A stretch of 59,744 bases of DNA from Thraustochytrium sp. TN22 (Eukaryota > Sar > Bigyra > Thraustochytrida > Thraustochytriidae): the NCBI GenBank assembly GCA_013306675.1, contig JABLUY010000222.1, forward strand, positions 1 through 59,744. The letters run 5' to 3'. Below, piece by piece: positions 1 through 59,744 of the stretch. The notes beneath the pieces were generated by a model that was not told where the DNA came from, did not search any database, and was given only the letters and a program-made list of their open reading frames with translations. Each line of letters begins with the position of its first letter. The stretch's first letter is position 1. A program made the position numbers and the translations under genes.

Positions 1-440
1 TGACTCCAAAAGGTCCGCACAAACGCCTCCTTTGAATACCACTGACTCGGTGTTATTCCAAATTGTTTTTTTTCCTGGATCCGCAAGCTCCGCTTCAACA
101 TGATGTTCAAGCCCGGGCCCCCCGCGGGTGGTTCGGTCGTGGTTCGGCAACTTCGGCGTGCCGGGCGTGGCGGACCGGGTGCGTCTTGCCTGGTCGATTC
201 TGTGGGTAAGGGGCCCCGAGTCAGCTAACTTACTGCTAGTGGCCAGCCTGAGCCAGCCACCCTTGCCAGTCTAGATTTGGCTGCTCGGACGGCGCTCGGT
301 CGATTTGGTTGCTTGGACGGCGCTCATTGGCTTCCTTCCTCGCGCAGCGCCAGAACCAAAGAGCCAACAGGATCCTGTCGCGGCGCGCTTCGCTGGTTGC
401 CTCTGCGTGCACTGACGCAGGTGCGGAGCAAAGTAACAGG
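1..440. other. 5' flank of first acyl-CoA synthetase
   Basis: No gene is supported here. The stretch holds a short T run near 63-72 and a GC-rich block around 112-135 that shares a 19-bp string with the region near 15871. An in-frame TTG at 309 extends the downstream ORF, but the extension has no counterpart in the paralogue, so I treat it as leader. Confidence 0.5.
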
Positions 441-2243
441 ATGGGGCTGCTGGACGAGGCGGAGAAGCTGGTGCTCGTGCCCGGCACGGAACTGGAGGTG
501 CGCGAAGAGGTGATCAAGTTCAAGGAGAATCACGCGCCGCACCACGCGGGATTCAAGGTGAAGGTGTTCCCGAATGCGCCGCAGGTGCTGCCGGACGTGT
601 ACAAGATCCCGGAGACCAGGGGCGTGCTGGACAATGAGTTTTTGGTGTTTGGTGACGAGCGGCTGACCTTCCGGCAGACCATGGATCAGGCGGCGGCGCT
701 GGGCCACGCGCTGGTGCACGAGTACGGCGTGGAGCACGGCGACCGCGTGACGGTGTGCTCGAAGAATCGCATCGAGTACTGTACGGCGCTTGTTGCCATC
801 ACGAGCGTGGGCGCCGTGGCCGTGCCCATGAACTCGCATTGGCGCACGCAGGAGCTCGAGTACGGCCTGGACAACTCCGGGTCCAAGGCCATCATCTGCG
901 ATGTGGATCGGTACCGCGACGTGATCCCGTTGCTGGGCAAGTTGAGCACGCTGGAGAGCGTGCTGGTTCTAAGCGGGCCCGGCACGGACCAGATCGAGGT
1001 GAGCGCCAAGGTCGCGCTCTACGACGAGGTGGTGCGGCCGCACGTGGGCAAGCCCATGCCGCCATTTCACGCCGACAAGGACGACAACGCCATGATCATG
1101 TACACCTCGGGCACGACGGGCCACCCCAAGGGCGTGGTCATGACGCACCGCGGCATCACGCACGCGCTCATGTGCGGCGTGGCCTACTTTTTGCGGCAGC
1201 AGGCGCTTGAGGCGCTGCGGAAGGGCGAGCCCTTTGACGTGACCTCGCTGCCGGCCTCTGACCCGGCCAGCAAGGTAGCGCTCTTGGCTGTGCCGCTCTT
1301 CCACGCCACCGGCACGCACGCGGTCTTCTTTCTCTCGCTCATCATTTGCCGCAAGATTGTCATCATGAACAAGTGGGTGCCGGCCGAGGCGCTCGGGCTC
1401 ATCGAGCGCGAGAAGATCACGCACTTCACGGGTGTGCCGACCATGACGCTGGACATGATGAACCACCCGGACTTTGCCACGTACGACACGAGCAGCCTGG
1501 AGGCCACGGGCGGCGGCGGCGCGGCGCCGCCCAGCACCATGGTGGCGGACATTGAGCGGAACTTTAGGAACGCCGGAGCCATGCAAGCCTTCGGTATGAC
1601 GGAGACCAACGCGCTCAGCTGCCTCAACGACGGCAGCACGTACCGCGAGCGGCCCACGAGCTGCGGTCACGCCACACCCACCACGGAGATCGCCGTCTGG
1701 GACGACGACGACAAGCCCGTGCCGCCCGGCACCAAGGGCAACGTGCTCATCCGCGGCGCTGGCATCCTCAAGGAATACTGGCGCAAGCCCGAGGCGACCG
1801 CCGACACCGTCACGGCTGACGGCTACATTCGCACGGGCGACATTGGCTACATGGACGACGAGGGCTACCTGTACGTTGGCGGGCGCATCAAGGAGATCAT
1901 CATTCGTGGCGGCGAGAACATCTCCTGCGTCGCCGTCGAGGATGGTGTCTACCACCACCCGGGCGTCGCCGAGGCGGCCGCTATTCCTGTCCCGCACCCG
2001 ACGCTGGGCGAGGAGGTTGGCATCGTCGTCTTTCCGAAGCGCGGCGCCGAGCTCACGCTCGAGGCCATCCGCGCCAAGTGCCAGCACCTTGCCCGCTTTG
2101 AGCAGCCCACGCACCTGTACATTTGGCCCGAGCTTCTCCCCAAGGGCGCCACCGGCAAGATCTTCAAGCGTGGCATTCGCGACGCCATCGAGCAGCAGGG
2201 CATTCTCTCCGAGCAGCAGAAGCCCCAGCCTGCCAAGCTCTAA
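441..2243 (+). CDS. Acyl-CoA synthetase 1 (AMP-binding, PTS1)
   Basis: ANL-superfamily acyl-CoA or 4-coumarate-CoA-ligase-like enzyme of 600 aa. It would activate a carboxylic acid to its acyl-AMP and then to the CoA thioester. Visible are the AMP-binding P-loop YTSGTTGHPKG at residues 221-231, a FGMTET motif, the hinge YIRTGD at 462-467, and the C-terminal A10 motif with catalytic Lys at 573 (ATGKIFKRG). The protein ends in AKL, a type 1 peroxisomal targeting signal, so action in the peroxisome is likely. ATG 441 was chosen because the next paralogue starts with the same MGLL and has the same length. A tandem paralogue follows on the same strand. The exact acid substrate cannot be read from sequence. 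Confidence 0.93.
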   Translation: MGLLDEAEKLVLVPGTELEVREEVIKFKENHAPHHAGFKVKVFPNAPQVLPDVYKIPETRGVLDNEFLVFGDERLTFRQTMDQAAALGHALVHEYGVEHGDRVTVCSKNRIEYCTALVAITSVGAVAVPMNSHWRTQELEYGLDNSGSKAIICDVDRYRDVIPLLGKLSTLESVLVLSGPGTDQIEVSAKVALYDEVVRPHVGKPMPPFHADKDDNAMIMYTSGTTGHPKGVVMTHRGITHALMCGVAYFLRQQALEALRKGEPFDVTSLPASDPASKVALLAVPLFHATGTHAVFFLSLIICRKIVIMNKWVPAEALGLIEREKITHFTGVPTMTLDMMNHPDFATYDTSSLEATGGGGAAPPSTMVADIERNFRNAGAMQAFGMTETNALSCLNDGSTYRERPTSCGHATPTTEIAVWDDDDKPVPPGTKGNVLIRGAGILKEYWRKPEATADTVTADGYIRTGDIGYMDDEGYLYVGGRIKEIIIRGGENISCVAVEDGVYHHPGVAEAAAIPVPHPTLGEEVGIVVFPKRGAELTLEAIRAKCQHLARFEQPTHLYIWPELLPKGATGKIFKRGIRDAIEQQGILSEQQKPQPAKL

Positions 2244-2274
2244 GTTAGGATAGCTAAGCCTTTAGAGACGGAAC

Positions 2275-2459
2275 AAGCTTCGCATCAGCTCGAGGCCATG
2301 CGCGCCCAGTGCCAGCACCTTGCCCGCTTCGAGCAGCCCATGCACACCTCGCCATTTGGCCCGCATTGGCCCGAGGAGCGTGGCATTCGCGACGCCGTCG
2401 AGCAGCAGGGCATTCTCTCCGAGCGCAGCACCAGCCCCAGCCTGCCAAGCTTCGCATCA
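2275..2459 (+). pseudogene. Partial duplicate of the acyl-CoA synthetase 1 tail
   Basis: Bases about 2288-2446 repeat gene 1 from about 2059 to its stop, with substitutions and an internal deletion that removes the A10 catalytic-lysine segment. The fragment is bracketed by a 13-bp direct repeat, aagcttcgcatca, at 2275-2287 and 2447-2459. It has no AMP-binding domain and cannot be a working enzyme. It may be a relic of unequal exchange or of slippage repair. Confidence 0.8.
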
Positions 2460-3358
2460 ACCATGGCAAGTTGGCACGACGGCCAGGTACGAGCGCTAGC
2501 TGGCCAAGCCCGCGGCCCTGGCCTATTCTTCCACGGCGGTAAGCTCCCTGGTCTCTCCAAGTCCGAGTCCGAGTCCGAGACTCCGAATCGGAGAAGGACT
2601 GCCAGTGCGAGTCCCACCGAGTCCGAGCCTCTGAGTCGTAACTAAGTTATGTCGAGTCATGCCTGGACCTGCCAGTGACTTGACTTGCTGTGAGTTCCAC
2701 TGCCGGGATCAAACTCGGACAAGTCACCAGACGACTCCCCTCGCAGTCCCCTGTCGCCGTCAGTCCGACAACCGGCAGCGCCCGATCGGACCGGCGGCGG
2801 CGCCCGCACCGGCCGGCCAGACCGGCGGGGCCAGGATCAGGCGCACAATCAGGCAGGATCAGGCTTCTCGCTCCGAGTCTGGCGGACCGGCGCCGGCGGC
2901 CGGACCTGCCGCCGCCCCGCGCGCGCAGTCCACCGCCAGGGCCCAGGCGGCACGCGCTGCGGCGGGGCTTGGTCCGCAGCGGACAAGCGAGAAGGCGCAT
3001 TGGCCCTGACGGACAGGAGCCGTGACGGAGCGCAGCGCAGCGCAGCAGAGGCCAGCCTGATCAGAAGAACTGACCGACAGGTGCTCTGCGTCCACGGCTC
3101 GCAGCTTGGTTTGGTTGCAGACTCGGACTGGCCATTGAGCTGGGTTGCGTCCAAGTCGCCGCTGTCGTGCAAGAAGCTGCTATCGTGCAAGTCGTGCAAG
3201 TCGCGCAAACGCACCAGGGCGGCGAGGCTAGCTAGAGGCAGCCAAACTGTAAACGGGGTGCGGCGGCGAGGCGAGGCGAGGCGAGGCGAGGCGAGGCGAC
3301 TCGGCGGCTCGGCGGCTCACGCCGCTCGTTGGCTGAAAGGCAAGCAGCAAGCAAGAGG
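2460..3358. other. Intergenic region with GGCGA microsatellite
   Basis: Spacer between synthetases 1 and 2. I see only low-complexity DNA: CCGAGT repeats near 2558-2580, a GTGCAAGTC cluster near 3164-3205, and a (GGCGA)n run at about 3264-3299, about 60 bp before the next start codon. It presumably includes the promoter of synthetase 2. The short open frames here show no family signature. Confidence 0.5.
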
Positions 3359-5161
3359 ATGGGCCTGCTCGAGGAGGCGAATAAGCTGGTGCTAGTGCCT
3401 GGCACGCAGCTGGAGGTGCGCGAGGAGGTGATCAGTTTCAAGGAGCAGCACGCGCCGCACCATGCGGGCATCAAGGTCAAGGTCTTCCCGAACGGGCCGC
3501 AGATGCTGACGGACATTTACAAGGTTCCGGAGGCCAAGGACGCGCTGGATAACGATTTCCTCGTGCACAACGATGCGCGGCTGACGTTCCGGCAGACGTT
3601 CGAGCAGGCGGCGGCGCTTGGCGACCTTCTGGTGAACAAGTATGGCGTGCAGTTCGGCGACCGCGTGACGATTTGCGCCAAGAACCGCATCGAGTACTGC
3701 GTGGCCATCATTGCCATCACGAGCGTGGGCGCGGTGGTCGTGCCCATGAACTCGCACTGGAAGACGCGGGAGCTCGAGTACGGCCTGGACAACTCGGGCA
3801 CCAAGGTGATGATCTGCGACGTGGAGCGCTTCCGCGACACGGAGCCGCTGCTGGACAAGCTCACGGAGCTGGAGCACGTGCTAGTTCTGAGCGGGCCTGG
3901 CGCGGACCAGCTCAAGCCGCACGCAAAGGTGGCGTCGTACGACGAGATGATGGCGCCGCACGTGGGCAAGCCTATGCCGCCATCCAAGGCCCAGAAGGAT
4001 GACAACGCCATGCTCATGTATACGTCTGGGACCACGGGCCACCCCAAGGGTGTGGTCATGACTCACCGTGGCATCGTGCACGCGCTCACTTGCGCGCTCG
4101 CGCATGGCCTGCGGCAGATGGCGCTGGCAGCACTCCAGAAGGGCGAGAAGTTCAGCCTGGCCGACTTGCCACAGACGGACCCGACGCTGGCGGCGGCGCT
4201 GCTCGCGGTGCCGCTCTTCCACGCCACCGCCACGCACGCCGTCTTTTTCGTGTCCATCCTCCTCGCCCGCAAGCTCGTCATCATGGACAAGTGGGTCGTG
4301 GAGAACGCGCTCGCGCTCATTGAGCGCGAGAAGATCACCGCCTTCACGGGCGTGCCCACCATGACGCTCGACATGATGAACCACCCGAACTTTGCCAAGT
4401 ACGACACGAGCAGCCTGCTGGCCACGGGCGGCGGCGGCGCCGCGCCGCCTAGCACCATGGTGGCGGACATTGACAAGAACTTCAAGCAGGCCGCTCCGAG
4501 CCAGGGCTTTGGCATGACTGAGTCCAATGCCTTCACATGCCTTAACGACGGCGACTCCTACCGCGAGCGGCCCACCAGCTGCGGCCGCGCGGTGCCCACT
4601 GTTGAGGTTGCCGTCTGGGACGACGACGACAAGCCCGTGCCGCCCGGTGTCAAGGGCAACGTGCTCATCCGCGGCGCCTCCATCCTCAAGGAGTACTGGC
4701 GCAAGCCCGAGGCCACGGCGGACACGGTCACGGCCGACGGCTACCTCCGCACTGGTGACGTCGGCCACCTTGACGAGGACGGCTTTTTGTTCCTCGGCGG
4801 CCGCACCAAGGAGATTATCATTCGCGGCGGTGAGAACATCTCCTGCGTTGCCGTCGAGGATGGTGTCTACCAGCATCCTGGTGTCGCTGAGGCCGCGGCC
4901 ATCCCGGTGCCGCACCCGACACTCGGCGAGGAGGTCGGCATCGTGGTCTTCCCCAAGAACGGCGCCAAGCTTACGCTTGAGGAAATCCGCGCCAAGTGCC
5001 AGCATCTCGCGCGCTTCGAGCATCCCACGCACTTGTACATCTGGTCGGAGCAGCTGCCTAAGGGCCCGACTGGCAAGATCTTCAAGCGTGGCATCCGCGA
5101 CACGATCGAGAAGGAGAACATTCTCTCTGAGCAGCAGAAGCAGCCCAAGTCCAAGCTCTAA
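3359..5161 (+). CDS. Acyl-CoA synthetase 2 (AMP-binding, PTS1)
   Basis: Closest paralogue of synthetase 1, also exactly 600 aa and collinear throughout. It has the P-loop YTSGTTGHPKG, the acyl-AMP motif GFGMTES, the hinge YLRTGD, and the A10 lysine in PTGKIFKRG. The C-terminus is SKL, a canonical peroxisomal signal. Start ATG 3359 gives MGLLEEANKL, matching the paralogue. The product should activate a fatty or aromatic acid for peroxisomal metabolism. The TES in place of TET in the motif is a mild change seen in the family. The 3' end of the gene is duplicated immediately downstream. Confidence 0.93.
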   Translation: MGLLEEANKLVLVPGTQLEVREEVISFKEQHAPHHAGIKVKVFPNGPQMLTDIYKVPEAKDALDNDFLVHNDARLTFRQTFEQAAALGDLLVNKYGVQFGDRVTICAKNRIEYCVAIIAITSVGAVVVPMNSHWKTRELEYGLDNSGTKVMICDVERFRDTEPLLDKLTELEHVLVLSGPGADQLKPHAKVASYDEMMAPHVGKPMPPSKAQKDDNAMLMYTSGTTGHPKGVVMTHRGIVHALTCALAHGLRQMALAALQKGEKFSLADLPQTDPTLAAALLAVPLFHATATHAVFFVSILLARKLVIMDKWVVENALALIEREKITAFTGVPTMTLDMMNHPNFAKYDTSSLLATGGGGAAPPSTMVADIDKNFKQAAPSQGFGMTESNAFTCLNDGDSYRERPTSCGRAVPTVEVAVWDDDDKPVPPGVKGNVLIRGASILKEYWRKPEATADTVTADGYLRTGDVGHLDEDGFLFLGGRTKEIIIRGGENISCVAVEDGVYQHPGVAEAAAIPVPHPTLGEEVGIVVFPKNGAKLTLEEIRAKCQHLARFEHPTHLYIWSEQLPKGPTGKIFKRGIRDTIEKENILSEQQKQPKSKL

Positions 5162-5374
5162 CTTTCATAACCAATTGAACACGCGTCTCTGCCAGTGAGA
5201 ACTTGATCAATCAACGAGTCAATACGGCAGCGTGGCATCCGCGACACGATCGAGAAGGAGAACATTCTCTCTGAGCAGCAGAAGCAGCCCAAGTCCAAGC
5301 TCTAACTTTCATAACCAATGGAACACGCGTCTCTGCCAGTGAGAACTTGATCAATCAACGAGTCAAAACGGCAG
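5087..5374 (+). repeat. 144-bp tandem duplication of CDS tail plus 3' UTR
   Basis: Copy one, 5087-5230, covers the last 25 codons of synthetase 2 and 69 bp of its 3' flank. Copy two, 5231-5374, repeats it almost exactly; I noticed only two substitutions (accaattgaac versus accaatggaac, and gtcaatacgg versus gtcaaaacgg). The near identity points to a recent event. The second copy lies after the true stop and is not part of the protein. Confidence 0.9.
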
Positions 5375-5410
5375 GAACGCTGGGCCGGATGCCTTTGAGC
5401 AGGCCTGGCA

Positions 5411-5710
5411 CTTGATCAAGAAGCAAAGAAGCAAAGCGCCAAGGACGCTTGGGCTGGTCGCCCTGGCAACTTGAACAAGAAGCAAAGACGCAAAGCGCCA
5501 AGGACGCTTGGGCTGGTCACCCTGGCAACTTGAACAAAAAGCAAAGACGCAAAGCGCCAAGGACGCTTGGGCTGGTCGCCCTGGTAACTTGAACAAGAAG
5601 CAAACAAGCAAAGCGCCAAGGACGCGTGGGCTGGTCGCCCTGGCAACTTGAACAAGAAGCAAAGAAGCAAAGCACCAAGGACGCTTGGGCTGGTCGCCCT
5701 GGACATCCTT
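5411..5710. repeat. 59-bp minisatellite, about five copies
   Basis: The string caaagcgcc (caaagcacc in the last copy) recurs at 5432, 5491, 5550, 5609 and 5668, giving a constant period of 59 bp. Units contain GGGCTGGTCGCCCTGGCAAC and CTTGAACAAGAAGCAAAG. Because 59 is not a multiple of three, no reading frame keeps a repeated peptide, so the minus-strand open frames here are treated as chance. The array lies between two convergent synthetase genes. Confidence 0.9.
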
Positions 5711-5949
5711 TGCTCGCTCAAACTCGCTCGCTGTGTGAAAAAACCCTTTGCTCGCTCAAAGTCGCTCGCTGTATGCAACTGAGACGAAAAATGGCGAAGG
5801 TTTGCGTCAGGTTTGCGGGTCTCTCTCTCTCTCTGTCAACTTGAACAAGAAGCTTTTCAAAGCAAAAAGGCAGGGATCTCAGGCTTGGCCAGCCGCCTCT
5901 CATGTTGGCCTTGTCTGCGTTCATGTAAGTTATTTTGAAACTCACTTAC

Positions 5950-7752
5950 TTAGAGCTTGCTGGCAGGCGCCGCCTCGTCGCGCACCTTGCCCTCCTTGAT
6001 GAGACGGAGGATCTCGCGCTTCTGGATCTTGCCCGTGTCGCCGCGCGGAAGCTGGTCGCCGTCCCAGATGTAGAGATGAGTCGGCATCTGGTAGCGCGCA
6101 AGGTCGCTGCAGGTGGCGCGGATGTCGTCGAGCGTGACCTTGGTGTCGCCGCGGAGCAGAACCGCAACACCGACCTCCTCGCCAAGCGTGGGGTGCGGCA
6201 CGGGAATGGCAGCGACCTCAGCGACCTCGGGGTGGTGGTAGACGGCGTTCTCGACGACGACACAGGAGATGTTCTCGCCACCGCGGATGATGATCTCCTT
6301 GCTGCGGCCCCGCAGCTGCAGGTAGCCCTCCTCGTCGATGACGCCAACGTCGCCAGTGCGGAACCAGCCTTCGGGCGTGATCTCCTTGGCCGTGGCGTCC
6401 GGGCGGCCCCAGTACTCCTTGAGCATGCCGGCGCCGCGAATGACGAGGTCGCCCTCGGTGCCCGGAGGCACGGGCTGGTCCTTGGCATCCCAGATGGCGA
6501 TCTGGGTGGCTGCGATGACCTTGCCGCAGCTCTCCGGCTTGGCGCGGTACAGATTGCCTTCGTTGAGCGTAGCGATGCCGTTGGTCTCGGTCATGCCCCA
6601 GGCCTGGAGCGGCGAGGCCTGATGGAAGTTGCGGTCCACGTCGCTGGCCATGGTCTTGGGCGGCGCAGCGCCGCCACCGCCGACGGATTTCATGGACGAG
6701 GTGTCGCGCTTCTTGAAGTCCGGGTGATTCATCATGTCAAGCACCATGGTGGGAACGCCGGTGAAATTGGTGATCTTCTCGCGCTCCACGATCTCGAGCG
6801 CGCGGCTCGCATCCCACTTGCTCATCAGGACGATCTTGCGACAGTTGATGATCGACAGCAGGCCCACGCAGTGGTGGCCCGTGACGTGGAAGAGCGGTAC
6901 GCCCAGCAGAAAGGAAGAGAGCGACGGGTCCTCCGGCGGCGGCAGCTCCACGCCGGCGCGGCGCGCCTCCAGCGTCTTCTCGTACGTCATGGTGGCCGCC
7001 GCCGCCGTGAGCGCGTGCGCGATGCTACGGTGCGTCAGCACCACGCCCTTGGGGTGGCCGGTCGTCCCCGACGTGTACATGATCATGGCGTTGTCGTCCT
7101 TGGCCCCCGGGAAGGCCGGCATGGCCTCGCCCGCATGCGCGCGAAGCACCGCATCGTACGAGGTCAGCTTCTCGTGCGGCGCCACGCGGTCCGCTCCCGG
7201 TCCGCTAAAGAGCACAACCTTGTGCAGGGTGCCGATCTTGTCCAGGAGCGGCTGCAGCTGCACGAAGCGGTCGTAGTCGCACAGGACCACCTTGGACTCC
7301 GAGTTCTCCAGGCCGTACTCGAGCTCCTTCGTCTTCCAGTAAGAGTTCATCGGCACCGAGACGGCGCCCACCGAGGTGCACGCGATCAGCACGATAAGGT
7401 ACTCGCACCGGTTCTTGGACAGCGTGATCACGCGGTCGCCCCGCCCCACGCCCATGTCCTTGACCAGCGCGTTGCCCAGCGCCGCCGCCTCCGCGAACAC
7501 CTCGCGGAACGTCATGCGCCGCTCCTCGTCCACCAGGAACTCATTATCCAGCACTCCGCGCTGCGTCGGGATGGCGTAGATATCCACCAGCGTCTGCAGC
7601 CCGTTCGGGAACACCTCGTACTTGCACCCCTTGTGGTGCGCCGCCTCGCCCGTCGGATGCGCCACCACCTCCTCGCTGATCTCGAACATGCCGCCCTTGG
7701 CGAAGACTTCCGCGCGCACCTTTTCCACCAGCTCCTGCTCCTGCGGCGCCAT
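5950..7752 (-). CDS. Acyl-CoA synthetase 3 (AMP-binding, PTS1)
   Basis: Third member of the cluster, on the opposite strand and convergent with synthetase 2. From ATG 7752 it is again exactly 600 aa; an upstream GTG in frame would add eight residues but is not needed. It has YTSGTTGHPKG, the motif GMTET, the hinge WFRTGD and the A10 segment DTGKIQKREI. It ends in SKL, so peroxisomal import is expected. It is more divergent from genes 1 and 2 than they are from each other, especially in the C-terminal domain. It probably accepts a different acid, but substrate is not readable. Confidence 0.92.
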   Translation of the reverse strand: MAPQEQELVEKVRAEVFAKGGMFEISEEVVAHPTGEAAHHKGCKYEVFPNGLQTLVDIYAIPTQRGVLDNEFLVDEERRMTFREVFAEAAALGNALVKDMGVGRGDRVITLSKNRCEYLIVLIACTSVGAVSVPMNSYWKTKELEYGLENSESKVVLCDYDRFVQLQPLLDKIGTLHKVVLFSGPGADRVAPHEKLTSYDAVLRAHAGEAMPAFPGAKDDNAMIMYTSGTTGHPKGVVLTHRSIAHALTAAAATMTYEKTLEARRAGVELPPPEDPSLSSFLLGVPLFHVTGHHCVGLLSIINCRKIVLMSKWDASRALEIVEREKITNFTGVPTMVLDMMNHPDFKKRDTSSMKSVGGGGAAPPKTMASDVDRNFHQASPLQAWGMTETNGIATLNEGNLYRAKPESCGKVIAATQIAIWDAKDQPVPPGTEGDLVIRGAGMLKEYWGRPDATAKEITPEGWFRTGDVGVIDEEGYLQLRGRSKEIIIRGGENISCVVVENAVYHHPEVAEVAAIPVPHPTLGEEVGVAVLLRGDTKVTLDDIRATCSDLARYQMPTHLYIWDGDQLPRGDTGKIQKREILRLIKEGKVRDEAAPASKL

Positions 7753-8426
7753 GATGGACGACGTGACGTGAGCCACGCTTTCTCGCGCTCAACGCCGCGC
7801 TGGCTGGCTGGCTGTCTGTCTGTCTGTCAGGTGCCACGAGAGCGGAGCGGCGATGCTGCGCTGCACCGCGCCGCGCCGCGCTGCGCTGCGCTACGATCAG
7901 CGATCAGCGATCGGCGATCTACGGTCTGCGATGTGATGCAGTTCGGCTGCGATGCAGTCAGTCAGTCAGTCCGCTCGACGGTCCAGCATTGGCCGCGCCC
8001 GCGTGCGCCGTCTGTCGTCGACCACGGCGAGTGCTCGGAGTTGCTAAGTTAGCTAACTAGCTAGCTAGGCGGGAATCGGCGAGAACCGCGAGAAGTTGAA
8101 GCTCGACGTGTACGTGGCGTGCACGTGGCGCTGGCAGTACCGCATTGCAGTCACCTTTAGTAGGAGTAGCGAGGCTGATCTGGCCGCGGTGCACTCACCG
8201 TCAAGTCCAACAAGAACGGCGGACCAAGCCTTGAGCCTGAGGTCCGAGTCGAGAGCGCGGCCTCGTGCGTGCTCCAGGCAGGCAGGCAGGCAGGCAGGCA
8301 GCGGCAGGCCACGATCCTGGCGTTCGCTCACAATTGTCTGTCTTCGCTCAGGCTCAGTGCCCGGTTGGGTGTTGACTCGGAAAATTGCTTGGTTTGGGTC
8401 ATTTTCTTGAGCTCGCGGCGGGTGTC
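7753..8426. other. Spacer between synthetases 3 and 4
   Basis: Contains the promoter side of synthetase 3 and the 3' flank of synthetase 4. Visible elements are CTGT and GCGCTGC runs near 7805-7890, a palindromic TAGC tract at about 8049-8068, and a (GGCA)n tract at about 8277-8300. No gene is supported. Confidence 0.5.
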
Positions 8427-10268
8427 TCAGAGCTTGGACTGGGGCTGCTGCTTTTGCTGCTCGGAGAGGATGCCCTGCTTCTCGATGATGTCGCGGATCT
8501 CGCGCTTCTGGATCTTGCCGGTGGCGCCCTTGGGCAGGGCCTCAGGCCAGATGTAGAGGTGCGTGGGGAGTTCGAAGCGGGCGAGGTCCTCGCACTTGGC
8601 GCGAATCTCCTCAAGCGTGAGCTTGGTGCCCGGCTTGGGGTAGACGACGATACCGACCTCTTCGCCGAGGGTGGGGTGGCTGACAGGAATGGCCGCAGCC
8701 TCACCGACGGCTGGGTGCTGGTAGACGGCGTCTTCGACGGCGACGCAGGAGATGTTCTCACCACCACGAATGATGATCTCCTTGGTGCGGCCGCCGAGGT
8801 GCAAGTAGCCGTCCTCGTCAAGGTAGCCCACGTCGCCAGTGCGCAACCAGCCGTCGGCCGTGATGGTGCTGGCCGTGGCCTCGGGGTTGCGCCAGTACTC
8901 CTTGAGGTTGGAGGCCGCCTTGCACATGAGGTTGCCTTTGACGCCGGGCGGCACGGGCTTGTCGTTATCGTCCCAGATGGCGAACTCGACGCCCGGCACA
9001 GCGCTGCCGCAGCTAGAGGGCCGCGCGCGGTAGATGTTGCCGACGGTTGCCGAGGTGACACCGCTCGTTTCGGTCATGCCGTAGCCCTGGAGGGGCGCAG
9101 CTTTCTTGAACTTGGACTTGACGTCGCCCACCATGGTGGAAGGCGGCGCGGCGCCTCCACCGCCCACCGTCTCGAGCGTGCTCGTGTCGTACTTGGCAAA
9201 GTCCGGATGGTTCATGATGTCGAGCACCATGGTGGGCACGCCGGAGAAGGAAGTGATCTTCTCGCGCTCCACGAGTTCCAGCGCGCGCTTTGGGTCCCAC
9301 TTGGTCATGATGACAACCTTGCGACCCGCGAAAAGGCTGATGAGGCAAACAGCAAGCAGGCCGGTAACGTGAAAGAGCGGCACGTTCAGCAGGACGGACC
9401 CCTGCAGGGCGGGGGCGCCCGCGGCGGCGGCGGCTTGCTCCGCCTTCTTGGCGCGTTCCTCCTCGCTATCCAGCGCATCCGACAAGACCCCGTTGATCAT
9501 CCCCTTGGCGATGGTGCCCACCATGGCGTGGGTCACCGAGCGGTGCGTCAGCACCACGCCCTTGGGGTGGCCCGTCGTGCCAGATGTGTACATGAGGATG
9601 GCATTGCCATCTTTGCCGGCCTCGAACGCCGGCATCTTGGCGCCGTGTCGCTTCTCCACCGCCGCGTCGTACGTCGTCAGCTTGGCGTGCGGCGCCACGC
9701 GGTCCGCACCCGGCCCGCTGCATAGCAGCACCGCTTCCAGCGTCTTCATCGAGTCCATGAGGGGCTCCACCGACGCATACCGCTCCGCGTCGCAAATGAG
9801 CACCTTGGTGCCCGAGTTGTCCAAGCCGTACTCGAGCTCCTTGGTCTTCCAGTAGGAGTTCATTGGCACGTAGCACGCGCCAATCGACGTGACCGCCAGA
9901 AACGAGATCAGGTACTCGGTGCGGTTCTTCGACAGCATGCACACCCGGTCGCCCGTGCGGACGCCGAAGTCCTCCACCAGCGCCGCGCCCAGCGCCGCCG
10001 CCTCGGCGTACGCCTGCCTGTACGTCAGCCGCCGGCCCTCCTCGTCCGCCACCAGAAAGTCACTGTCGCCCGCCCCATTCGCGATCGGAATCTGGTACAC
10101 CTCCGGCATGGTCTGCGGCCCATTCTTGAAGACCGGGTACTTGATGCCCTTGTGGTGCTCCGCCGACCCTCCCGGGTGCGCCACGACCTCCTCGCCCAGC
10201 TCGAAGATGCTCCCGGGCAGCATCACCGCAGCCTTGGCCTTGGCCTCCAGCTCTCCCAGCGACGCCAT
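8427..10268 (-). CDS. Acyl-CoA synthetase 4 (AMP-binding, PTS1)
   Basis: Fourth cluster member, 613 aa from ATG 10268 (MASLGELEAK); a GTG four codons upstream is in frame but less likely. It has the P-loop YTSGTTGHPKG, the motif GYGMTET, the hinge WLRTGD and the A10 motif ATGKIQKREI. It ends in SKL. Relative to the others it carries extra residues, including an Ala/Glu/Lys-rich insertion just after the first half of the AMP-binding domain. Its C-terminal ILSEQQKQ resembles genes 1 and 2. Expected role is acyl-CoA formation in the peroxisome. Confidence 0.92.
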   Translation of the reverse strand: MASLGELEAKAKAAVMLPGSIFELGEEVVAHPGGSAEHHKGIKYPVFKNGPQTMPEVYQIPIANGAGDSDFLVADEEGRRLTYRQAYAEAAALGAALVEDFGVRTGDRVCMLSKNRTEYLISFLAVTSIGACYVPMNSYWKTKELEYGLDNSGTKVLICDAERYASVEPLMDSMKTLEAVLLCSGPGADRVAPHAKLTTYDAAVEKRHGAKMPAFEAGKDGNAILMYTSGTTGHPKGVVLTHRSVTHAMVGTIAKGMINGVLSDALDSEEERAKKAEQAAAAAGAPALQGSVLLNVPLFHVTGLLAVCLISLFAGRKVVIMTKWDPKRALELVEREKITSFSGVPTMVLDIMNHPDFAKYDTSTLETVGGGGAAPPSTMVGDVKSKFKKAAPLQGYGMTETSGVTSATVGNIYRARPSSCGSAVPGVEFAIWDDNDKPVPPGVKGNLMCKAASNLKEYWRNPEATASTITADGWLRTGDVGYLDEDGYLHLGGRTKEIIIRGGENISCVAVEDAVYQHPAVGEAAAIPVSHPTLGEEVGIVVYPKPGTKLTLEEIRAKCEDLARFELPTHLYIWPEALPKGATGKIQKREIRDIIEKQGILSEQQKQQPQSKL

Positions 10269-11025
10269 GCTGACAGCCACGACACGACCTTGAACTCGCC
10301 CTGCTGTCCGCGCTGCCGGTCAAGTTGCTGATTTGCTCTGCCTTTTGACCTTGCGCTCGACGCGCAGCTCACTCTCTCTCTCCTCTGTCCTCCTCCTCCG
10401 ACCTATGTCCTCCTCCGTGCACCTTGATCGGACGAGGACCGCGCCATTCGTTGGCGCCTACCTGCTTGGCTCCACCTTTGCTCACCAGACCGCCAGCTTT
10501 GCTCGCTTTCCGATCGATGCGATCAAGGCGCGAGCGGCCGTACAAGGCCTACTTCGCTTCAACTTCACGAACGCGCCGTCCGCCGTGTGGCACCAGTTCA
10601 ACTTACGTTCAACGTTGAACTTCCGCCTGGGGCTGCAGTGCAGCAGTGCCAGGTCGGTACTACCCTGCCTCATAGCCGAGTTCCCAGTGGTGGCCACTGC
10701 GCAGTCCAAGATATCGCTGTGCGGTGCTGCGCATGCCAGCTTGTCGGCCGGCATCTTTGCGCCGCTCGCGGTGCTCTGCGCGGCTGCCACTGGCCATACC
10801 GTCCGCCCCCTAAAGATATCCCAATCCCATCGCCCTAGACGGAGTTTAATCAGGATAGCCATATTATCCCTAGTAAATCGGCTCTCCTGCTTGCGCTCGA
10901 CTGACCTGTTGCTATCATGATTCTAATCATTTTTGGAACTTTCAACTACTGGGTTTGTATGGAAGCGTAAAGTGTTGGTCACTTCCGACTGGCCTGTGCG
11001 GATGCTGAGGCCAACTTGGGCTGCA
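10269..11025. other. Intergenic region upstream of synthetase 4
   Basis: Presumed promoter of synthetase 4 (read leftward) and 3' flank of the broken transposase gene. It is less GC-extreme than other spacers, particularly 10830-10990. An open frame of about 195 codons on + has no ATG at its head and no recognisable domain. Nothing else is supported. Confidence 0.45.
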
Positions 11026-12701
11026 TCAAGGGCACGATGGACTCGTGCTGAGGCTGCTGCGAGAGGATCTTGAACTATGGCTTGATGGGGTGTCGGTGTA
11101 GCTGGCTTGGGCTACGTGGTCGTTCCTGCTCTGCGCTGTAGGGGTACCGGACGAGGCACTGGCGCTGCTCGAATCGACATGATCGAGGCAAATGGGCGAA
11201 GGTGTTCCGTTGACGTTTGTCTTGCGCTTCTTGAAGCCTTCGTGAGGCTCGACGCGCACGCGCGTGTGCCACTTGGAAAAGCAGGTTGTGCGTTCATTCT
11301 TTCTCATGAACACGTGCAGAGGCACACCGCAGATGGTGCAACGACGGTGCGTTTGCTTGCCGCAGATGACGCAGAGCCGCTTGGCGGGAATCCTCTTGTT
11401 GTTGGCGTTGAAGGATGCCTTTCCCGCTGCCTCTGAGTCATGTTGCAGTGCGGCATCGAGGCGGATGTCGCGGGCTTGGCCGTGGTTGAAGAACTTCTGC
11501 AACTCGGGGGTTCGCTTGCGCTTACCGGCGGTCACGAGGTCCCTCGCCGCTTCCCTGGTGAGCCCAGTGGGCTTGGGCATGCTTGGCTGCATGTTGAACT
11601 CCACCTGCGCCGTATCGAGCTGCCTGCTCCTGTAGACGTGACGGACCATGTCGACAGTGAGGCGGAACGAGACAGTGCTGAGCGCTTCAGAGCGGTTCAC
11701 CTTGTCGCGGAGGGCCTTTAGCCCGTCGCTGTCTTCGAGGTTGCTCTTCCTCGCAGCCTGTAAGTAGCGGTAGACCACGATGGCGTTGACAACGAGCTGC
11801 TTGTACGTGCGCAACGCGATGTTCTGGTCGCAGCTCAGATTCATGCACTGCGTGTTGGTGATCTGCTCCACGTACTGTGTGCTTCCGTCGACGCCGCCCT
11901 TTGCGACGTTGTATAGCTCCTGCGGTAAGCACTTGATGACATGCACGGGCCGCATGGGCCCCTTCAGAGCGACAAGCTTGCGCATGGCGCGCCACAGCCG
12001 GAAGTGCGAGCTCAGCACCGCCCCCTCCTCCTCGCCGAAGATGGCAGGTGGCTTGGGCGGCGCACCCGCTGTCGATGCTCTGGTGCGCCCATGTCGTGAG
12101 CTTGTCCGCCCACGGTTTCAGAGCGCGCTCCATGGCGAGCCGGGCGTCCGGAGGCACTTCAACGAGGCAGGCGTACAAACACGAACTCGTGCTGGCAGCA
12201 ACGTAGAGCACGTGATCGATTTGGAGGACCACAGCTTGGTGCAAGACTTGCGCGCGGTGCTCGGCAGGTATGGCCTTCCACCAAGTCTCGTCCCCCACGT
12301 GTTCATCTGGGTGCTCACGATACGTGCGTCTACCGCGCCTCCAGGCGCGACGCGCGTCTTGATCTCGACGCTGCATAGTACTGACGATGCGTCGCACTCC
12401 GCGCCTGGAAGCCGGACGCGAGCGACTCCATCCGGCGAGACTGCGAGCCCCGGAACGGGCTTGTGCTGAATGAGGCCGACCTCGAACATGCACTCGCACC
12501 ACGCGTCGGTTCGTCGACCAACGCAAGTATGTCTTCGAAGTCTTGCTGCGCAGCGGCCTCAGCACGAGCATCCTCGTCGCCAAGCTCCTCTCCTTCTTCG
12601 TCTTCGTCCCCTGTGTCCCGCTTGTCCAGGGGCACGAACTCGCTGTCGCTGTCGCTGTCGCTGTCGTCCTCCACGCGGTGGTTAGGCCTCGCCGATGCCA
12701 T
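11026..12701 (-). pseudogene. Broken YqaJ-like nuclease / PiggyBac-like transposase gene
   Basis: Read leftward from ATG 12701, four segments in different frames make one plausible protein. They are an acidic Asp/Ser/Glu-rich N-terminus (to about 12505); a YqaJ-type nuclease N-half with LAVSPDG and VEIKTR (about 12505-12320); its continuation with WWKAIP and HRAQVLHQ (about 12320-12060); and a C-terminal part from about 12058 to the stop. The last part has YNVAKGGVD, a helical NAIVVYRYL segment and a CxxC...CxxC zinc-binding end, as in PiggyBac transposases. Frame changes near 12503, 12320 and 12058 have no good splice sites, so I call it a pseudogene; sequencing errors are the alternative. 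The first two catalytic Asp blocks of PiggyBac are not visible. The YqaJ call is fairly firm; the PiggyBac call is moderate. Confidence 0.65.
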
Positions 12702-13852
12702 GATGTCGCAGTGCGGGCCCGACTCCACGTCCAAGCGCTGCGGCAGGGGCGTGCGAGCTGAGAGCAGGCACAAGGCACCCGCCAGGGCCGCCTGCAGCCG
12801 CGCGCCGCAGCGCCTGCGGCTCCAGCGCGCTCCGCGACGAAGTCGCGCGCGAGCTCCCCCCAAAGCCGCTCTGGGCGAACTGCCGAGCTCATCTCATCCT
12901 AACCACCACGCCTTCGGCCAAAATGAATAGGGGGCAGGAGCCTTGGGTCGCTTCGAGTGGGCCTCTTCAAGCTCGGCCCCATCGCTGCGTTTTTGATCGA
13001 ATGCGGAACTAACTTCGCCAGACTCTAGGCCACTTTTTTGGAGCAAATCGGGAGTAAAGTACCCTCTTAATACGCTTTAGTGCCCCCTGTGCCGGGCGTC
13101 ACCGAGGGACCCCCGCGTGGTAGGCGGATACGAGTAAGCATAGAGGTGTGATTGGGATATTGCGGCTGCCGGGTCTGTGATAGGACAGCTGGGTTGGATT
13201 GACCGTGGCACGGCTGCACTGCACGCACTGCACTGTGACGTGACACTGGCAGCCTGTGGCACGGCGGCGGGCCTGGCGGCCCACGACAAGTCGCGTCACG
13301 GTGTAGTAGGTCTCACAGGCATCAGGCTCGTCACGGCTTGACTGTAAGCTGTGCCTTTCGTTCAGACTGTTGAGACCGCTTGACAGCGCGCTGTTACGAT
13401 CGTCTTGTGGCCCGCCGTTGACCTAGGCTAGTAGGCCTCACTCACAGGCGTCAGGCTCGTCATGCCTTCAGACTGTCGAGACCGCTTGACAGCGCTGTTA
13501 CGATCGCCTTGTGGCCCGCCGACCATGGCGACTATTTTGCCAAGTGGGGCCAGTCAGAGTGGCAGTGGCCAAAGCGCCTTAGTAGGGCGGAGAACTTCGA
13601 ATCAAAGAGAACGAACTTGAACTTGAATGCCGCGCCGCGTGTGTCACGGTCAAGTCACGGTCACTGACGCAGTGAGCGCCACTGACTCCGAGCCGCGTCA
13701 GGACTCACTGGCAGGAGAGGCGACAAAATGGTCGGCGGGCCGGGCCACTTGGCAATCTATCGCACACGCACAAACATCTTGATTATCATTTCATGAACAG
13801 CATGACATGGTCAGACCGCGGGATTGCCTCGGGTCGGGGCTGGTAGGTGGGA
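12702..13852. other. Intergenic region between mobile gene and ATP-grasp gene
   Basis: No gene is supported. It holds the upstream flank of the broken transposase gene, a direct duplication at about 13303-13525 described separately, and the 3' flank of the ATP-grasp gene, with a slightly AT-richer stretch at 13765-13805. Confidence 0.5.
13303..13525. repeat. Direct duplication, about 100-120 bp units
   Basis: Two imperfect copies lie back to back. Both carry the caggctcgtca block (about 13322 and 13449), then gaccgcttgacagcg, then gttacgatcg followed by cttgtggcccgccg. The first copy has about 20 extra bases after the caggctcgtca block. No coding content is evident. Confidence 0.75.
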
Positions 13853-15364
13853 TTAAACGGGACCAGAGGCGACGGTATCGGGCTCCGGGAGCGCGTCCTC
13901 GGGAAGGTCTGCGAGGGCAATGGTACAATCGCCGGCCGCGGACTGGAGCTTGTCAAGAAGGGCCCCCATCTCGGCAAGCATGTCCTCGCCGGAGATCTTG
14001 CCCTTGAGGTGGACCTCACCGACCCAGTCAGGCAGGCGCGAGTCGAGGCCCTTGACCGGGTCCTTGGCATTCTTGAAGTAGCTGCTGGAAACGAAATAGG
14101 GGGACTCCTTGGCGCAGTCGAGAAAGTCGGCCTTCTCGGCGATGCGGCCAGTGGTGGGCGCGTTGGGCAGCAGGTAGCCGTAGACGCAGAGGGGCTCCTC
14201 GGCACGCGGCGGGTTGATGGGAATGTCGCAAATGGCGAGCGTGAACTCGAGCATGGGGTTGACGGCCCAAACGTTGCGGTGCGTGTCGACGGTGGCGCCA
14301 CCGCCCACGCGCGGGTTGACCTCGATGAGCTGCGGGCCGTTGGCCGTCATCCATACCTCGACGTGAAAGGCACCGATGCTGAAGCCGAGCGCGCGCGTGC
14401 AGGCCGCGGCGTAGTCGATGAGCTCCTGGAGAACCTCCTTGGGCGCGATGGAGGGCGCCAGCGAGCCGAGTTCCTGGTAGGTGTGCGGGAGCGACTCGAG
14501 GTTGTCAAGCACGTTGGCGTAGACAAGCTCGCCCTTGTTGAGGACGACCTCGACGTCGAACTCGTTGATGCGGCCGCCGTAGATGCAGGGCACGACGCAG
14601 GTCTCGGCCATGACGGGCGCCTGGCGCTGTGCAGACTTGTGGTTGTTCTTGAGGCCCCAGCTGGAGTCAATATCGGCGAAGACGCGCGCGAGCGTGTCGC
14701 GCAGCTCCGGCTCCGAGTCGACGCGGTAGACGCCGGCGCTGCCCATGCCCGAGGTGGGCTTGACGATCATGGGGAAACCGATCTCCGCGGCCGCGGCCTC
14801 GGCGTCGTCGAGGCTCCACACCTGCACGGCGCGGATCGAGTTGACACCAGCCTCCTTGAGCGCAACGCGCGTGCGGAACTTGTCGCGCGCCACCTCGTAG
14901 GCGTTGGGCGGGTTGCCCGGCAGGTTGAGGAGCTGCTGGATGCGGCTCATGAGCAGCACCACGGCCTCGTGCGGCGACCACACGGCGTCGAACTGCAGGT
15001 CGGCCTCGCGCACGGCGGCCACGGCGTTGTCGGCGCCGTTGCTGGCGCCCAGGTCCGCGAAGAGCTCCTCGTCCACGGCCGGCCGGCACGACTCATAGTA
15101 CTTGTTCTTGACGCCCTCCTGAAAGATGGCCGTGATCTTGAGCCCATGCTCGCGCAGCCCGCGCAGGTGGTCGCACAGGAACTTGGCGCACTGCGGGTAC
15201 ACGAAGTCGCCGGCCACGAACAGCATGTGCTTGCCCTTGAGCGCCGCCAGCCGCGCCCGCTGCGTCTCCTCATCGGCCGCGTTCGCGCTCAGCAGCTCCT
15301 GGATGCGCTCCGCGCTCAGCGCCTCACCCTCGGCCGGGGCCGGGATCGCCGTGCTCTCCACCAT
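13853..15364 (-). CDS. ATP-grasp domain carboxylate-amine ligase-like protein
   Basis: A 503-aa protein from ATG 15364; an open extension upstream is low-complexity and excluded. Residues about 45-150 form a preATP-grasp-like region. The ATP-grasp fold follows, with an ATP-binding lysine and glycine loop at about 200-211 (VKPTSGMGSAG, Lys202) and the Mg-binding motif near 336-354 (Glu336, then LIEVNPRVGG with Glu348 and Asn350). This architecture resembles peptide/amino-acid ligases and carnosine-synthase-like enzymes, which join a carboxylate to an amine via an acyl phosphate. The actual substrates are unknown. No targeting signal is obvious. Confidence 0.85.
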   Translation of the reverse strand: MVESTAIPAPAEGEALSAERIQELLSANAADEETQRARLAALKGKHMLFVAGDFVYPQCAKFLCDHLRGLREHGLKITAIFQEGVKNKYYESCRPAVDEELFADLGASNGADNAVAAVREADLQFDAVWSPHEAVVLLMSRIQQLLNLPGNPPNAYEVARDKFRTRVALKEAGVNSIRAVQVWSLDDAEAAAAEIGFPMIVKPTSGMGSAGVYRVDSEPELRDTLARVFADIDSSWGLKNNHKSAQRQAPVMAETCVVPCIYGGRINEFDVEVVLNKGELVYANVLDNLESLPHTYQELGSLAPSIAPKEVLQELIDYAAACTRALGFSIGAFHVEVWMTANGPQLIEVNPRVGGGATVDTHRNVWAVNPMLEFTLAICDIPINPPRAEEPLCVYGYLLPNAPTTGRIAEKADFLDCAKESPYFVSSSYFKNAKDPVKGLDSRLPDWVGEVHLKGKISGEDMLAEMGALLDKLQSAAGDCTIALADLPEDALPEPDTVASGPV

Positions 15365-16788
15365 CCTGCGCTCCTGCGCGCCTCCTGCGCGCCTCCTGCG
15401 CTCCTCTGCTCGCCGCCGCTGCCTGCCTCGCTGCGCCGCGCTCCGCCTGCTGCTCTCCTTCGCTCCTCCTCGCGACGAAATAGATTTGAATTTGATTTCC
15501 CTCTGCAGGCGGCTGGCTGCACTGCACCCCCTTTCCTGCTCGTGCTTCTGCGCTCCGAGCCTGGCGGGACGCCGCGCCTGGGTCTCCCCCACGCCGTCGT
15601 CCTCCATTACCGTGTCCTAGTCACGAGATCGCGGATCTCGCGCCGGCGCTGCCCCCTTGGGCGACCCCACGCCCCCCCGCAGCGCCCCTCTCCTCCCCCG
15701 CTACCCCCATTCGGGACCGGGGCCGCCTGTCTGGCCGCGGAGGGGCGGCCGCTGGAGGGGGCCCGTGCGCGACTTTCCCCGGCGTGCACGGCGGCGGCGG
15801 CCCAGTGGGCAGGGGGCAGTGGGCGCGGACGCTGAGGGGCCCGCAGCCACCCGTTCGACGAGCAGGGAACGCGGGCCCCCCGCGGGTGGTCGCCGGAAGC
15901 GGCGCGTGGCGCGCTGGCACGCCGGAACCCCGCGAGGACCAGCAGATTCCGCGCGCGGCGGCGGCGAGCCGGCGGCGCGGGCGGCGTGGGTGGCGGCGCG
16001 GGGCGGGGTCGGCGCGGCTGGCGCGCGGCTCTTGGGTTCTCTCTCAGCTCTCTCCGGGTCCAAGGTCAGCTGGCTGGCTGGCTGGCTGGCTGGCCAGCCA
16101 CGGTAGCTAGCTAGCTAGCGGAATCGCGCCGGCTCAGGGCTCAGGCCGTCGCAGGCGTGTCGGGACTGACTCACGAACCGCGCTCGAGGCGCGAATTTTG
16201 CGGCACAGCTGCGAAGTTCAGGTTCGCGTGCGGCGTGAGCGTGGGACTCGGACGCTGGCGGGCGGGCGGGCGGGCTGGCCGTGGCACGGCGTGGCTGGCT
16301 GCATGACTTGGCTGAGGTCGGCGTGGGGGTGCCGCACTGCATGCCGAGCACAACTTGAACTTGAGCGGCGTTCGACTCCGAGCTGGTCCCTGGCCACCGC
16401 CGGCTTTCACACTGTACCAGGGCACCAGTAAGCTTAGTAGCTACTAGCTAGCTAGAGGCCTACACTGGCATGCCATGCAGTGCAGTGCAGTGGCTTGCGA
16501 AGTTGCAAGTCAGCCTGAGCGGCAGCCGCGGGCGGGCGGCGGGAACCGGTGGTCAAGGCTGAAGGGGCTGCGATCATGATGATGCACAAGGCTTGCCAGT
16601 GGCCAGCAAAAGCTCGCTTGCTCATCATCAGTCAATCTGTAAACACCGCTTGATTCATAGGTACAGCCTGAAAGAGAGAGAGTGGTCAGGACGTGACCGT
16701 TCGCAACAAAGCGTTGGTCACCACGGCACGGTCACATTGGTCACGATTGCAGGCAGGCAGCCACGCCGCCAGGCAGGCAGCCAGGGTT
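15365..16788. other. Intergenic region with short repeats
   Basis: Contains the promoter side of the ATP-grasp gene (15365 upward) and the 3' flank of the reductase-like gene. Features are CTCCTGCGC repeats near 15368-15412, a CTGG tetranucleotide run at about 16070-16095, TAGC palindromic tracts at about 16103-16121 and 16434-16457, and GGCA repeats near 16741-16785. Open frames on both strands are proline/arginine/alanine-rich and show no family motif. Confidence 0.5.
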
Positions 16789-17889
16789 TCAAAGCACGAG
16801 AACACGTGCAGGGTCTGTGCAGCCAAGCTGGCCGAGGACGCCGGTGACGGTGTCCGTGCGGTCAAGAGGCCCGCGCGAACCAGTGAGGTGATGCGCGAAG
16901 GCAGGAGGTCCGCAGACCACAAAGACGGCCGTTTGGTCGAGCAGCAGGTGGCCCACCTGGTCGGCGAGCATATCGGCGGAGATGCGGCCCACGCCCTGGT
17001 CCCAGCCGCTAGGGACCTCGCGCGTCAGCGTGCGGAAGACGCTCAGGTGGTCCGGGAAGTCCTGCGCCAGGCGGTCCAGCTCCGCCACGTAGAACATGTG
17101 ATCAGGGCTGCGATCACTCGTGAGCAGGTGAACTCGGGGCGCAGCGACGGCGGCGCTTGGCTGTGAGTCCGCGTCCGCACTCGCGCCAGCCTCCTCTGGC
17201 TCTGGAGGATGCCCCCCGTGGCCACTCCAGCTGGGCAGCTGCGAGCGCACAAGCTGAATGCCCGCGGTGAGGCCCGCGCCCGCCGAGAGCACGACCACGG
17301 AGGAGCAAGGCTGCGTCGTGTGCAGGCGCGCGTGCGGCCGGGGCTGGGGCGTGGCCGAGACCTCGACAAACTCGCCCCGCCGCCGCATCGCCAGGTAGCG
17401 GCTCGTGTCGCCCTCCGGGTACGGGTACGTCCTGACGATGATGTCCATGTGGCCGTGACGATCCAGCGGCTGCAGCGGGATGTAAGACCGCAGCAGGCGC
17501 TTGCCGAAGACGTGCGACTCGTCCATTTCGAAGCTGAGCGCGCGCACGTTGACCACGTCGCCGAAGGCGTACTCGAAGCGATCTTTGTGCTCCGGCAGCT
17601 TGAACCGCACGATGCGCGCATGAGGGCCGAGCGGCTTGTTGCGCAGCACCTCCAGCGGCACGAACGCCTCGCCTGCCGCTGCCGCCGCCACCTTGGCTGC
17701 AGCCGCTGGCACGGCCTTGGGTGTCGCCGCAGCGTCTGCGGCGTCCGCGGCGTCCGGCATTAGCGTGGAGGCCGCCGCCGCGGGCGTCGAAGAGGGTGCT
17801 TCTTCGGCCAGCGCGCGCGCTCCCAGCAGCGCCGCGGCCCCGCACGCCGCCGCGGCGGCGGCGCGCGCGCGCGAGCCGGCCGCGAGCAT
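16789..17889 (-). CDS. NADH-cytochrome b5 reductase-like flavoprotein
   Basis: A 366-aa protein from ATG 17889. The N-terminus (1-30) is alanine/arginine-rich with a hydrophobic stretch, consistent with a mitochondrial presequence or membrane anchor. An Ala-rich linker follows to about residue 75. The FAD-binding barrel carries RSYIPL at about 134-139, the equivalent of the flavin-contacting RxY(S/T) motif. The NAD(P)-binding part begins with GAGLTAG at 204-210 and ends with VVCGPPAF near 324-331. These are the landmarks of the ferredoxin-reductase superfamily, cytochrome b5 reductase branch. GAGLTA departs from the usual G-G/T-ITP, so electron donor and partner are uncertain. It is divergent from the dihydrolipoamide dehydrogenase gene, 1.3 kb away. 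Confidence 0.8.
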   Translation of the reverse strand: MLAAGSRARAAAAAACGAAALLGARALAEEAPSSTPAAAASTLMPDAADAADAAATPKAVPAAAAKVAAAAAGEAFVPLEVLRNKPLGPHARIVRFKLPEHKDRFEYAFGDVVNVRALSFEMDESHVFGKRLLRSYIPLQPLDRHGHMDIIVRTYPYPEGDTSRYLAMRRRGEFVEVSATPQPRPHARLHTTQPCSSVVVLSAGAGLTAGIQLVRSQLPSWSGHGGHPPEPEEAGASADADSQPSAAVAAPRVHLLTSDRSPDHMFYVAELDRLAQDFPDHLSVFRTLTREVPSGWDQGVGRISADMLADQVGHLLLDQTAVFVVCGPPAFAHHLTGSRGPLDRTDTVTGVLGQLGCTDPARVLVL

Positions 17890-19226
17890 CTTCTTTTCCT
17901 CGCTCGCTTTTCGCTCGCACCGTTTGCAGTCTGTCTGTTGCTGCTTCGAGTCCTGCAAGTGGCACAGTCACCAAGCAAGAAAGAGCAGCCAACTTGAAAG
18001 CAGCCACACGCGACGGCCTGAGCCTTCAGCCTTGCTCGGCCTTGGAGCTCTCAGGCTCTCCCTCTCGCCCCAGCTCTAGGCCTATCAAGATGGCGTACCT
18101 GTGGCTGATGCTGGCACTCTCATTTCTGCGAAGCTCGTACATGCATGGCATGCCCACCGCATTGCCCGGGTCAAGCCCGACCTCCTCAATAAGTCTCGGC
18201 GGCGTTGCGTCTGCTGCCACTGGCAGTGCCGCCAGTGCCGCGTCCTCGTCCTCGTCCTCGAAGTTTGAGTCCTCGACTCCGTTCTGCTCTCTGTCCTGGC
18301 TGCAAACAGCAGTGCGTGGACGCGCGTGACGCGCGTGGACTCCAACTCCAAGGTTCCTTCGCCGTCACCGCTGGCCGCTTGCTTGCCGTGGCAATGGTGG
18401 CATCATCAAGATGGCAGGCGGAGCTTCCTCTACGGCATCATCACCGGCATCCACCAGCACCACGCTGGCACTGCAGTGCATGATGCCAGCTCGCTGGCCT
18501 CGCTGCTACGTCATCAGCTGCGTGGCGACGGCCGCCCCTGCGCAGCCGCCCTGCTCGCCTCCCTCATCTCCCGCTGGCCGCTGGACTTTGTGCCTCGGTC
18601 GGCGACGCCGGCCGGCGCCGGCGCGCCGACGCCGCCCCTCGCCCGACGCTCTCGCCGGCTGGCCGGCTGGCCAAATGCCGCGCCTCGTCGCCGCGCTCTC
18701 GCGCCGCGCGCCGCCGCGGGCGCGGGCGCCGCGCCCATCGCGACGACGGCCGCGGCGTCGTCGTCGTGCTCCGTTTGGCCGGGTCGGCGCCGCGTGCGCC
18801 CTGAGCGCGCCCGCGCCGGCGCCGCGGCTTGCTTGCTGCTGTTTCCCGGCGGTTCTTTCCACTTGCGGCGGGCGCGGCCAGTGGCGGTGGGCCACTTGCG
18901 CGGCGGCAGCGGCACTTGCGCGCGGCGGCGGCGGAGGGCGCAAATCAATCGCGGCGTGAACCAAATCAAATCAACGCTAGCAAATCAAATCAGATCAGGT
19001 CCGCCGAGCTGAGCAGGCGGCCGGCCAGCGAGCGTGGATCGGCGCGCGGCTTCGCTCCGCTCCGCTTCGCTTCGCTCCTCGCGCGGCGGCGGCGCGGGCT
19101 GCGGCGCGGCGGCGGCAGGAGCGAGGGGAGGCCGTTCGTTCGCGGGATCGCAGGCTTCGGCGCCTGGCGGCGGCAGACGGGTTTTTGGATAAAGTTAGTT
19201 GGCGGCGGCGAGCGACGCGCGGGAGG
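17890..19226. promoter_or_regulatory. Divergent intergenic region, reductase-like gene / DLD
   Basis: This 1.3-kb spacer separates two divergent mitochondrial-type genes and must hold both promoters. Three copies of CACTTGCG occur at about 18860, 18893 and 18913, 310-370 bp before the DLD start. The same octamer recurs three times in the golgin promoter region. Function as a regulatory site is inference. No gene is supported; the open frames are arginine/alanine-rich and featureless. Confidence 0.35.
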
Positions 19227-20738
19227 ATGCTGGCGGCGGTGCGCGGCGCGCGCGCGGCGGCGGCGCGCGGCGGCGTGGCGCGCGCGGTGGCGCCCCGCGG
19301 CGCGCGGCTGCTGAGCGCGGCGAGCGACGAGGAGTACGATGTGGTCTTCGTGGGCGGCGGCCCCGGCGGCTACTTCGGCGCCATCAAGGCGTCGCAGCTG
19401 GGCCTCAAGACGGCGTGCGTGGAGGGCCGCGGCAAGCTGGGCGGCACCTGCCTGAACGTGGGCTGCATCCCGTCCAAGGCGCTGCTGGAGTCCTCGCACC
19501 ACTACCACATGGCCAAGCACGACTTCGCCGAGCACGGCGTCGAGGTGAGCGACGTCAAGATGAACCTGGACAAGCTCATGGAGAAGAAGCGCGAGGTGGT
19601 GGAGGGCCTCACCGGCGGCATCGCCGGCCTCTTCAAGAAGTACAAGACCGAGTGGGTCAAGGGCTGGGGCAAGGTCATCAGCGCCAACGAGGTCTCGGTC
19701 GCCCTCGAGGACGGCGGCAACCGCACCATCAAGGCCAAGAACATCGTCATCGCCACCGGCTCGGAGCCCGCGCCCCTGCCGCCCGCGCCCGTGGACAACG
19801 ACAAGAAGCGCATCGTGGACTCGACCGGCTGCCTCGAGCTCGAGTCCGTGCCCAACAAGATGGTCGTCATCGGCGGCGGCGTCATCGGCCTCGAGATGGC
19901 CTCGGTCTGGTCGCGCCTCGGCGCCGAGGTGACCGTGGTCGAGTTCCTCGACACCATCTGCCCCGGCATGGACGCCGAGCTCATCAAGACCTTCCAGCGC
20001 ACGCTCAGCAAGCAGGGCATCAAGTTCAAGCTCAAGACCAAGGTCACCTCCACGGACGTCTCCGACTCGGGCGTCAAGGTCACCATGGAGCCCAGCAAGG
20101 GCGGCGACGCCGAGACCCTCGACGCCGACGTCGTGCTCGTCGCCACCGGCCGCCGCCCCTACACCAAGGGCCTCGGCCTCGAGGACCTCGGCATCGCCAT
20201 GGACAAGCAGGGCCGCGTCGAGGTTGACGAGCACTTCCGCACCAACATCCCCAGCATCTACGCCGGCGGCGACGTCATCAAGGGCCCCATGCTGGCCCAC
20301 AAGGCCGAGCACGACTGCGCCGCCATCGCCGAGATCCTCTCTGGCAAGTCCGGCCACGTCAACTACGACACCGTGCCCGGTGTCATCTACACCTTCCCCG
20401 AGGTCGCCGTCGTCGGCGCCACCGAGGAGCAGCTCAAGGAGCGCGGCATCGCCTACAAGAAGGGCAAGTTCAACTACATGGCCAACTCCCGCGCCCGCGC
20501 CATCCGCCAGACCGACGGCTTCGTCAAGTTCCTCGCTGACAAGGAGACCGACCGCCTTCTTGGCGCCCACATCATCGGCCCCAACGCCGGCGAGGCCATC
20601 GCCGAGGCCGTCATCGCCCTCGAGTACGGCGCCTCCTCGGAGGATCTCGCCCGTGTCTGCCACCCGCACCCGTGCCTCTCCGAGGCCATTGGCGAGACCG
20701 CCATGGCCACTGCCTTTGGCCAGCCCATCCACTCTTAA
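19227..20738 (+). CDS. DLD: Dihydrolipoamide dehydrogenase, mitochondrial
   Basis: E3 component shared by pyruvate, 2-oxoglutarate and branched-chain 2-oxoacid dehydrogenases and the glycine cleavage system; it reoxidises dihydrolipoyl groups with NAD+. The 503-aa product has an Arg/Ala-rich mitochondrial presequence (about 1-32), the FAD-binding GGGPGGY at 43-49, and the redox disulfide in GGTCLNVGC (Cys75 and Cys80). It also has the NAD-binding GGGVIGLE, the second FAD motif IYAGGD, and the C-terminal dimerisation domain with the catalytic HPHPCLSE. Length and order match the family fully. ATG 19227 is chosen over an in-frame TTG at 19185. Confidence 0.97.
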   Translation: MLAAVRGARAAAARGGVARAVAPRGARLLSAASDEEYDVVFVGGGPGGYFGAIKASQLGLKTACVEGRGKLGGTCLNVGCIPSKALLESSHHYHMAKHDFAEHGVEVSDVKMNLDKLMEKKREVVEGLTGGIAGLFKKYKTEWVKGWGKVISANEVSVALEDGGNRTIKAKNIVIATGSEPAPLPPAPVDNDKKRIVDSTGCLELESVPNKMVVIGGGVIGLEMASVWSRLGAEVTVVEFLDTICPGMDAELIKTFQRTLSKQGIKFKLKTKVTSTDVSDSGVKVTMEPSKGGDAETLDADVVLVATGRRPYTKGLGLEDLGIAMDKQGRVEVDEHFRTNIPSIYAGGDVIKGPMLAHKAEHDCAAIAEILSGKSGHVNYDTVPGVIYTFPEVAVVGATEEQLKERGIAYKKGKFNYMANSRARAIRQTDGFVKFLADKETDRLLGAHIIGPNAGEAIAEAVIALEYGASSEDLARVCHPHPCLSEAIGETAMATAFGQPIHS

Positions 20739-20869
20739 ATTTGAAGAGAAGCTACATGCAACAAGCCAGAAGAAGTCGGCTTGGAGTGCTTGGCCACGCT
20801 GGCCCTGCCCTGCCCTGCTCCTTTCTGGAGAGTCAGACTACGTCAGCTTTAGCGAAGAAGAAGAAGAAG

Positions 20870-21430
20870 AAGAAGAGAAGACAAAGACATCTTGCAAGCT
20901 GCACCTGCATGGCCATACCGTAGCAGACCTTGTGAAGAAGAAGAGGAAGACGTCTTGCAAGCTGCACCTGCGCCAACCTGTACAGCATCAGGTTCAATTT
21001 AGCGCAGCAGACCTTGCAAGTTGAGCGAAATTGAAGACGAAGAGAACGTCATCTTGCAAGCTGCACCTGCACCAAGCTGCACGGCATCAGATTTAATTTA
21101 GCGCAGCAGACCTTGCAAGTTGAGCGAAGTTGAAGACGAAGAGAACGTCATCATGCAAGCTGCACCTGCACCAACCTGCACGGCATCAGATTTAATTTAG
21201 CGCAGCAGACCTTGCAAGTTGAGCGAAGTTGAAGACGAAGAGACAGCCATCTTGCAAGCTGCACCTGCACCAACCTGCACGGCATCAGATTTAATTTAGC
21301 GCAGCAGACCTTGCAAGTTGAGCGAAATTGAAGACGAAGAGAACGTCATCTTGCAAGCTGCACCTGCACCAACGCACCAACCAGGCTGTATGGCATCACA
21401 TTCTGGCGCTGCAAACCTTGAAGTTGCGCA
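20870..21430. repeat. 99-bp minisatellite downstream of DLD
   Basis: The block cttgcaagctgcacctg starts at 20891, 20954, 21053, 21152 (with catgcaag), 21251 and 21350. The first interval is 63 bp and the next four are exactly 99 bp. Each full unit contains atttaatttagcgcagcag (or a variant) and gttgaagacgaagagaacgt. Since 99 is divisible by three, frames can run through it, but no protein family is recognisable. Confidence 0.9.
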
Positions 21431-21654
21431 AGCTTGGTTTGTGTTGCTTGCCCTGACGGCGTTCAAGTCCATGGTTGACGGAGGCATTGGGACAGCGCCA
21501 ACGCAAGGATCAGGGAGGCAGAGGAGCGGGAGGAATGCGCACGACAAGCTCATCGAGAGCAAATAAAGCAGCGTGGAGTAAGTGGGCTGGTCACGCCAAT
21601 CATGGGGGTTTACCTCGAATGAGGCCGACGCCGACCGGCAAGCGAGCGTGAAAG

Positions 21655-21755
21655 ATGCTGAGCGTGAAAGATGCTGTTGCTTCGGTGCTCGCCTGGATGA
21701 TGCTGTTGATTCGGTGCTCGCCTGGATGATGCTGTTGATTCGGTGCTCGCCTCGA
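21655..21755. repeat. 29-bp direct repeat, about three copies
   Basis: The string cggtgctcgcctgg or its start recurs at 21683, 21712 and 21741, separated by gatgatgctgttgatt. The array is preceded by two copies of agcgtgaaagatgctg (about 21645-21676). It lies just beyond the stop codon of the large nuclease/transposase gene. Confidence 0.8.
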
Positions 21756-21790
21756 CTCTTGAGAGTTGCGATGATAATGTACACAGTGTT

Positions 21791-24700
21791 TCAGATGAGG
21801 TGGTGCAAGAAGGCTGGCAGATTGGCGCGCTTCTCGCTGTCAGGAGCTGCGGAGCTAGTGTCCAGAAGCGCGAGCCACCGTTCCATCCTCAGGGTATATG
21901 CTGAGCGCAAGAGGTATAAGCTCGCATGACAGACGTCGTATCGGTCGTACATGTCGGTGGTTGTGATCTGGCCCGCACGATCGCGACGTTTGCAGCTGGG
22001 GGCGCCGACAAAGTTAGTGAGCCCGAGAAGGAAATACCATGCATGGTTGGCGCGCTGCATGTTCTGCTTGTTCACACAGTAAGCGAGGAATTTAAAAGCC
22101 TTGATATCCCCAAACCTGTGTTCCACGGAAGCACGCTTGGCCGAGTTCTCCCGGTTCTGGTTCGTCTCATCCGGCAGAAAAGGATCCTTCACCTTGCCAA
22201 ACGCGATCTTGTGTGCTGGCGATGCGACGTTGTTCAAGTTTGGAAGCCGGAGGCCGAGGTTCGACCCGCCCTTGTCGTACAGCAGGCGAAGATGCGGTTT
22301 GAGCTTCCTGAGGCGCTCGGAGGCGACAGCCTCGATGAGACTCGCCTCGCTTGCTCGACCCAGAACGAGTGGGCTTGCGGTGTGCACCATGCCGTTGGGG
22401 AGCGCGAGGATGAGACCGCGCAACGCCGGGCCTCCGACTTTGTCCGAGTAGAGCTCAATGTCAAAGTTGCCGTTGATGTTGGCGCAGGAAAAGTCGCAGC
22501 AGCCGCCCACGCAAAGGATGTCGGTGAGGTCGCCCTCCTTGAATGAGTCCGGATTTACGTCCAAGAGGCACTCTGGGAGATAGTCGAAGCTGGTAAGTAG
22601 CTGTCCCACGACCCCTAGGACAGGGAAGAAGCGCTTGAGACGAGTTTGCACCGGCTTGGGCGACGTAAATCCTTCCAGGGCCGCAAGCGCCGTATTGGTC
22701 AAGCCAAGGCGCATGACCATCATGCAGTAGATAATCGACCGCGGGTTGGCCAGAAAGTCGGGGAATAGCTCCTTCATGACTGCGCGTACGTCGTCGGGAG
22801 ACTCGAGCACGGGCATCTCACCCTTTCCATCGATTCCGTCTTCGAGAACACGCCGCCAGAGCTCCTCCGAGGTTGGATGAAAGACCGAATGGAAGAAGCG
22901 CACGAAGTACTCGCTCGAGGGAAATCCGAGGATGGAGTTGCAGCGCGGATCGCGCTTGATCTCAGGCTTCTTGGCAAGCCAGGCAATGATGTAGCGCTGG
23001 AGCTTACGCAAGACATGCACCTGCAATTCGAACATGGCCTTGGACCACGCAAATGGGCCATCGAGTTGCCGCTGGGCAAAGCCCGCCTCAGCTATAGCGC
23101 CGGCACTAGTATGCGGAGGTTGGCATTGCCGGCGAAGGAACACATCCACCTGTCTCATCAGCTTGGAACCATCGCTGACGGTGCTGTCGAGACTCATCAG
23201 GGCCGCGACTGCATCTTGCGTCTGCCGTGCTAGGCGCGCTCTTTTGCGCGGCCTCTCCTTCTGATGGCTTTGCCGCTCTTGTTGCTCCCCGGGTGTTGGT
23301 ATGATGAGGGCATCTTCATCGTCGGAGTCTACTTCCGGCGACCCACTCCGTTCCGACTCGGTGAGCGCGTCAGCCGAGGCTTTCCAGGCCCGCCTAGAGG
23401 TCTCAGTCTTTCGGCTGTACGAGTCTGTGGTCTGGATTGTGTCAATCAAGCGTCTCACGTCTGGCGGGAAGTGATCGTGGATGACCTTGGCGAAGTCTTC
23501 GGGAGGCAGGTCAGCCGTCCCCCACGCTCCTCGGCAGCGCTGGAGAATTGCAACGAGAAGCACCACCGCAAATTGATGGCTGCAAAGCGAGGTCTGCTGC
23601 CAGCATGTACACCGTGAGTATGGGTAGGGTAGCGGCACCAGCGCGCCCGAGTCCTCACGCATAGCGAATAAGACGACTGCCGCTTGCTGCGTGCTCTTCA
23701 TGCTTGAGTGGCACCGAATGTGCACCACCATGGGTGCTACGTCGTCACGAAAAGCAGGCGGTGCCTCCGTGAACCAGGCTGCCGCGCCTCGTGCAAAGAC
23801 CTTGATCGTGTCGAGCACCAGGTGGCCTCCGAAGATGAGACGCATCCCACGATCCTTCGTCGTTGGGAAACGGGGCGCGAAGTCATCGAGAGCTTGAGCG
23901 TCGATTCTGGCAACGCGATTCTCCGCGAGCTCAACCAGCCCTGCGAGTCCAACTGGAAGAGCGTTCTTCTGCACCACGTATTGGAGAGCGACGGGAGTAT
24001 AGGAATCGAAGGCCAGCAGAGACGGCATGCAGATGCAAAGGTGCCTGGCCTCCCGGCCGTGGATCTCGAAGAACTTCTTCAGGGTGTCTCGCGCCGTCAA
24101 CACAGAGCACGACGAGTCGAGCGGGAATCCGCGCCACGACAAGAAGTTCACAATCTCGCTCTGCGTCCAGGCCGCCAAGGGCTTATTCGCTCCCGAATTC
24201 GCGAGCAGGGCGATGTCCGGAGCCCTTGGAGGATCGAAGCGTTCCGCGTCCGTGGCCCTATGCGAATACGAGTACACTCCCTCGGTGCAGCACTTGAACG
24301 CGTGATCGGTGTCGACCTTCAAGTAGGTGAGGACCTGCGTGGTGCGCGTGACCGCCGTCATGGGCAAAGCGAGGCTCACGTGGCTCAGGCAGACCAGGCG
24401 GCAGCTCCATGGCGAAGCAGGGCCCAGCACCGAGGACGGAGTGGACCGCTGCGGCCGCTGAGGTTCGTCCTGGACCACGCGGACGACCACAGGGTAGGAC
24501 TCGAAGACGACCATGGAGTGGGCGAGCTGTTCGACCAGGAGTGACTCGTCGCTCCAGAGCGGGTCCGGATGTGAACGCTGACCGATGATCTCGCGCCACT
24601 GATCGACGCATTGGGAGAGCAGGTCGTGGCGGCAATCGTAAAAGTCGAGACTGTCACCAACGCTCTCCCCGATTGTGTTGGATACAACTTCCGAGTATAC

Positions 24701-25969
24701 TTGCACGCACTCCGTCAAGGCTTGTTGTGCCGTCCCCCCATCTGGGCCTCCCTTACCCATTTTCACACCGGGGCTCACGTCGTTGCCTAAGAAGGCCGCA
24801 AGAAGGCGGAAGTCCTCATGAGAAAACTTGCTCATGCCGACATTCTGTAGGACGACGTTCGTGATCTTGTACGCTTCGGGCAAGTGCGAGTTCCCACGAT
24901 ACTTGAAGCCGAGCAAGACATGCTCTTTGTCCTTGGCGAGAATGTACAGGTCGGAGTCGAGGCCGACAACGAAGACCTCGCTATCGGGCTCAGCGGCTGC
25001 CAGTACGTCACGAGTGGCCACGGCCTGGGCATCTGCTTCGTAGAGCGAGCCAACGAAAACGAGTCCGTCGGAGCTCCATTCCTGCGTGGCCCGACTGAAG
25101 AACTCGCGGAGAGTGTGCGTGTTCCAGCGCACCGCTTGAGCCTTCTGCGTCTCCGAGATGCCCGCCAGGAGGCCTCGCACGAGCTGGATGGCTGCAGCCT
25201 CGCCGGCCGAAGTCTCCTCCAGTGCCGCCCACCCAGTGTCCCGCAGCGAACTCCAGACCACGCGCGCCCACGTGAACGGCCGAAGCTCCATTGCGCGAAG
25301 CGCTAGGGCGACCCAGGCCTGGTCAGTGAGCGTCTCGCCGCCACCTCCGGACAGGTCGGCCGGCCAGTTCCAGTGATCGTCGAACCAGGTCGGCCCGGTC
25401 TGGCGCTGCTCCTCGACACGGCGTCCGGCCGCTTCGAGCCACGCGTCCAGGACATGCACGCCACCGGCCTCGGCGAGGCAAGCCTCCAGACAGGTCTCCA
25501 GGCCTTTCACGCCAATGTAGTCCTCGCCCCTGGAGCTGGCACATGCCGTCCTGACCATGACGCGAATCTTGTCGACAGCCAGGCGAAGGAGTCTCAACCC
25601 AGACCTCCGCGTGAGGACCGTGGCGACAGCCCAACGACCGAGAGCACGATGCGCAATACGCGCACGGTCCGCCGTCTCCTTCGACTTGGGTGTCCACTTG
25701 TCATTTGCTCCGTCCATGACGATGAACAGCTTCCCGCAGCACTTCTTCAGCTGCCTCACCACGTCCATCAGGCGCCTCACGACAGCAGGAGAGAAGCTAC
25801 CTGGGCTCTGCCACTGCTCGCGCACGGCCTCCGTGCTCTTGCAGGCCTCGAAGGCGGCGCCAAAGTCGAAGACGATGCGCACCTTCTCTCTGGGCTTTGT
25901 CCAGAACGTCGGCAGTGGCGCTACCTGTGCATACTTCCCGATGTACTCCTCGAAGCGCAGAACGCCCAT
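21791..25969 (-). CDS. FEN1/XPG-like nuclease - SWIM - DDE transposase fusion
   Basis: Intact single-frame ORF of 1392 aa from ATG 25969. Residues 1-420 form a 5'-nuclease (FEN1/XPG) domain. It starts with Met-Gly and has Asp35 (VFDFG), Asp86 (VMDG), Glu311 and Asp313 (YEADAQ), Asp338 and Asp340 (GLDSD), and Asp397 in LGNDVSPG followed by a GKGG turn. These match all seven acids of the FEN1 active site. About 225 residues separate the second acid from the third, far more than in FEN1. Residues about 600-635 may be SAP-like. A SWIM zinc finger (CTCW...LCSH) lies at 787-798, and a basic patch, likely nuclear localisation, at about 905-912. Residues about 1050-1325 are a Harbinger/IS5-type DDE domain: helix-turn-helix near 1085-1115, Asp1159, Asp1232 (LLYDKGG) and Glu1283 (VEHRFG). 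It is probably a mobile-element protein; the terminal repeats were not found. The in-frame codons upstream of 25969 look like leader. Confidence 0.85.
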   Translation of the reverse strand: MGVLRFEEYIGKYAQVAPLPTFWTKPREKVRIVFDFGAAFEACKSTEAVREQWQSPGSFSPAVVRRLMDVVRQLKKCCGKLFIVMDGANDKWTPKSKETADRARIAHRALGRWAVATVLTRRSGLRLLRLAVDKIRVMVRTACASSRGEDYIGVKGLETCLEACLAEAGGVHVLDAWLEAAGRRVEEQRQTGPTWFDDHWNWPADLSGGGGETLTDQAWVALALRAMELRPFTWARVVWSSLRDTGWAALEETSAGEAAAIQLVRGLLAGISETQKAQAVRWNTHTLREFFSRATQEWSSDGLVFVGSLYEADAQAVATRDVLAAAEPDSEVFVVGLDSDLYILAKDKEHVLLGFKYRGNSHLPEAYKITNVVLQNVGMSKFSHEDFRLLAAFLGNDVSPGVKMGKGGPDGGTAQQALTECVQVYSEVVSNTIGESVGDSLDFYDCRHDLLSQCVDQWREIIGQRSHPDPLWSDESLLVEQLAHSMVVFESYPVVVRVVQDEPQRPQRSTPSSVLGPASPWSCRLVCLSHVSLALPMTAVTRTTQVLTYLKVDTDHAFKCCTEGVYSYSHRATDAERFDPPRAPDIALLANSGANKPLAAWTQSEIVNFLSWRGFPLDSSCSVLTARDTLKKFFEIHGREARHLCICMPSLLAFDSYTPVALQYVVQKNALPVGLAGLVELAENRVARIDAQALDDFAPRFPTTKDRGMRLIFGGHLVLDTIKVFARGAAAWFTEAPPAFRDDVAPMVVHIRCHSSMKSTQQAAVVLFAMREDSGALVPLPYPYSRCTCWQQTSLCSHQFAVVLLVAILQRCRGAWGTADLPPEDFAKVIHDHFPPDVRRLIDTIQTTDSYSRKTETSRRAWKASADALTESERSGSPEVDSDDEDALIIPTPGEQQERQSHQKERPRKRARLARQTQDAVAALMSLDSTVSDGSKLMRQVDVFLRRQCQPPHTSAGAIAEAGFAQRQLDGPFAWSKAMFELQVHVLRKLQRYIIAWLAKKPEIKRDPRCNSILGFPSSEYFVRFFHSVFHPTSEELWRRVLEDGIDGKGEMPVLESPDDVRAVMKELFPDFLANPRSIIYCMMVMRLGLTNTALAALEGFTSPKPVQTRLKRFFPVLGVVGQLLTSFDYLPECLLDVNPDSFKEGDLTDILCVGGCCDFSCANINGNFDIELYSDKVGGPALRGLILALPNGMVHTASPLVLGRASEASLIEAVASERLRKLKPHLRLLYDKGGSNLGLRLPNLNNVASPAHKIAFGKVKDPFLPDETNQNRENSAKRASVEHRFGDIKAFKFLAYCVNKQNMQRANHAWYFLLGLTNFVGAPSCKRRDRAGQITTTDMYDRYDVCHASLYLLRSAYTLRMERWLALLDTSSAAPDSEKRANLPAFLHHLI

Positions 25970-26004
25970 GGTGGTCGGCTCCGCACGGCCGCCACGCCGC
26001 TCTG

Positions 26005-26064
26005 GGCCCGCTACACGGCGCGCGAACACGGCGCGCCAGAGCGGCCCGCTACACGGCGCGCGAA
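26005..26064. repeat. 38-bp spaced direct repeat before the fusion gene start
   Basis: The 20-bp string ggcccgctacacggcgcgcg occurs at about 26005 and again at about 26043, with a related partial copy (acggcgcgcc) between them. It lies 36-95 bp upstream of the start codon of the large nuclease/transposase gene. It could be a promoter element or a transposase-binding subterminal repeat; both are inference. Confidence 0.5.
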
Positions 26065-26221
26065 AGCGTACTAGGCCTACTACCATCCCTCGCGCTGATC
26101 CGAGGCTCGTGTGTTCATTCATGGGAATATCAAGTCCAAGGTCAGGTCAAAAAGATCATGCTCGTCCTCTAGCTAGCTAGCCTGGCAACAGACAGCAAGC
26201 GCGACCGTGACCACAGAGCTC

Positions 26222-26653
26222 ATGTCGGCCGATGCGTGTGGCAAGAGCGGCTGCGCGGGCGAGCGACTGTCGAGCGAGGCGGTGAGCGCGCGCCTCGCGG
26301 CGCTGTGCCCATCGTGGCAGGTGGCTGCCTCGGGCAAGGCCATCTCGCGCAGCTTCGTCGCCAAGAACTTCGTGCGCGCCGTTGACTGGATCAATGCGGT
26401 TGCGGACCAGGCCGAGGCGGCCAAGCATCATCCGGACTTGCACCTCACGGACTACCGATGCGTCCAGGTTGTGCTCAGCACGCACTCCGCGGGCGGGCTC
26501 ACGGAGGCCGACTTCGACCTTGCCGCCAAGCTGGACGCCTTGCCCATCGAGTACAGCCCCAAGTTTCTGCGCGAGAACCCTAATGTGCGAGCAGGCCGTC
26601 CCGAGCCTACAGCACCACCAGTGCAAGCACCCGCTGACTCTGAGCTCACGTAG
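26222..26653 (+). CDS. PCBD1: Pterin-4a-carbinolamine dehydratase
   Basis: Dehydratase that regenerates quinonoid dihydrobiopterin from the 4a-hydroxy product of aromatic amino acid hydroxylases. The 143-aa product from ATG 26222 carries the family core: a helix with SFVAKNFVRAVDW, then VADQAEAAKHHPDL with the paired active-site histidines, and VVLSTHSAGGLTEADFDLA with the third histidine. The C-terminus is a Pro/Ala-rich tail of about 25 residues beyond the domain. An in-frame GTG at 26207 is rejected as start. The gene is divergent from the large mobile-element ORF, about 250 bp away. Confidence 0.93.
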   Translation: MSADACGKSGCAGERLSSEAVSARLAALCPSWQVAASGKAISRSFVAKNFVRAVDWINAVADQAEAAKHHPDLHLTDYRCVQVVLSTHSAGGLTEADFDLAAKLDALPIEYSPKFLRENPNVRAGRPEPTAPPVQAPADSELT

Positions 26654-27009
26654 AGCCAGGCTAGCTATGGGTAGAGCTTGATTGAGATCGAGGTATGGCG
26701 CCTGTCCCGCGCGTACCACACCACGAGAGCAAAGAAGCAACCGCTGAGCGACTCCCAGCTCCCAAACCGCACGGCCCCGCCAGCTCGCCCATGGCTGGAC
26801 CAAGTCCAGCTTACGCAAAAGACGCAAGCCTCAGCCTGCCACAGCAGAACGAAATTGAAAATGACTTTTGGGGGCGACCAAATAGCTGCAAACAAACGTT
26901 GCAACATGGCACTTGCCAACATGTGGATTGAAAGCACGAGACAAACCCCATGCTACTCCAATGGTTTCGGGGATCTTGACCTTCTTGAGGGTGCCCGATG
27001 GAGGGCAGA
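26654..27009. other. Spacer with duplicated gene tail
   Basis: Convergent 3' flanks of the dehydratase and the first cysteine-rich gene. At about 26960-26990 there is a partial second copy of the last codons of the cysteine-rich gene: the string encoding KKVK(V/I)P recurs about 50 bp beyond the stop. Nothing else is supported. Confidence 0.6.
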
Positions 27010-27504
27010 TCAGTTTTGGGGGACCTTGACCTTCTTTAGGGGCTTGATGAAGGGGCACTCGCTGCCCTGGACGCAGGCATCAGCGATCGGGTCGTAGTAC
27101 AGCAAGTCGGGGCAGGCGCAGCTGTCGCAGGTCATGCCCTTGGAGTTGTCAAAGGGGAAAGCGTCCTGGCCGCACACCAGGTCATAGGCGCAATCCCAGG
27201 TGCGACCGGCCGAGCACGGCTTGGCGCAGCCGACAAGGTACGGCACGAAGCCCTTCTTGCACCTGCAGTCGCTTTCGTCGCCAGCGCAGGTCTCCAGGCG
27301 CCTCGCCTTCATGCCCGGCGGGCACTCGGTGTCGCACCGGGGCCGCCGCGACGACTTGGACTTTAGCGCATCGAGCACCGCGGCGCTGAGTGTCTTGGCC
27401 TCGGTCTCCTCGTGCGCCGCCGCGCGCAGGGCCTCCGCGCTGCCGCTCAGCAGCGCAAGCGCCGCCAGGAGCACGGCCAACCCGATGCTCGATGCCCGAA
27501 CCAT
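27010..27504 (-). CDS. Secreted cysteine-rich protein A
   Basis: A 164-aa protein from ATG 27504, chosen because it begins a clear signal peptide: basic MVRASS, then a hydrophobic leucine/alanine core to about residue 25. The mature part has 14 cysteines between residues 57 and 150, some closely paired (CRC, CDSCAC), and a basic C-terminus with KPLKKVKVP. The pattern suggests a disulfide-rich extracellular domain, loosely like trypsin-inhibitor-like (TIL) modules. I do not recognise the family or the function. The next gene downstream in coordinates, on the same strand, is another secreted cysteine-rich protein, so the two may be related by old duplication. Confidence 0.75.
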   Translation of the reverse strand: MVRASSIGLAVLLAALALLSGSAEALRAAAHEETEAKTLSAAVLDALKSKSSRRPRCDTECPPGMKARRLETCAGDESDCRCKKGFVPYLVGCAKPCSAGRTWDCAYDLVCGQDAFPFDNSKGMTCDSCACPDLLYYDPIADACVQGSECPFIKPLKKVKVPQN

Positions 27505-28049
27505 CTTGTTCACGGGGCCAAGCGCGCGAGCGAGCGGGCGGGAGGCGGCGAGGCGGGCGCGCGGGGCGCTGGGCGAGCGGACTCGGACGACTCTGATCAG
27601 AGGCGGCGGCGTGGCCGACTGGTTGCGCTTCTGCGACGCCACTGGCAAAGATCTCGTGCCGGGGACCCACCTCCACTGGCAGGGGACCTGGGCAAAGGGC
27701 TATTTGAAAGTCTTGAAAATAGTCCGGAGCGTTCGGACACGCGTGAGACAAGACAGACCGCAACGGCGTGGCTGGCGCTGGTAATCATCCGTACCAAACA
27801 GATGACTGGATTCACATCAAGCTTTGCAATGTCTCTTTTGAATAGAAATTGATTGATTGTTTGTTCACTGAGTCAATGTACATGGGATTTGAAATGGCAC
27901 ACAAATGAAGGAAGAGACAAGAGGCATTGCGGTCGCGCGCTGCAAAGCGGGCGGCGGCACAGTCTCGAGTCTCCTGGCTGCTGCTGGCTGGCTGCTGGCT
28001 GGCTGGCTGCTGGCTGGCTGCTGCTTCTGCGTCTTGGGCAGAAGACAAC
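27505..28049. other. Spacer between the two cysteine-rich genes
   Basis: Holds the promoter of cysteine-rich gene A and the 3' flank of gene B. A moderately AT-rich stretch lies at about 27780-27905. Next to the stop of gene B is a CTGG/CTGCTGG repeat at about 27975-28025. No further gene is supported. Confidence 0.5.
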
Positions 28050-28892
28050 TTAGCTGTCGTTCTTGGGGCACTTGCGCTTCAGGCCGACGCACTGGCGCGA
28101 CTCAGGGTCGTACCAGTGGCGCTCGTCCTTGCAAAAGCAACCGGAGCTGCAGGCCGCAATGCACAGCTGGGGAGTGCTGTCCGTGATCGCCTGGGCGCGG
28201 CAAGCCTTGGCCGCATCGCCGGTACCGTTGGGGCAGTCCTTGAAGGGATCCTCGTCCTCCTTGCCGCAGGTGCGGCGCACGGCGCAGGCCGAGACGCAGG
28301 ACTGGTAGAGGCCCTTCTTGTTCTCGCTGGCGTAGAGGTCGGAGCCGCTGATGCACATGACCTCGGGCTCGGGCTCCTCCTCCTCCTCCACGGTGGTGGT
28401 GTCCTCGGAACGATCCGTCTCGGTATCGTCCTCGATGATCTCTTCGTCGTCGTCGCCGCCCTCCTCGAGGTCACTGCCCGGGTCGGAGGTTCCCGTGGTG
28501 GAGTTGTCCTCCGAGGCGGTGCACTCGTCGGCGGTGTCGACGCACGAGAGCGTGGCGGCGTCAAAGTACTGCGAGGCGTCGTCGCAGCGGCACATGGCCT
28601 TTTGAAACTGGAGCGTGTTCTCGTCGTTCCACTCGCTGGGCGGCTCGTAGTCAACGCAGACGGTGGGCATGGGCACGGTGCCGGCCGGGATGTCGGCGCA
28701 CCAGTCCATCGCCGCCTGGCCGCACACCTTGGTCTCGCACACGCTGTAGCAGTAGGCAGCGTGGGTGCCGGTCGGGCAGCTGGGCCAGTCGCCGCTCAGC
28801 TCGCGCGCGCGCAGGCCCGCGGCCTCGGCGCCAGCGCTCATGACCGCGGCCAGCGCCGCCGCAGCCACCGCCGTCTTGCGCGCCATGTTCAT
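28050..28892 (-). CDS. Secreted cysteine-rich protein B with acidic linker
   Basis: A 280-aa protein from ATG 28892 (MNMARK; the next ATG two codons later is an equal alternative). Residues 1-26 form a signal peptide. Two cysteine-rich modules follow, at about 39-124 (10 cysteines) and 180-275 (12 cysteines). An acidic Glu/Asp/Thr linker at about 125-178 separates them. The second module has the GCFC...CVG...C spacing seen in trypsin-inhibitor-like domains. Potential N-glycosylation sites are at Asn130 and Asn222. It is probably secreted or on the cell surface. Binding or inhibitory function is only a guess from the TIL resemblance. Confidence 0.75.
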   Translation of the reverse strand: MNMARKTAVAAAALAAVMSAGAEAAGLRARELSGDWPSCPTGTHAAYCYSVCETKVCGQAAMDWCADIPAGTVPMPTVCVDYEPPSEWNDENTLQFQKAMCRCDDASQYFDAATLSCVDTADECTASEDNSTTGTSDPGSDLEEGGDDDEEIIEDDTETDRSEDTTTVEEEEEPEPEVMCISGSDLYASENKKGLYQSCVSACAVRRTCGKEDEDPFKDCPNGTGDAAKACRAQAITDSTPQLCIAACSSGCFCKDERHWYDPESRQCVGLKRKCPKNDS

Positions 28893-31771
28893 CTCCTTGT
28901 GGCTCGCTCGCTCGCTTGTCTGCCTCTTTGTCTCCCTCGCCGGTGCCGATGTAGTTCTGCTCTCCGCTCGCTTTTGCTGCGGCCGGGCCTCGCTCGCGAT
29001 TCTCCCGCTGCCGCTGACGGACGCTCGCTGCGGGACGGGTCGAGTCTCGCGCCGGGACCTTTCCTGCGCCGCGCGGGACCTTGGCTGCTGCCGCCTGGCG
29101 CCGCCTGCTGCTCTGCTCTGCTGCTGCTGCTCTGCCGCTCTGCTGCGATCGTCGATTCGGGTTTGCTCTGCCTGCTGCGCTCTGCCGCGACCGCTCTCGC
29201 GCCTCAGCGTCTCGAGCTGGAGCTCGCTCGCTGGCTCAGCTACTAGCCAGCACTGCACTGCACTGCAGGCAGCAGGCCGCTCCCGCTTCCTTCCTTGCCC
29301 CTCACTCACTCACTACTTGCTCTCTTCCAGCCCTGCCTGCCACTGCAGGCAGCTCGCGCCGGGAGCGCGCACCGGCCGGCAGCTCGCGCGGCTAGGCCGG
29401 CGATGGCTGGGCAGCCAGCAGGCCGGCGCGAGCCGTGCACTGCGCTGCACGCTGCGCTCCGGGCCTCCGGCCACGCGCAGTGCAGCGCCGCCGCTGCGCA
29501 GCCGCCGCGCCGCGCCGCGCCGCGCCGCGCCGCGCTGCGGCCCCGCTCAACAACGCGCGCCTCCTCCCTCCCCCGCTCCCCCGCCCGGCCCGCCGGCTCC
29601 GCTCCGGGGCGCGCGCAGCTCACTCTGAGCGGTGAGCGGGAGGGGAAAGAAGACAGCCACGGCCGCCGGCTCGGGCCCGGCGGGCCCGCCCGCGCTGGCC
29701 AGCCGGCCGCGCAGCGCAGCGCAGCAGCGCAGCAGCGCAGCGCAGCAGCGGAGCGCGGCGCGGCAAGGCGCGGCGAGGCAAGGCGCGGCGAGGCAAGGCG
29801 CGGCGCGGCGGCCAGGCGGCGGCACGAGAAAGAAGAGGAAAGCCCACAAGGCCGACGCCCGCAATGACAAGTGGCGGCCTCGACTTGGCAGCACTTGGCA
29901 GCAGTGAGGCTGGTTCGCGCGCCACTGCGCCGCCGTGAGTCACCGCTGTTCGCTTCGGCTCCGCCTCGTCGCTGAAGCGCTCGGGCTCTCGACGCAGGAA
30001 GAGGCCGCGCCTCGCTTCCGGCTGCCGCGCTTCCTCTGCGCCGCCGGCTGCTCAGCGCCGCGAGGCGAGGCGAGGCGAGCGCCAGGCGCGGCGCGGCAAG
30101 GCGAGGCGCGGCGCGGCGAGGCGAGGCGCGGCGAGGCGAGGCGCGGCGAGCGCGAGGGCGAGGCGAGGCGAGGCGGCGGTTGAGGGCGCTCGCTTCCAGG
30201 GGCGCGCGCGCGGGCCGCGGCACCGTGATGGAACCCAGCCTGCGGGAGCGTCAAGGCGCGCGGCCGCGCCTCGCAGCCGCGGCGCGGCGGCGCGGCAAGG
30301 GCAGGCGGGCGGCCGGCGGCTGGCGGCGGCGCGCGTGCGGCAGCGCGGCGGACGCGGCGGCGCGAGGCGCGGCGCGGCGCGGCGCGGCGCGGCGGCGAGA
30401 CGCGGCGAGGCGAGGCGGGGCGGGGCGGGCGCCCACTCAACAGCGGCGGTGATGGCGCGACGCGTGATGGAAGCTGCGCGCCCCGCAGCGGCCCGTGAAG
30501 GAAGGCGCGCGCGCGGGGCGGCCGCGACGCGGCGCGCGCCCCCCGGCGCGCGCGCTGTCCCCTGGCGCGCCTGCTTGCGGCGCGGCGGCCCGCGGCGGCG
30601 CGGGGGCACGCGCGGAGTGCGCCGCTCGCTGGCTAGCCGCGTCCGGAATGGGATTGGGACGGTCCCGATCCCAGGGGACAGCGCGGCCACGCGCGCGACC
30701 GCCGGGGGCCCGGAGCGAATTCCTCGCGAGACCAGACCAGTGGCAGATCAGGAGCGCAGCTCATGCATGGCGACCGCGACTCTGATCGGATGGGCATGAC
30801 GGCGGCGCGCTCGTCTCTCGGCACGATGCGAGGCGCCCGCGGTGCGCTGGCCAGCGCGGCGCTGGCCAGCGCAGAGCTGCGCTGCGCTGGCCAGCGGGCG
30901 GGCGCGGGCTTTTCCTCTCCTCTCCTTTCCTTTCCTTCTTTGGCTAATTAGAGAAGCAGCATGGGCAGCATGGCGGGCCGCGGCGCAGGCGGCGGCGGCC
31001 ATGGCGCCGCGCAGCCGCGTGCGCCGTGGCAGTCCGTCCGTGGCCTGGCTGGCACATGGCCGCGCGGGGCTCAGCGCAGGTCGGCCAGCGCTCGCAGCCG
31101 CGCCGCGCCAGCGACGAAGAGGCCGGGCCGCTCGTCGTCGCTGCCCGAGGGACCGAGACCGCCCGAGTCGGAGCCTGAGACCTCGGGGGGGCGCTCTTGC
31201 AGTGCTGCCAGCCAGCCAGGTCGCCAGTGGCGTGGGCGTGGCGTGGGCGTGGCGTGGCGAGGCGAGGCGAGCGCAAGCGCAAGTACGACGTGCGCCACGC
31301 CACGGCGGCCTCGCGTACGCCTGGCTCGGCTTCCTCGCCCGCCGGTCGGTCTACCTGGCCACGGTCTGGCTGGCGGCCGCTTGGGAGCTTCTGCGCTGCG
31401 CCGCTGTCCTCTCGCTGGCGCCCGAGGCCTTGCCACTGTAGCACCGCTGACGGGAGCTCTGATTCTTCTTCCGAACTACGAAGCTCAGCACGAGAGCTCG
31501 CTGGCTAGCCGCTCGCGAGCTCGAGTCAAAACAAGACAAGGACGACTCTGAGTCTGAGGCAAGCAAGGCACAGCACAGCTTCTTCATCAAGTTGGCGGCT
31601 TCTGCGGGACCAAAGCGGGCGAAAGAGCGTGTGGCAGCGGATCAACGACGACGAACGAGCAACCGAGTCGTGACCGGGTGCCGGCGGCCACATGTGGCCG
31701 CCACGCCGGCGGCCTGCGTCGTGACAAACTTGAAGGTTGTTCTCTTTTTTATAAAAAGTCGGCGCCTTGGA
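28893..31771. other. Low-complexity GC-rich intergenic region
   Basis: A 2.9-kb stretch without a supported gene. It includes the promoter of cysteine-rich gene B and the 3' flank of the amidase. At about 29695-29820 and 30055-30180 it is dominated by GCGCAGC, GGCGAGGC and GGCGCGGC motifs with strong G-over-C bias on the + strand. CCGCG and GCGGC runs lie at 30280-30430. The many long open frames give only arginine/alanine-rich translations with no domain. A small TCTCC/TTTCC run lies at 30912-30940. Confidence 0.55.
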
Positions 31772-33577
31772 TCACCACGGCTGAGGACGGGGCGGAGGTA
31801 CCCAGCCAGCGACGCCGAGCTTCTCGAGGTGCATGGCGGTGGCGATGGTGAGCGGATCGCGGCCGTGAGCGGCGACGAGCTGCACGCCAGTCGGAAGGCC
31901 AGAGTCGGGCGCGAGACCAGTGGGCACGGCCGTGGCGGGCAGCTCCAGCACGTTCATGATGCCAGTGGCGCCGAAGTCCGCAAAGTAGAGCAGGTTGGGC
32001 AGCGGGCCGTGCTTGGGTGCCGGCGTCGGCAGGCTGGGGAAGATGAGCACGCCGTCGTCGCCCAGCAGGTCGGCCAGCTCGTTGCGCAGCTCGCGGCAGG
32101 CCGCCAGGTTGCGCTCGTGCGCGCCCGGCACGAGCCTGGCCAGCGGCTCGGCCGCCGCCAGACCCAGCGCCGGCAGCGAGTGCTTGGAGCGCAAAAGCCC
32201 CAGCGAAAGCACGGTCTTGGCCACCTCCCACACGGGCCACACCGTGGACGGCTGGCCCTCCGAGATGATCTCCGCAAAGGGCCGCTCCGAGGCCTCCGAG
32301 AGCGAGGCCGACCACAGGTCGAAGGCGCGCCGCATGCCGGGCAGCTCCACAGGCTGCACCTCGGCGCCCAGCGAGCGCTCCAGCGCCGCCACCACGCGCT
32401 GCTGCGCCGCCACCATGGCCGGGTCGCGCCGCCGCGTCAGGCCCAGCGCGACGCCCGGCTGCTCCCACGCCACGTAGAACTTGATGCCGCCCACGTCCAC
32501 CGCGCCCGCGTCCTCCCACTGCGGCGCCACGTCCTTCATGAAGCCCTGCTGCCGCTCCAGGTGCCGCAGCTCCTCCTCCGTCGCGCCCTCCAGCTCCTCG
32601 GCTTGCGTCGGCCCGGCCATGAGCCGCAGCAGCGGCCACAGGTCGCGCGCCGACCGCGACGCCGGCCCCAGCTGGCAGTACCGCTCCACCAGCCCGTGCG
32701 TCGTCGGCACCGTGCGCGTGTTCGGCACCGACCCGCCCGTCGGCTTGTGCCCAAACAGCCCGTTGTACAGCGACGGGATGCGCGTGCTGCCGCCCACGTC
32801 CGACATGACGCCAAACGCGCCGCCCAGGGAGGACACCAGCGCGCCCGTCCCGCCGCTGCTCCCGCCGCACGTGCGCCGCAGGTCGTACGGCGTGCTCGTG
32901 CGACCGTGCACCGGGTTGCTCGCCTCCGCCCACATGCACGCCTCGCTCGTGTTGCCCGTCGCCAGCAGAATCGCGCCCGCGTCGCGCAGCCGCCGCACCA
33001 CCGGGTTCTCGGCGCGCCCCAGCACGTGCCGTCGCCCCACGATGCCGCCCGTGAACGGCATGCCCGGGAACTCGAAGACCTCCTTCGAGATGAACGGCAC
33101 GCCCAGGAACTCCGGCAGCTCCTCCACCTTGCCCGCGCGCCGCGCCTCCTCCAGCCGCCTGTCCGCAGCCACCGCCTCGGTCCGCGCGCCCGGGAACCGG
33201 GACCCCGTCACCGCGCGCAGATGTGGATCCACCTTGCCGATTTGCTCAATGTACAGCTCCACCAAGTCCGCCGCCGTCGTCTCGCCCGCACGCAGCGCCG
33301 CCGCCAGCTCCGTCGCGCTCCGCTGCAGGATGGGGTGCGACTTGCGGATAGCGTCCACCACCTTGCTGTGCTTCTTGCGGTCCCTGTGCGCCCTGCGTCC
33401 GCGCAACACCAGCGCCACCGACACCACGCAGCACAGCGCCAGGAGCGCCACCTCCGCCTCGCGCGCTGCGACCCCGAGCTGCGCCGCCGTCGGCAGCGCG
33501 GCCCACGCCGCCGTGGCCCACGCCGCGAGGCTCGCCGCGGCGCTCGCCATGAGATGATCCAGCTCTAGTGCCGCCAT
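31772..33577 (-). CDS. Amidase-signature hydrolase, FAAH-like
   Basis: A 601-aa amidase-signature enzyme from ATG 33577. A hydrophobic segment at about 42-58 followed by a basic stretch suggests an N-terminal membrane anchor, as in fatty acid amide hydrolases. The Ser-Ser-Lys triad is present: Lys165 (PFISKE), Ser240 in GGSSGG (238-243) and Ser264 in GGSTRIPS. Spacings of 75 and 24 residues are those of mammalian FAAH. It should hydrolyse amide bonds, possibly of fatty acid amides, at a membrane surface. The protein ends in PQPW with no retention signal. The substrate is not proven by sequence. Confidence 0.9.
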   Translation of the reverse strand: MAALELDHLMASAAASLAAWATAAWAALPTAAQLGVAAREAEVALLALCCVVSVALVLRGRRAHRDRKKHSKVVDAIRKSHPILQRSATELAAALRAGETTAADLVELYIEQIGKVDPHLRAVTGSRFPGARTEAVAADRRLEEARRAGKVEELPEFLGVPFISKEVFEFPGMPFTGGIVGRRHVLGRAENPVVRRLRDAGAILLATGNTSEACMWAEASNPVHGRTSTPYDLRRTCGGSSGGTGALVSSLGGAFGVMSDVGGSTRIPSLYNGLFGHKPTGGSVPNTRTVPTTHGLVERYCQLGPASRSARDLWPLLRLMAGPTQAEELEGATEEELRHLERQQGFMKDVAPQWEDAGAVDVGGIKFYVAWEQPGVALGLTRRRDPAMVAAQQRVVAALERSLGAEVQPVELPGMRRAFDLWSASLSEASERPFAEIISEGQPSTVWPVWEVAKTVLSLGLLRSKHSLPALGLAAAEPLARLVPGAHERNLAACRELRNELADLLGDDGVLIFPSLPTPAPKHGPLPNLLYFADFGATGIMNVLELPATAVPTGLAPDSGLPTGVQLVAAHGRDPLTIATAMHLEKLGVAGWVPPPRPQPW

Positions 33578-34022
33578 GCTGCTTTTCGCCTGCACGCTCG
33601 CGCGCGCGTACAAGTGCGCGTGAGCGCGGCGTCCCCGCTTCGCCCCGCCACGCGCGAGGTCGCCCCCCGGGCCGCGTCGCGCCTTCAGAGCAGAGGATCT
33701 GTCTGCTGCAACCCAATGCAACCTTGATCTTGAGATCCGCAGAGGTATCCGCAGAGGTTACGTCGCACCTCGTACTGATCTGACTGAGAGATGATGCAAC
33801 ACTGCAAGCAAAAGCTGCTTGGCGTTGTCACGTCGTGCTCGCCGTGCAATGGCAGCAGAGAGGCACGTGTCGACCTCAATAGCCAGTCAGCCAGCCAGCC
33901 AGCCAGGCGAAAGTCACGCGTCTCGGACAGTTCTCAGCCACGCGGCTCGCATCATGATCATCATAACTTATAGGTAAGGGGAAAAGGCCCATCGTTTTCA
34001 TCATGGTCCGTCGTCTCTGTGG
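33578..34022. other. Spacer upstream of the amidase
   Basis: Promoter side of the amidase gene and 3' flank of the small membrane protein gene. It holds a (CAGC)n run at about 33885-33905 and a moderately AT-rich segment at 33950-34000. No gene is supported. Confidence 0.5.
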
Positions 34023-34601
34023 TCAGTCGGAGCGAGCCTTGGCCGCGTACTTCTCGTCGCCCACGTGGTACGAGGGCGAGGGCTCCTGCATGTCGAGCAG
34101 ATCCTCGCGAGAGTCGCGAATGAGCTTGGCGTTCCCGCGCATGTAGCGCAGCGCGACCACCACCACGAACAGGTGAAAGGCCGTCGTGGGCACAAAGGCC
34201 TGCCGAATGGCGCCAACCTCGGCGCACGCCATGCCGAAGAAGGCGAGCTGCGAGAGCAGCGGGACGAGCGAAAGCCGAAAGAAGAGGTCGCGCGCGAAGT
34301 TGTCAAAGGACGACTCCTGCTTGTTGAGCCAGAGCGCCGTCAGCGCGTAGTAGCCAGCGCCCAGCACATGAAAGGCCACCAGGTCCAGCTCCGTCCTGTG
34401 CTGCGCGGCCGCCAGCAGCGAGTACACCACGAGCGCCGCCGTCAGCCGGAACAGAAAGGTGCGCCACATCATGTTAAACGCCTCCGTCTGCACGTGCAGC
34501 GTCTGCAGCGGCTTATCGGCGCGCTCCACGAACTGCTGCTCGAAGTCGCTGCGCGCCTCCTTGCGCTCCGCGCCGCCGGGCTTCCGCGAACGGAGTCCCA
34601 T
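34023..34601 (-). CDS. Small multi-pass membrane protein, unknown function
   Basis: A 192-aa protein from ATG 34601. The N-terminal 40 residues are charged. Four hydrophobic segments follow, at about 48-66, 73-92, 105-127 and 134-153, and then a charged cytosolic-type tail with MQEPSPSYHVGDEKY. There is no cleavable signal peptide. I do not recognise the family. The gene is divergent from the golgin gene, with 645 bp between the starts, which might mean shared regulation and a role in the secretory membrane system. That link is only positional. Confidence 0.75.
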   Translation of the reverse strand: MGLRSRKPGGAERKEARSDFEQQFVERADKPLQTLHVQTEAFNMMWRTFLFRLTAALVVYSLLAAAQHRTELDLVAFHVLGAGYYALTALWLNKQESSFDNFARDLFFRLSLVPLLSQLAFFGMACAEVGAIRQAFVPTTAFHLFVVVVALRYMRGNAKLIRDSREDLLDMQEPSPSYHVGDEKYAAKARSD

Positions 34602-35246
34602 TCTCGTCCAAGCCAGCGCCTGCGCCGCGAGCGCTCTTGCAGACGGCGCTACGCTTCACGCCAGCTCGATGCCGCGCCGCGCCGCGCCGCGCCGCGCCGC
34701 GCCCACGCCCCGCCCCGCCCGCCGAGCACGCCCGAGCGCCCTTCGCGGTCTGCCGCGCGAGCGCGCGTGCGTCCCTTCAAAAATGTAAGGCGGCGGCAAG
34801 GCAAACGGCGCCACTTGCGCCGCCAGAGGCGCCACTTGCGCCGCAAGGGCGCCGCGCCGCGCCGCCCACTTGCGGAGCCGGTGGCCCTCTACTTGCGCTG
34901 CTTGCGCGCTGCTGTCGGCCAGAGCAGGCTGGCACACAGGCAACTTGCGCAGAATTCAAATTTCGTCCACGTGGACTCGACGCAGAGACGCATCGATTCT
35001 CCGCGCGGCCTCGGGGCGGCGGCGGCGGTCTCGGCGGCGGTCTCGGCGGCGGCGGCGCCTCGCGCTGCGTCTTCGCCTGCGCCGGCGGCGGCGCCTGCGT
35101 CCGCGAGCGAGCGAGCGAGAGAGAGAGAGCGAGAGGGCGAGCAGCGAGCTGCGAGCCGGCGTTGTGCGCGGGATCGACGTCAAGGCTGCGCACGCGCACG
35201 CAGAACTTGCGGGCGCGCAGGGCACGAGCACGCGAAGCGCAAGAGC
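34602..35246. promoter_or_regulatory. Divergent promoter region, membrane protein / golgin
   Basis: Three exact CACTTGCG octamers occur at about 34812, 34833 and 34867, with near copies (TACTTGCG, AACTTGCG) at about 34890 and 34942. The first two lie in a short duplicated GGCGCCACTTGCGCCGC context. The same octamer is repeated before DLD. A GCGCC run (34676-34700) and a GAGCGAGA run (about 35105-35135) are also present. Regulatory function is inferred from recurrence only. Confidence 0.35.
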
Positions 35247-35558
35247 ATGAGCTTCTTCGACAACCTGCGCAACAATGTGGATACCTTCCGCCACAATGTA
35301 GCTCAGGTGGCTGACGCGCTCCTGGAGGAGGGAGACGATGACGAGGAAGAGGACCAGGAGCAGGAACTCGACCAGGAGACGGAGGGACAGGGCGCCGAGC
35401 CCGCCAAGCATTCCGGCTGGGCCGATGACGACGATGAGGACGACGGGTGGTCCGAGGAGGAAGACGCCGATGCAGCGGACGACGTCGGCCCAAAGGACGA
35501 GCCCAAGGGCCAGGCGGAGCAGCACAAGCACAAGTCGTCGTCGCCGCCAGCCTCGCCC

Positions 35559-35592
<34 letters not shown>

Positions 35593-38500
35593 GGCGACCA
35601 GGCAGCAGCCTCTTTGGCATGGTGTCAAGCGGCATCAGCAACCTCAACGCCAACATTGAGCACTTTTTGCAAGAAGATGACGACCAAGGCGACGAGGAGG
35701 ACGATGCGCACCAGGGCCAGGCCGCCGGCGGCGGCTGGGGCGACGACGACGATGATATCGACGTCGATGATGATGACGACGATGGCAATCACGATGGTGA
35801 CGACAAAGACCGTGCCAAGAGCGGCGAGGACGACCATGCGCGCAGGGGCGCTGCGGGCCGCCCCCCCGCCCCCGCCGCCTCAACGAGCGTCAGCCGCGTG
35901 TTCGACTTCGCCGATCAGCTCAGGGGCCTGGCCGGCATCATCCAGGACGAAACTGCCTTGCGCGACTCGGGGGAGCTCCTATACCTGGCCGAGGAGGCCG
36001 AGAACTTCGAGACGCACTTGCAGCTGCTCACTGAAGAGAAGGAGGTCTTGCGCGAACGCATCCGCGACTACGAGCGCGAGCGCGCCGACTTGACCGCCAA
36101 GCTCGAACAGGCACATCAAGGCGCCCAGGCCACGTTGCCCGACGCCGACCTGCACGAGGAGCTCCGGGCCACGCGTGCCGAGGCCGAGGCGCAGCGCGCA
36201 GAGCTTGAGAGCCTGCGCTCCAAGCTTGAAGACCCGGAGCGCGAGGGCAAGGGCCGCGAGCAACTGCGCAGCGAGCGCGACGCCCTTGAGGCGCGCGAGA
36301 CCGAGGTCAAGGGCCAGCTCTCCGCCCTCCAAGAGGAGGTCAACGAGAAGGCCGAGGCCCTCGCCAAGGCCCAAGAGAGCCAGGCCAAGACCTTGGCCGA
36401 GGCTCAAACCCGTGAAGCCATGCTTGCGGAGGCCAAGGCCCGCCTGGAGGAGCTCGAACAGGCTCAGGCCGCCGCCGCGGCCGCTGCTGCCGACACCGAA
36501 AACCTGCGCGAGCGCCTCGAGGCGGCAAACGAGGAGCTCGAAACGCTCAAGAGCGGGCAAGGGCAGGAGTCGAGTTCTGCGCAGGAGCGCGCCGAGGCGC
36601 TGGCCACCAAGCTGAGCGAGGTCGAGACCCAGGCCGCCGAGGCCGAGAGCCTGCGCGAGAAGCTCGCGGCAGCGAACGAGGAGCTCGAAACGCTCAAGAG
36701 CGGGCAAGCGAAGGAGTCGGATTCTGCCCAAGAGCGCGCCGAGGCGCTGGCCACCAAGCTGAGCGAGGTCGAGACCCAGGCCGCCGAGGCCGAGAGTCTG
36801 CGCGAGAAGCTTGCGGCAGCGAACGAGGAGCTCGAAACGCTCAAGAGCGGGCAAGCCGAGGAGTCAAATTCTGCACAAGAGCGCGCCGAGGCGCTGGCCA
36901 CCAAGCTGAGCGAGGTCGAGACCCAGGCCGCCGAGGCCGAGAGTCTGCGCGAGAAGCTTGCGGCAGCGAACGAGGAGCTCGAAACGCTCAAGAGCGGGCA
37001 AGCCGAGGAGTCAAATTCTGCACAAGAGCGCGCCGAGGCGCTGGCCACCAAGCTGAGCGAGGTCGAGACCCAGGCCGCCGAGGCCGAGAGTCTGCGCGAG
37101 AAGCTTGCGGCAGCGAACGAGGAGCTCGAAACGCTCAAGAGCGGGCAAGCCGAGGAGTCAAATTCTGCACAAGAGCGCGCCGAGGCGCTGGCCACCAAGC
37201 TGAGCGAGGTCGAGACCCAGGCCGCCGAGGCCGAGAGTCTGCGCGAGAAGCTTGCGGCAGCGAACGAGGAGCTCGAAACGCTCAAGAGCGGGCAAGCCGA
37301 GGAGTCGAATGCTGCACAAGAGCGCGCCGAGGCGCTGGCCACCAAGCTGAGCGAGGTCGAGACCCAGGCCGCCGAGGCCGAGAGCCTGCGCGAGAAGCTT
37401 GCGGCAGCGAACGAGGAGCTCGAAACGCTCAAGAGCGGGCAAGCCGAGGAGTCAAATTCTGCACAAGAGCGCGCCGAGGCGCTGGCCACCAAGCTGAGCG
37501 AGGTCGAGACCCAGGCCGCCGAGGCCGAGAGTCTGCGCGAGCGCCTCGAGGCGGCAAACGAGGAGCTCGAGAGGCTCAAGAGCGATCAAGCGGAGGAGTC
37601 GAGCGCTGCGCAGGAGCGGGTCGCGTCCCAGGCTGCCCAAGTGCAGGACCTGAATGAGCGACTGAAGGAAGTTACGGATGAGCTGGAGGCCGTCCGCAGC
37701 GGTGCGCAGACTGCCAAGGCCGAGGCCGCCCAGGCTGTGGAGGCTCTCCACTTGGAGCTCGAGCAGGCGCGCACGAGCCAGGATGAGGAGTCGGCGAGCA
37801 GGATCGCGGAGCTGGAGGCGGAGGTGGCGGAGGCCAAGACGCTACGCAAGGCCAAGGCGGAGCTCGAGACGCGGCTCGTGGAGGCCGCGGCGGGCGCCGG
37901 TGAGCAGATGGAGGCGCTGCAGGCGCAGCTGGAGGAGGCGCGCAAGGAGCTGGATGCGATGCGGAAGAGCTCCGAAGAAGCGGAGCATGGGCAGGCGCTG
38001 GTGGACCACGTGGAGCGGCTCGCGGAAGAGCGGCTGCGCGGGTTCATGGCGCAGCGCGGCATAACGGCAGAAGAGGACGCGGACGAGGACGCAGAGAGTC
38101 TGTTGGACCGTGGGCTGGCCGGGGAGCGCGCCCGCGCTGACGTGCTGGAAACCGACCTGGCGGCGGTACGTCGCGAGCTCGAGGAGCTCAAGGCGCGCGA
38201 CAGCGACCTGCAGAACAGCGCCGAGCAGGCACTGTCGGAGGCGCAGAGCCGTGCTGATGCGCTGGCGGGCAAGCTGCGGGACGCCGAGGCGGCGCGCGGC
38301 GAGGACGCGAGCGCGCTTCAGGCCTCTTTGGAAGTCGCGGAGTCGCTCCGCGCGGAGCTGGCCGAAGCGCAGGCCAAGGTGGAGGCAGCCCGCGACGTGG
38401 AGGACAAGATGGCCAAGCTCAAGAACAAACACCTGGAGCTCCTGCGCAGCCGGTCGAGCGAGAAGGACGCCTCGAGCGCCGAGCTGGTGGATAAGGACGC

Positions 38501-41255
38501 GCAGCTGGAGGCGGCCCTTGCGGATCTGCGCAAGGCCGAAGCTGACATGGACGCATTGCGCGCGAGCGAAGCGGAGGTCCGCGCCGACGCGCTGGCGCAG
38601 AAGGAGGCTTTGGAGGCCGACCTCGCCCAGGCGCGCGCCGCGCTGGCGGAGGCGTCCTCGGACGGGGAGTCCAGGGACGTTCTCGAGTCGCGTGTGCTGG
38701 AGCTGCAGACCACCAACGAGCGTCTGGAGAAGGCTGCCGAGGCGCGGGCGAGTGAGCTCGAGAAGGCCAACGCAGACGCTGCTGGCCTCCAGGAACAACT
38801 GGCAAGTGCACAGAGCGCTTTGGAAGCGGCCGAGGCACGCGCAAGCGAGCTCGAGGAGGCCAACGCAGACGCTGCTGGTCTCCAGGAACAGCTGGCAAGC
38901 GCGCAGAGCGCTCTTGAAGCGGCGGAGGCACGCGCAAGTGAGCTCGAAAAGGTTGTTGGCGAACGTGCTGGCTTCCAGGAAGAACTGGCAAGCGCACAGA
39001 GCGCTTTAGAGGCTGCCGAGGCGCGCGCGAGTGAGCTCGAGAAGGCCAACGCAGACGCTGCTGGCCTCCAGGAACAACTGGCAAGTGCACAGAGCGCTTT
39101 AGAAGCGGCCGAGGCACGCGCAAGTGAGCTCGAAAAGGTTGTTGGCGAACGTGCTGGCCTCCAGGAAGAACTGGCAAGCGCGCAGAGCGCTCTAGAAGCG
39201 GCCGAGGCGCGGGCAAGGGAGCTCGAGAAGGTTGTTGGTGAACGTGCTGGCCTCCAGGAAGAACTGGCAAGTGCACAGAGCGCTTTGGAGGCTGCCGAGG
39301 CGCGCGCGAGTGAGCTCGAGAAGGCCAACGCAGACGCTGCTAGCCTCCAGGAGCAACTGGCAAGCGCGCAGAGCGCACTAGAAGCGGCCGAGGCGCGGGC
39401 AAGTGAGCTCGAGAAGGTTGTTGGTGAACGTGCTGGCCTCCAGGAACAACTGGCAAGCGCGCAGAGCGCTCTAGAAGCGGCCGAGGCGCGCGCAAGTGAG
39501 CTCGAGAAGACCCATGCCGATGCCGCTGGCCTTGGGGAGCAGCTCGCGAGCATGCAGGACGCCGTGGAGGCGGCCAAGACCCATGCCGCTGGCCTCGAGG
39601 AGCAGGTGGCGGGCATGCAAGCTACGCTGCAGGCGGCCGAGGCGCGCAGTGCAGAGCTGGAGGACGCCAACGCGAGGGCCGCAAGCTTGCAGGAGGAGGT
39701 CGCAAGCGCACAAGCTGCCCTGGAGGCGGCCGAGGCTCGTGCGCGGAGTGCCGTGGAAGCAGGCGAGGCCGCGGAGGCGGAGCTCAAGGCGGAGGTGAGC
39801 GAGCTGCGCGCGAGCGTGACGGAGCTCAAGAGCGCTGCGAAGAAGCAGAAGCGCGCGGCAGCGACGCAGGCGCAGGAGGCGAGCAAGGAGCACGCGCGCG
39901 AGTTGGCGGAGGCGGAGGCGCGGCTGGCGACGGCGCACGCGTCGGAGCTGGGTGCCGCGGCGGCGCGGCTGGAGCAAGCGGAGGCCAAGGCTGCGGAGCT
40001 GGAGGCGGCGCGCGAGGCGCTGGAGGCCGCGGCGCGCGAGGCTGCGTCGGCTGCGGAGCGCGTGCAGAGCGAGGGTGCGGAGCGGCTGGAGGAGGCGTTG
40101 CAAGCGCAGGCGGCGCGGCTGGCGACGGAGCGCGAGGCAGCGGTGGCGGCCGCCACGGAGGAGGCGCGCAGCGCGGCGCAGGAGCAGGCGGGCGCGGACG
40201 CGGCGGTGTCGTCTGCGGAGCTGCAAAAGTACAAGCGCAAGGCGCAGGCGGCGGTGAAGGCGTCGCAGGCCAAGCTCAAGGCGCGCGACGAGCAGATTGC
40301 CAAGCTGACGCAGGAGGTGAACGCGGCGCGGCAGCAGCTGCTGGAGGCGGAGTCGCGCGAGCTGGCGGCGCCCGAGGTGCGCGAGGTGCGCACGGAGCAG
40401 CCGGTGCAGGCGGCGGCGGCGGCGGAGGCAGAGGCGGCCGCCGCGGCCAAGGCGGAGGCGGCGGCGGCTGCGGCGGAGGCGGAGGCGCAGCGTGCGCAGC
40501 TGGAGGAGGCGCTGGCGCAGCGCACGGCCGAGGCCGAGGCGGCGCGCGAGGCGGCCGCGGAGCTGCGCGAGCAGCTGCAGGCGCAGGCGGTGTCCCTGCA
40601 GCAGGCGGTGGCGCAGGCGGTGGCGCAGGCGCGCTTGCAGGCGCAGGAGGAGGCGGCCCGGCACCGCGCGGAGGCGGTGCAGGAGCTGCAGCAGCAACTG
40701 CGCGCGCAAGGCGGCGCCGGTGCTTTGAACGCGGGCGCGGGCGCAGGCGCAGGTGCGGAGCGTGCGCTCCAGCAAGAGCGCTTGCAGGCGCAGCAGGAGC
40801 GGCAAGAGCACGCTCGCGCCACGGCGGAGCTGGAGGCGCGCCTGGACGCCTTGCGCAGTGAGCACGAGCTGCTGCGCGACGAGGCGGAGGCGCTGCGGTC
40901 GCAGCTGGGCGGCGGCGGCGAGGACGTGGTGCTGGACGTGCGGGACGAGGTGGTGTCGCGGACGCCGACGCCGCCCGTGGCGACGGAGCGCATCAAGCGC
41001 AAGTCGTCCATTGGCGGCGCGGCAGCGCACCCGATGGACCCGGAGCTTGGCGGAGGCTCGAGCTCGCCATCCACCAAGGTCCATGGGCGGCCCGCGCCGC
41101 CGCTGAGCGCCCTGCTGCGTCGGCGCGAAGTTCAGGTTGCCTTCCTCTACGTCGTCCTGCTGCACCTGGCGCTGGCCGCCTTGTATTCCGGCTGCGCGCC
41201 GGCGTCTGCGTTGGCGGCCGCTTCACAGTCCATGCAGCCGCCGCCCGGCATTTGA
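35247..41255 (+). CDS. Giant tail-anchored coiled-coil protein, golgin-like
   Basis: A 2002-aa protein from ATG 35247 (MSFFDNLRNN); the open frame upstream is low-complexity leader. The N-terminal 220 residues hold acidic runs, a polyQ tract (11 Gln from CAG codons, about 35566-35592) and an amphipathic SLFGMVSSGISNL segment. From about residue 240 to 1900 it is almost entirely coiled coil. It contains two internal tandem arrays (49-aa and 31-aa units, listed separately). After a basic Ser/Pro-rich region, a single transmembrane segment lies at about 1964-1984, preceded by LLRRREVQ and containing YVVLLHLALA. This is the C-terminal pattern of golgin-84/giantin-type Golgi tethers. Role in vesicle capture at the Golgi is inferred from that topology. 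Confidence 0.85.
36555..37583 (+). repeat. Seven 147-bp coding repeats in the golgin gene
   Basis: Seven contiguous units of exactly 147 bp (49 aa) each begin GQ(A/G) and contain the string AQERAEALATKLSEVETQAA. Units three to five are nearly or fully identical at DNA level. Forty-nine residues equal seven heptads, so every unit keeps the coiled-coil register. The last unit is altered near its end (RERLEAANEELERLKS). Confidence 0.95.
38748..39491 (+). repeat. Eight 93-bp coding repeats in the golgin gene
   Basis: Eight contiguous units of 93 bp (31 aa) begin ASELE and contain LASAQSALEAAEAR; a degenerate ninth follows. The variable centre alternates between two versions, ANADAAGLQE and VVGERAGLQE. 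Thirty-one is not a multiple of seven, so the heptad phase shifts by three at every unit. Confidence 0.93.
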
Positions 41256-42623
41256 TCGTTGTTGCCAAATTGCAGATTTCCCGTCCAAAAAGCATGTTGT
41301 TGCCATTTCATTTCTCCCGTCCCGTCCGAGGGAGCACGTTGTTGCGATTTCCCTTCCAAAGCATCTTGCAATTTCCCACCCAAGCATGGGAACAACAGCC
41401 TCGAGTTTCGCACTCGGCTGGCTGTGGAACGAAGCTGGTACTTTGGGCGGGCTTTGGCGGGTCCGACTTGCGATGTGCCCATGCAGCGCGAGGCCCTCTT
41501 CACCGTGCCTGGGAGTTCTCGCTTCTCACTGTCAGCGCCGCCACGCACCGGCCAGGCGGCCACGGGCCAGGTACATTTTCCGTTCAGCTGCCTGGCTGAG
41601 GCTGGCGCTGCCAGCGCCAGCGCCAGTGCACTCGCTTGTCGTCGCTGCACGGCGTCGGCGCGTGTGCGAATCCGAAGGCCGGCCACTGGCCCTGCACGTG
41701 TCAGAGGTGTCAGGCAGTTGCAATATTCTCGTCGTCGTGTGCACCTGCCTGGCCGCCATCCGCCGAGGCTCGGAGAAGAGCGCACCCGCCCGCCAGCCTC
41801 TCAGGCTGCCGTGCTGCAGCGCCTGCCCGCCCGCGGCGGCCCCGCGCGCGCCGCTCCCCCTCCTCCTCCGCTCGCTCGCTCGCTGCAGCTCCAAGCCAGC
41901 CCGGCCAGCCAGCGGGGCCCGCCACCCAGCCAGCCTCGCGGCTCGGTCGCATACGTCTCCTGGAAGACGCAGCGGTATCTTCGAGCTGCGGCCGCGCCCG
42001 CACCTGCCGCTGGCCGCCGCGGCCTGCCTCTCTCTCTCTTCCTGCGCGCGGCTGCGGCTGCGCCTCCCGCCGCGCCGCGCTCGCCGGCCGCCTCCGCGCC
42101 TTCGCGCCCTGCGCGCGGCGCGGGCACGCGCGGCGGCGCCCGCCCGCCCGCCCGCCCGCCCGCCCGCCTGCCTGGCCGCGCTCCGCCGGGCTCGCCGCCC
42201 GCCCGCCCGCGGCGAATCGGACCGGCCGGGACCGGCGGCGGCGGTCGCGCGCGGTCCGAATCCCCGCTCGCCGGCCGCGCCGCGCCTCGCCTCGCGCCGC
42301 ACGCCTCGCGCCGCGGCGCCCGGCGGCGGCGGCGGCCGCGGCCGCAGCGGCGCCGCGCGGCGGCGCGGCGCGGCGCGGCGCAGCAGGCGGCGCGCGGCGC
42401 AGAGCGGCGCGGCGCCGCGCAGGGCGGAGCGGAGCGGACTGGCCGGCCAGAGGTGCCGGGACCTAGGCGGGTCGTCACCGCGGCGCGGCGATTTCCGCGC
42501 CCGCCGCCGGAGCGTCATCGCGGCGGGTGCGGCCGCCGCGCACGGGAGGCTGCGCCTGCGTCGGATGCGCAACTCGAGGTCGCGCTCGCGCCCGGCTGCG
42601 CGGCGCAGGCGGGCTGCGCGGCG

Positions 42624-42659
<36 letters not shown>

Positions 42660-44024
42660 CTGCGCGGCTTCGTCGCGGCGCACTGGCGCTGGCCGCGTGG
42701 AGCTGGAGCGCCGGCCAGGCGATGGACGCCGCGCTCATCGCCATCTTGTTCTTGCCTTGCTCGGCTCGGGTCGGCTCGGCGAGGCTCGTCATCGCGCGGG
42801 CTGCGGCCATGCGTGCTTTGTTTCTGGCGAGCGAATGGAGGATCTGGCTGTGACACGAGGGCGCTCGGGATTCGGATTCGAAAGCGGCGCGGCGAGGCTA
42901 CTTGTGGCGCCTCGCTCGCGCGCGCTCGTGGCTCGCCCGGCGCTCGCGCTCGTGCTCTTCAAGTTGTCTTGTCAATGTCTCGTCTTGTGCCCGCACTCGG
43001 CGCAAGGTCGGGCGGGCTCCCGCGGCCTGGCACTGCCAGTGGCGGTGGCCGGCGTGAAGCTCGCCGCTGCGCAGGCCGTGGATCGCTCGCGCCCAGCCAG
43101 AACGCGAACTGCGACCAAGCGCCCGGGCGCGGCGCGCCGAGCGCGAGCTACAAGAAGAAGAGAAGCCTGGCAAGCGAGCGAGCGAGCGCGCGAGCGTGAC
43201 CGCGCCGTGCCGCGCGGTACCGCAAAGGGCGCCGCGTCAAGACTCGGGTCCGAGGCTGCGCGGGCGGACGACCTAGGCGCGACCTGCGCGAGTGGGACCC
43301 GGACCCCGTGCGCCGGTCCGTCCAGGCGGCGTCTCCACGCTTCGCAGCGGCGCGCCCGCAAGAGGCACGTAGCGGACGAGGCGAGGCAGGCGAGCGCAAG
43401 ACTCGAGCAAGGCTGACGCCAGCCGACGGTGCGTAGTCTGCCTTGGCAGGTAGTCTGGCGCCACGCAGGCTAACGCGCTAGCCAAAAAGCGGAGGCGTGT
43501 GCCTGGGCAGGAGGCAGGCAGACAGGCCTGCGAGCAGACCGGCAACGTCGCTAGCTCAGGGAGCGGCGACCAGAGGGGGAGGAGGCCGGTCGGCCTGCCA
43601 GTGCTCGTCTGTTCTTTCGCTAGCAGCCGCAGCCGGTCAGCCGAGCGAGCGAGCGAGCGAGCCCGCTGTCGTCGACGGCAAGCGAGAGCGCTGCCGGAGG
43701 CCAAAGGTGCCTCCCTCGCGTGTATCTGCGCTCACGCACGCGCCCAGCTTGCTCGGGCGAAGAAGCCTTGGCTTACCTACCCTGGTGGTGAGGTGAGCTG
43801 GCTGGGACGAAGACCGGCCCGCTCTGCGTCTCAGCAGGCTGCCTGGACCCGGCTCGACACGGCTTGGCTTGGCTTGGCTTGGCTTGGCTTGGCGAGCCTC
43901 GAGCCTCGGGTCGGGTCGGCTTAGGTTAGCGGCAGGTACGATCAGGTCCATAACCCCAAGGAGGCGGCCGGCGTAGACGGCCGGCGGAGACGCCACGCCG
44001 GCGTGGACGGCCGCATCGAGGAGC
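41256..44024. other. GC-rich low-complexity intergenic region
   Basis: A 2.8-kb stretch between the golgin and the first MYB gene. Short repeats of catttcatttctcccgtcc type occur at 41300-41340. A (CCCG)n run lies at about 42140-42170, CGGCGCGG runs at 42355-42425, a long (GGCA)n microsatellite at about 42625-42660, and (GGCTT)n at about 43862-43892. Large open frames on both strands yield only Arg/Ala/Pro-rich low-complexity sequence. It must contain the promoter of the MYB gene at its right end. Confidence 0.55.
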
Positions 44025-45517
44025 ATGCCGGCAGCCAAAAAGCTGACGTGGAGCGCGGATGAAGACGCGGTGCTGAAACGCGTGCTGGAGGAGGCGAGCG
44101 TGCAGCGGCTGGGCAACGGCGCCATCGTCCTGAACGGGAGCTGGGGCGACGTAGCCGCGCACCTGCCCGGGCGCAGCGCGAAGCAGTGCCGCGAGCGCTG
44201 GCGCTTCAACCTGTGCCCGGACATCAACAAGTCCGAGTGGTCGTGCGAGGAGGACGCCACGCTGCTACGCAACCAGCTGCGCGTCGGCAACCAGTGGGCG
44301 CTCATCGCGCGCCAGCTCGAGGGCCGTACGGAGAACAGTGTCAAGATCCGCTTCAAGTCCATCTTGCGGGCGAGCCGCCGCGTGTGGACGGCAAAGGACG
44401 ACGCCGACCTGCTGGCGCTCCAGAAGATGGTTGGGTCCAAGTGGGGCGTCATTGCGGAGCGCATGCCGAACCGCACGCGCAACGGCGTCAAGACGCGCTT
44501 CCTCATGCTGCGCAACGGCGTCTCGGAGCGCCCGCTCCAGCCCGGCGCGGCGGAGCAGCTCTTCCGCGACGCCGCGTACTCAGACCTCGTCGAGGACTTT
44601 ATCGTTAGCACCGGCGTCCGCAGGCTGTCGCAGTCTTCGGCCGATGCACACGCGCTCAGCGGCATGGGGCCGTCTGAGATCGCTTCGCCGCTTCTTCAGG
44701 GCGAGCCAGGCACGGCAATGCGCCACGAATCACTCGGCTCGGCGCTTGACATGCACCCGACGCTGCCCCCGCCCTCTCATTCACAGCAGCACCAGCAGCA
44801 GCACCAGCAGCAGCACTACCTTCAGCACCAGCACCCGTCGACGCAGCACATGCAGCACCAGCACCAGCCACACGCGCCGGCGCTGCCGCCGCTGGGCGGC
44901 GAGGACGACTCGGACCTGGGGGGTCCAGTCGTTCTGCGCCGCCTCAGCAGCGCCTCGTCCAAGCGCTCGTCCAACTGGCTCGAGCAGGAGCCGCCGTCCG
45001 CCTCGAGCACCAACTCGGCGCACTCGAGCCCGGGCGCCGGCCCCTTGCCTATTTACACCAAGCGCCCGCGCACGGCGTACCCGGAAGGTGCCGACGAGTC
45101 GCTCCTCGACATTGTCGCCTCGCGCGTTGGTCGCGACTGGAACCCACTCGGCTCGGGCTCCTCGGGCTTTGCCGCGCCCTCGGCGCCGTCCCATGCCATG
45201 CACCGGTCTGCTTCGTCCGACTCGCAGCACCACACCACCACGACCAACACCACGGCCACGTCTGGCCTACCGCGGTCCACCATCGAGCTCGCGCTCGCCA
45301 TCGCCTCTTCTGACGCCCTGCTGCCCCTCTCAAGAGCTGCTCTCTTTGTGCAGCAGCGTCAGCAGCAGCAACAACAACAACAACAACAGCAACAACAACA
45401 GCAACAACAACAGCAGGATCAGTCGAGGTTTTCAACCTCGAGGAGCAGCAGCACTAGCCTCAACCACCTCGAGTCTGACCATCCTCATCTTCCACAGCAC
45501 TCGTACCTGCCACAGGT

Positions 45518-45553
<36 letters not shown>

Positions 45554-45575
45554 GCAGCATCTCAACCTGTACTAA
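44025..45575 (+). CDS. Three-repeat MYB transcription factor 1, polyQ tail
   Basis: A 516-aa nuclear DNA-binding protein with three MYB repeats at about residues 7-64, 69-115 and 118-165. Repeat 1 keeps all three tryptophans (9, 40, 59) but has about 12 extra residues between the first two. In repeats 2 and 3 the third tryptophan is phenylalanine (W72, W91, F110; W121, W140, F159). The CRERW and KIRF segments mark the recognition helices. The C-terminal 350 residues are Ser/Pro/His-rich with Gln tracts from mixed CAG/CAA codons at about 45349-45417 and pure CAG at 45521-45550, likely an activation region. It is a paralogue of the MYB gene at 50.8 kb. Confidence 0.93.
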
Positions 45576-48500
45576 GCAAGCGAGCCAAAGCTTCTGTAAC
45601 CGAGCCCACTGCCAACCGGCCTGTACTAGCCCAAACACCCGCCCTGTGCCATGCATTGCCATCGATATCTAATTGCCTTTCATCGGCAACGCGTTTCCTC
45701 CAGCCACGGAGCGCGCGAGAGTAACTCTAAGTAACTAAGTAAGTAAACCCGTTATTTGACTCACTCGCTTTCCCGGCCCGGCCGCCGGCCCGGCCGCGCC
45801 TGGTGCTTCACGTTGCACTGCCATCAGTGCCATGTGCTCCGGCTGCTGCGTTGCGCAACTGCTGGCTGTTGCTGCGGGTAGGGGGTTCCCGAGGTACCAG
45901 TACCTGCCGCGTCAAGCGGCGCACCCGAGTCGCATCGTCCCCCCCCCTTCCCCCCCCTCTCCTAGTAGCCAACAGGGCCCCTGGGGCCACGCCAGGCCGA
46001 CGCGTCGGACGCGGCCCGCTAGCTAGCTAGCTAGCTAGCGCCACGGTCGGCTTTTACATCCACCTCGACGTTGAAACTGCTGTCGCAGGCGGGAGCGCGC
46101 GGCGAGCGACGCGTCGGCGGGCCGAGGTCAAGACTCGGGATGGCCGATGAGCGCCGATGACGCCTCGACTCGATGACGTCGACGCGAGCCCGCCGTGCAC
46201 TCGCTCAGGTGCGAATCGTGCGAATCGTGCGATGTGCATGCAATGCCATGCATATGCATGGCATGGCATGAGCTAGCCGGCTGTACCTTCGTCAAGGCCA
46301 ACAGCTCGCCGCGCCGGGCCGCGCCACCGCGCCACCGCACCACTGGCCTGAGGCCTTCACAATCGAGCTGCGAAGGTTGCTCAGCCTGTGCTCAGCCGCG
46401 CACCGGCAGCGCCGTCCCCCCGCACCAGGCCAGCTGCGCGGAAGTAGGGTTCATAATCACCGTCGCCAGTGCAACGCCTAAAAAAACAGCCACCACCTGG
46501 CAGGCAGCAGCAATGCCACTGCAATGTGTGCTCTAGGCCTTGAGCTAGTAGAGCTAGGCTTCGTCTTCGTTCGCTCTCTCCGGGTCCGCGCGTGCGCGCG
46601 CCTCCGCTCCGTCGGCGTCACGGTGGCTGCCGCTGCGCCGTGGCCGTCATATCGTTCCGCAACGCCATGCGGACGCCGGTGTTGGCACGGCCCGTCGCAA
46701 GAGGCAGGCAGCCTTCCAGCCAGCACGCCCGCTCCAAGTCGGGCTTGGCTAGTAACTTATAGATGAGGTCCGGGCCCCCGCCGGCGCTGTGGAGCGGCCA
46801 CTGTGTGACAGTGCGGAAGGCGGGCCGAAGCGGGGCGGAACCGCAACGCGACGCGCGGACCCCGGCCCGCTGCGGGGGCTGCGCGTGGCTGCGGGAACTG
46901 GTCTGGGGGGTCATGGGAGGCCGGTCCAGCACCCTAGTTCCGGATGGCACGCAGTGCGCGCCAGGTGCGCGGTTTGTGGACCCGTCGAGCCCGCAGCGGT
47001 CCGGCGGCAGGCGGCAGGCGGGTCGCTGCCTCCGGCCACCGGGCCACGTGCATGCTGGAGCATCAGGTCGCGCGGACCCGAGAATCGCCAACCGGCCGCA
47101 TGGTAGCAAGATGCGTTTGCGTGCTCTCTTGCGCAAGAAGCCCTTGGCTGGCCGCTGGCGGGCCAACCGAGAGTCGCCGCCTCGCATTCTTGCGCTTCTT
47201 CAACTTTGTCTCGGCGCAAGGCGGCCGGGCTGTGTCCGCCCTCACAGCCAGCCGGGCCGACTAGCAAGCTAGCTAAGGGCTGGCCGGCCAAGTAGGCCGT
47301 CCTTCCGTCTCGGGGAGCAGCCCTGGCCGCGAGCGAGCGGCCGCGGGCCGCGAGGCACACACAATCGCCGCGAGCACAACCCGGCCGGGCGTCGGCCGTG
47401 GCCAGGTGGCGGACCGCGCGCAACTACTGGCCTTCCTTGCACACAGGAAGCGCGTGGATCAGACGATCCGTCTGCGCCGCTCGGGAAGAACAAATCGTCG
47501 CCGGTGGTACCTCCCGCCTCGTCAAGCCTTGGGACGAACGAACGCTTGCTAGTAGTGGATGGCCCGGCCGGAGCGTCGCGATACCGACAACCAACAAACA
47601 CCGCACCGCACCCACCACTCCACCTCTTGCGCGGGTCCCCCCTTCGTAGTAATCCTCGTGGGAGGACAGGCCGCCCGTCGACGTCCGATGGCGGTGCCGC
47701 CGTGAAACTGGCTAGCAACTGCCTGCGCCGCGGCCGCCGCGACGGCGCTACTAGCGGCTAGCTAGAATAATCGAAAATGACGCAATCTGACGCTGCTCCG
47801 CTCGAGCCTCTTCGCCGTCCTCGACCGCGGCCAGCCCCTGGGGGTAGCTATCTAGCGTCGTTTGGCAGCAGCTCTCGTCCGCCCGGTTTGGCAAGCGCTA
47901 GTACGAATTCAACCCGCCGGCCTGGACCTGGAGACCGCGTGACAGCTTCAATGTGGCGCTGCCCGCCGTCATGTAGGAGTGGGCCGGACTCGGACGGGCG
48001 AATTGCTCGGTCCACGGATCGCTCGGCCGCCCACCAAGGCGGCTGCGCGCGATCGCAGGCAGCGCGCGCGCGGTCCGGCCGCGGCGGCATCCGCAGCGCG
48101 CTGGCGACAGCGTCTGTCGCGAGGCCCGCCGAGGCCTGCCGAGGCGGCCGCGAGCTTGGTCACGAGCTCAGCTTTTGGCCCAGCCGCCCTGGCTGCCTGT
48201 TCCGCACGCCGGGCCACGCGGCCCACGCCCACACCGGGCGCACCAGCACACTGGCAGGCCAGGCAGGTTGGCAAGGCAAGCAAGCCTGCGCGCCCGCCCG
48301 CCCGCGCAGCCTGCGCAGCCTGCGCAGCCGCCCGGGGGCGCGGGAGACTCGCGACCTCGCAGCGGCCGCCGCGAGCGGCCGGCCGGGCAGCTGCGCTGAG
48401 CTCCGCTGAGCCGGCCACTGCAGGGCAGGCTCAGCCTGGCTGGTCCTAGCTAGCGCGCGCCGCGCCACAGTGGTCATCTGCCGATTCCCGCGACCAAACC

Positions 48501-49607
48501 CGCTCAACGCACCGCGACGGCCCAACGCGAGGGCCGCGAGGGCCGCTCCCGCACTCTCACCCTCAGCGCGCGCGGCGCCGCGCGGGGCTCCTGCCAGGGG
48601 GCGAGTGGCCGGCGCCGCGCAGCCGCCGCGGCCCGGCCCCGCCGCGCGCCTGCAGCCAGCGCCGGTGGCTGCCTTGCCTGCCTGCCTTGCCTGCCTGCTG
48701 CCGCCGCAAAGCACGGCCTGAGGCCGCCGCGGCCCGTTTCGCGCGCAGCGCGGCGCGGCGCGGCGCTGCGCAGCCGGCCAAGTCAACGCCGCGGGAGGGA
48801 GGGGGCGAGCGAGCCCGCAGGGGGACTCGGAGGCAGCACCGGAGGCGCGGGCGAGGCCAGGCAGGCCGCCCGGCGGACGGCGCGCGCGACCCGGAGGCGA
48901 CACGAGCGCGCCGGCAGGCTGGCGCTCGTGGCGCAAGGCGCAGCGCTGCCCAAGCGACGCGAGGCGGAGGAAGCAAGGAAGGAAGGAAGGAAGAGGGCGT
49001 GAGTGTTGGCGAGTGCTCGGCGGGAGGAAAGCTTTCAAGGCGGGCGTGCGGGAGGAAGAAAGGAGGGCAGGCCCGGCCGACCTGCGCCGCCCGTGCGGGC
49101 GCGTCGCGTGGCGCACGGCGGCCAGCCTCGACTGAAAGCAGTCAACGCCATCGCGCCGCGTCGCGCCGCGCCGCACCGCGTCCAAGCGCCGCGTCGCGCC
49201 GCAGCGCAGCGGGCGTGCTTGAATTTCAAATCGGCGCTCACTCGGTCTCACGCACTGCACGGTCAGTCTCGTCGGTCTCTCTCTCCCCGGCGGCCGCCCC
49301 GCCCCGCCCCGCCCCGCCCGCCGCCGCCGCCGCGCCCCGCGCCCGGCCCGCCGCGCGCCCGCGGGCCCGCCCGGCGGCCGGTGCCGGCGCTGCACTGCAC
49401 GGCGCGGCACGGGTGAAGGCGAGCCCCGCGGCTGGGCCGGCGATCGCACGCGGGCCTGCAGCGCCGCAGCTGGACCGCGTAGCGCCAGTAATCCCGACCG
49501 CGCCCGAGCTCCCTGAGCTGACAGCTGCGCCAGCTGCGCCAGAACCGCTCCAGCCGAGGCCAGGGCAGGGCAGGCAGGCAGGCGGACGCGCGGCGGGCGG
49601 GCAGGCA

Positions 49608-49641
<34 letters not shown>

Positions 49642-50771
49642 AGAGCGCGGCGAGGGCGCGAGCGCGAGCGCGACGCGGCGCGGCGCCGCGCCTGCGCGGC
49701 GGCCAAGCGCGGCGCAGGCGGCACGCTTGCCAGGCGTGGCCTTGCACGGCAAACAGGCTAGTGTTGGCCCGCGCGTCATCCGCCGCCGGCGCTGCGACAA
49801 AGAGCGCAGGTAAGCGCTTTTCCACGCCTCGCTCGGCCTCGCGCGAGCGCGAGCGCGAGCGCGGGAGCGCGAGCCTTGGCGCCTGCGCAGAGCGTCGCTC
49901 GACGCGCGATCGAGCTTGCGTGCTGCAAACCGAGATCGATCGGCGCAGCAGGCACAAGCAGGCAGGCAGGCCGGCAGGTAGCGTGTAGCGTGCGTGCGGG
50001 CGTGCTCAAGCCGCAGCCTTCTCCTGCACATCTGTGCTCAAGGCAACAGTAGCCGCCAGATCACATCAGTTCGCCAGGCATCCAGCCAGCCAGCGAGCGG
50101 CATACCTTCCCTGGTGGTGCTGCGTGCAAGGCCTGCAAGCAAGCTTGAGCCGCACGCGGGCGAGAGGTCGTCGACTTTCCCCCCCCACGCCTCGCCTCAC
50201 GCTTTCGGCTCCTCCCGGGCCGGGCCCCGCCTCGATACGCGTCGCACGAGACGAGACGAGACGAGCCGCCAGAGGGGGAGGGACGGTCGGCTTGCCTTCT
50301 GGCAGACAGGCAGGCAGCAGGCGGGCAGGCAGGCGAGAGCTAGCTAGCTTCGCGCGGTCGCTCGCTCGCTTGCTCACCGGCCGAAGCAAGCAAGCGCCAG
50401 CAGTGGAGCAGGGCGGAGCAGCGCATCGCGGCGCGGCGCGGCCCGGCGCGGCGCGGCCAACCAGCCAGCAAAAAGCCAACCCCGCCCCGGTGTGGGCGAC
50501 CCGCGCGAGGCACCCGCGCCTGCGCGCGCACCGCCTGAGCCGGCGGCCGCGCGGCGGCGAGCGCGAATCCGGCACCAGCCGCGAGCTAGTCGTGACCAAG
50601 GCGCGGTCCGGCCGCGGAACGGCGGGCACAGGCGCGAGCGCGGGAGGTAGCAGCTGCAGACGCAGCAGAAGCCGTAGCCGGCCGCGGCCGCAGCCGTCGT
50701 CGCGGCAGCGCGCGCGGCGGCAGCGGAGGCAGCAGCAGCAGCAGCGGCAGCGGCGGCGGCGGTAGGCCGCG
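45576..50771. other. 5.2-kb intergenic region between MYB paralogues
   Basis: No gene is supported. It holds a C run near 45940-45960, palindromic TAGC tracts (about 46018-46039, 47264-47276, 47755-47764, 48446-48456 and 50337-50349), and a CATGCATG-type palindromic cluster near 46233-46270. A (GGAA)n run lies near 48975-48992, CCCCG repeats near 49295-49320, (GGGCGC)n near 49613-49640, and GGCA runs near 49566-49610 and 50303-50333. Large open frames (for example on - from 48.2 to 50.0 kb) have extreme Arg/Ala/Pro composition and no domain. A hidden multi-exon gene cannot be fully excluded. Confidence 0.5.
46018..46039. repeat. Palindromic TAGC tetranucleotide tract
   Basis: The longest of several GCTAGCTAGC tracts in the window. 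Others lie at about 8049-8068, 16103-16121, 16434-16457, 26169-26181, 47264-47276, 47755-47764, 48446-48456 and 50337-50349. All are intergenic. Confidence 0.8.
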
Positions 50772-53150
50772 ATGACGGGCGCGCCGCAGCAGACGCCGTC
50801 GGCGCTCGCGCGGCTCGCGCCCGAGGCCAAGCTGGGGGGGATGGTGCGAACCGCGGACGGCCAGGCACCAGGCGGCCAGGCACCATCGAGGGACGCTAGC
50901 GTCGCCATCGGTGGTACGGAGAAGTCGGTCAAGCTCGAGGCCACGCCGCGAAAGCAGCAAGGCCAGCAAACGCAAGACGCCGCAGCAGCCCTCGCCATGG
51001 CCGTCGCGATGCAGCAGCAGCAGCAGCAGCAACATAAAAAGGCCGTCACCCCGATGCAGGCCTCCGCCAGCGCCGCCGCCACAGCCGCGGACCTGGGCAA
51101 CACCACGCCCTCCTTCGCCGCAGCCGGCGCATCCAAGAAGCGCCCGCGCAGCGAACCGCGAGGCCGCTCACAAGTTGAAGACGAAGAGGAAGATGCCGAG
51201 GAGGACGACGACGAGGAGGGCGACGACGACGACGAGGAAGACGACGACGAGGAGGAGGCCGCCGACGGCAAGACGCCCGACCGCAGCGGCAGCAGCGGCG
51301 ACGGCAAGAAGAAAAAGAAAAAGAACAAGGACAAGGCGCGCCGCAAGCTCACTTGGAGCGCCGACGAGGACCGCCTCCTCCGCGACACCCTCGAGCAATT
51401 CAACGTCAAGGTCGCCGAGAACGGCCACAGCATCCTCGAGGGCTCCTGGTCCGACATTGCCTCGCGCATCCCCGGCCGCAGCGCCAAGCAGTGCCGCGAG
51501 CGGTGGTGCTACAACCTCTGCCCCACCATCAAGCGCGACGCCTGGTCGCTCGACGAGGACGTCCTCCTCCTCGAAACGCAGCGCCGCTATGGCAACCACT
51601 GGTCGCTCATCGCGCGCCAGATCCCCGGCCGCACCGGCGACAACGTCAAGATCCGCTTCAAGTCCATACTGCGCGCGGCGCGCCGCCTTTGGACCCCGGA
51701 CGAGGACCGCCGCCTCATTAACCTCCACCGCTACGTCGGCCCCAACTGGGAGTACATCGCCCAGAAGCTCGGCAGCCGCACGCGCAACGCAGCGCGCAAC
51801 CGCTACCAGCTCCTCACCGACGGCTCCGCGCTGCGCGCCCCTTCGCCCGGCACGCCCGAGCAGGTGCTCGTCGACGACCGCTACGAGCAGCTCACGCGCT
51901 ACGTCCTCGGCCTTTGCAGGCCCAAGGCTGTACTCGGCAAGCGCGACCTCGCCGACGCCGCGGCCGAAGCCGGGGACCCCTCTGCCGCTGCCGCGCTCGA
52001 CTCGGCCGACCTCCTCTCGCCCAACCCGGCCAAGCTTCGCAAGCACGAGCCCAACGCGTCTTCTGCGGACGGCGCTTCCCTTGCCGCGGTCGGCCCCGGC
52101 GCTTCCTTCGAGTCCCCCAAGGGCACCGAGGTTCAGTACCTGCTCCCGCGCGCCAACGCCGGCCTGCCGCCCCCGCCGCCTGATGTCGCTGCGCTCGGCC
52201 AGCTGCATCAGCAGCAGCAGCAGCAGCAGCCGCAGCAGCAGCCTTCGCTCGCGGATATGCTGCGCATGGCCACCTACAACTCTCGCCCGCCTGCGTCTTC
52301 TGCGCCTCCTGCACCTGCCCCGCCGCTTGCCGCTGCTGCTTCTTCCTCGTCCTCGTCCGCACCACCTTCGACTTCGGAGCTCCAGCTTCTGCGCGCCCTC
52401 GCCACCACGCTCGGAGTCCTTGGCCCCAACCAGCAGCAGCAGCCTCTGCAGCAGCAGCAGCAGCAGCAGCAGCCGTCCAACCAGAACATCATGGACATGC
52501 TGCGCTACGTAGCGGCCGAGATGTCAGCGCCTCCGCAGCCTTCCTATCCTTACCCCCAGCAGCAGCAGCAGCAGGACTCGCGCAGGCCCGACATGGCCAG
52601 CTCCTCGGCACACCTCGACATTGCGCGTCTCATCTCCTCGCTGCAGCAGCAGCCCCAGGGTGCCAACACCGCACAGCTCCATCAGCTTCAGTACATGCAA
52701 CAGCAGCAACAGCAGCAGCAGCAGCAAGACCTCATGCTGCAGCAGCTCCTGCAGCAGCAGCAGCAGCAGCAGCAGCAGCCGACGTCGAGCCACTTCTCTG
52801 CCAACAAGCAGCAGCTGCCGTACCCGTCTTCAGCGCTTCTCAACAGCTTTGCCGGCGCACCCGACTCCTCGTACGGGCCCAACGGCAACAACTCGCTACA
52901 GAATGTGCTGGCGCTGGCCGACTCGCTGCGCACCAATGGCGCCCCGTCCTCCTCGCGCCAGCAGTACTACCCGCAGCAGCAGCAGCAGCGGCAGCAACCT
53001 TCGTCTGCAGCTTCCTTTCTGCCGCCGCCTGCCGCCGTGTTGCCGGCGCCGGCGTCCCCAGCATGGGATCCTCGGCGGCCTTCCGATGAGGCCTCCGGTG
53101 GAAACTCCTCCCGCGCAGGCGACAAGCGCTCGGTTGCGCACCTCCTCTGA
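50772..53150 (+). CDS. Three-repeat MYB transcription factor 2, polyQ-rich
   Basis: A 792-aa paralogue of the upstream MYB protein. Residues 1-190 are low-complexity with a polyQ tract, an acidic Asp/Glu block (about 136-158) and a Lys-rich nuclear-localisation-type block just before the MYB domain. The three repeats span about 192-350. Repeat 1 has LTWSADED, then GSW and ERW, with the same long first spacing as its paralogue. The third aromatic is Phe (KIRF) in repeat 2 and Tyr (RNRY) in repeat 3. Shared strings such as RSAKQCRERW and VKIRFKSILRA show recent common origin. The C-terminal 440 residues carry at least eight CAG-coded Gln tracts. It is probably a nuclear regulator; targets are unknown. 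Confidence 0.93.
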   Translation: MTGAPQQTPSALARLAPEAKLGGMVRTADGQAPGGQAPSRDASVAIGGTEKSVKLEATPRKQQGQQTQDAAAALAMAVAMQQQQQQQHKKAVTPMQASASAAATAADLGNTTPSFAAAGASKKRPRSEPRGRSQVEDEEEDAEEDDDEEGDDDDEEDDDEEEAADGKTPDRSGSSGDGKKKKKKNKDKARRKLTWSADEDRLLRDTLEQFNVKVAENGHSILEGSWSDIASRIPGRSAKQCRERWCYNLCPTIKRDAWSLDEDVLLLETQRRYGNHWSLIARQIPGRTGDNVKIRFKSILRAARRLWTPDEDRRLINLHRYVGPNWEYIAQKLGSRTRNAARNRYQLLTDGSALRAPSPGTPEQVLVDDRYEQLTRYVLGLCRPKAVLGKRDLADAAAEAGDPSAAAALDSADLLSPNPAKLRKHEPNASSADGASLAAVGPGASFESPKGTEVQYLLPRANAGLPPPPPDVAALGQLHQQQQQQQPQQQPSLADMLRMATYNSRPPASSAPPAPAPPLAAAASSSSSSAPPSTSELQLLRALATTLGVLGPNQQQQPLQQQQQQQQPSNQNIMDMLRYVAAEMSAPPQPSYPYPQQQQQQDSRRPDMASSSAHLDIARLISSLQQQPQGANTAQLHQLQYMQQQQQQQQQQDLMLQQLLQQQQQQQQQPTSSHFSANKQQLPYPSSALLNSFAGAPDSSYGPNGNNSLQNVLALADSLRTNGAPSSSRQQYYPQQQQQRQQPSSAASFLPPPAAVLPAPASPAWDPRRPSDEASGGNSSRAGDKRSVAHLL

Positions 53151-53204
53151 CCACACTTGCGCACCCTTGTGAGACCATAGTTTTCTTCCCTTTGCATCTT
53201 TCAT

Positions 53205-53540
53205 TCTCTTCTTTTCGCTCCGAGTTTCTTGGCTTGGCTAGGAGAAGTATGATGCGTTCCGATTCGCATCGCATACCACAAGTCTCTTGGCTTGGAGGAG
53301 AAGCAAACTTTTTTCGCCCCGAGTCGCTTGGCTTGGAGGAGAAGCAACCTTTTTTTCGCTCCAAGTTGCTTTGCTTGGAGGAGAAGCAAACTTTTTTTCG
53401 CTCCAAGTCGCTTGGATCTCCGGAGAAGCAAACTTTTTTCCGCTCCAAATCTTTTGGCTTGGAGGAGAAGCAAAATGCATGTTCCATTTTCTCTTTCTTT
53501 TTCGCTCCGAGTCGCATACTACAAGTCTGAGAAGCAAATG
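53205..53540. repeat. Imperfect 37-47-bp repeats at convergent gene ends
   Basis: The motif gcttggaggagaagcaa, or a variant, recurs at about 53290, 53331, 53373, 53410 and 53457, each followed by a T-rich run and CGCTCC(A/G)AGT. Spacing varies from 37 to 47 bp. Decayed copies extend to both sides. The array fills the gap between the 3' ends of MYB 2 (+) and CSN6 (-). It may contribute termination or polyadenylation signals, which is inference. Confidence 0.8.
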
Positions 53541-53608
53541 GCACTGTCCGTCGCGGCCACCAAGCATCTTGCGCCCTTCAACTCATCTTCATTCACATAC
53601 GAGGCTCG

Positions 53609-54773
53609 TCAGTGCCTGCGGCCTCCCACGGACTCGTGGCCCACCACGGCCACGTCCGCACTCAAAGCGTTCACCTTGGCTTGCAAGTCCGTCACGGCGG
53701 CCGTAGCCTTGGTCAGCATCGCCAGATACGTGACGAGCTGCGCGTCGTCCAACTCCGATCGGAACTCGTTGTCGAAGGCGTCCTGCTGCACCACCGGCAG
53801 CCGCTGCGAGACCGCCGCGATCTCGCGGAGCACAGCCTGGTTCTTGGGCAGCTTGCCGCTGCGCGTCTGCGCCACGTAGGCCTCCAGCACACGCATCCGC
53901 TTCGTCAGCATCTGCACCGAGTTCGCCAGGTCCTCGAGAGTCGGCACGAGCGAAGACTCGCGCGCGCCGCGCGCGCCCCCGCCCTTGACGATGTGGTCGA
54001 TCGTGATGCGCTCCGGCTCCACCGTCTCAATCTGAAAGTCCATGTCCACAAAGATCATCGTTGGCACCTCGTCAATCACCTGCAGCACCGACTCCAGCAC
54101 CTTGACCGGCAGCTCCTTGCTCTGCGCGTCGATACGCGGGTCCACCACCACCAGCAACGGGCTCTCGTTGAACGTCGACATGGCGCGGTGGATCGCCATG
54201 TCCTCCTCCGTCACCTCGCCGCCCACAGAGTACCACCCCAGCACCTCATACTGCGGGAAGACCGCCTCGAAGTGGCCCTTCTTCTCCTCAATGAACCCCA
54301 TGTCCAGCTGCAACACGCCCTGCTCGTCCCGCGCGTACGGCATCTCGAACGAGTCCAGCACGTGCACGGCGCGGCCCACCTGGTTGCCAAACAGGAGCCC
54401 AATCACGCGCTTCACCCCGCCTTCTTCGCTCTGCTGCTGCGGCCCCAGCTGCTCGCGCGTGTAGTGGTCTGACACGTTCACTAGCACCAGCTGCGCGGAA
54501 ACACGAAAACGATGCAGAAGCACGCGCGTCAGTCTTTCGCATTCGCCCCCAAAGGCTTCCCCTCGGCTGCGAGCGTAGCGGCCGCGCCCCGCGGGATGGT
54601 TCTCCTCGCTCAAGATACTCGCCAACTCATGCAGGACCACCTCCCTCATCTCGCCTGCCTCACGGCCCGCGGCTGGCGCGCCGGGGCGCACGAGAGCGCG
54701 GCGCCGGCGCGGCGCGGCGACGTGGACGTACCGGGTGCAGGCCGACCGCGGCCTTGCCGGAGGCCTCGGCCAT
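53609..54773 (-). CDS. CSN6: COP9 signalosome subunit 6, two exons
   Basis: MPN-domain subunit of the COP9 signalosome, which removes NEDD8 from cullins. Exon 1 is 54773-54732 (14 codons, MAEASGKAAVGLHP). A 241-nt intron (54731-54491) begins GTACGT and ends in a pyrimidine-containing CGCAG. Exon 2 is 54490-53609. Joining gives GLHPLVLVNVSDHY, the hallmark start of CSN6 MPN domains, and a 307-aa protein close to the usual length. The MPN domain spans about 10-150 and lacks the JAMM metal ligands, as expected for CSN6, a non-catalytic partner. The C-terminal helical part includes LTKRMRVLEAYV. A single-exon reading would add an unrelated N-terminus. Confidence 0.92.
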
Positions 54774-54984
54774 GGCGGCGGCGTCCGCGCGCGGCAGCGA
54801 GCGACGACTACGTTGGTGCTCTGCTGGCAAACCAAGGCAGGCAGGCAGGCAGGCAGACTCCTTTCGCCGGCCTGCGGCGCGGCGCAGCGCGGCGTGGCGC
54901 GGCGCGGCGGGCGGCGGGCGGCGGCGGCGGCGGCGGCGGCAGCAGCAGCAGCGAGCCGAGCGGCCCGGGCCGGGCCGTGCCGCC
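54774..54984. promoter_or_regulatory. Bidirectional promoter, CSN6 / MAT1
   Basis: Only 211 bp separate the start codons of two divergent housekeeping genes, so a shared promoter is likely. It contains a GGCA tetranucleotide run at about 54836-54858, GGCGCGGC repeats and a GGC/AGC trinucleotide run before the MAT1 start. I see no TATA box. Co-regulation is inference. Confidence 0.5.
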
Positions 54985-55881
54985 ATGCTCGAGCTGCTGA
55001 CAAACCTGTGCGCCTTTTGCGGCAACAAGAACCTCAACTTCTTGGCCAAGTCGTTCAGGTTCAAGACGTCCGCCGAGTGCGGCCACCAGGTGTGCTCGAA
55101 CTGCTACCATGGGCCGGTCTTCCAGAGCAAGAAGGTCGTCCCGTGCCCGACGTGCTCGAGGCCCATGAAGAAGGCGCAGCTCAAGGACAAGTCCTGGGAG
55201 GAGCTCCAGTACGACAAGGAGGTCAAAGTGCGCCGAGAGGTGATGCGCGTCTTCAACCTGGTGCGCGAAGACTTTGCCAGCGACGCAGAGTACAACGACT
55301 TTCGCGAGCTCGCAGAGTCCGTCGCCTATCACAAACTCAACAACCTGCGGCCCGAGTGGGTCGACCACACCATGGAGCAGACGGAGAACAAGTACCGCGC
55401 CAAGATCCAGCGCCGCCGCGCGATTCTGCTCGACGAGCGCCGTCGCTTCGCCGAGCAGCAGGTCGAAGAGACCGAACGCAAGCGCGAGGAGCTGCTAGAG
55501 CTCATGGAGGCCGAGGAGGAGGAGCGCGCGCTCCGCGCGCTTGAGCGCGAGGAGGGTGTGCAGGTCGAGCTCGGTGAACGGCGCCGTTCCAAGGTCGCCG
55601 AGATGCGCGCGCGCAAGAAGAAGGAGCAGGAGGAGGCTCGCGAGCGCGCTGCCATCCAGCAGGGCTACGGCCCGCAGGTGCTCCAGTTCAGCCAGGCCGC
55701 GCAGCTTTGGACCGCGCACCAGCTCGAGACCCAACCGCGCAAGGCCCAGGTGCAGCCCAAGACCGACAACGACGAGATCGACCCGGACGAGCTGCGTCGC
55801 CGGCAGCAGGAGGGCGGTGGCCTGGACCGGGCCGCCTTCCAGCGCCGCACGCGCGAGCTGATACTCGCTGGCCTTGCCTGA
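54985..55881 (+). CDS. MAT1: CDK-activating kinase assembly factor MAT1 (TFIIH subunit)
   Basis: A 298-aa homologue of MAT1/Tfb3, which holds CDK7-cyclin H together and links it to the TFIIH core. The N-terminal C3HC4 RING spans about residues 9-58 (CAFC, then ECGHQVCSNC, then CPTC). The MAT1 helical region follows, with YDKEVKVRREVMRVFNLVRE and EYNDF, both diagnostic for the family, and then a long Glu/Arg-rich coiled coil to about residue 225. The C-terminus is short and divergent. ATG 54985 places the RING next to the start, as in other MAT1 proteins. The gene is head-to-head with CSN6. Confidence 0.94.
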   Translation: MLELLTNLCAFCGNKNLNFLAKSFRFKTSAECGHQVCSNCYHGPVFQSKKVVPCPTCSRPMKKAQLKDKSWEELQYDKEVKVRREVMRVFNLVREDFASDAEYNDFRELAESVAYHKLNNLRPEWVDHTMEQTENKYRAKIQRRRAILLDERRRFAEQQVEETERKREELLELMEAEEEERALRALEREEGVQVELGERRRSKVAEMRARKKKEQEEARERAAIQQGYGPQVLQFSQAAQLWTAHQLETQPRKAQVQPKTDNDEIDPDELRRRQQEGGGLDRAAFQRRTRELILAGLA

Positions 55882-55973
55882 TGGCCAATGCACCACACCC
55901 CAACAAGCAAACAACGACAAGTAACCGATATTTTGTACCTTGATGTCCCCTCACTTACGAAAAGAACTCTTCG

Positions 55974-56240
55974 CCTACACGAGGTCTCGCCACCGACGCC
56001 GGCGCGGAGTCCCCCATTCACCGGCAAGTCCCAGAATGTCTCGCGCAGGAGCGCCGCGGCCGCGGACTGCGCCGCATCAAAGGCCGCGCCGTACGCAGCT
56101 GACCGCGGACTGCGTCGCATCAAAGGGCGCGCAGTACGCAGCTGACCGCGGACTGCGCCGCATCAAATACGCAGCTGACCGCGGACGGCGCCGCATCAAG
56201 TACGCAGCTAACCGCGGACTGCGCCGCATCAAAGGCCGTG
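55974..56240 (-). pseudogene. Decayed copy of the aminotransferase tail plus short tandem repeats
   Basis: Read on -, bases about 56085-55974 encode AAFDAAQSAAAALLRE and LPVNG, matching AAFDAAHSTAAPLMRD and LPVDG of the adjacent DegT-type gene (about 56450-56525). Next to it the block gaccgcggactgcg(c/t)cgcatcaaa is repeated at 56058, 56101, 56144, 56177 and 56210, with spacings of 43 or 33 bp (a 10-bp insert in some). So a fragment of the gene's 3' end was copied into its own downstream flank and then amplified in part. Confidence 0.75.
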
Positions 56241-56375
56241 CAGTGCGCACACACTTGAGGCTCGTCTTGTCGCACCAAAGCCCAGCATACGCCTCCCTAC
56301 GCTGATCCTCGACTGACGACCAACACACGCACGAACTAGCAAACCCCCCAAAAGAGAAGCCATCATGTTGTACAC

Positions 56376-57807
56376 TCACAAACGACTCTTGCCTACACTT
56401 GCTCGCAACGCCTGCACCAGCTTGCTCGCCACCGAAGCCGGCGTGTCTCCGTCCACTGGCAAGTACAGGATGTCGCGCATGAGCGGCGCGGCCGTGGAGT
56501 GCGCCGCGTCAAAGGCCGCACGGTACGCAGCCGATCGCTCCGTCACCACGCTGTCCACACACATGAGGCTCGTCGTAGACGCCGTCGCGTCAAAGCCCTG
56601 GCTCAGCATGCGCCGCGCCACGCCGCGAGGGTCTGCCACGCACACGGGAAACAGCCAGTACCAGTGCTGCGCCGCATTCGCACCCGGCACACGCACGCCC
56701 GGGATCTCGCGCAGGTCATCCGCGAGGTCAGCGCACAGCGCGCGGCGACGCTCCAAGCGGGCCGCGTCAAAGCTTTGCAACCGGTGCAGCAGCAGCGCAA
56801 GCTGCGCCGCCGGAGGCCGCAGCCGAATTCCCTGGAAGAGGTCCTGTCCCGCAAAGCCGCGCGTATTCGCCAGCAAAACGTCCAAGTGGTCTCCTACGCT
56901 TGCGCGCAACGTTAGTGTCTCTCCGCGGCCGGCGTCGCAACATCTAGCAACAAACCTACGCCCCGACGCGCGCACCATGCGCACAAAGGCCGCGTACAAA
57001 CGCGAGCTGTTGAGCACCGGAGAGGCCGCCGCATACTTGAGCACGCGGTTGCGAAAGACGCTCAGTGGCTGCACCGCGTAGTGCGCGAGCCGGTCGCGCA
57101 CCGCCTCGCGCACCTCCGCGTCCGACACGCGCATCAGCGCGCAGCCCAGCGCCGTCTCCGTCTTGATCGTGCCGAAGCTAAAGAACGAGGCAGCCACGTC
57201 GTCCCGCCCGCGATACAGCGGCCCGCAGTACGCCTCCGCGCAGTCCTCCACCACGAGAATGTCATGCGCGCGCGCCCACGCCACGGCCGCGTCCAGGTCG
57301 CAGATGGACCCGAACACGTGCGAGACCACCAGCAGCCGCGTCCGCGCCGTCTGCGCGCGCTCCAGGGCCTCCTGCTGCGGCGCCAGCGTCTCAAAGTCAA
57401 TGTCCACCGCCACCGGCACCAGCCCGTGCGCCTCCACGATGTGCACCATGTCCGGAATGGTCACCGCGCTCATGAGCACCTCCGTCTCGCGCGGCAGTGC
57501 CAAGGCCCCTAGCAAGGCATCAAAGCCCGTCCTGAAAGGAATAGCAGAAAAAGGCGCACGTCAGTCATTCACCGCCGAGGCCACCCACCGACTCGGACCA
57601 AGCAGAGGTGCGCACGTACCGCACCGAGAGCGCCACCAGCGCGTCGCCCGCCTCGGCCGACCACGCCTGCTCCAACTGCGCCTCCAGAGATGCGCGCTCC
57701 GATTCCCGCGTCAACATGCACGCGCGCGCCGCGAACCGCAGCGCGCCCGCGCCGATGTCCAGCCGCCGCACCGCCTCCACGCGGCCCGGCACCGTCACCG
57801 CCGCCAT
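56376..57807 (-). CDS. DegT/DnrJ/EryC1-type PLP aminotransferase, two exons
   Basis: A 447-aa PLP-dependent aminotransferase of the sugar-aminotransferase (DegT/DnrJ/EryC1/StrS) family. Exon 1 is 57807-57620. An 88-nt intron (57619-57532) starts GTACGT and ends TTTCAG. Exon 2 is 57531-56376. Splicing restores SVRTGFDALLGAL, the substrate/PLP-phosphate loop that other members have near the N-terminus. Asp159 in VVEDCAEA should pair with the pyridine nitrogen, and Lys186 in FGTIKTETALG should form the aldimine. The C-terminal domain contains HWYWLFPV. Such enzymes aminate keto-sugars; the substrate here is unknown. Confidence 0.88.
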
Positions 57808-59170
57808 CGCCGCTGCGCGCGAGCAACCACCAGGAGGACTTGAACTGCACGTAGGTTTGGATGTACCTTTGCCGAGTTGCTGCATTTGCCGAGCCAGAGG
57901 TCTCGTGCACGATTTCGACCTTAACAACGACAACGACAACGTGCGTCGACGCTTCTTCGAAACGCAGAAAGCACGAGACAGCGGCAGACGCGGACTTGCA
58001 GCAAAGTGATTGGCCGTAGGGAAAAAGAGACCTGGTACGATTTTCCTGCTTCACATGCCCAAGATTCGGTGCATGCACAATCAGAACGATTGAAGATCGC
58101 GGTTCCGGCGTGCCACGAAACGCTCAAAGTCACACGACAAGTCTCTGGTGGTGCTGTGCTCTTGCTTGCAAGATTTAAAAAAATTCTAAAGGCCGGTGAG
58201 GCTGCAAGATCACTCCGAGTCTGCCGTCTCCAGGCAAGACCACGGCGCGTCTGCTGAACGAACGCTTTCTCCAAAAAAGAGCACAGCTTCCCTTCGTTGA
58301 CCTCCTCTTTGCGCAGACTTCGCGCAGCGAAGGCTGCCGCCTGTCCAGACGCAATGCCCCGCCGGTCCACAATTCGAAGGAGGCTTGCACAGGAACGCGC
58401 ACCGTGACACAGATTGGAGGCCAAGAGCAAGCCAGAATTGCAGCCTCATCCAAACATGAGCTTCGTCATCGATAATCATGGAGACGCTGAAGGCCGGGTG
58501 CGTGACCAAAGCGAACGGAAGCACGAGCGGGTTGAAACCGATCTTTTTCATGCGAAATGAGCGCAAAGCGAAGCGCCTGAGGCAACCGCGAAGCGAATCG
58601 CTTGGGGCGAGCGCAATGCAAAGCATTAGTGTGCACTGGCCAGCGGAGCATCCCATGCGTATGGGCGCGGCGCCGCGGCCAGCTCGTCAGGCACGGCAGC
58701 CAGCCACCAGGCTCAACTGCAGGCAGGCCTGGCCTGGCCTATCATGTCAAGCTGACGACGCGTCTTGCCAAAACGCAGCCTTGTGTTGAACAAGATCGGC
58801 TCCTTGGGCGCTAAAGCGCGCTGGCGCGAGTGTTGGAGGAGATCTGGACGGCTCTCTCGTTCAAACCTTCAGCTGCGCTGGCGCGGCAAGTCGGCATGTC
58901 ACGGTAATCAGCCTGCTCGCCGCATGAACCTCTCCGCCACTCCTACGTTCCCCGCTTTCCCGCATGCAAAAAATCCATTCCGAGACCAAGTGACCCGGCT
59001 GGATGTGCTGGAGCATTCAAGCCCGGCGCCTGGCGCCGCCTGGCTGCACGTGCAGTAGCAGCTCTGCAAACCAGCAACGCTGTCTGCATGTTTGCGAGCT
59101 CGGAGTCTGCGTTCGTCATTGTCATCCTATTCGGCGGCGGCGGCAGCGGCAGCAGAGGTGGCGGCGGCGG
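57808..59170. other. Intergenic region upstream of the aminotransferase
   Basis: Less GC-rich than other spacers. It holds an ACAACGACAACG run near 57924-57942 and an AAAAAAATTCTAAA stretch near 58175-58190. Open frames on both strands have no family signature, and none is flanked by convincing splice sites. A GGC/AGC-rich segment at 59132-59170 abuts the armadillo-like ORF. Confidence 0.5.
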
Positions 59171-59744
59171 CATATCCTCGGCCAGGAGCTGAAGCCCGGC
59201 GCCGATATCCCCGCGGTCATGCGCGAGCACCGGGCCGATCGCGAGGTGCAGGCCAACGCATATGGCGCGCTTCGGAACCTCGCCCTCAACGCGCGCAACC
59301 AGGAGATCCTCGGCCAGGACCTGCAGGCCGGCGCCGACATCCTCGCGGCCATGCGCGAGCACCGGGCCGATTGCGAGGTGCAGGTCAACGCATGTGGCGC
59401 GATTCGGAACCTCACCGACAACGCGCGCAACCGTATGATCCTCTGCCAGGGGCTGCAGGCCGGCGCTGCCATCCTCGCGGCCATGCGCGAGCACCGGGCC
59501 GATCGCGAGGTGCAGGTCATTGCATGTGATGCGTTGCGCTGCCTCGCTGTCAACGATCGCAACAGGGAGATCCTCGGCCAGGAGCTGCAGGCCGGCGCCG
59601 ATATCCTCGCGGCCATGCGCGAGCACCGGGCCGATCGCAAGGTGCAGGTTGAGGCATGTGATGCGTTGCGTTTCCTCGCGCTCAACGATCGCAACCAGGA
59701 GATCCTCGGCCAGGAGCTGCAGGCCGGCGCCGACATCCTCGCGG
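59171..59744 (+). CDS. Armadillo-like repeat protein, partial (runs off window)
   Basis: An open frame without a stop reaches the window end. It consists of four 44-aa units (132 bp) and part of a fifth. The consensus includes GADILAAMREHRADREVQV, A(C/Y)(G/D)ALR(N/C)LA and N(A/D)RN(Q/R)EILGQ. The hydrophobic pattern and the ALRNLA core resemble armadillo/HEAT repeats, which make binding solenoids. Homology begins abruptly inside a unit after a GGC run. The first in-frame ATG is at 59219, so a spliced upstream exon or a truncated copy is possible. Function is unknown. Confidence 0.6.

Follow-up and report, generated by a model that had tools for sequence, protein, structure and literature searches.

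A transposase gene carrying a probable XPG/FEN1-type nuclease region in a transposon family of Thraustochytrium sp. TN22

The locus raises the question of whether a FEN1/XPG-type nuclease, a SWIM zinc finger and a DDE transposase can be parts of a single protein, and of what kind of gene would encode it. The window analysed here, a stretch of 59,744 bp, had been described in an initial annotation as containing an uninterrupted frame of 1392 codons. Translation from position 25969 down to position 21791, on the minus strand (the strand was unstated in that annotation), gave 1392 residues and a stop, with the N-terminus MGVLRF. Between its bounding stops, the frame has its first ATG at position 26122, which would give 1443 amino acids. 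Position 25969 is the better start, as homology to the mobile copies described below stops at position 26003 and MGV is found at the matching place in the alignment of the window protein with two homologues. A chance open frame was ruled out: for a base composition like that of the locus, an uninterrupted run of 1392 sense codons has ln P = -43.7, and the residues discussed below are invariant in the homologues. The features of the locus are collected in Table 1.

Table 1. Location of the features at the fused-gene locus, in window coordinates.
Feature	Position	Strand	Basis
Companion-gene 3'-end remnant (HFRPExF/coiled-coil protein)	21474..21694	plus	DNA identity to full element
Fused transposase gene, 1392 codons	21791..25969	minus	translation, homologues, dN/dS
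Order in fused gene: XPG-type nuclease, linker, SWIM-motif region, DDE_Tnp_4 domain	21791..25969	minus	
DDE catalytic region D1159 D1232 E1283, PIF/Harbinger-ISL2EU type	22010..22522	minus	Pfam, hhalign
SWIM-type zinc motif C787-x-C789-x6-C796-x-H798	23576..23611	minus	invariant in 3 homologues
XPG/FEN1-type nuclease region (probable), residues 1-420	24710..25969	minus	motif, spacing, hhalign
Upstream limit of homology to mobile element	26003 (= element base 277)	unstranded	DNA comparison

Related copies were present on other contigs of the same genome, designated C27, C277, C404, etc. A 6675 bp element in C277 carries a copy of the window gene with 87% identity, and the DNA alignment of the two genes contained three gaps, of 15, 9 and 6 bases, all corresponding to whole codons. 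The C27 protein is more distant (38% identity with the window protein). The 14 residues named initially (seven XPG acids, four SWIM and three DDE residues) were found where they had been placed, and all 14 are identical between the window protein and its C277 and C27 homologues. Joining of adjacent genes by an assembly or annotation artefact is hardly credible as an origin of the frame and is contradicted by these independent copies: the same fusion is seen, each time as an uninterrupted frame, in C277 and C404 as well as in the more distant C27 element. The reading as one fused protein is borne out.

The C-terminal domain had been considered as a Harbinger/IS5-like DDE domain, and the profile search agreed. 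DDE_Tnp_4 was the only Pfam domain recognised in the window protein, at 35.1 bits for a cut-off of 24.8, and all three fused proteins (window, C277 and C27) scored between 35 and 39 bits. In an hhalign comparison, the DDE domain of the window family matched that of element 2, another transposon family present in this genome, with an E-value of 5.9e-5 (0 of 60 shuffles as high). The IS5/Harbinger-type DDE domain (DDE_Tnp_4), used here as a mark of PHIS transposons, is present in the window family and in element 2; the gene is very probably that of a PHIS-type transposon. The profile checks proposed initially succeeded for this domain, whereas XPG and SWIM were unmatched by Pfam. The SWIM finger at residues 787–798 stood as a CxCx6CxH motif, invariant in the three proteins, but the Pfam SWIM profile matched neither the fused proteins nor the SWIM-motif protein of element 2. 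A genome-wide search with this profile gave three weak matches elsewhere, none over the cut-off, and missed the fused gene; its controls worked in 12 of 14 genomes. The similarity between the SWIM region and the element-2 SWIM protein was not significant, 10 of 60 shuffles scoring as high. The putative SWIM identity within the fused protein is thus at the motif level only.

At the N-terminus, the acids D35, D86, E311, D313, D338, D340 and D397 are invariant in the three homologues. Their spacing was compared with that of the element-2 XPG protein and of two host proteins matched by XPG_I, named here FEN1-like and EXO1-like; the initial assignment of the acids had used human FEN1 residue numbers. 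The order and spacing of the seven acids and the N-terminal Met-Gly resemble those of both host proteins, with the difference that 80 residues separate the second and third acids in the FEN1-like protein versus 225 in the window domain. The window protein shares the seven acids and the MG start with the FEN1/EXO1/XPG (Rad2) nucleases, yet it lies below Pfam detection: XPG_N and XPG_I matched none of the three fused proteins. When the alignment of the N-terminal domain was run as a profile against the PDB, nothing was returned at E-values up to 10. The profile-profile match to XPG obtained with hhalign was weak (score 24.7, E-value 0.024–0.037), with five acids in register and D35 and D86 outside the aligned stretch. 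None of 120 shuffles reached this score (mean 15.3, sd 2.5, maximum 21.9).

The lack of a significant match in the Pfam and PDB searches would be expected if the domain were not XPG and its motifs were coincidental in a GC-rich frame. This is very improbable in view of the MG start and seven-acid pattern common to the host FEN1-like and EXO1-like proteins, the conservation of the acids in three homologues, the shuffle control, and the Pfam-positive XPG gene of element 2, a sister transposon. From the order and spacing of the acids, the weak hhalign match and this sister gene, the N-terminal domain of the fused protein is probably XPG. An XPG-derived domain may have become catalytically dead or structural, as a DNA-binding or dimerisation module, and the distance of the sequence from the catalytic XPG enzymes, under Pfam detection, would fit such a fate. 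It seems improbable, as the seven acids are all invariant although the overall identity is 38%, and the dN/dS of the region relative to the C277 copy is 0.29.

A search for multi-copy insertions with aligned boundaries, suggested by the initial annotation, gave a positive answer. The element of C277 (element 1) is present in C404 with 100% identity over its 6675 bp, and the flanks are unrelated. It is bounded by perfect 15-bp terminal inverted repeats (TIR GGACCCTGCGCCG), and this 15-mer was found in the genome at the four ends in C277 and C404, at one contig end, C252, and nowhere else. Element 1 comprises the fused transposase gene and a convergent companion ORF on the opposite strand (4479–5777). 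The companion is an HFRPExF/coiled-coil protein, THAP-like by motif only, with no Pfam THAP match and no Myb match. The C27 element, of 7025 bp with the TIR GGAGCTGAGTCC, has the same two-gene layout: a fused gene encoding 1471 amino acids and an opposite-strand companion ORF. Since the 87%-identical copy lies inside an element with perfect TIRs, itself identical at two unrelated sites, the window-type fusion is the transposon's own transposase. Element 1 has apparently been mobile recently.

Of the 15 ends, 13 had the dinucleotide AT immediately outside the TIR, or 12 of 14 when leaving aside C252, whose end was found by a pattern already containing AT. By family, this corresponded to 5/5 ends for element 1 (including C252), 2/2 for C27 and 6/8 for element 2, both exceptions being the ends of C267. 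For element 1 and C27, the AT may belong to the TIR instead of the target. The borders of element 1, element 2 and C27 were AT and not TWA, so that no TWA target duplication was seen. A target duplication of at least 7 bp was also rejected, the AGCCTGC repeat present at C277 being absent at C404. The only empty-site hint, C442, matched just 4 bp on one side. The empty-site search produced junction-spanning empty sites for C267 only (5 of the 14 listed flank matches were examined), and the result for C27 was one-sided. The C267 sites speak against target duplication at that copy, where a 4-bp target has been lost and no 2-bp duplication is seen.

In element 2 the modules are distributed over three separate genes, encoding an HTH-DDE transposase, a SWIM-motif protein and an XPG nuclease. 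The transposase scored over cut-off for DDE_Tnp_4 (116 bits) and HTH_Tnp_4 (46 bits) and had no Pfam THAP match. The nuclease gene was matched by the Pfam profiles XPG_N (57 bits) and XPG_I (31 bits), and the best PDB match of its protein was Rad2 (E-value 1.1e-11), EXO1 and FEN1 being matched too. In all five element-2 copies an XPG_I match and the DDE match lay approximately 2 kb apart, the XPG_I match in C425 being under the Pfam cut-off. The TIRs of element 2 begin with AG. The pairing of a nuclease with a DDE transposase therefore recurs in a second family. Separate full-length genes for the parts, which the initial annotation held to count against a fusion, do exist in element 2, but a single transposon carries them all. 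This arrangement favours joint action of the parts and is no objection to the fusion.

An intact element, by contrast, was not recovered at the window locus, which lacks recognisable element ends and retains very little of the companion gene. The remnant listed in Table 1 shows 72–73% DNA identity to element positions 4538–4758, inside the companion ORF. Beyond position 26003 no 5' terminal repeat was recognisable, with chance-level short matches only to element bases 1–277, and no inverted-repeat pair of at least 13/14 was found between the flanks of the gene. A match to the terminal 15-mer with three mismatches was visible near the expected place, at 26298–26312 (minus strand), inside the coding region of a pterin dehydratase; three such matches were seen in the window versus five expected by chance. 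The window gene likely comes from a two-gene PHIS-type transposon, as a truncated copy whose transposase frame has stayed intact, and this copy can probably no longer move unaided.

The loss of the ends leads to another explanation, domestication, in which the host would have kept the nuclease-transposase of the window copy for a host function. RAG1 and HARBI1 are regarded as products of such domestication. Recognisable terminal repeats are absent on both sides, and the gene stands head-to-head with a pterin-4a-carbinolamine dehydratase gene. Its dN/dS relative to the mobile C277 copy is 0.32, with values of 0.24–0.42 in each of five protein regions, and no stop interrupts the 1392 codons, where neutral evolution since the C277 split, over a branch of 0.107 substitutions per site, would be expected to leave about 14. 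However, divergence inside an active lineage followed by a recent truncation predicts the same dN/dS. The polarised amino-acid changes were more numerous on the window branch (40 versus 17; synonymous changes 28 versus 20; Fisher p = 0.22), with no sign of tighter constraint. Domestication appears unlikely, and truncation of a transposon copy is the reading retained below.

The combination of domains can be compared with several known systems. Academ transposons, described in Repbase Reports, reportedly pair an XPG nuclease with a DDE transposase; they are reported to belong to a different DDE superfamily and to have target duplications of 3–4 bp. The pairing would be shared with the window family, and on this description Academ is provisionally set apart, with no result here connecting it to the window DDE domain. 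PIF/Harbinger and Spy are filed in the same DDE_Tnp_4 catalytic domain family. In the passages of PMC4482050 and PMC9179366 devoted to them, PIF/Harbinger duplicates a TWA target and has a second gene of Myb/SANT type, Spy is characterised by the lack of target duplication and mostly a single gene, and no nuclease is named for either. The window family differs from PIF/Harbinger by its AT borders and by a companion ORF without Myb match. KolobokP (PMC9587614) is a DNA transposon in which a DDD/E transposase is accompanied by a homing endonuclease of the His-Me finger type; it differs from the window family in both transposase superfamily and nuclease fold.

The closest likeness was to ISL2EU, a member of the PHIS superfamily presented in passages of PMC4482050 as found in animals only, with a 2-bp AT target duplication, a TIR beginning with GG, an ORF1 combining THAP, HTH and DDE, and a YqaJ exonuclease as second gene; the roles of additional PHIS transposon genes are stated there as unknown. 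The DDE_Tnp_4-type transposase (with HTH_Tnp_4 in element 2), the AT borders and the nuclease partner are shared. The TIRs of element 1 and C27 start with GG, not those of element 2, and the two-ORF layout is likewise that of element 1 and C27, whereas element 2 has three genes. The partner nuclease here is of XPG/FEN1 type and not YqaJ. The window family has it in one protein with DDE, the only one of the three ORF1 domains recognised there, and the THAP-like motif is on the companion gene. A THAP profile search of the genome gave no matches, and its controls were silent as well. A canonical ISL2EU with YqaJ was rejected, as the sole YqaJ match of the genome is in C78, on a contig without DDE_Tnp_4 match. 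Because an XPG-type nuclease takes the place of YqaJ, the window family is filed only as ISL2EU-like, a resemblance drawn from the features described in PMC4482050.

The initial annotation knew of no described transposon class with this combination. A nuclease accompanying a PHIS-type transposase has a precedent in ISL2EU, with its YqaJ exonuclease (PMC4482050); what differs here is the XPG type of the nuclease, fused or separate. The term XPG has no occurrence in the main text of PMC4482050, PMC9179366 and PMC12730594. No paper describing an XPG-type nuclease with a DDE transposase was among the matches listed; most subscription journals and Repbase Reports lie outside this coverage. Viral contigs, prokaryotic genome contigs and phages yielded no relatives of the fused protein, nor did viral contigs yield any of the element-2 XPG protein, which says little as eukaryotic transposons are not expected in such collections.

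The excise-then-trim mechanism first put forward for the fused protein is a plausible hypothesis. The DDE domain would cut and join the element ends, using an AT target, and the companion protein and the SWIM motif would bind DNA. The XPG-type domain, as a 5' flap endonuclease or 5'-3' exonuclease, would process 5' strands arising from transposition, either by trimming flaps at the new insertion or by resecting the donor break, leading to repair by copying. It would fill the slot of the YqaJ exonuclease in the published ISL2EU. Such 5'-strand processing is a tentative role for the domain, a little short of an even chance. A broader proposal, speculative and of low probability, is that AT-target PHIS transposition requires a 5'-strand nuclease, the slot being filled by the unrelated YqaJ in animals and XPG/FEN1 here, separate or fused; C267 would then represent over-trimming, and the window copy would be heading for domestication. 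That two families of one genome carry an XPG-type nuclease where ISL2EU has YqaJ, one family in fused form, suggests a common requirement for a nuclease. The elements are compact and apparently recently mobile, and this need could be tested in them by mutating the seven known acids.

The 1392-codon frame of the fused gene (table below) was translated, and the residues listed in the initial annotation were found at the positions given there. When the genome to which the window belongs (37.9 Mb in 453 contigs) was searched, it revealed the same protein on contigs C277 and C404, with 87% identity, a diverged homologue on C27, 38% identical to the window protein, and decayed or partial pieces on C413, C150 and C66. 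When the window protein was aligned with those of C277 and C27, all 14 of the listed residues were unchanged. Between the window and C277 genes the synonymous divergence was 0.21 and the nonsynonymous divergence 0.069 (dN/dS 0.32). By region, the ratio came to 0.29 for the nuclease, 0.24 for the surroundings of the SWIM motif and 0.32 for the DDE domain; the DNA alignment contained three gaps of 15, 9 and 6 bases. These ratios and gap sizes indicate that the fusion has been under selection as a single protein over its whole length.

Coordinates and composition of the features described
Feature	Contig	Position (strand)	Remarks
Fused gene, 1392 codons	Window	25969 to 21791 (minus)	Translation starts MGVLRF
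Companion-gene scrap	Window	21474-21694	72-73% similar; sole companion remnant in the window copy
99-bp tandem repeat	Window	20933-21373	4.5 copies
Two AMP-binding genes and three-Myb-repeat protein	Window	312-2240 (+), 5950-7776 (-), 50772-53147 (+)	Uninterrupted frames
Stretches matching the element's 3' half	C427, C255, C79, C439, C55	C427:17361-17990, C255:191306-191891, C79:70597-70808, C439:67810-68077, C55:165217-165428	66-77% similar
Element 2 gene, 756-aa frame	C88		HTH_Tnp_4 and DDE_Tnp_4
Element 2 gene, 383-codon frame (371 aa from first start codon)	C88		CECPAARADSGCVH, CxCx8CxH SWIM-type motif
Element 2 gene, XPG nuclease	C88		XPG_N 57 bits, XPG_I 31 bits

Multi-copy insertions with aligned boundaries, which the initial annotation proposed to look for, were indeed present: C277 and C404 have exactly 6675 bp in common, 100% identical and on opposite strands, between unrelated flanks. 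This element (element 1) opens with ATGGACCCTGCGCCG and is closed by its exact reverse complement. The genome has five occurrences of the terminal 15-mer, four at the C277 and C404 ends and one on C252, where 52 bases, running from the 15-mer to the contig end as retrieved, match the end of the element. The 6675-bp unit is a DNA transposon that has moved recently. It carries two convergent genes, the fused transposase and, on the opposite strand, a companion whose 407-aa product has an HFRPECF motif and, as judged by eye, a probable coiled coil. The C27 element, 7025 bp bounded by GGAGCTGAGTCC repeats, has the same two-gene order, with HFQPDSF in the companion protein.

The homology of the window copy was limited to bases 277-4758 of element 1. 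No terminal repeats were recognised, no pair of flanking segments reaching 13/14, and upstream of window position 26003 the short matches to element bases 1-277 were at chance level only. A three-mismatch match to the terminal 15-mer at 26298-26312, near the expected element end, falls inside the neighbouring gene's coding sequence; five such matches per window are expected by chance, and three were seen. The copy has a dihydrolipoamide-dehydrogenase-type gene on one side and a pterin-4a-carbinolamine dehydratase gene on the other and, in its present form, probably does not constitute a mobile unit. Along a neutral branch of 0.107, about 14 stops would be expected to arise in its frame, where none is seen, as for a domesticated gene kept by the host; however, the copy may be recently truncated, and its branch shows no tighter constraint (amino-acid changes 40 versus 17, synonymous 28 versus 20, Fisher p 0.22). 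We regard domestication as possible but rather unlikely. The window gene is real, and its identity as a transposon gene is well supported. The tandem repeat separating the truncated transposon from the dihydrolipoamide-dehydrogenase-type gene had no match in the full element. Elsewhere, the window carries two AMP-binding genes of the acyl-CoA synthetase type and a gene for a protein with three Myb repeats. Short stretches resembling the 3' half of the element were seen on five contigs devoid of any fused-protein match in the genome search, and are perhaps relics or non-autonomous relatives.

The genome profile search yielded at least 18 DDE_Tnp_4 matches, four of which were the fused proteins (window, C277, C404 and C27) and five belonged to a second element (C88, C177, C398, C425 and C267). 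All five copies of element 2 showed an open-frame XPG_I match approximately 2 kb from the DDE_Tnp_4 match, that of C425 being below the Pfam cut-off. On the contigs of the other nine, XPG_I gave no match, except for a second C398 copy, about 100 kb from the element 2 copy there; as XPG_I also fails to detect the fused family, absence cannot be concluded from this. The C88 copy spans 5378 bp bounded by AGATGAGATGCGC repeats and contains three genes. The SWIM-type motif had no Pfam match, and the PDB entries matched by the XPG protein included Rad2 and EXO1 (lowest E 1.1e-11). With its HTH/DDE, SWIM-motif and XPG genes, element 2 thus holds the modules of the window family as separate genes within one transposon. 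The two families were similar in their DDE domains (E 5.9e-5) and HFRPExF regions (E 0.0023), with 0/60 shuffles as high in each case, and in their XPG regions (E 0.037); the SWIM regions were not significantly similar (10/60 shuffles as high). A lone open-frame relative of the element 2 XPG gene, at C73:6258, has two likely catalytic acids altered (D78 to A, D159 to N), and its contig had no DDE_Tnp_4 match among the matches listed.

The XPG profile search proposed in the initial annotation gave no match, Pfam detecting no XPG in proteins of the fused family, and a search of PDB profiles with their N-terminal region was empty. A profile comparison of this region with the XPG protein of element 2 and two XPG_I-matching proteins of the same genome, one FEN1-like and one EXO1-like, scored 24.7; the shuffles averaged 15.3 (sd 2.5, highest 21.9, 0/120 as high). 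The stretch with E311, D313, D338, D340 and D397 was aligned opposite the acidic motifs of the XPG enzymes. D35 and D86 lie beyond the aligned stretch; their counterparts in the host proteins are at positions 34 and 92 (FEN1-like) and 30 and 78 (EXO1-like), and the EXO1-like protein also has the YEAD motif of the fused protein. The N-terminal region is, in our opinion, quite likely of XPG type, although unproven.

Of 15 ends, 13 have the dinucleotide AT adjoining the repeat (element 1 5/5, C27 2/2, element 2 6/8), or 12 of 14 without the C252 end, which was found by a pattern already containing AT. The C88 element lies in the context AAT[element]ATT, like the A|AT|T insertion context published for ISL2EU, a transposon group of the PHIS superfamily (PMC4482050); element 1 and the C27 element lack the outer A and T at some ends. 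The empty site recovered for C27 is one-sided and shows a single AT, with a left-side match of only 4 bp. C267 is the exception: five paralogous empty sites, retrieved from 14 listed matches, have GATT or AGTT where the element sits; the element 2 copy shows neither an AT duplication nor these four bases. Such a junction is what target-strand trimming would leave; being a single event, it proves nothing.

AT borders were shared with ISL2EU, as were GG termini in element 1 and C27 (absent in element 2), but the ISL2EU YqaJ gene was found in neither family. No THAP match was seen in the element 2 transposase or in the companion protein of the window family, which has a THAP-like motif, and in the genome-wide THAP search the controls were silent as well. 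On these features we call the transposon ISL2EU-like rather than filing it as ISL2EU. The sole YqaJ-domain match in the genome is a 713-codon frame at C78:69347, on a contig without a listed DDE_Tnp_4 match. Among the matches listed in literature searches for XPG-type nucleases in the context of transposases and of Academ elements, none described such an XPG and DDE combination. In Repbase Academ elements XPG is combined with another DDE transposase, which lowers the claim to novelty. The term XPG occurs 0 times in the main texts of the PHIS papers PMC4482050, PMC9179366 and PMC12730594. KolobokP (PMC9587614) offers a precedent in which nuclease and transposase are both of other kinds.

The results show a mobile element with a selected protein in which a nuclease-like domain is joined to a DDE transposase. 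DDE domains cut and join DNA, and XPG enzymes act either by cutting 5' flaps or by degradation from 5' ends; by this family knowledge, the two domains of the fused protein would do the same. ISL2EU pairs the same kind of transposase with a YqaJ exonuclease, which has another fold than the XPG type, and the role of its extra genes is described as unknown (PMC4482050). The presence of two unrelated nucleases in one slot suggests a common step, the simplest being 5'-strand processing by the nuclease at the target or donor break. We tentatively propose that this may be the role of the nuclease in this transposition.
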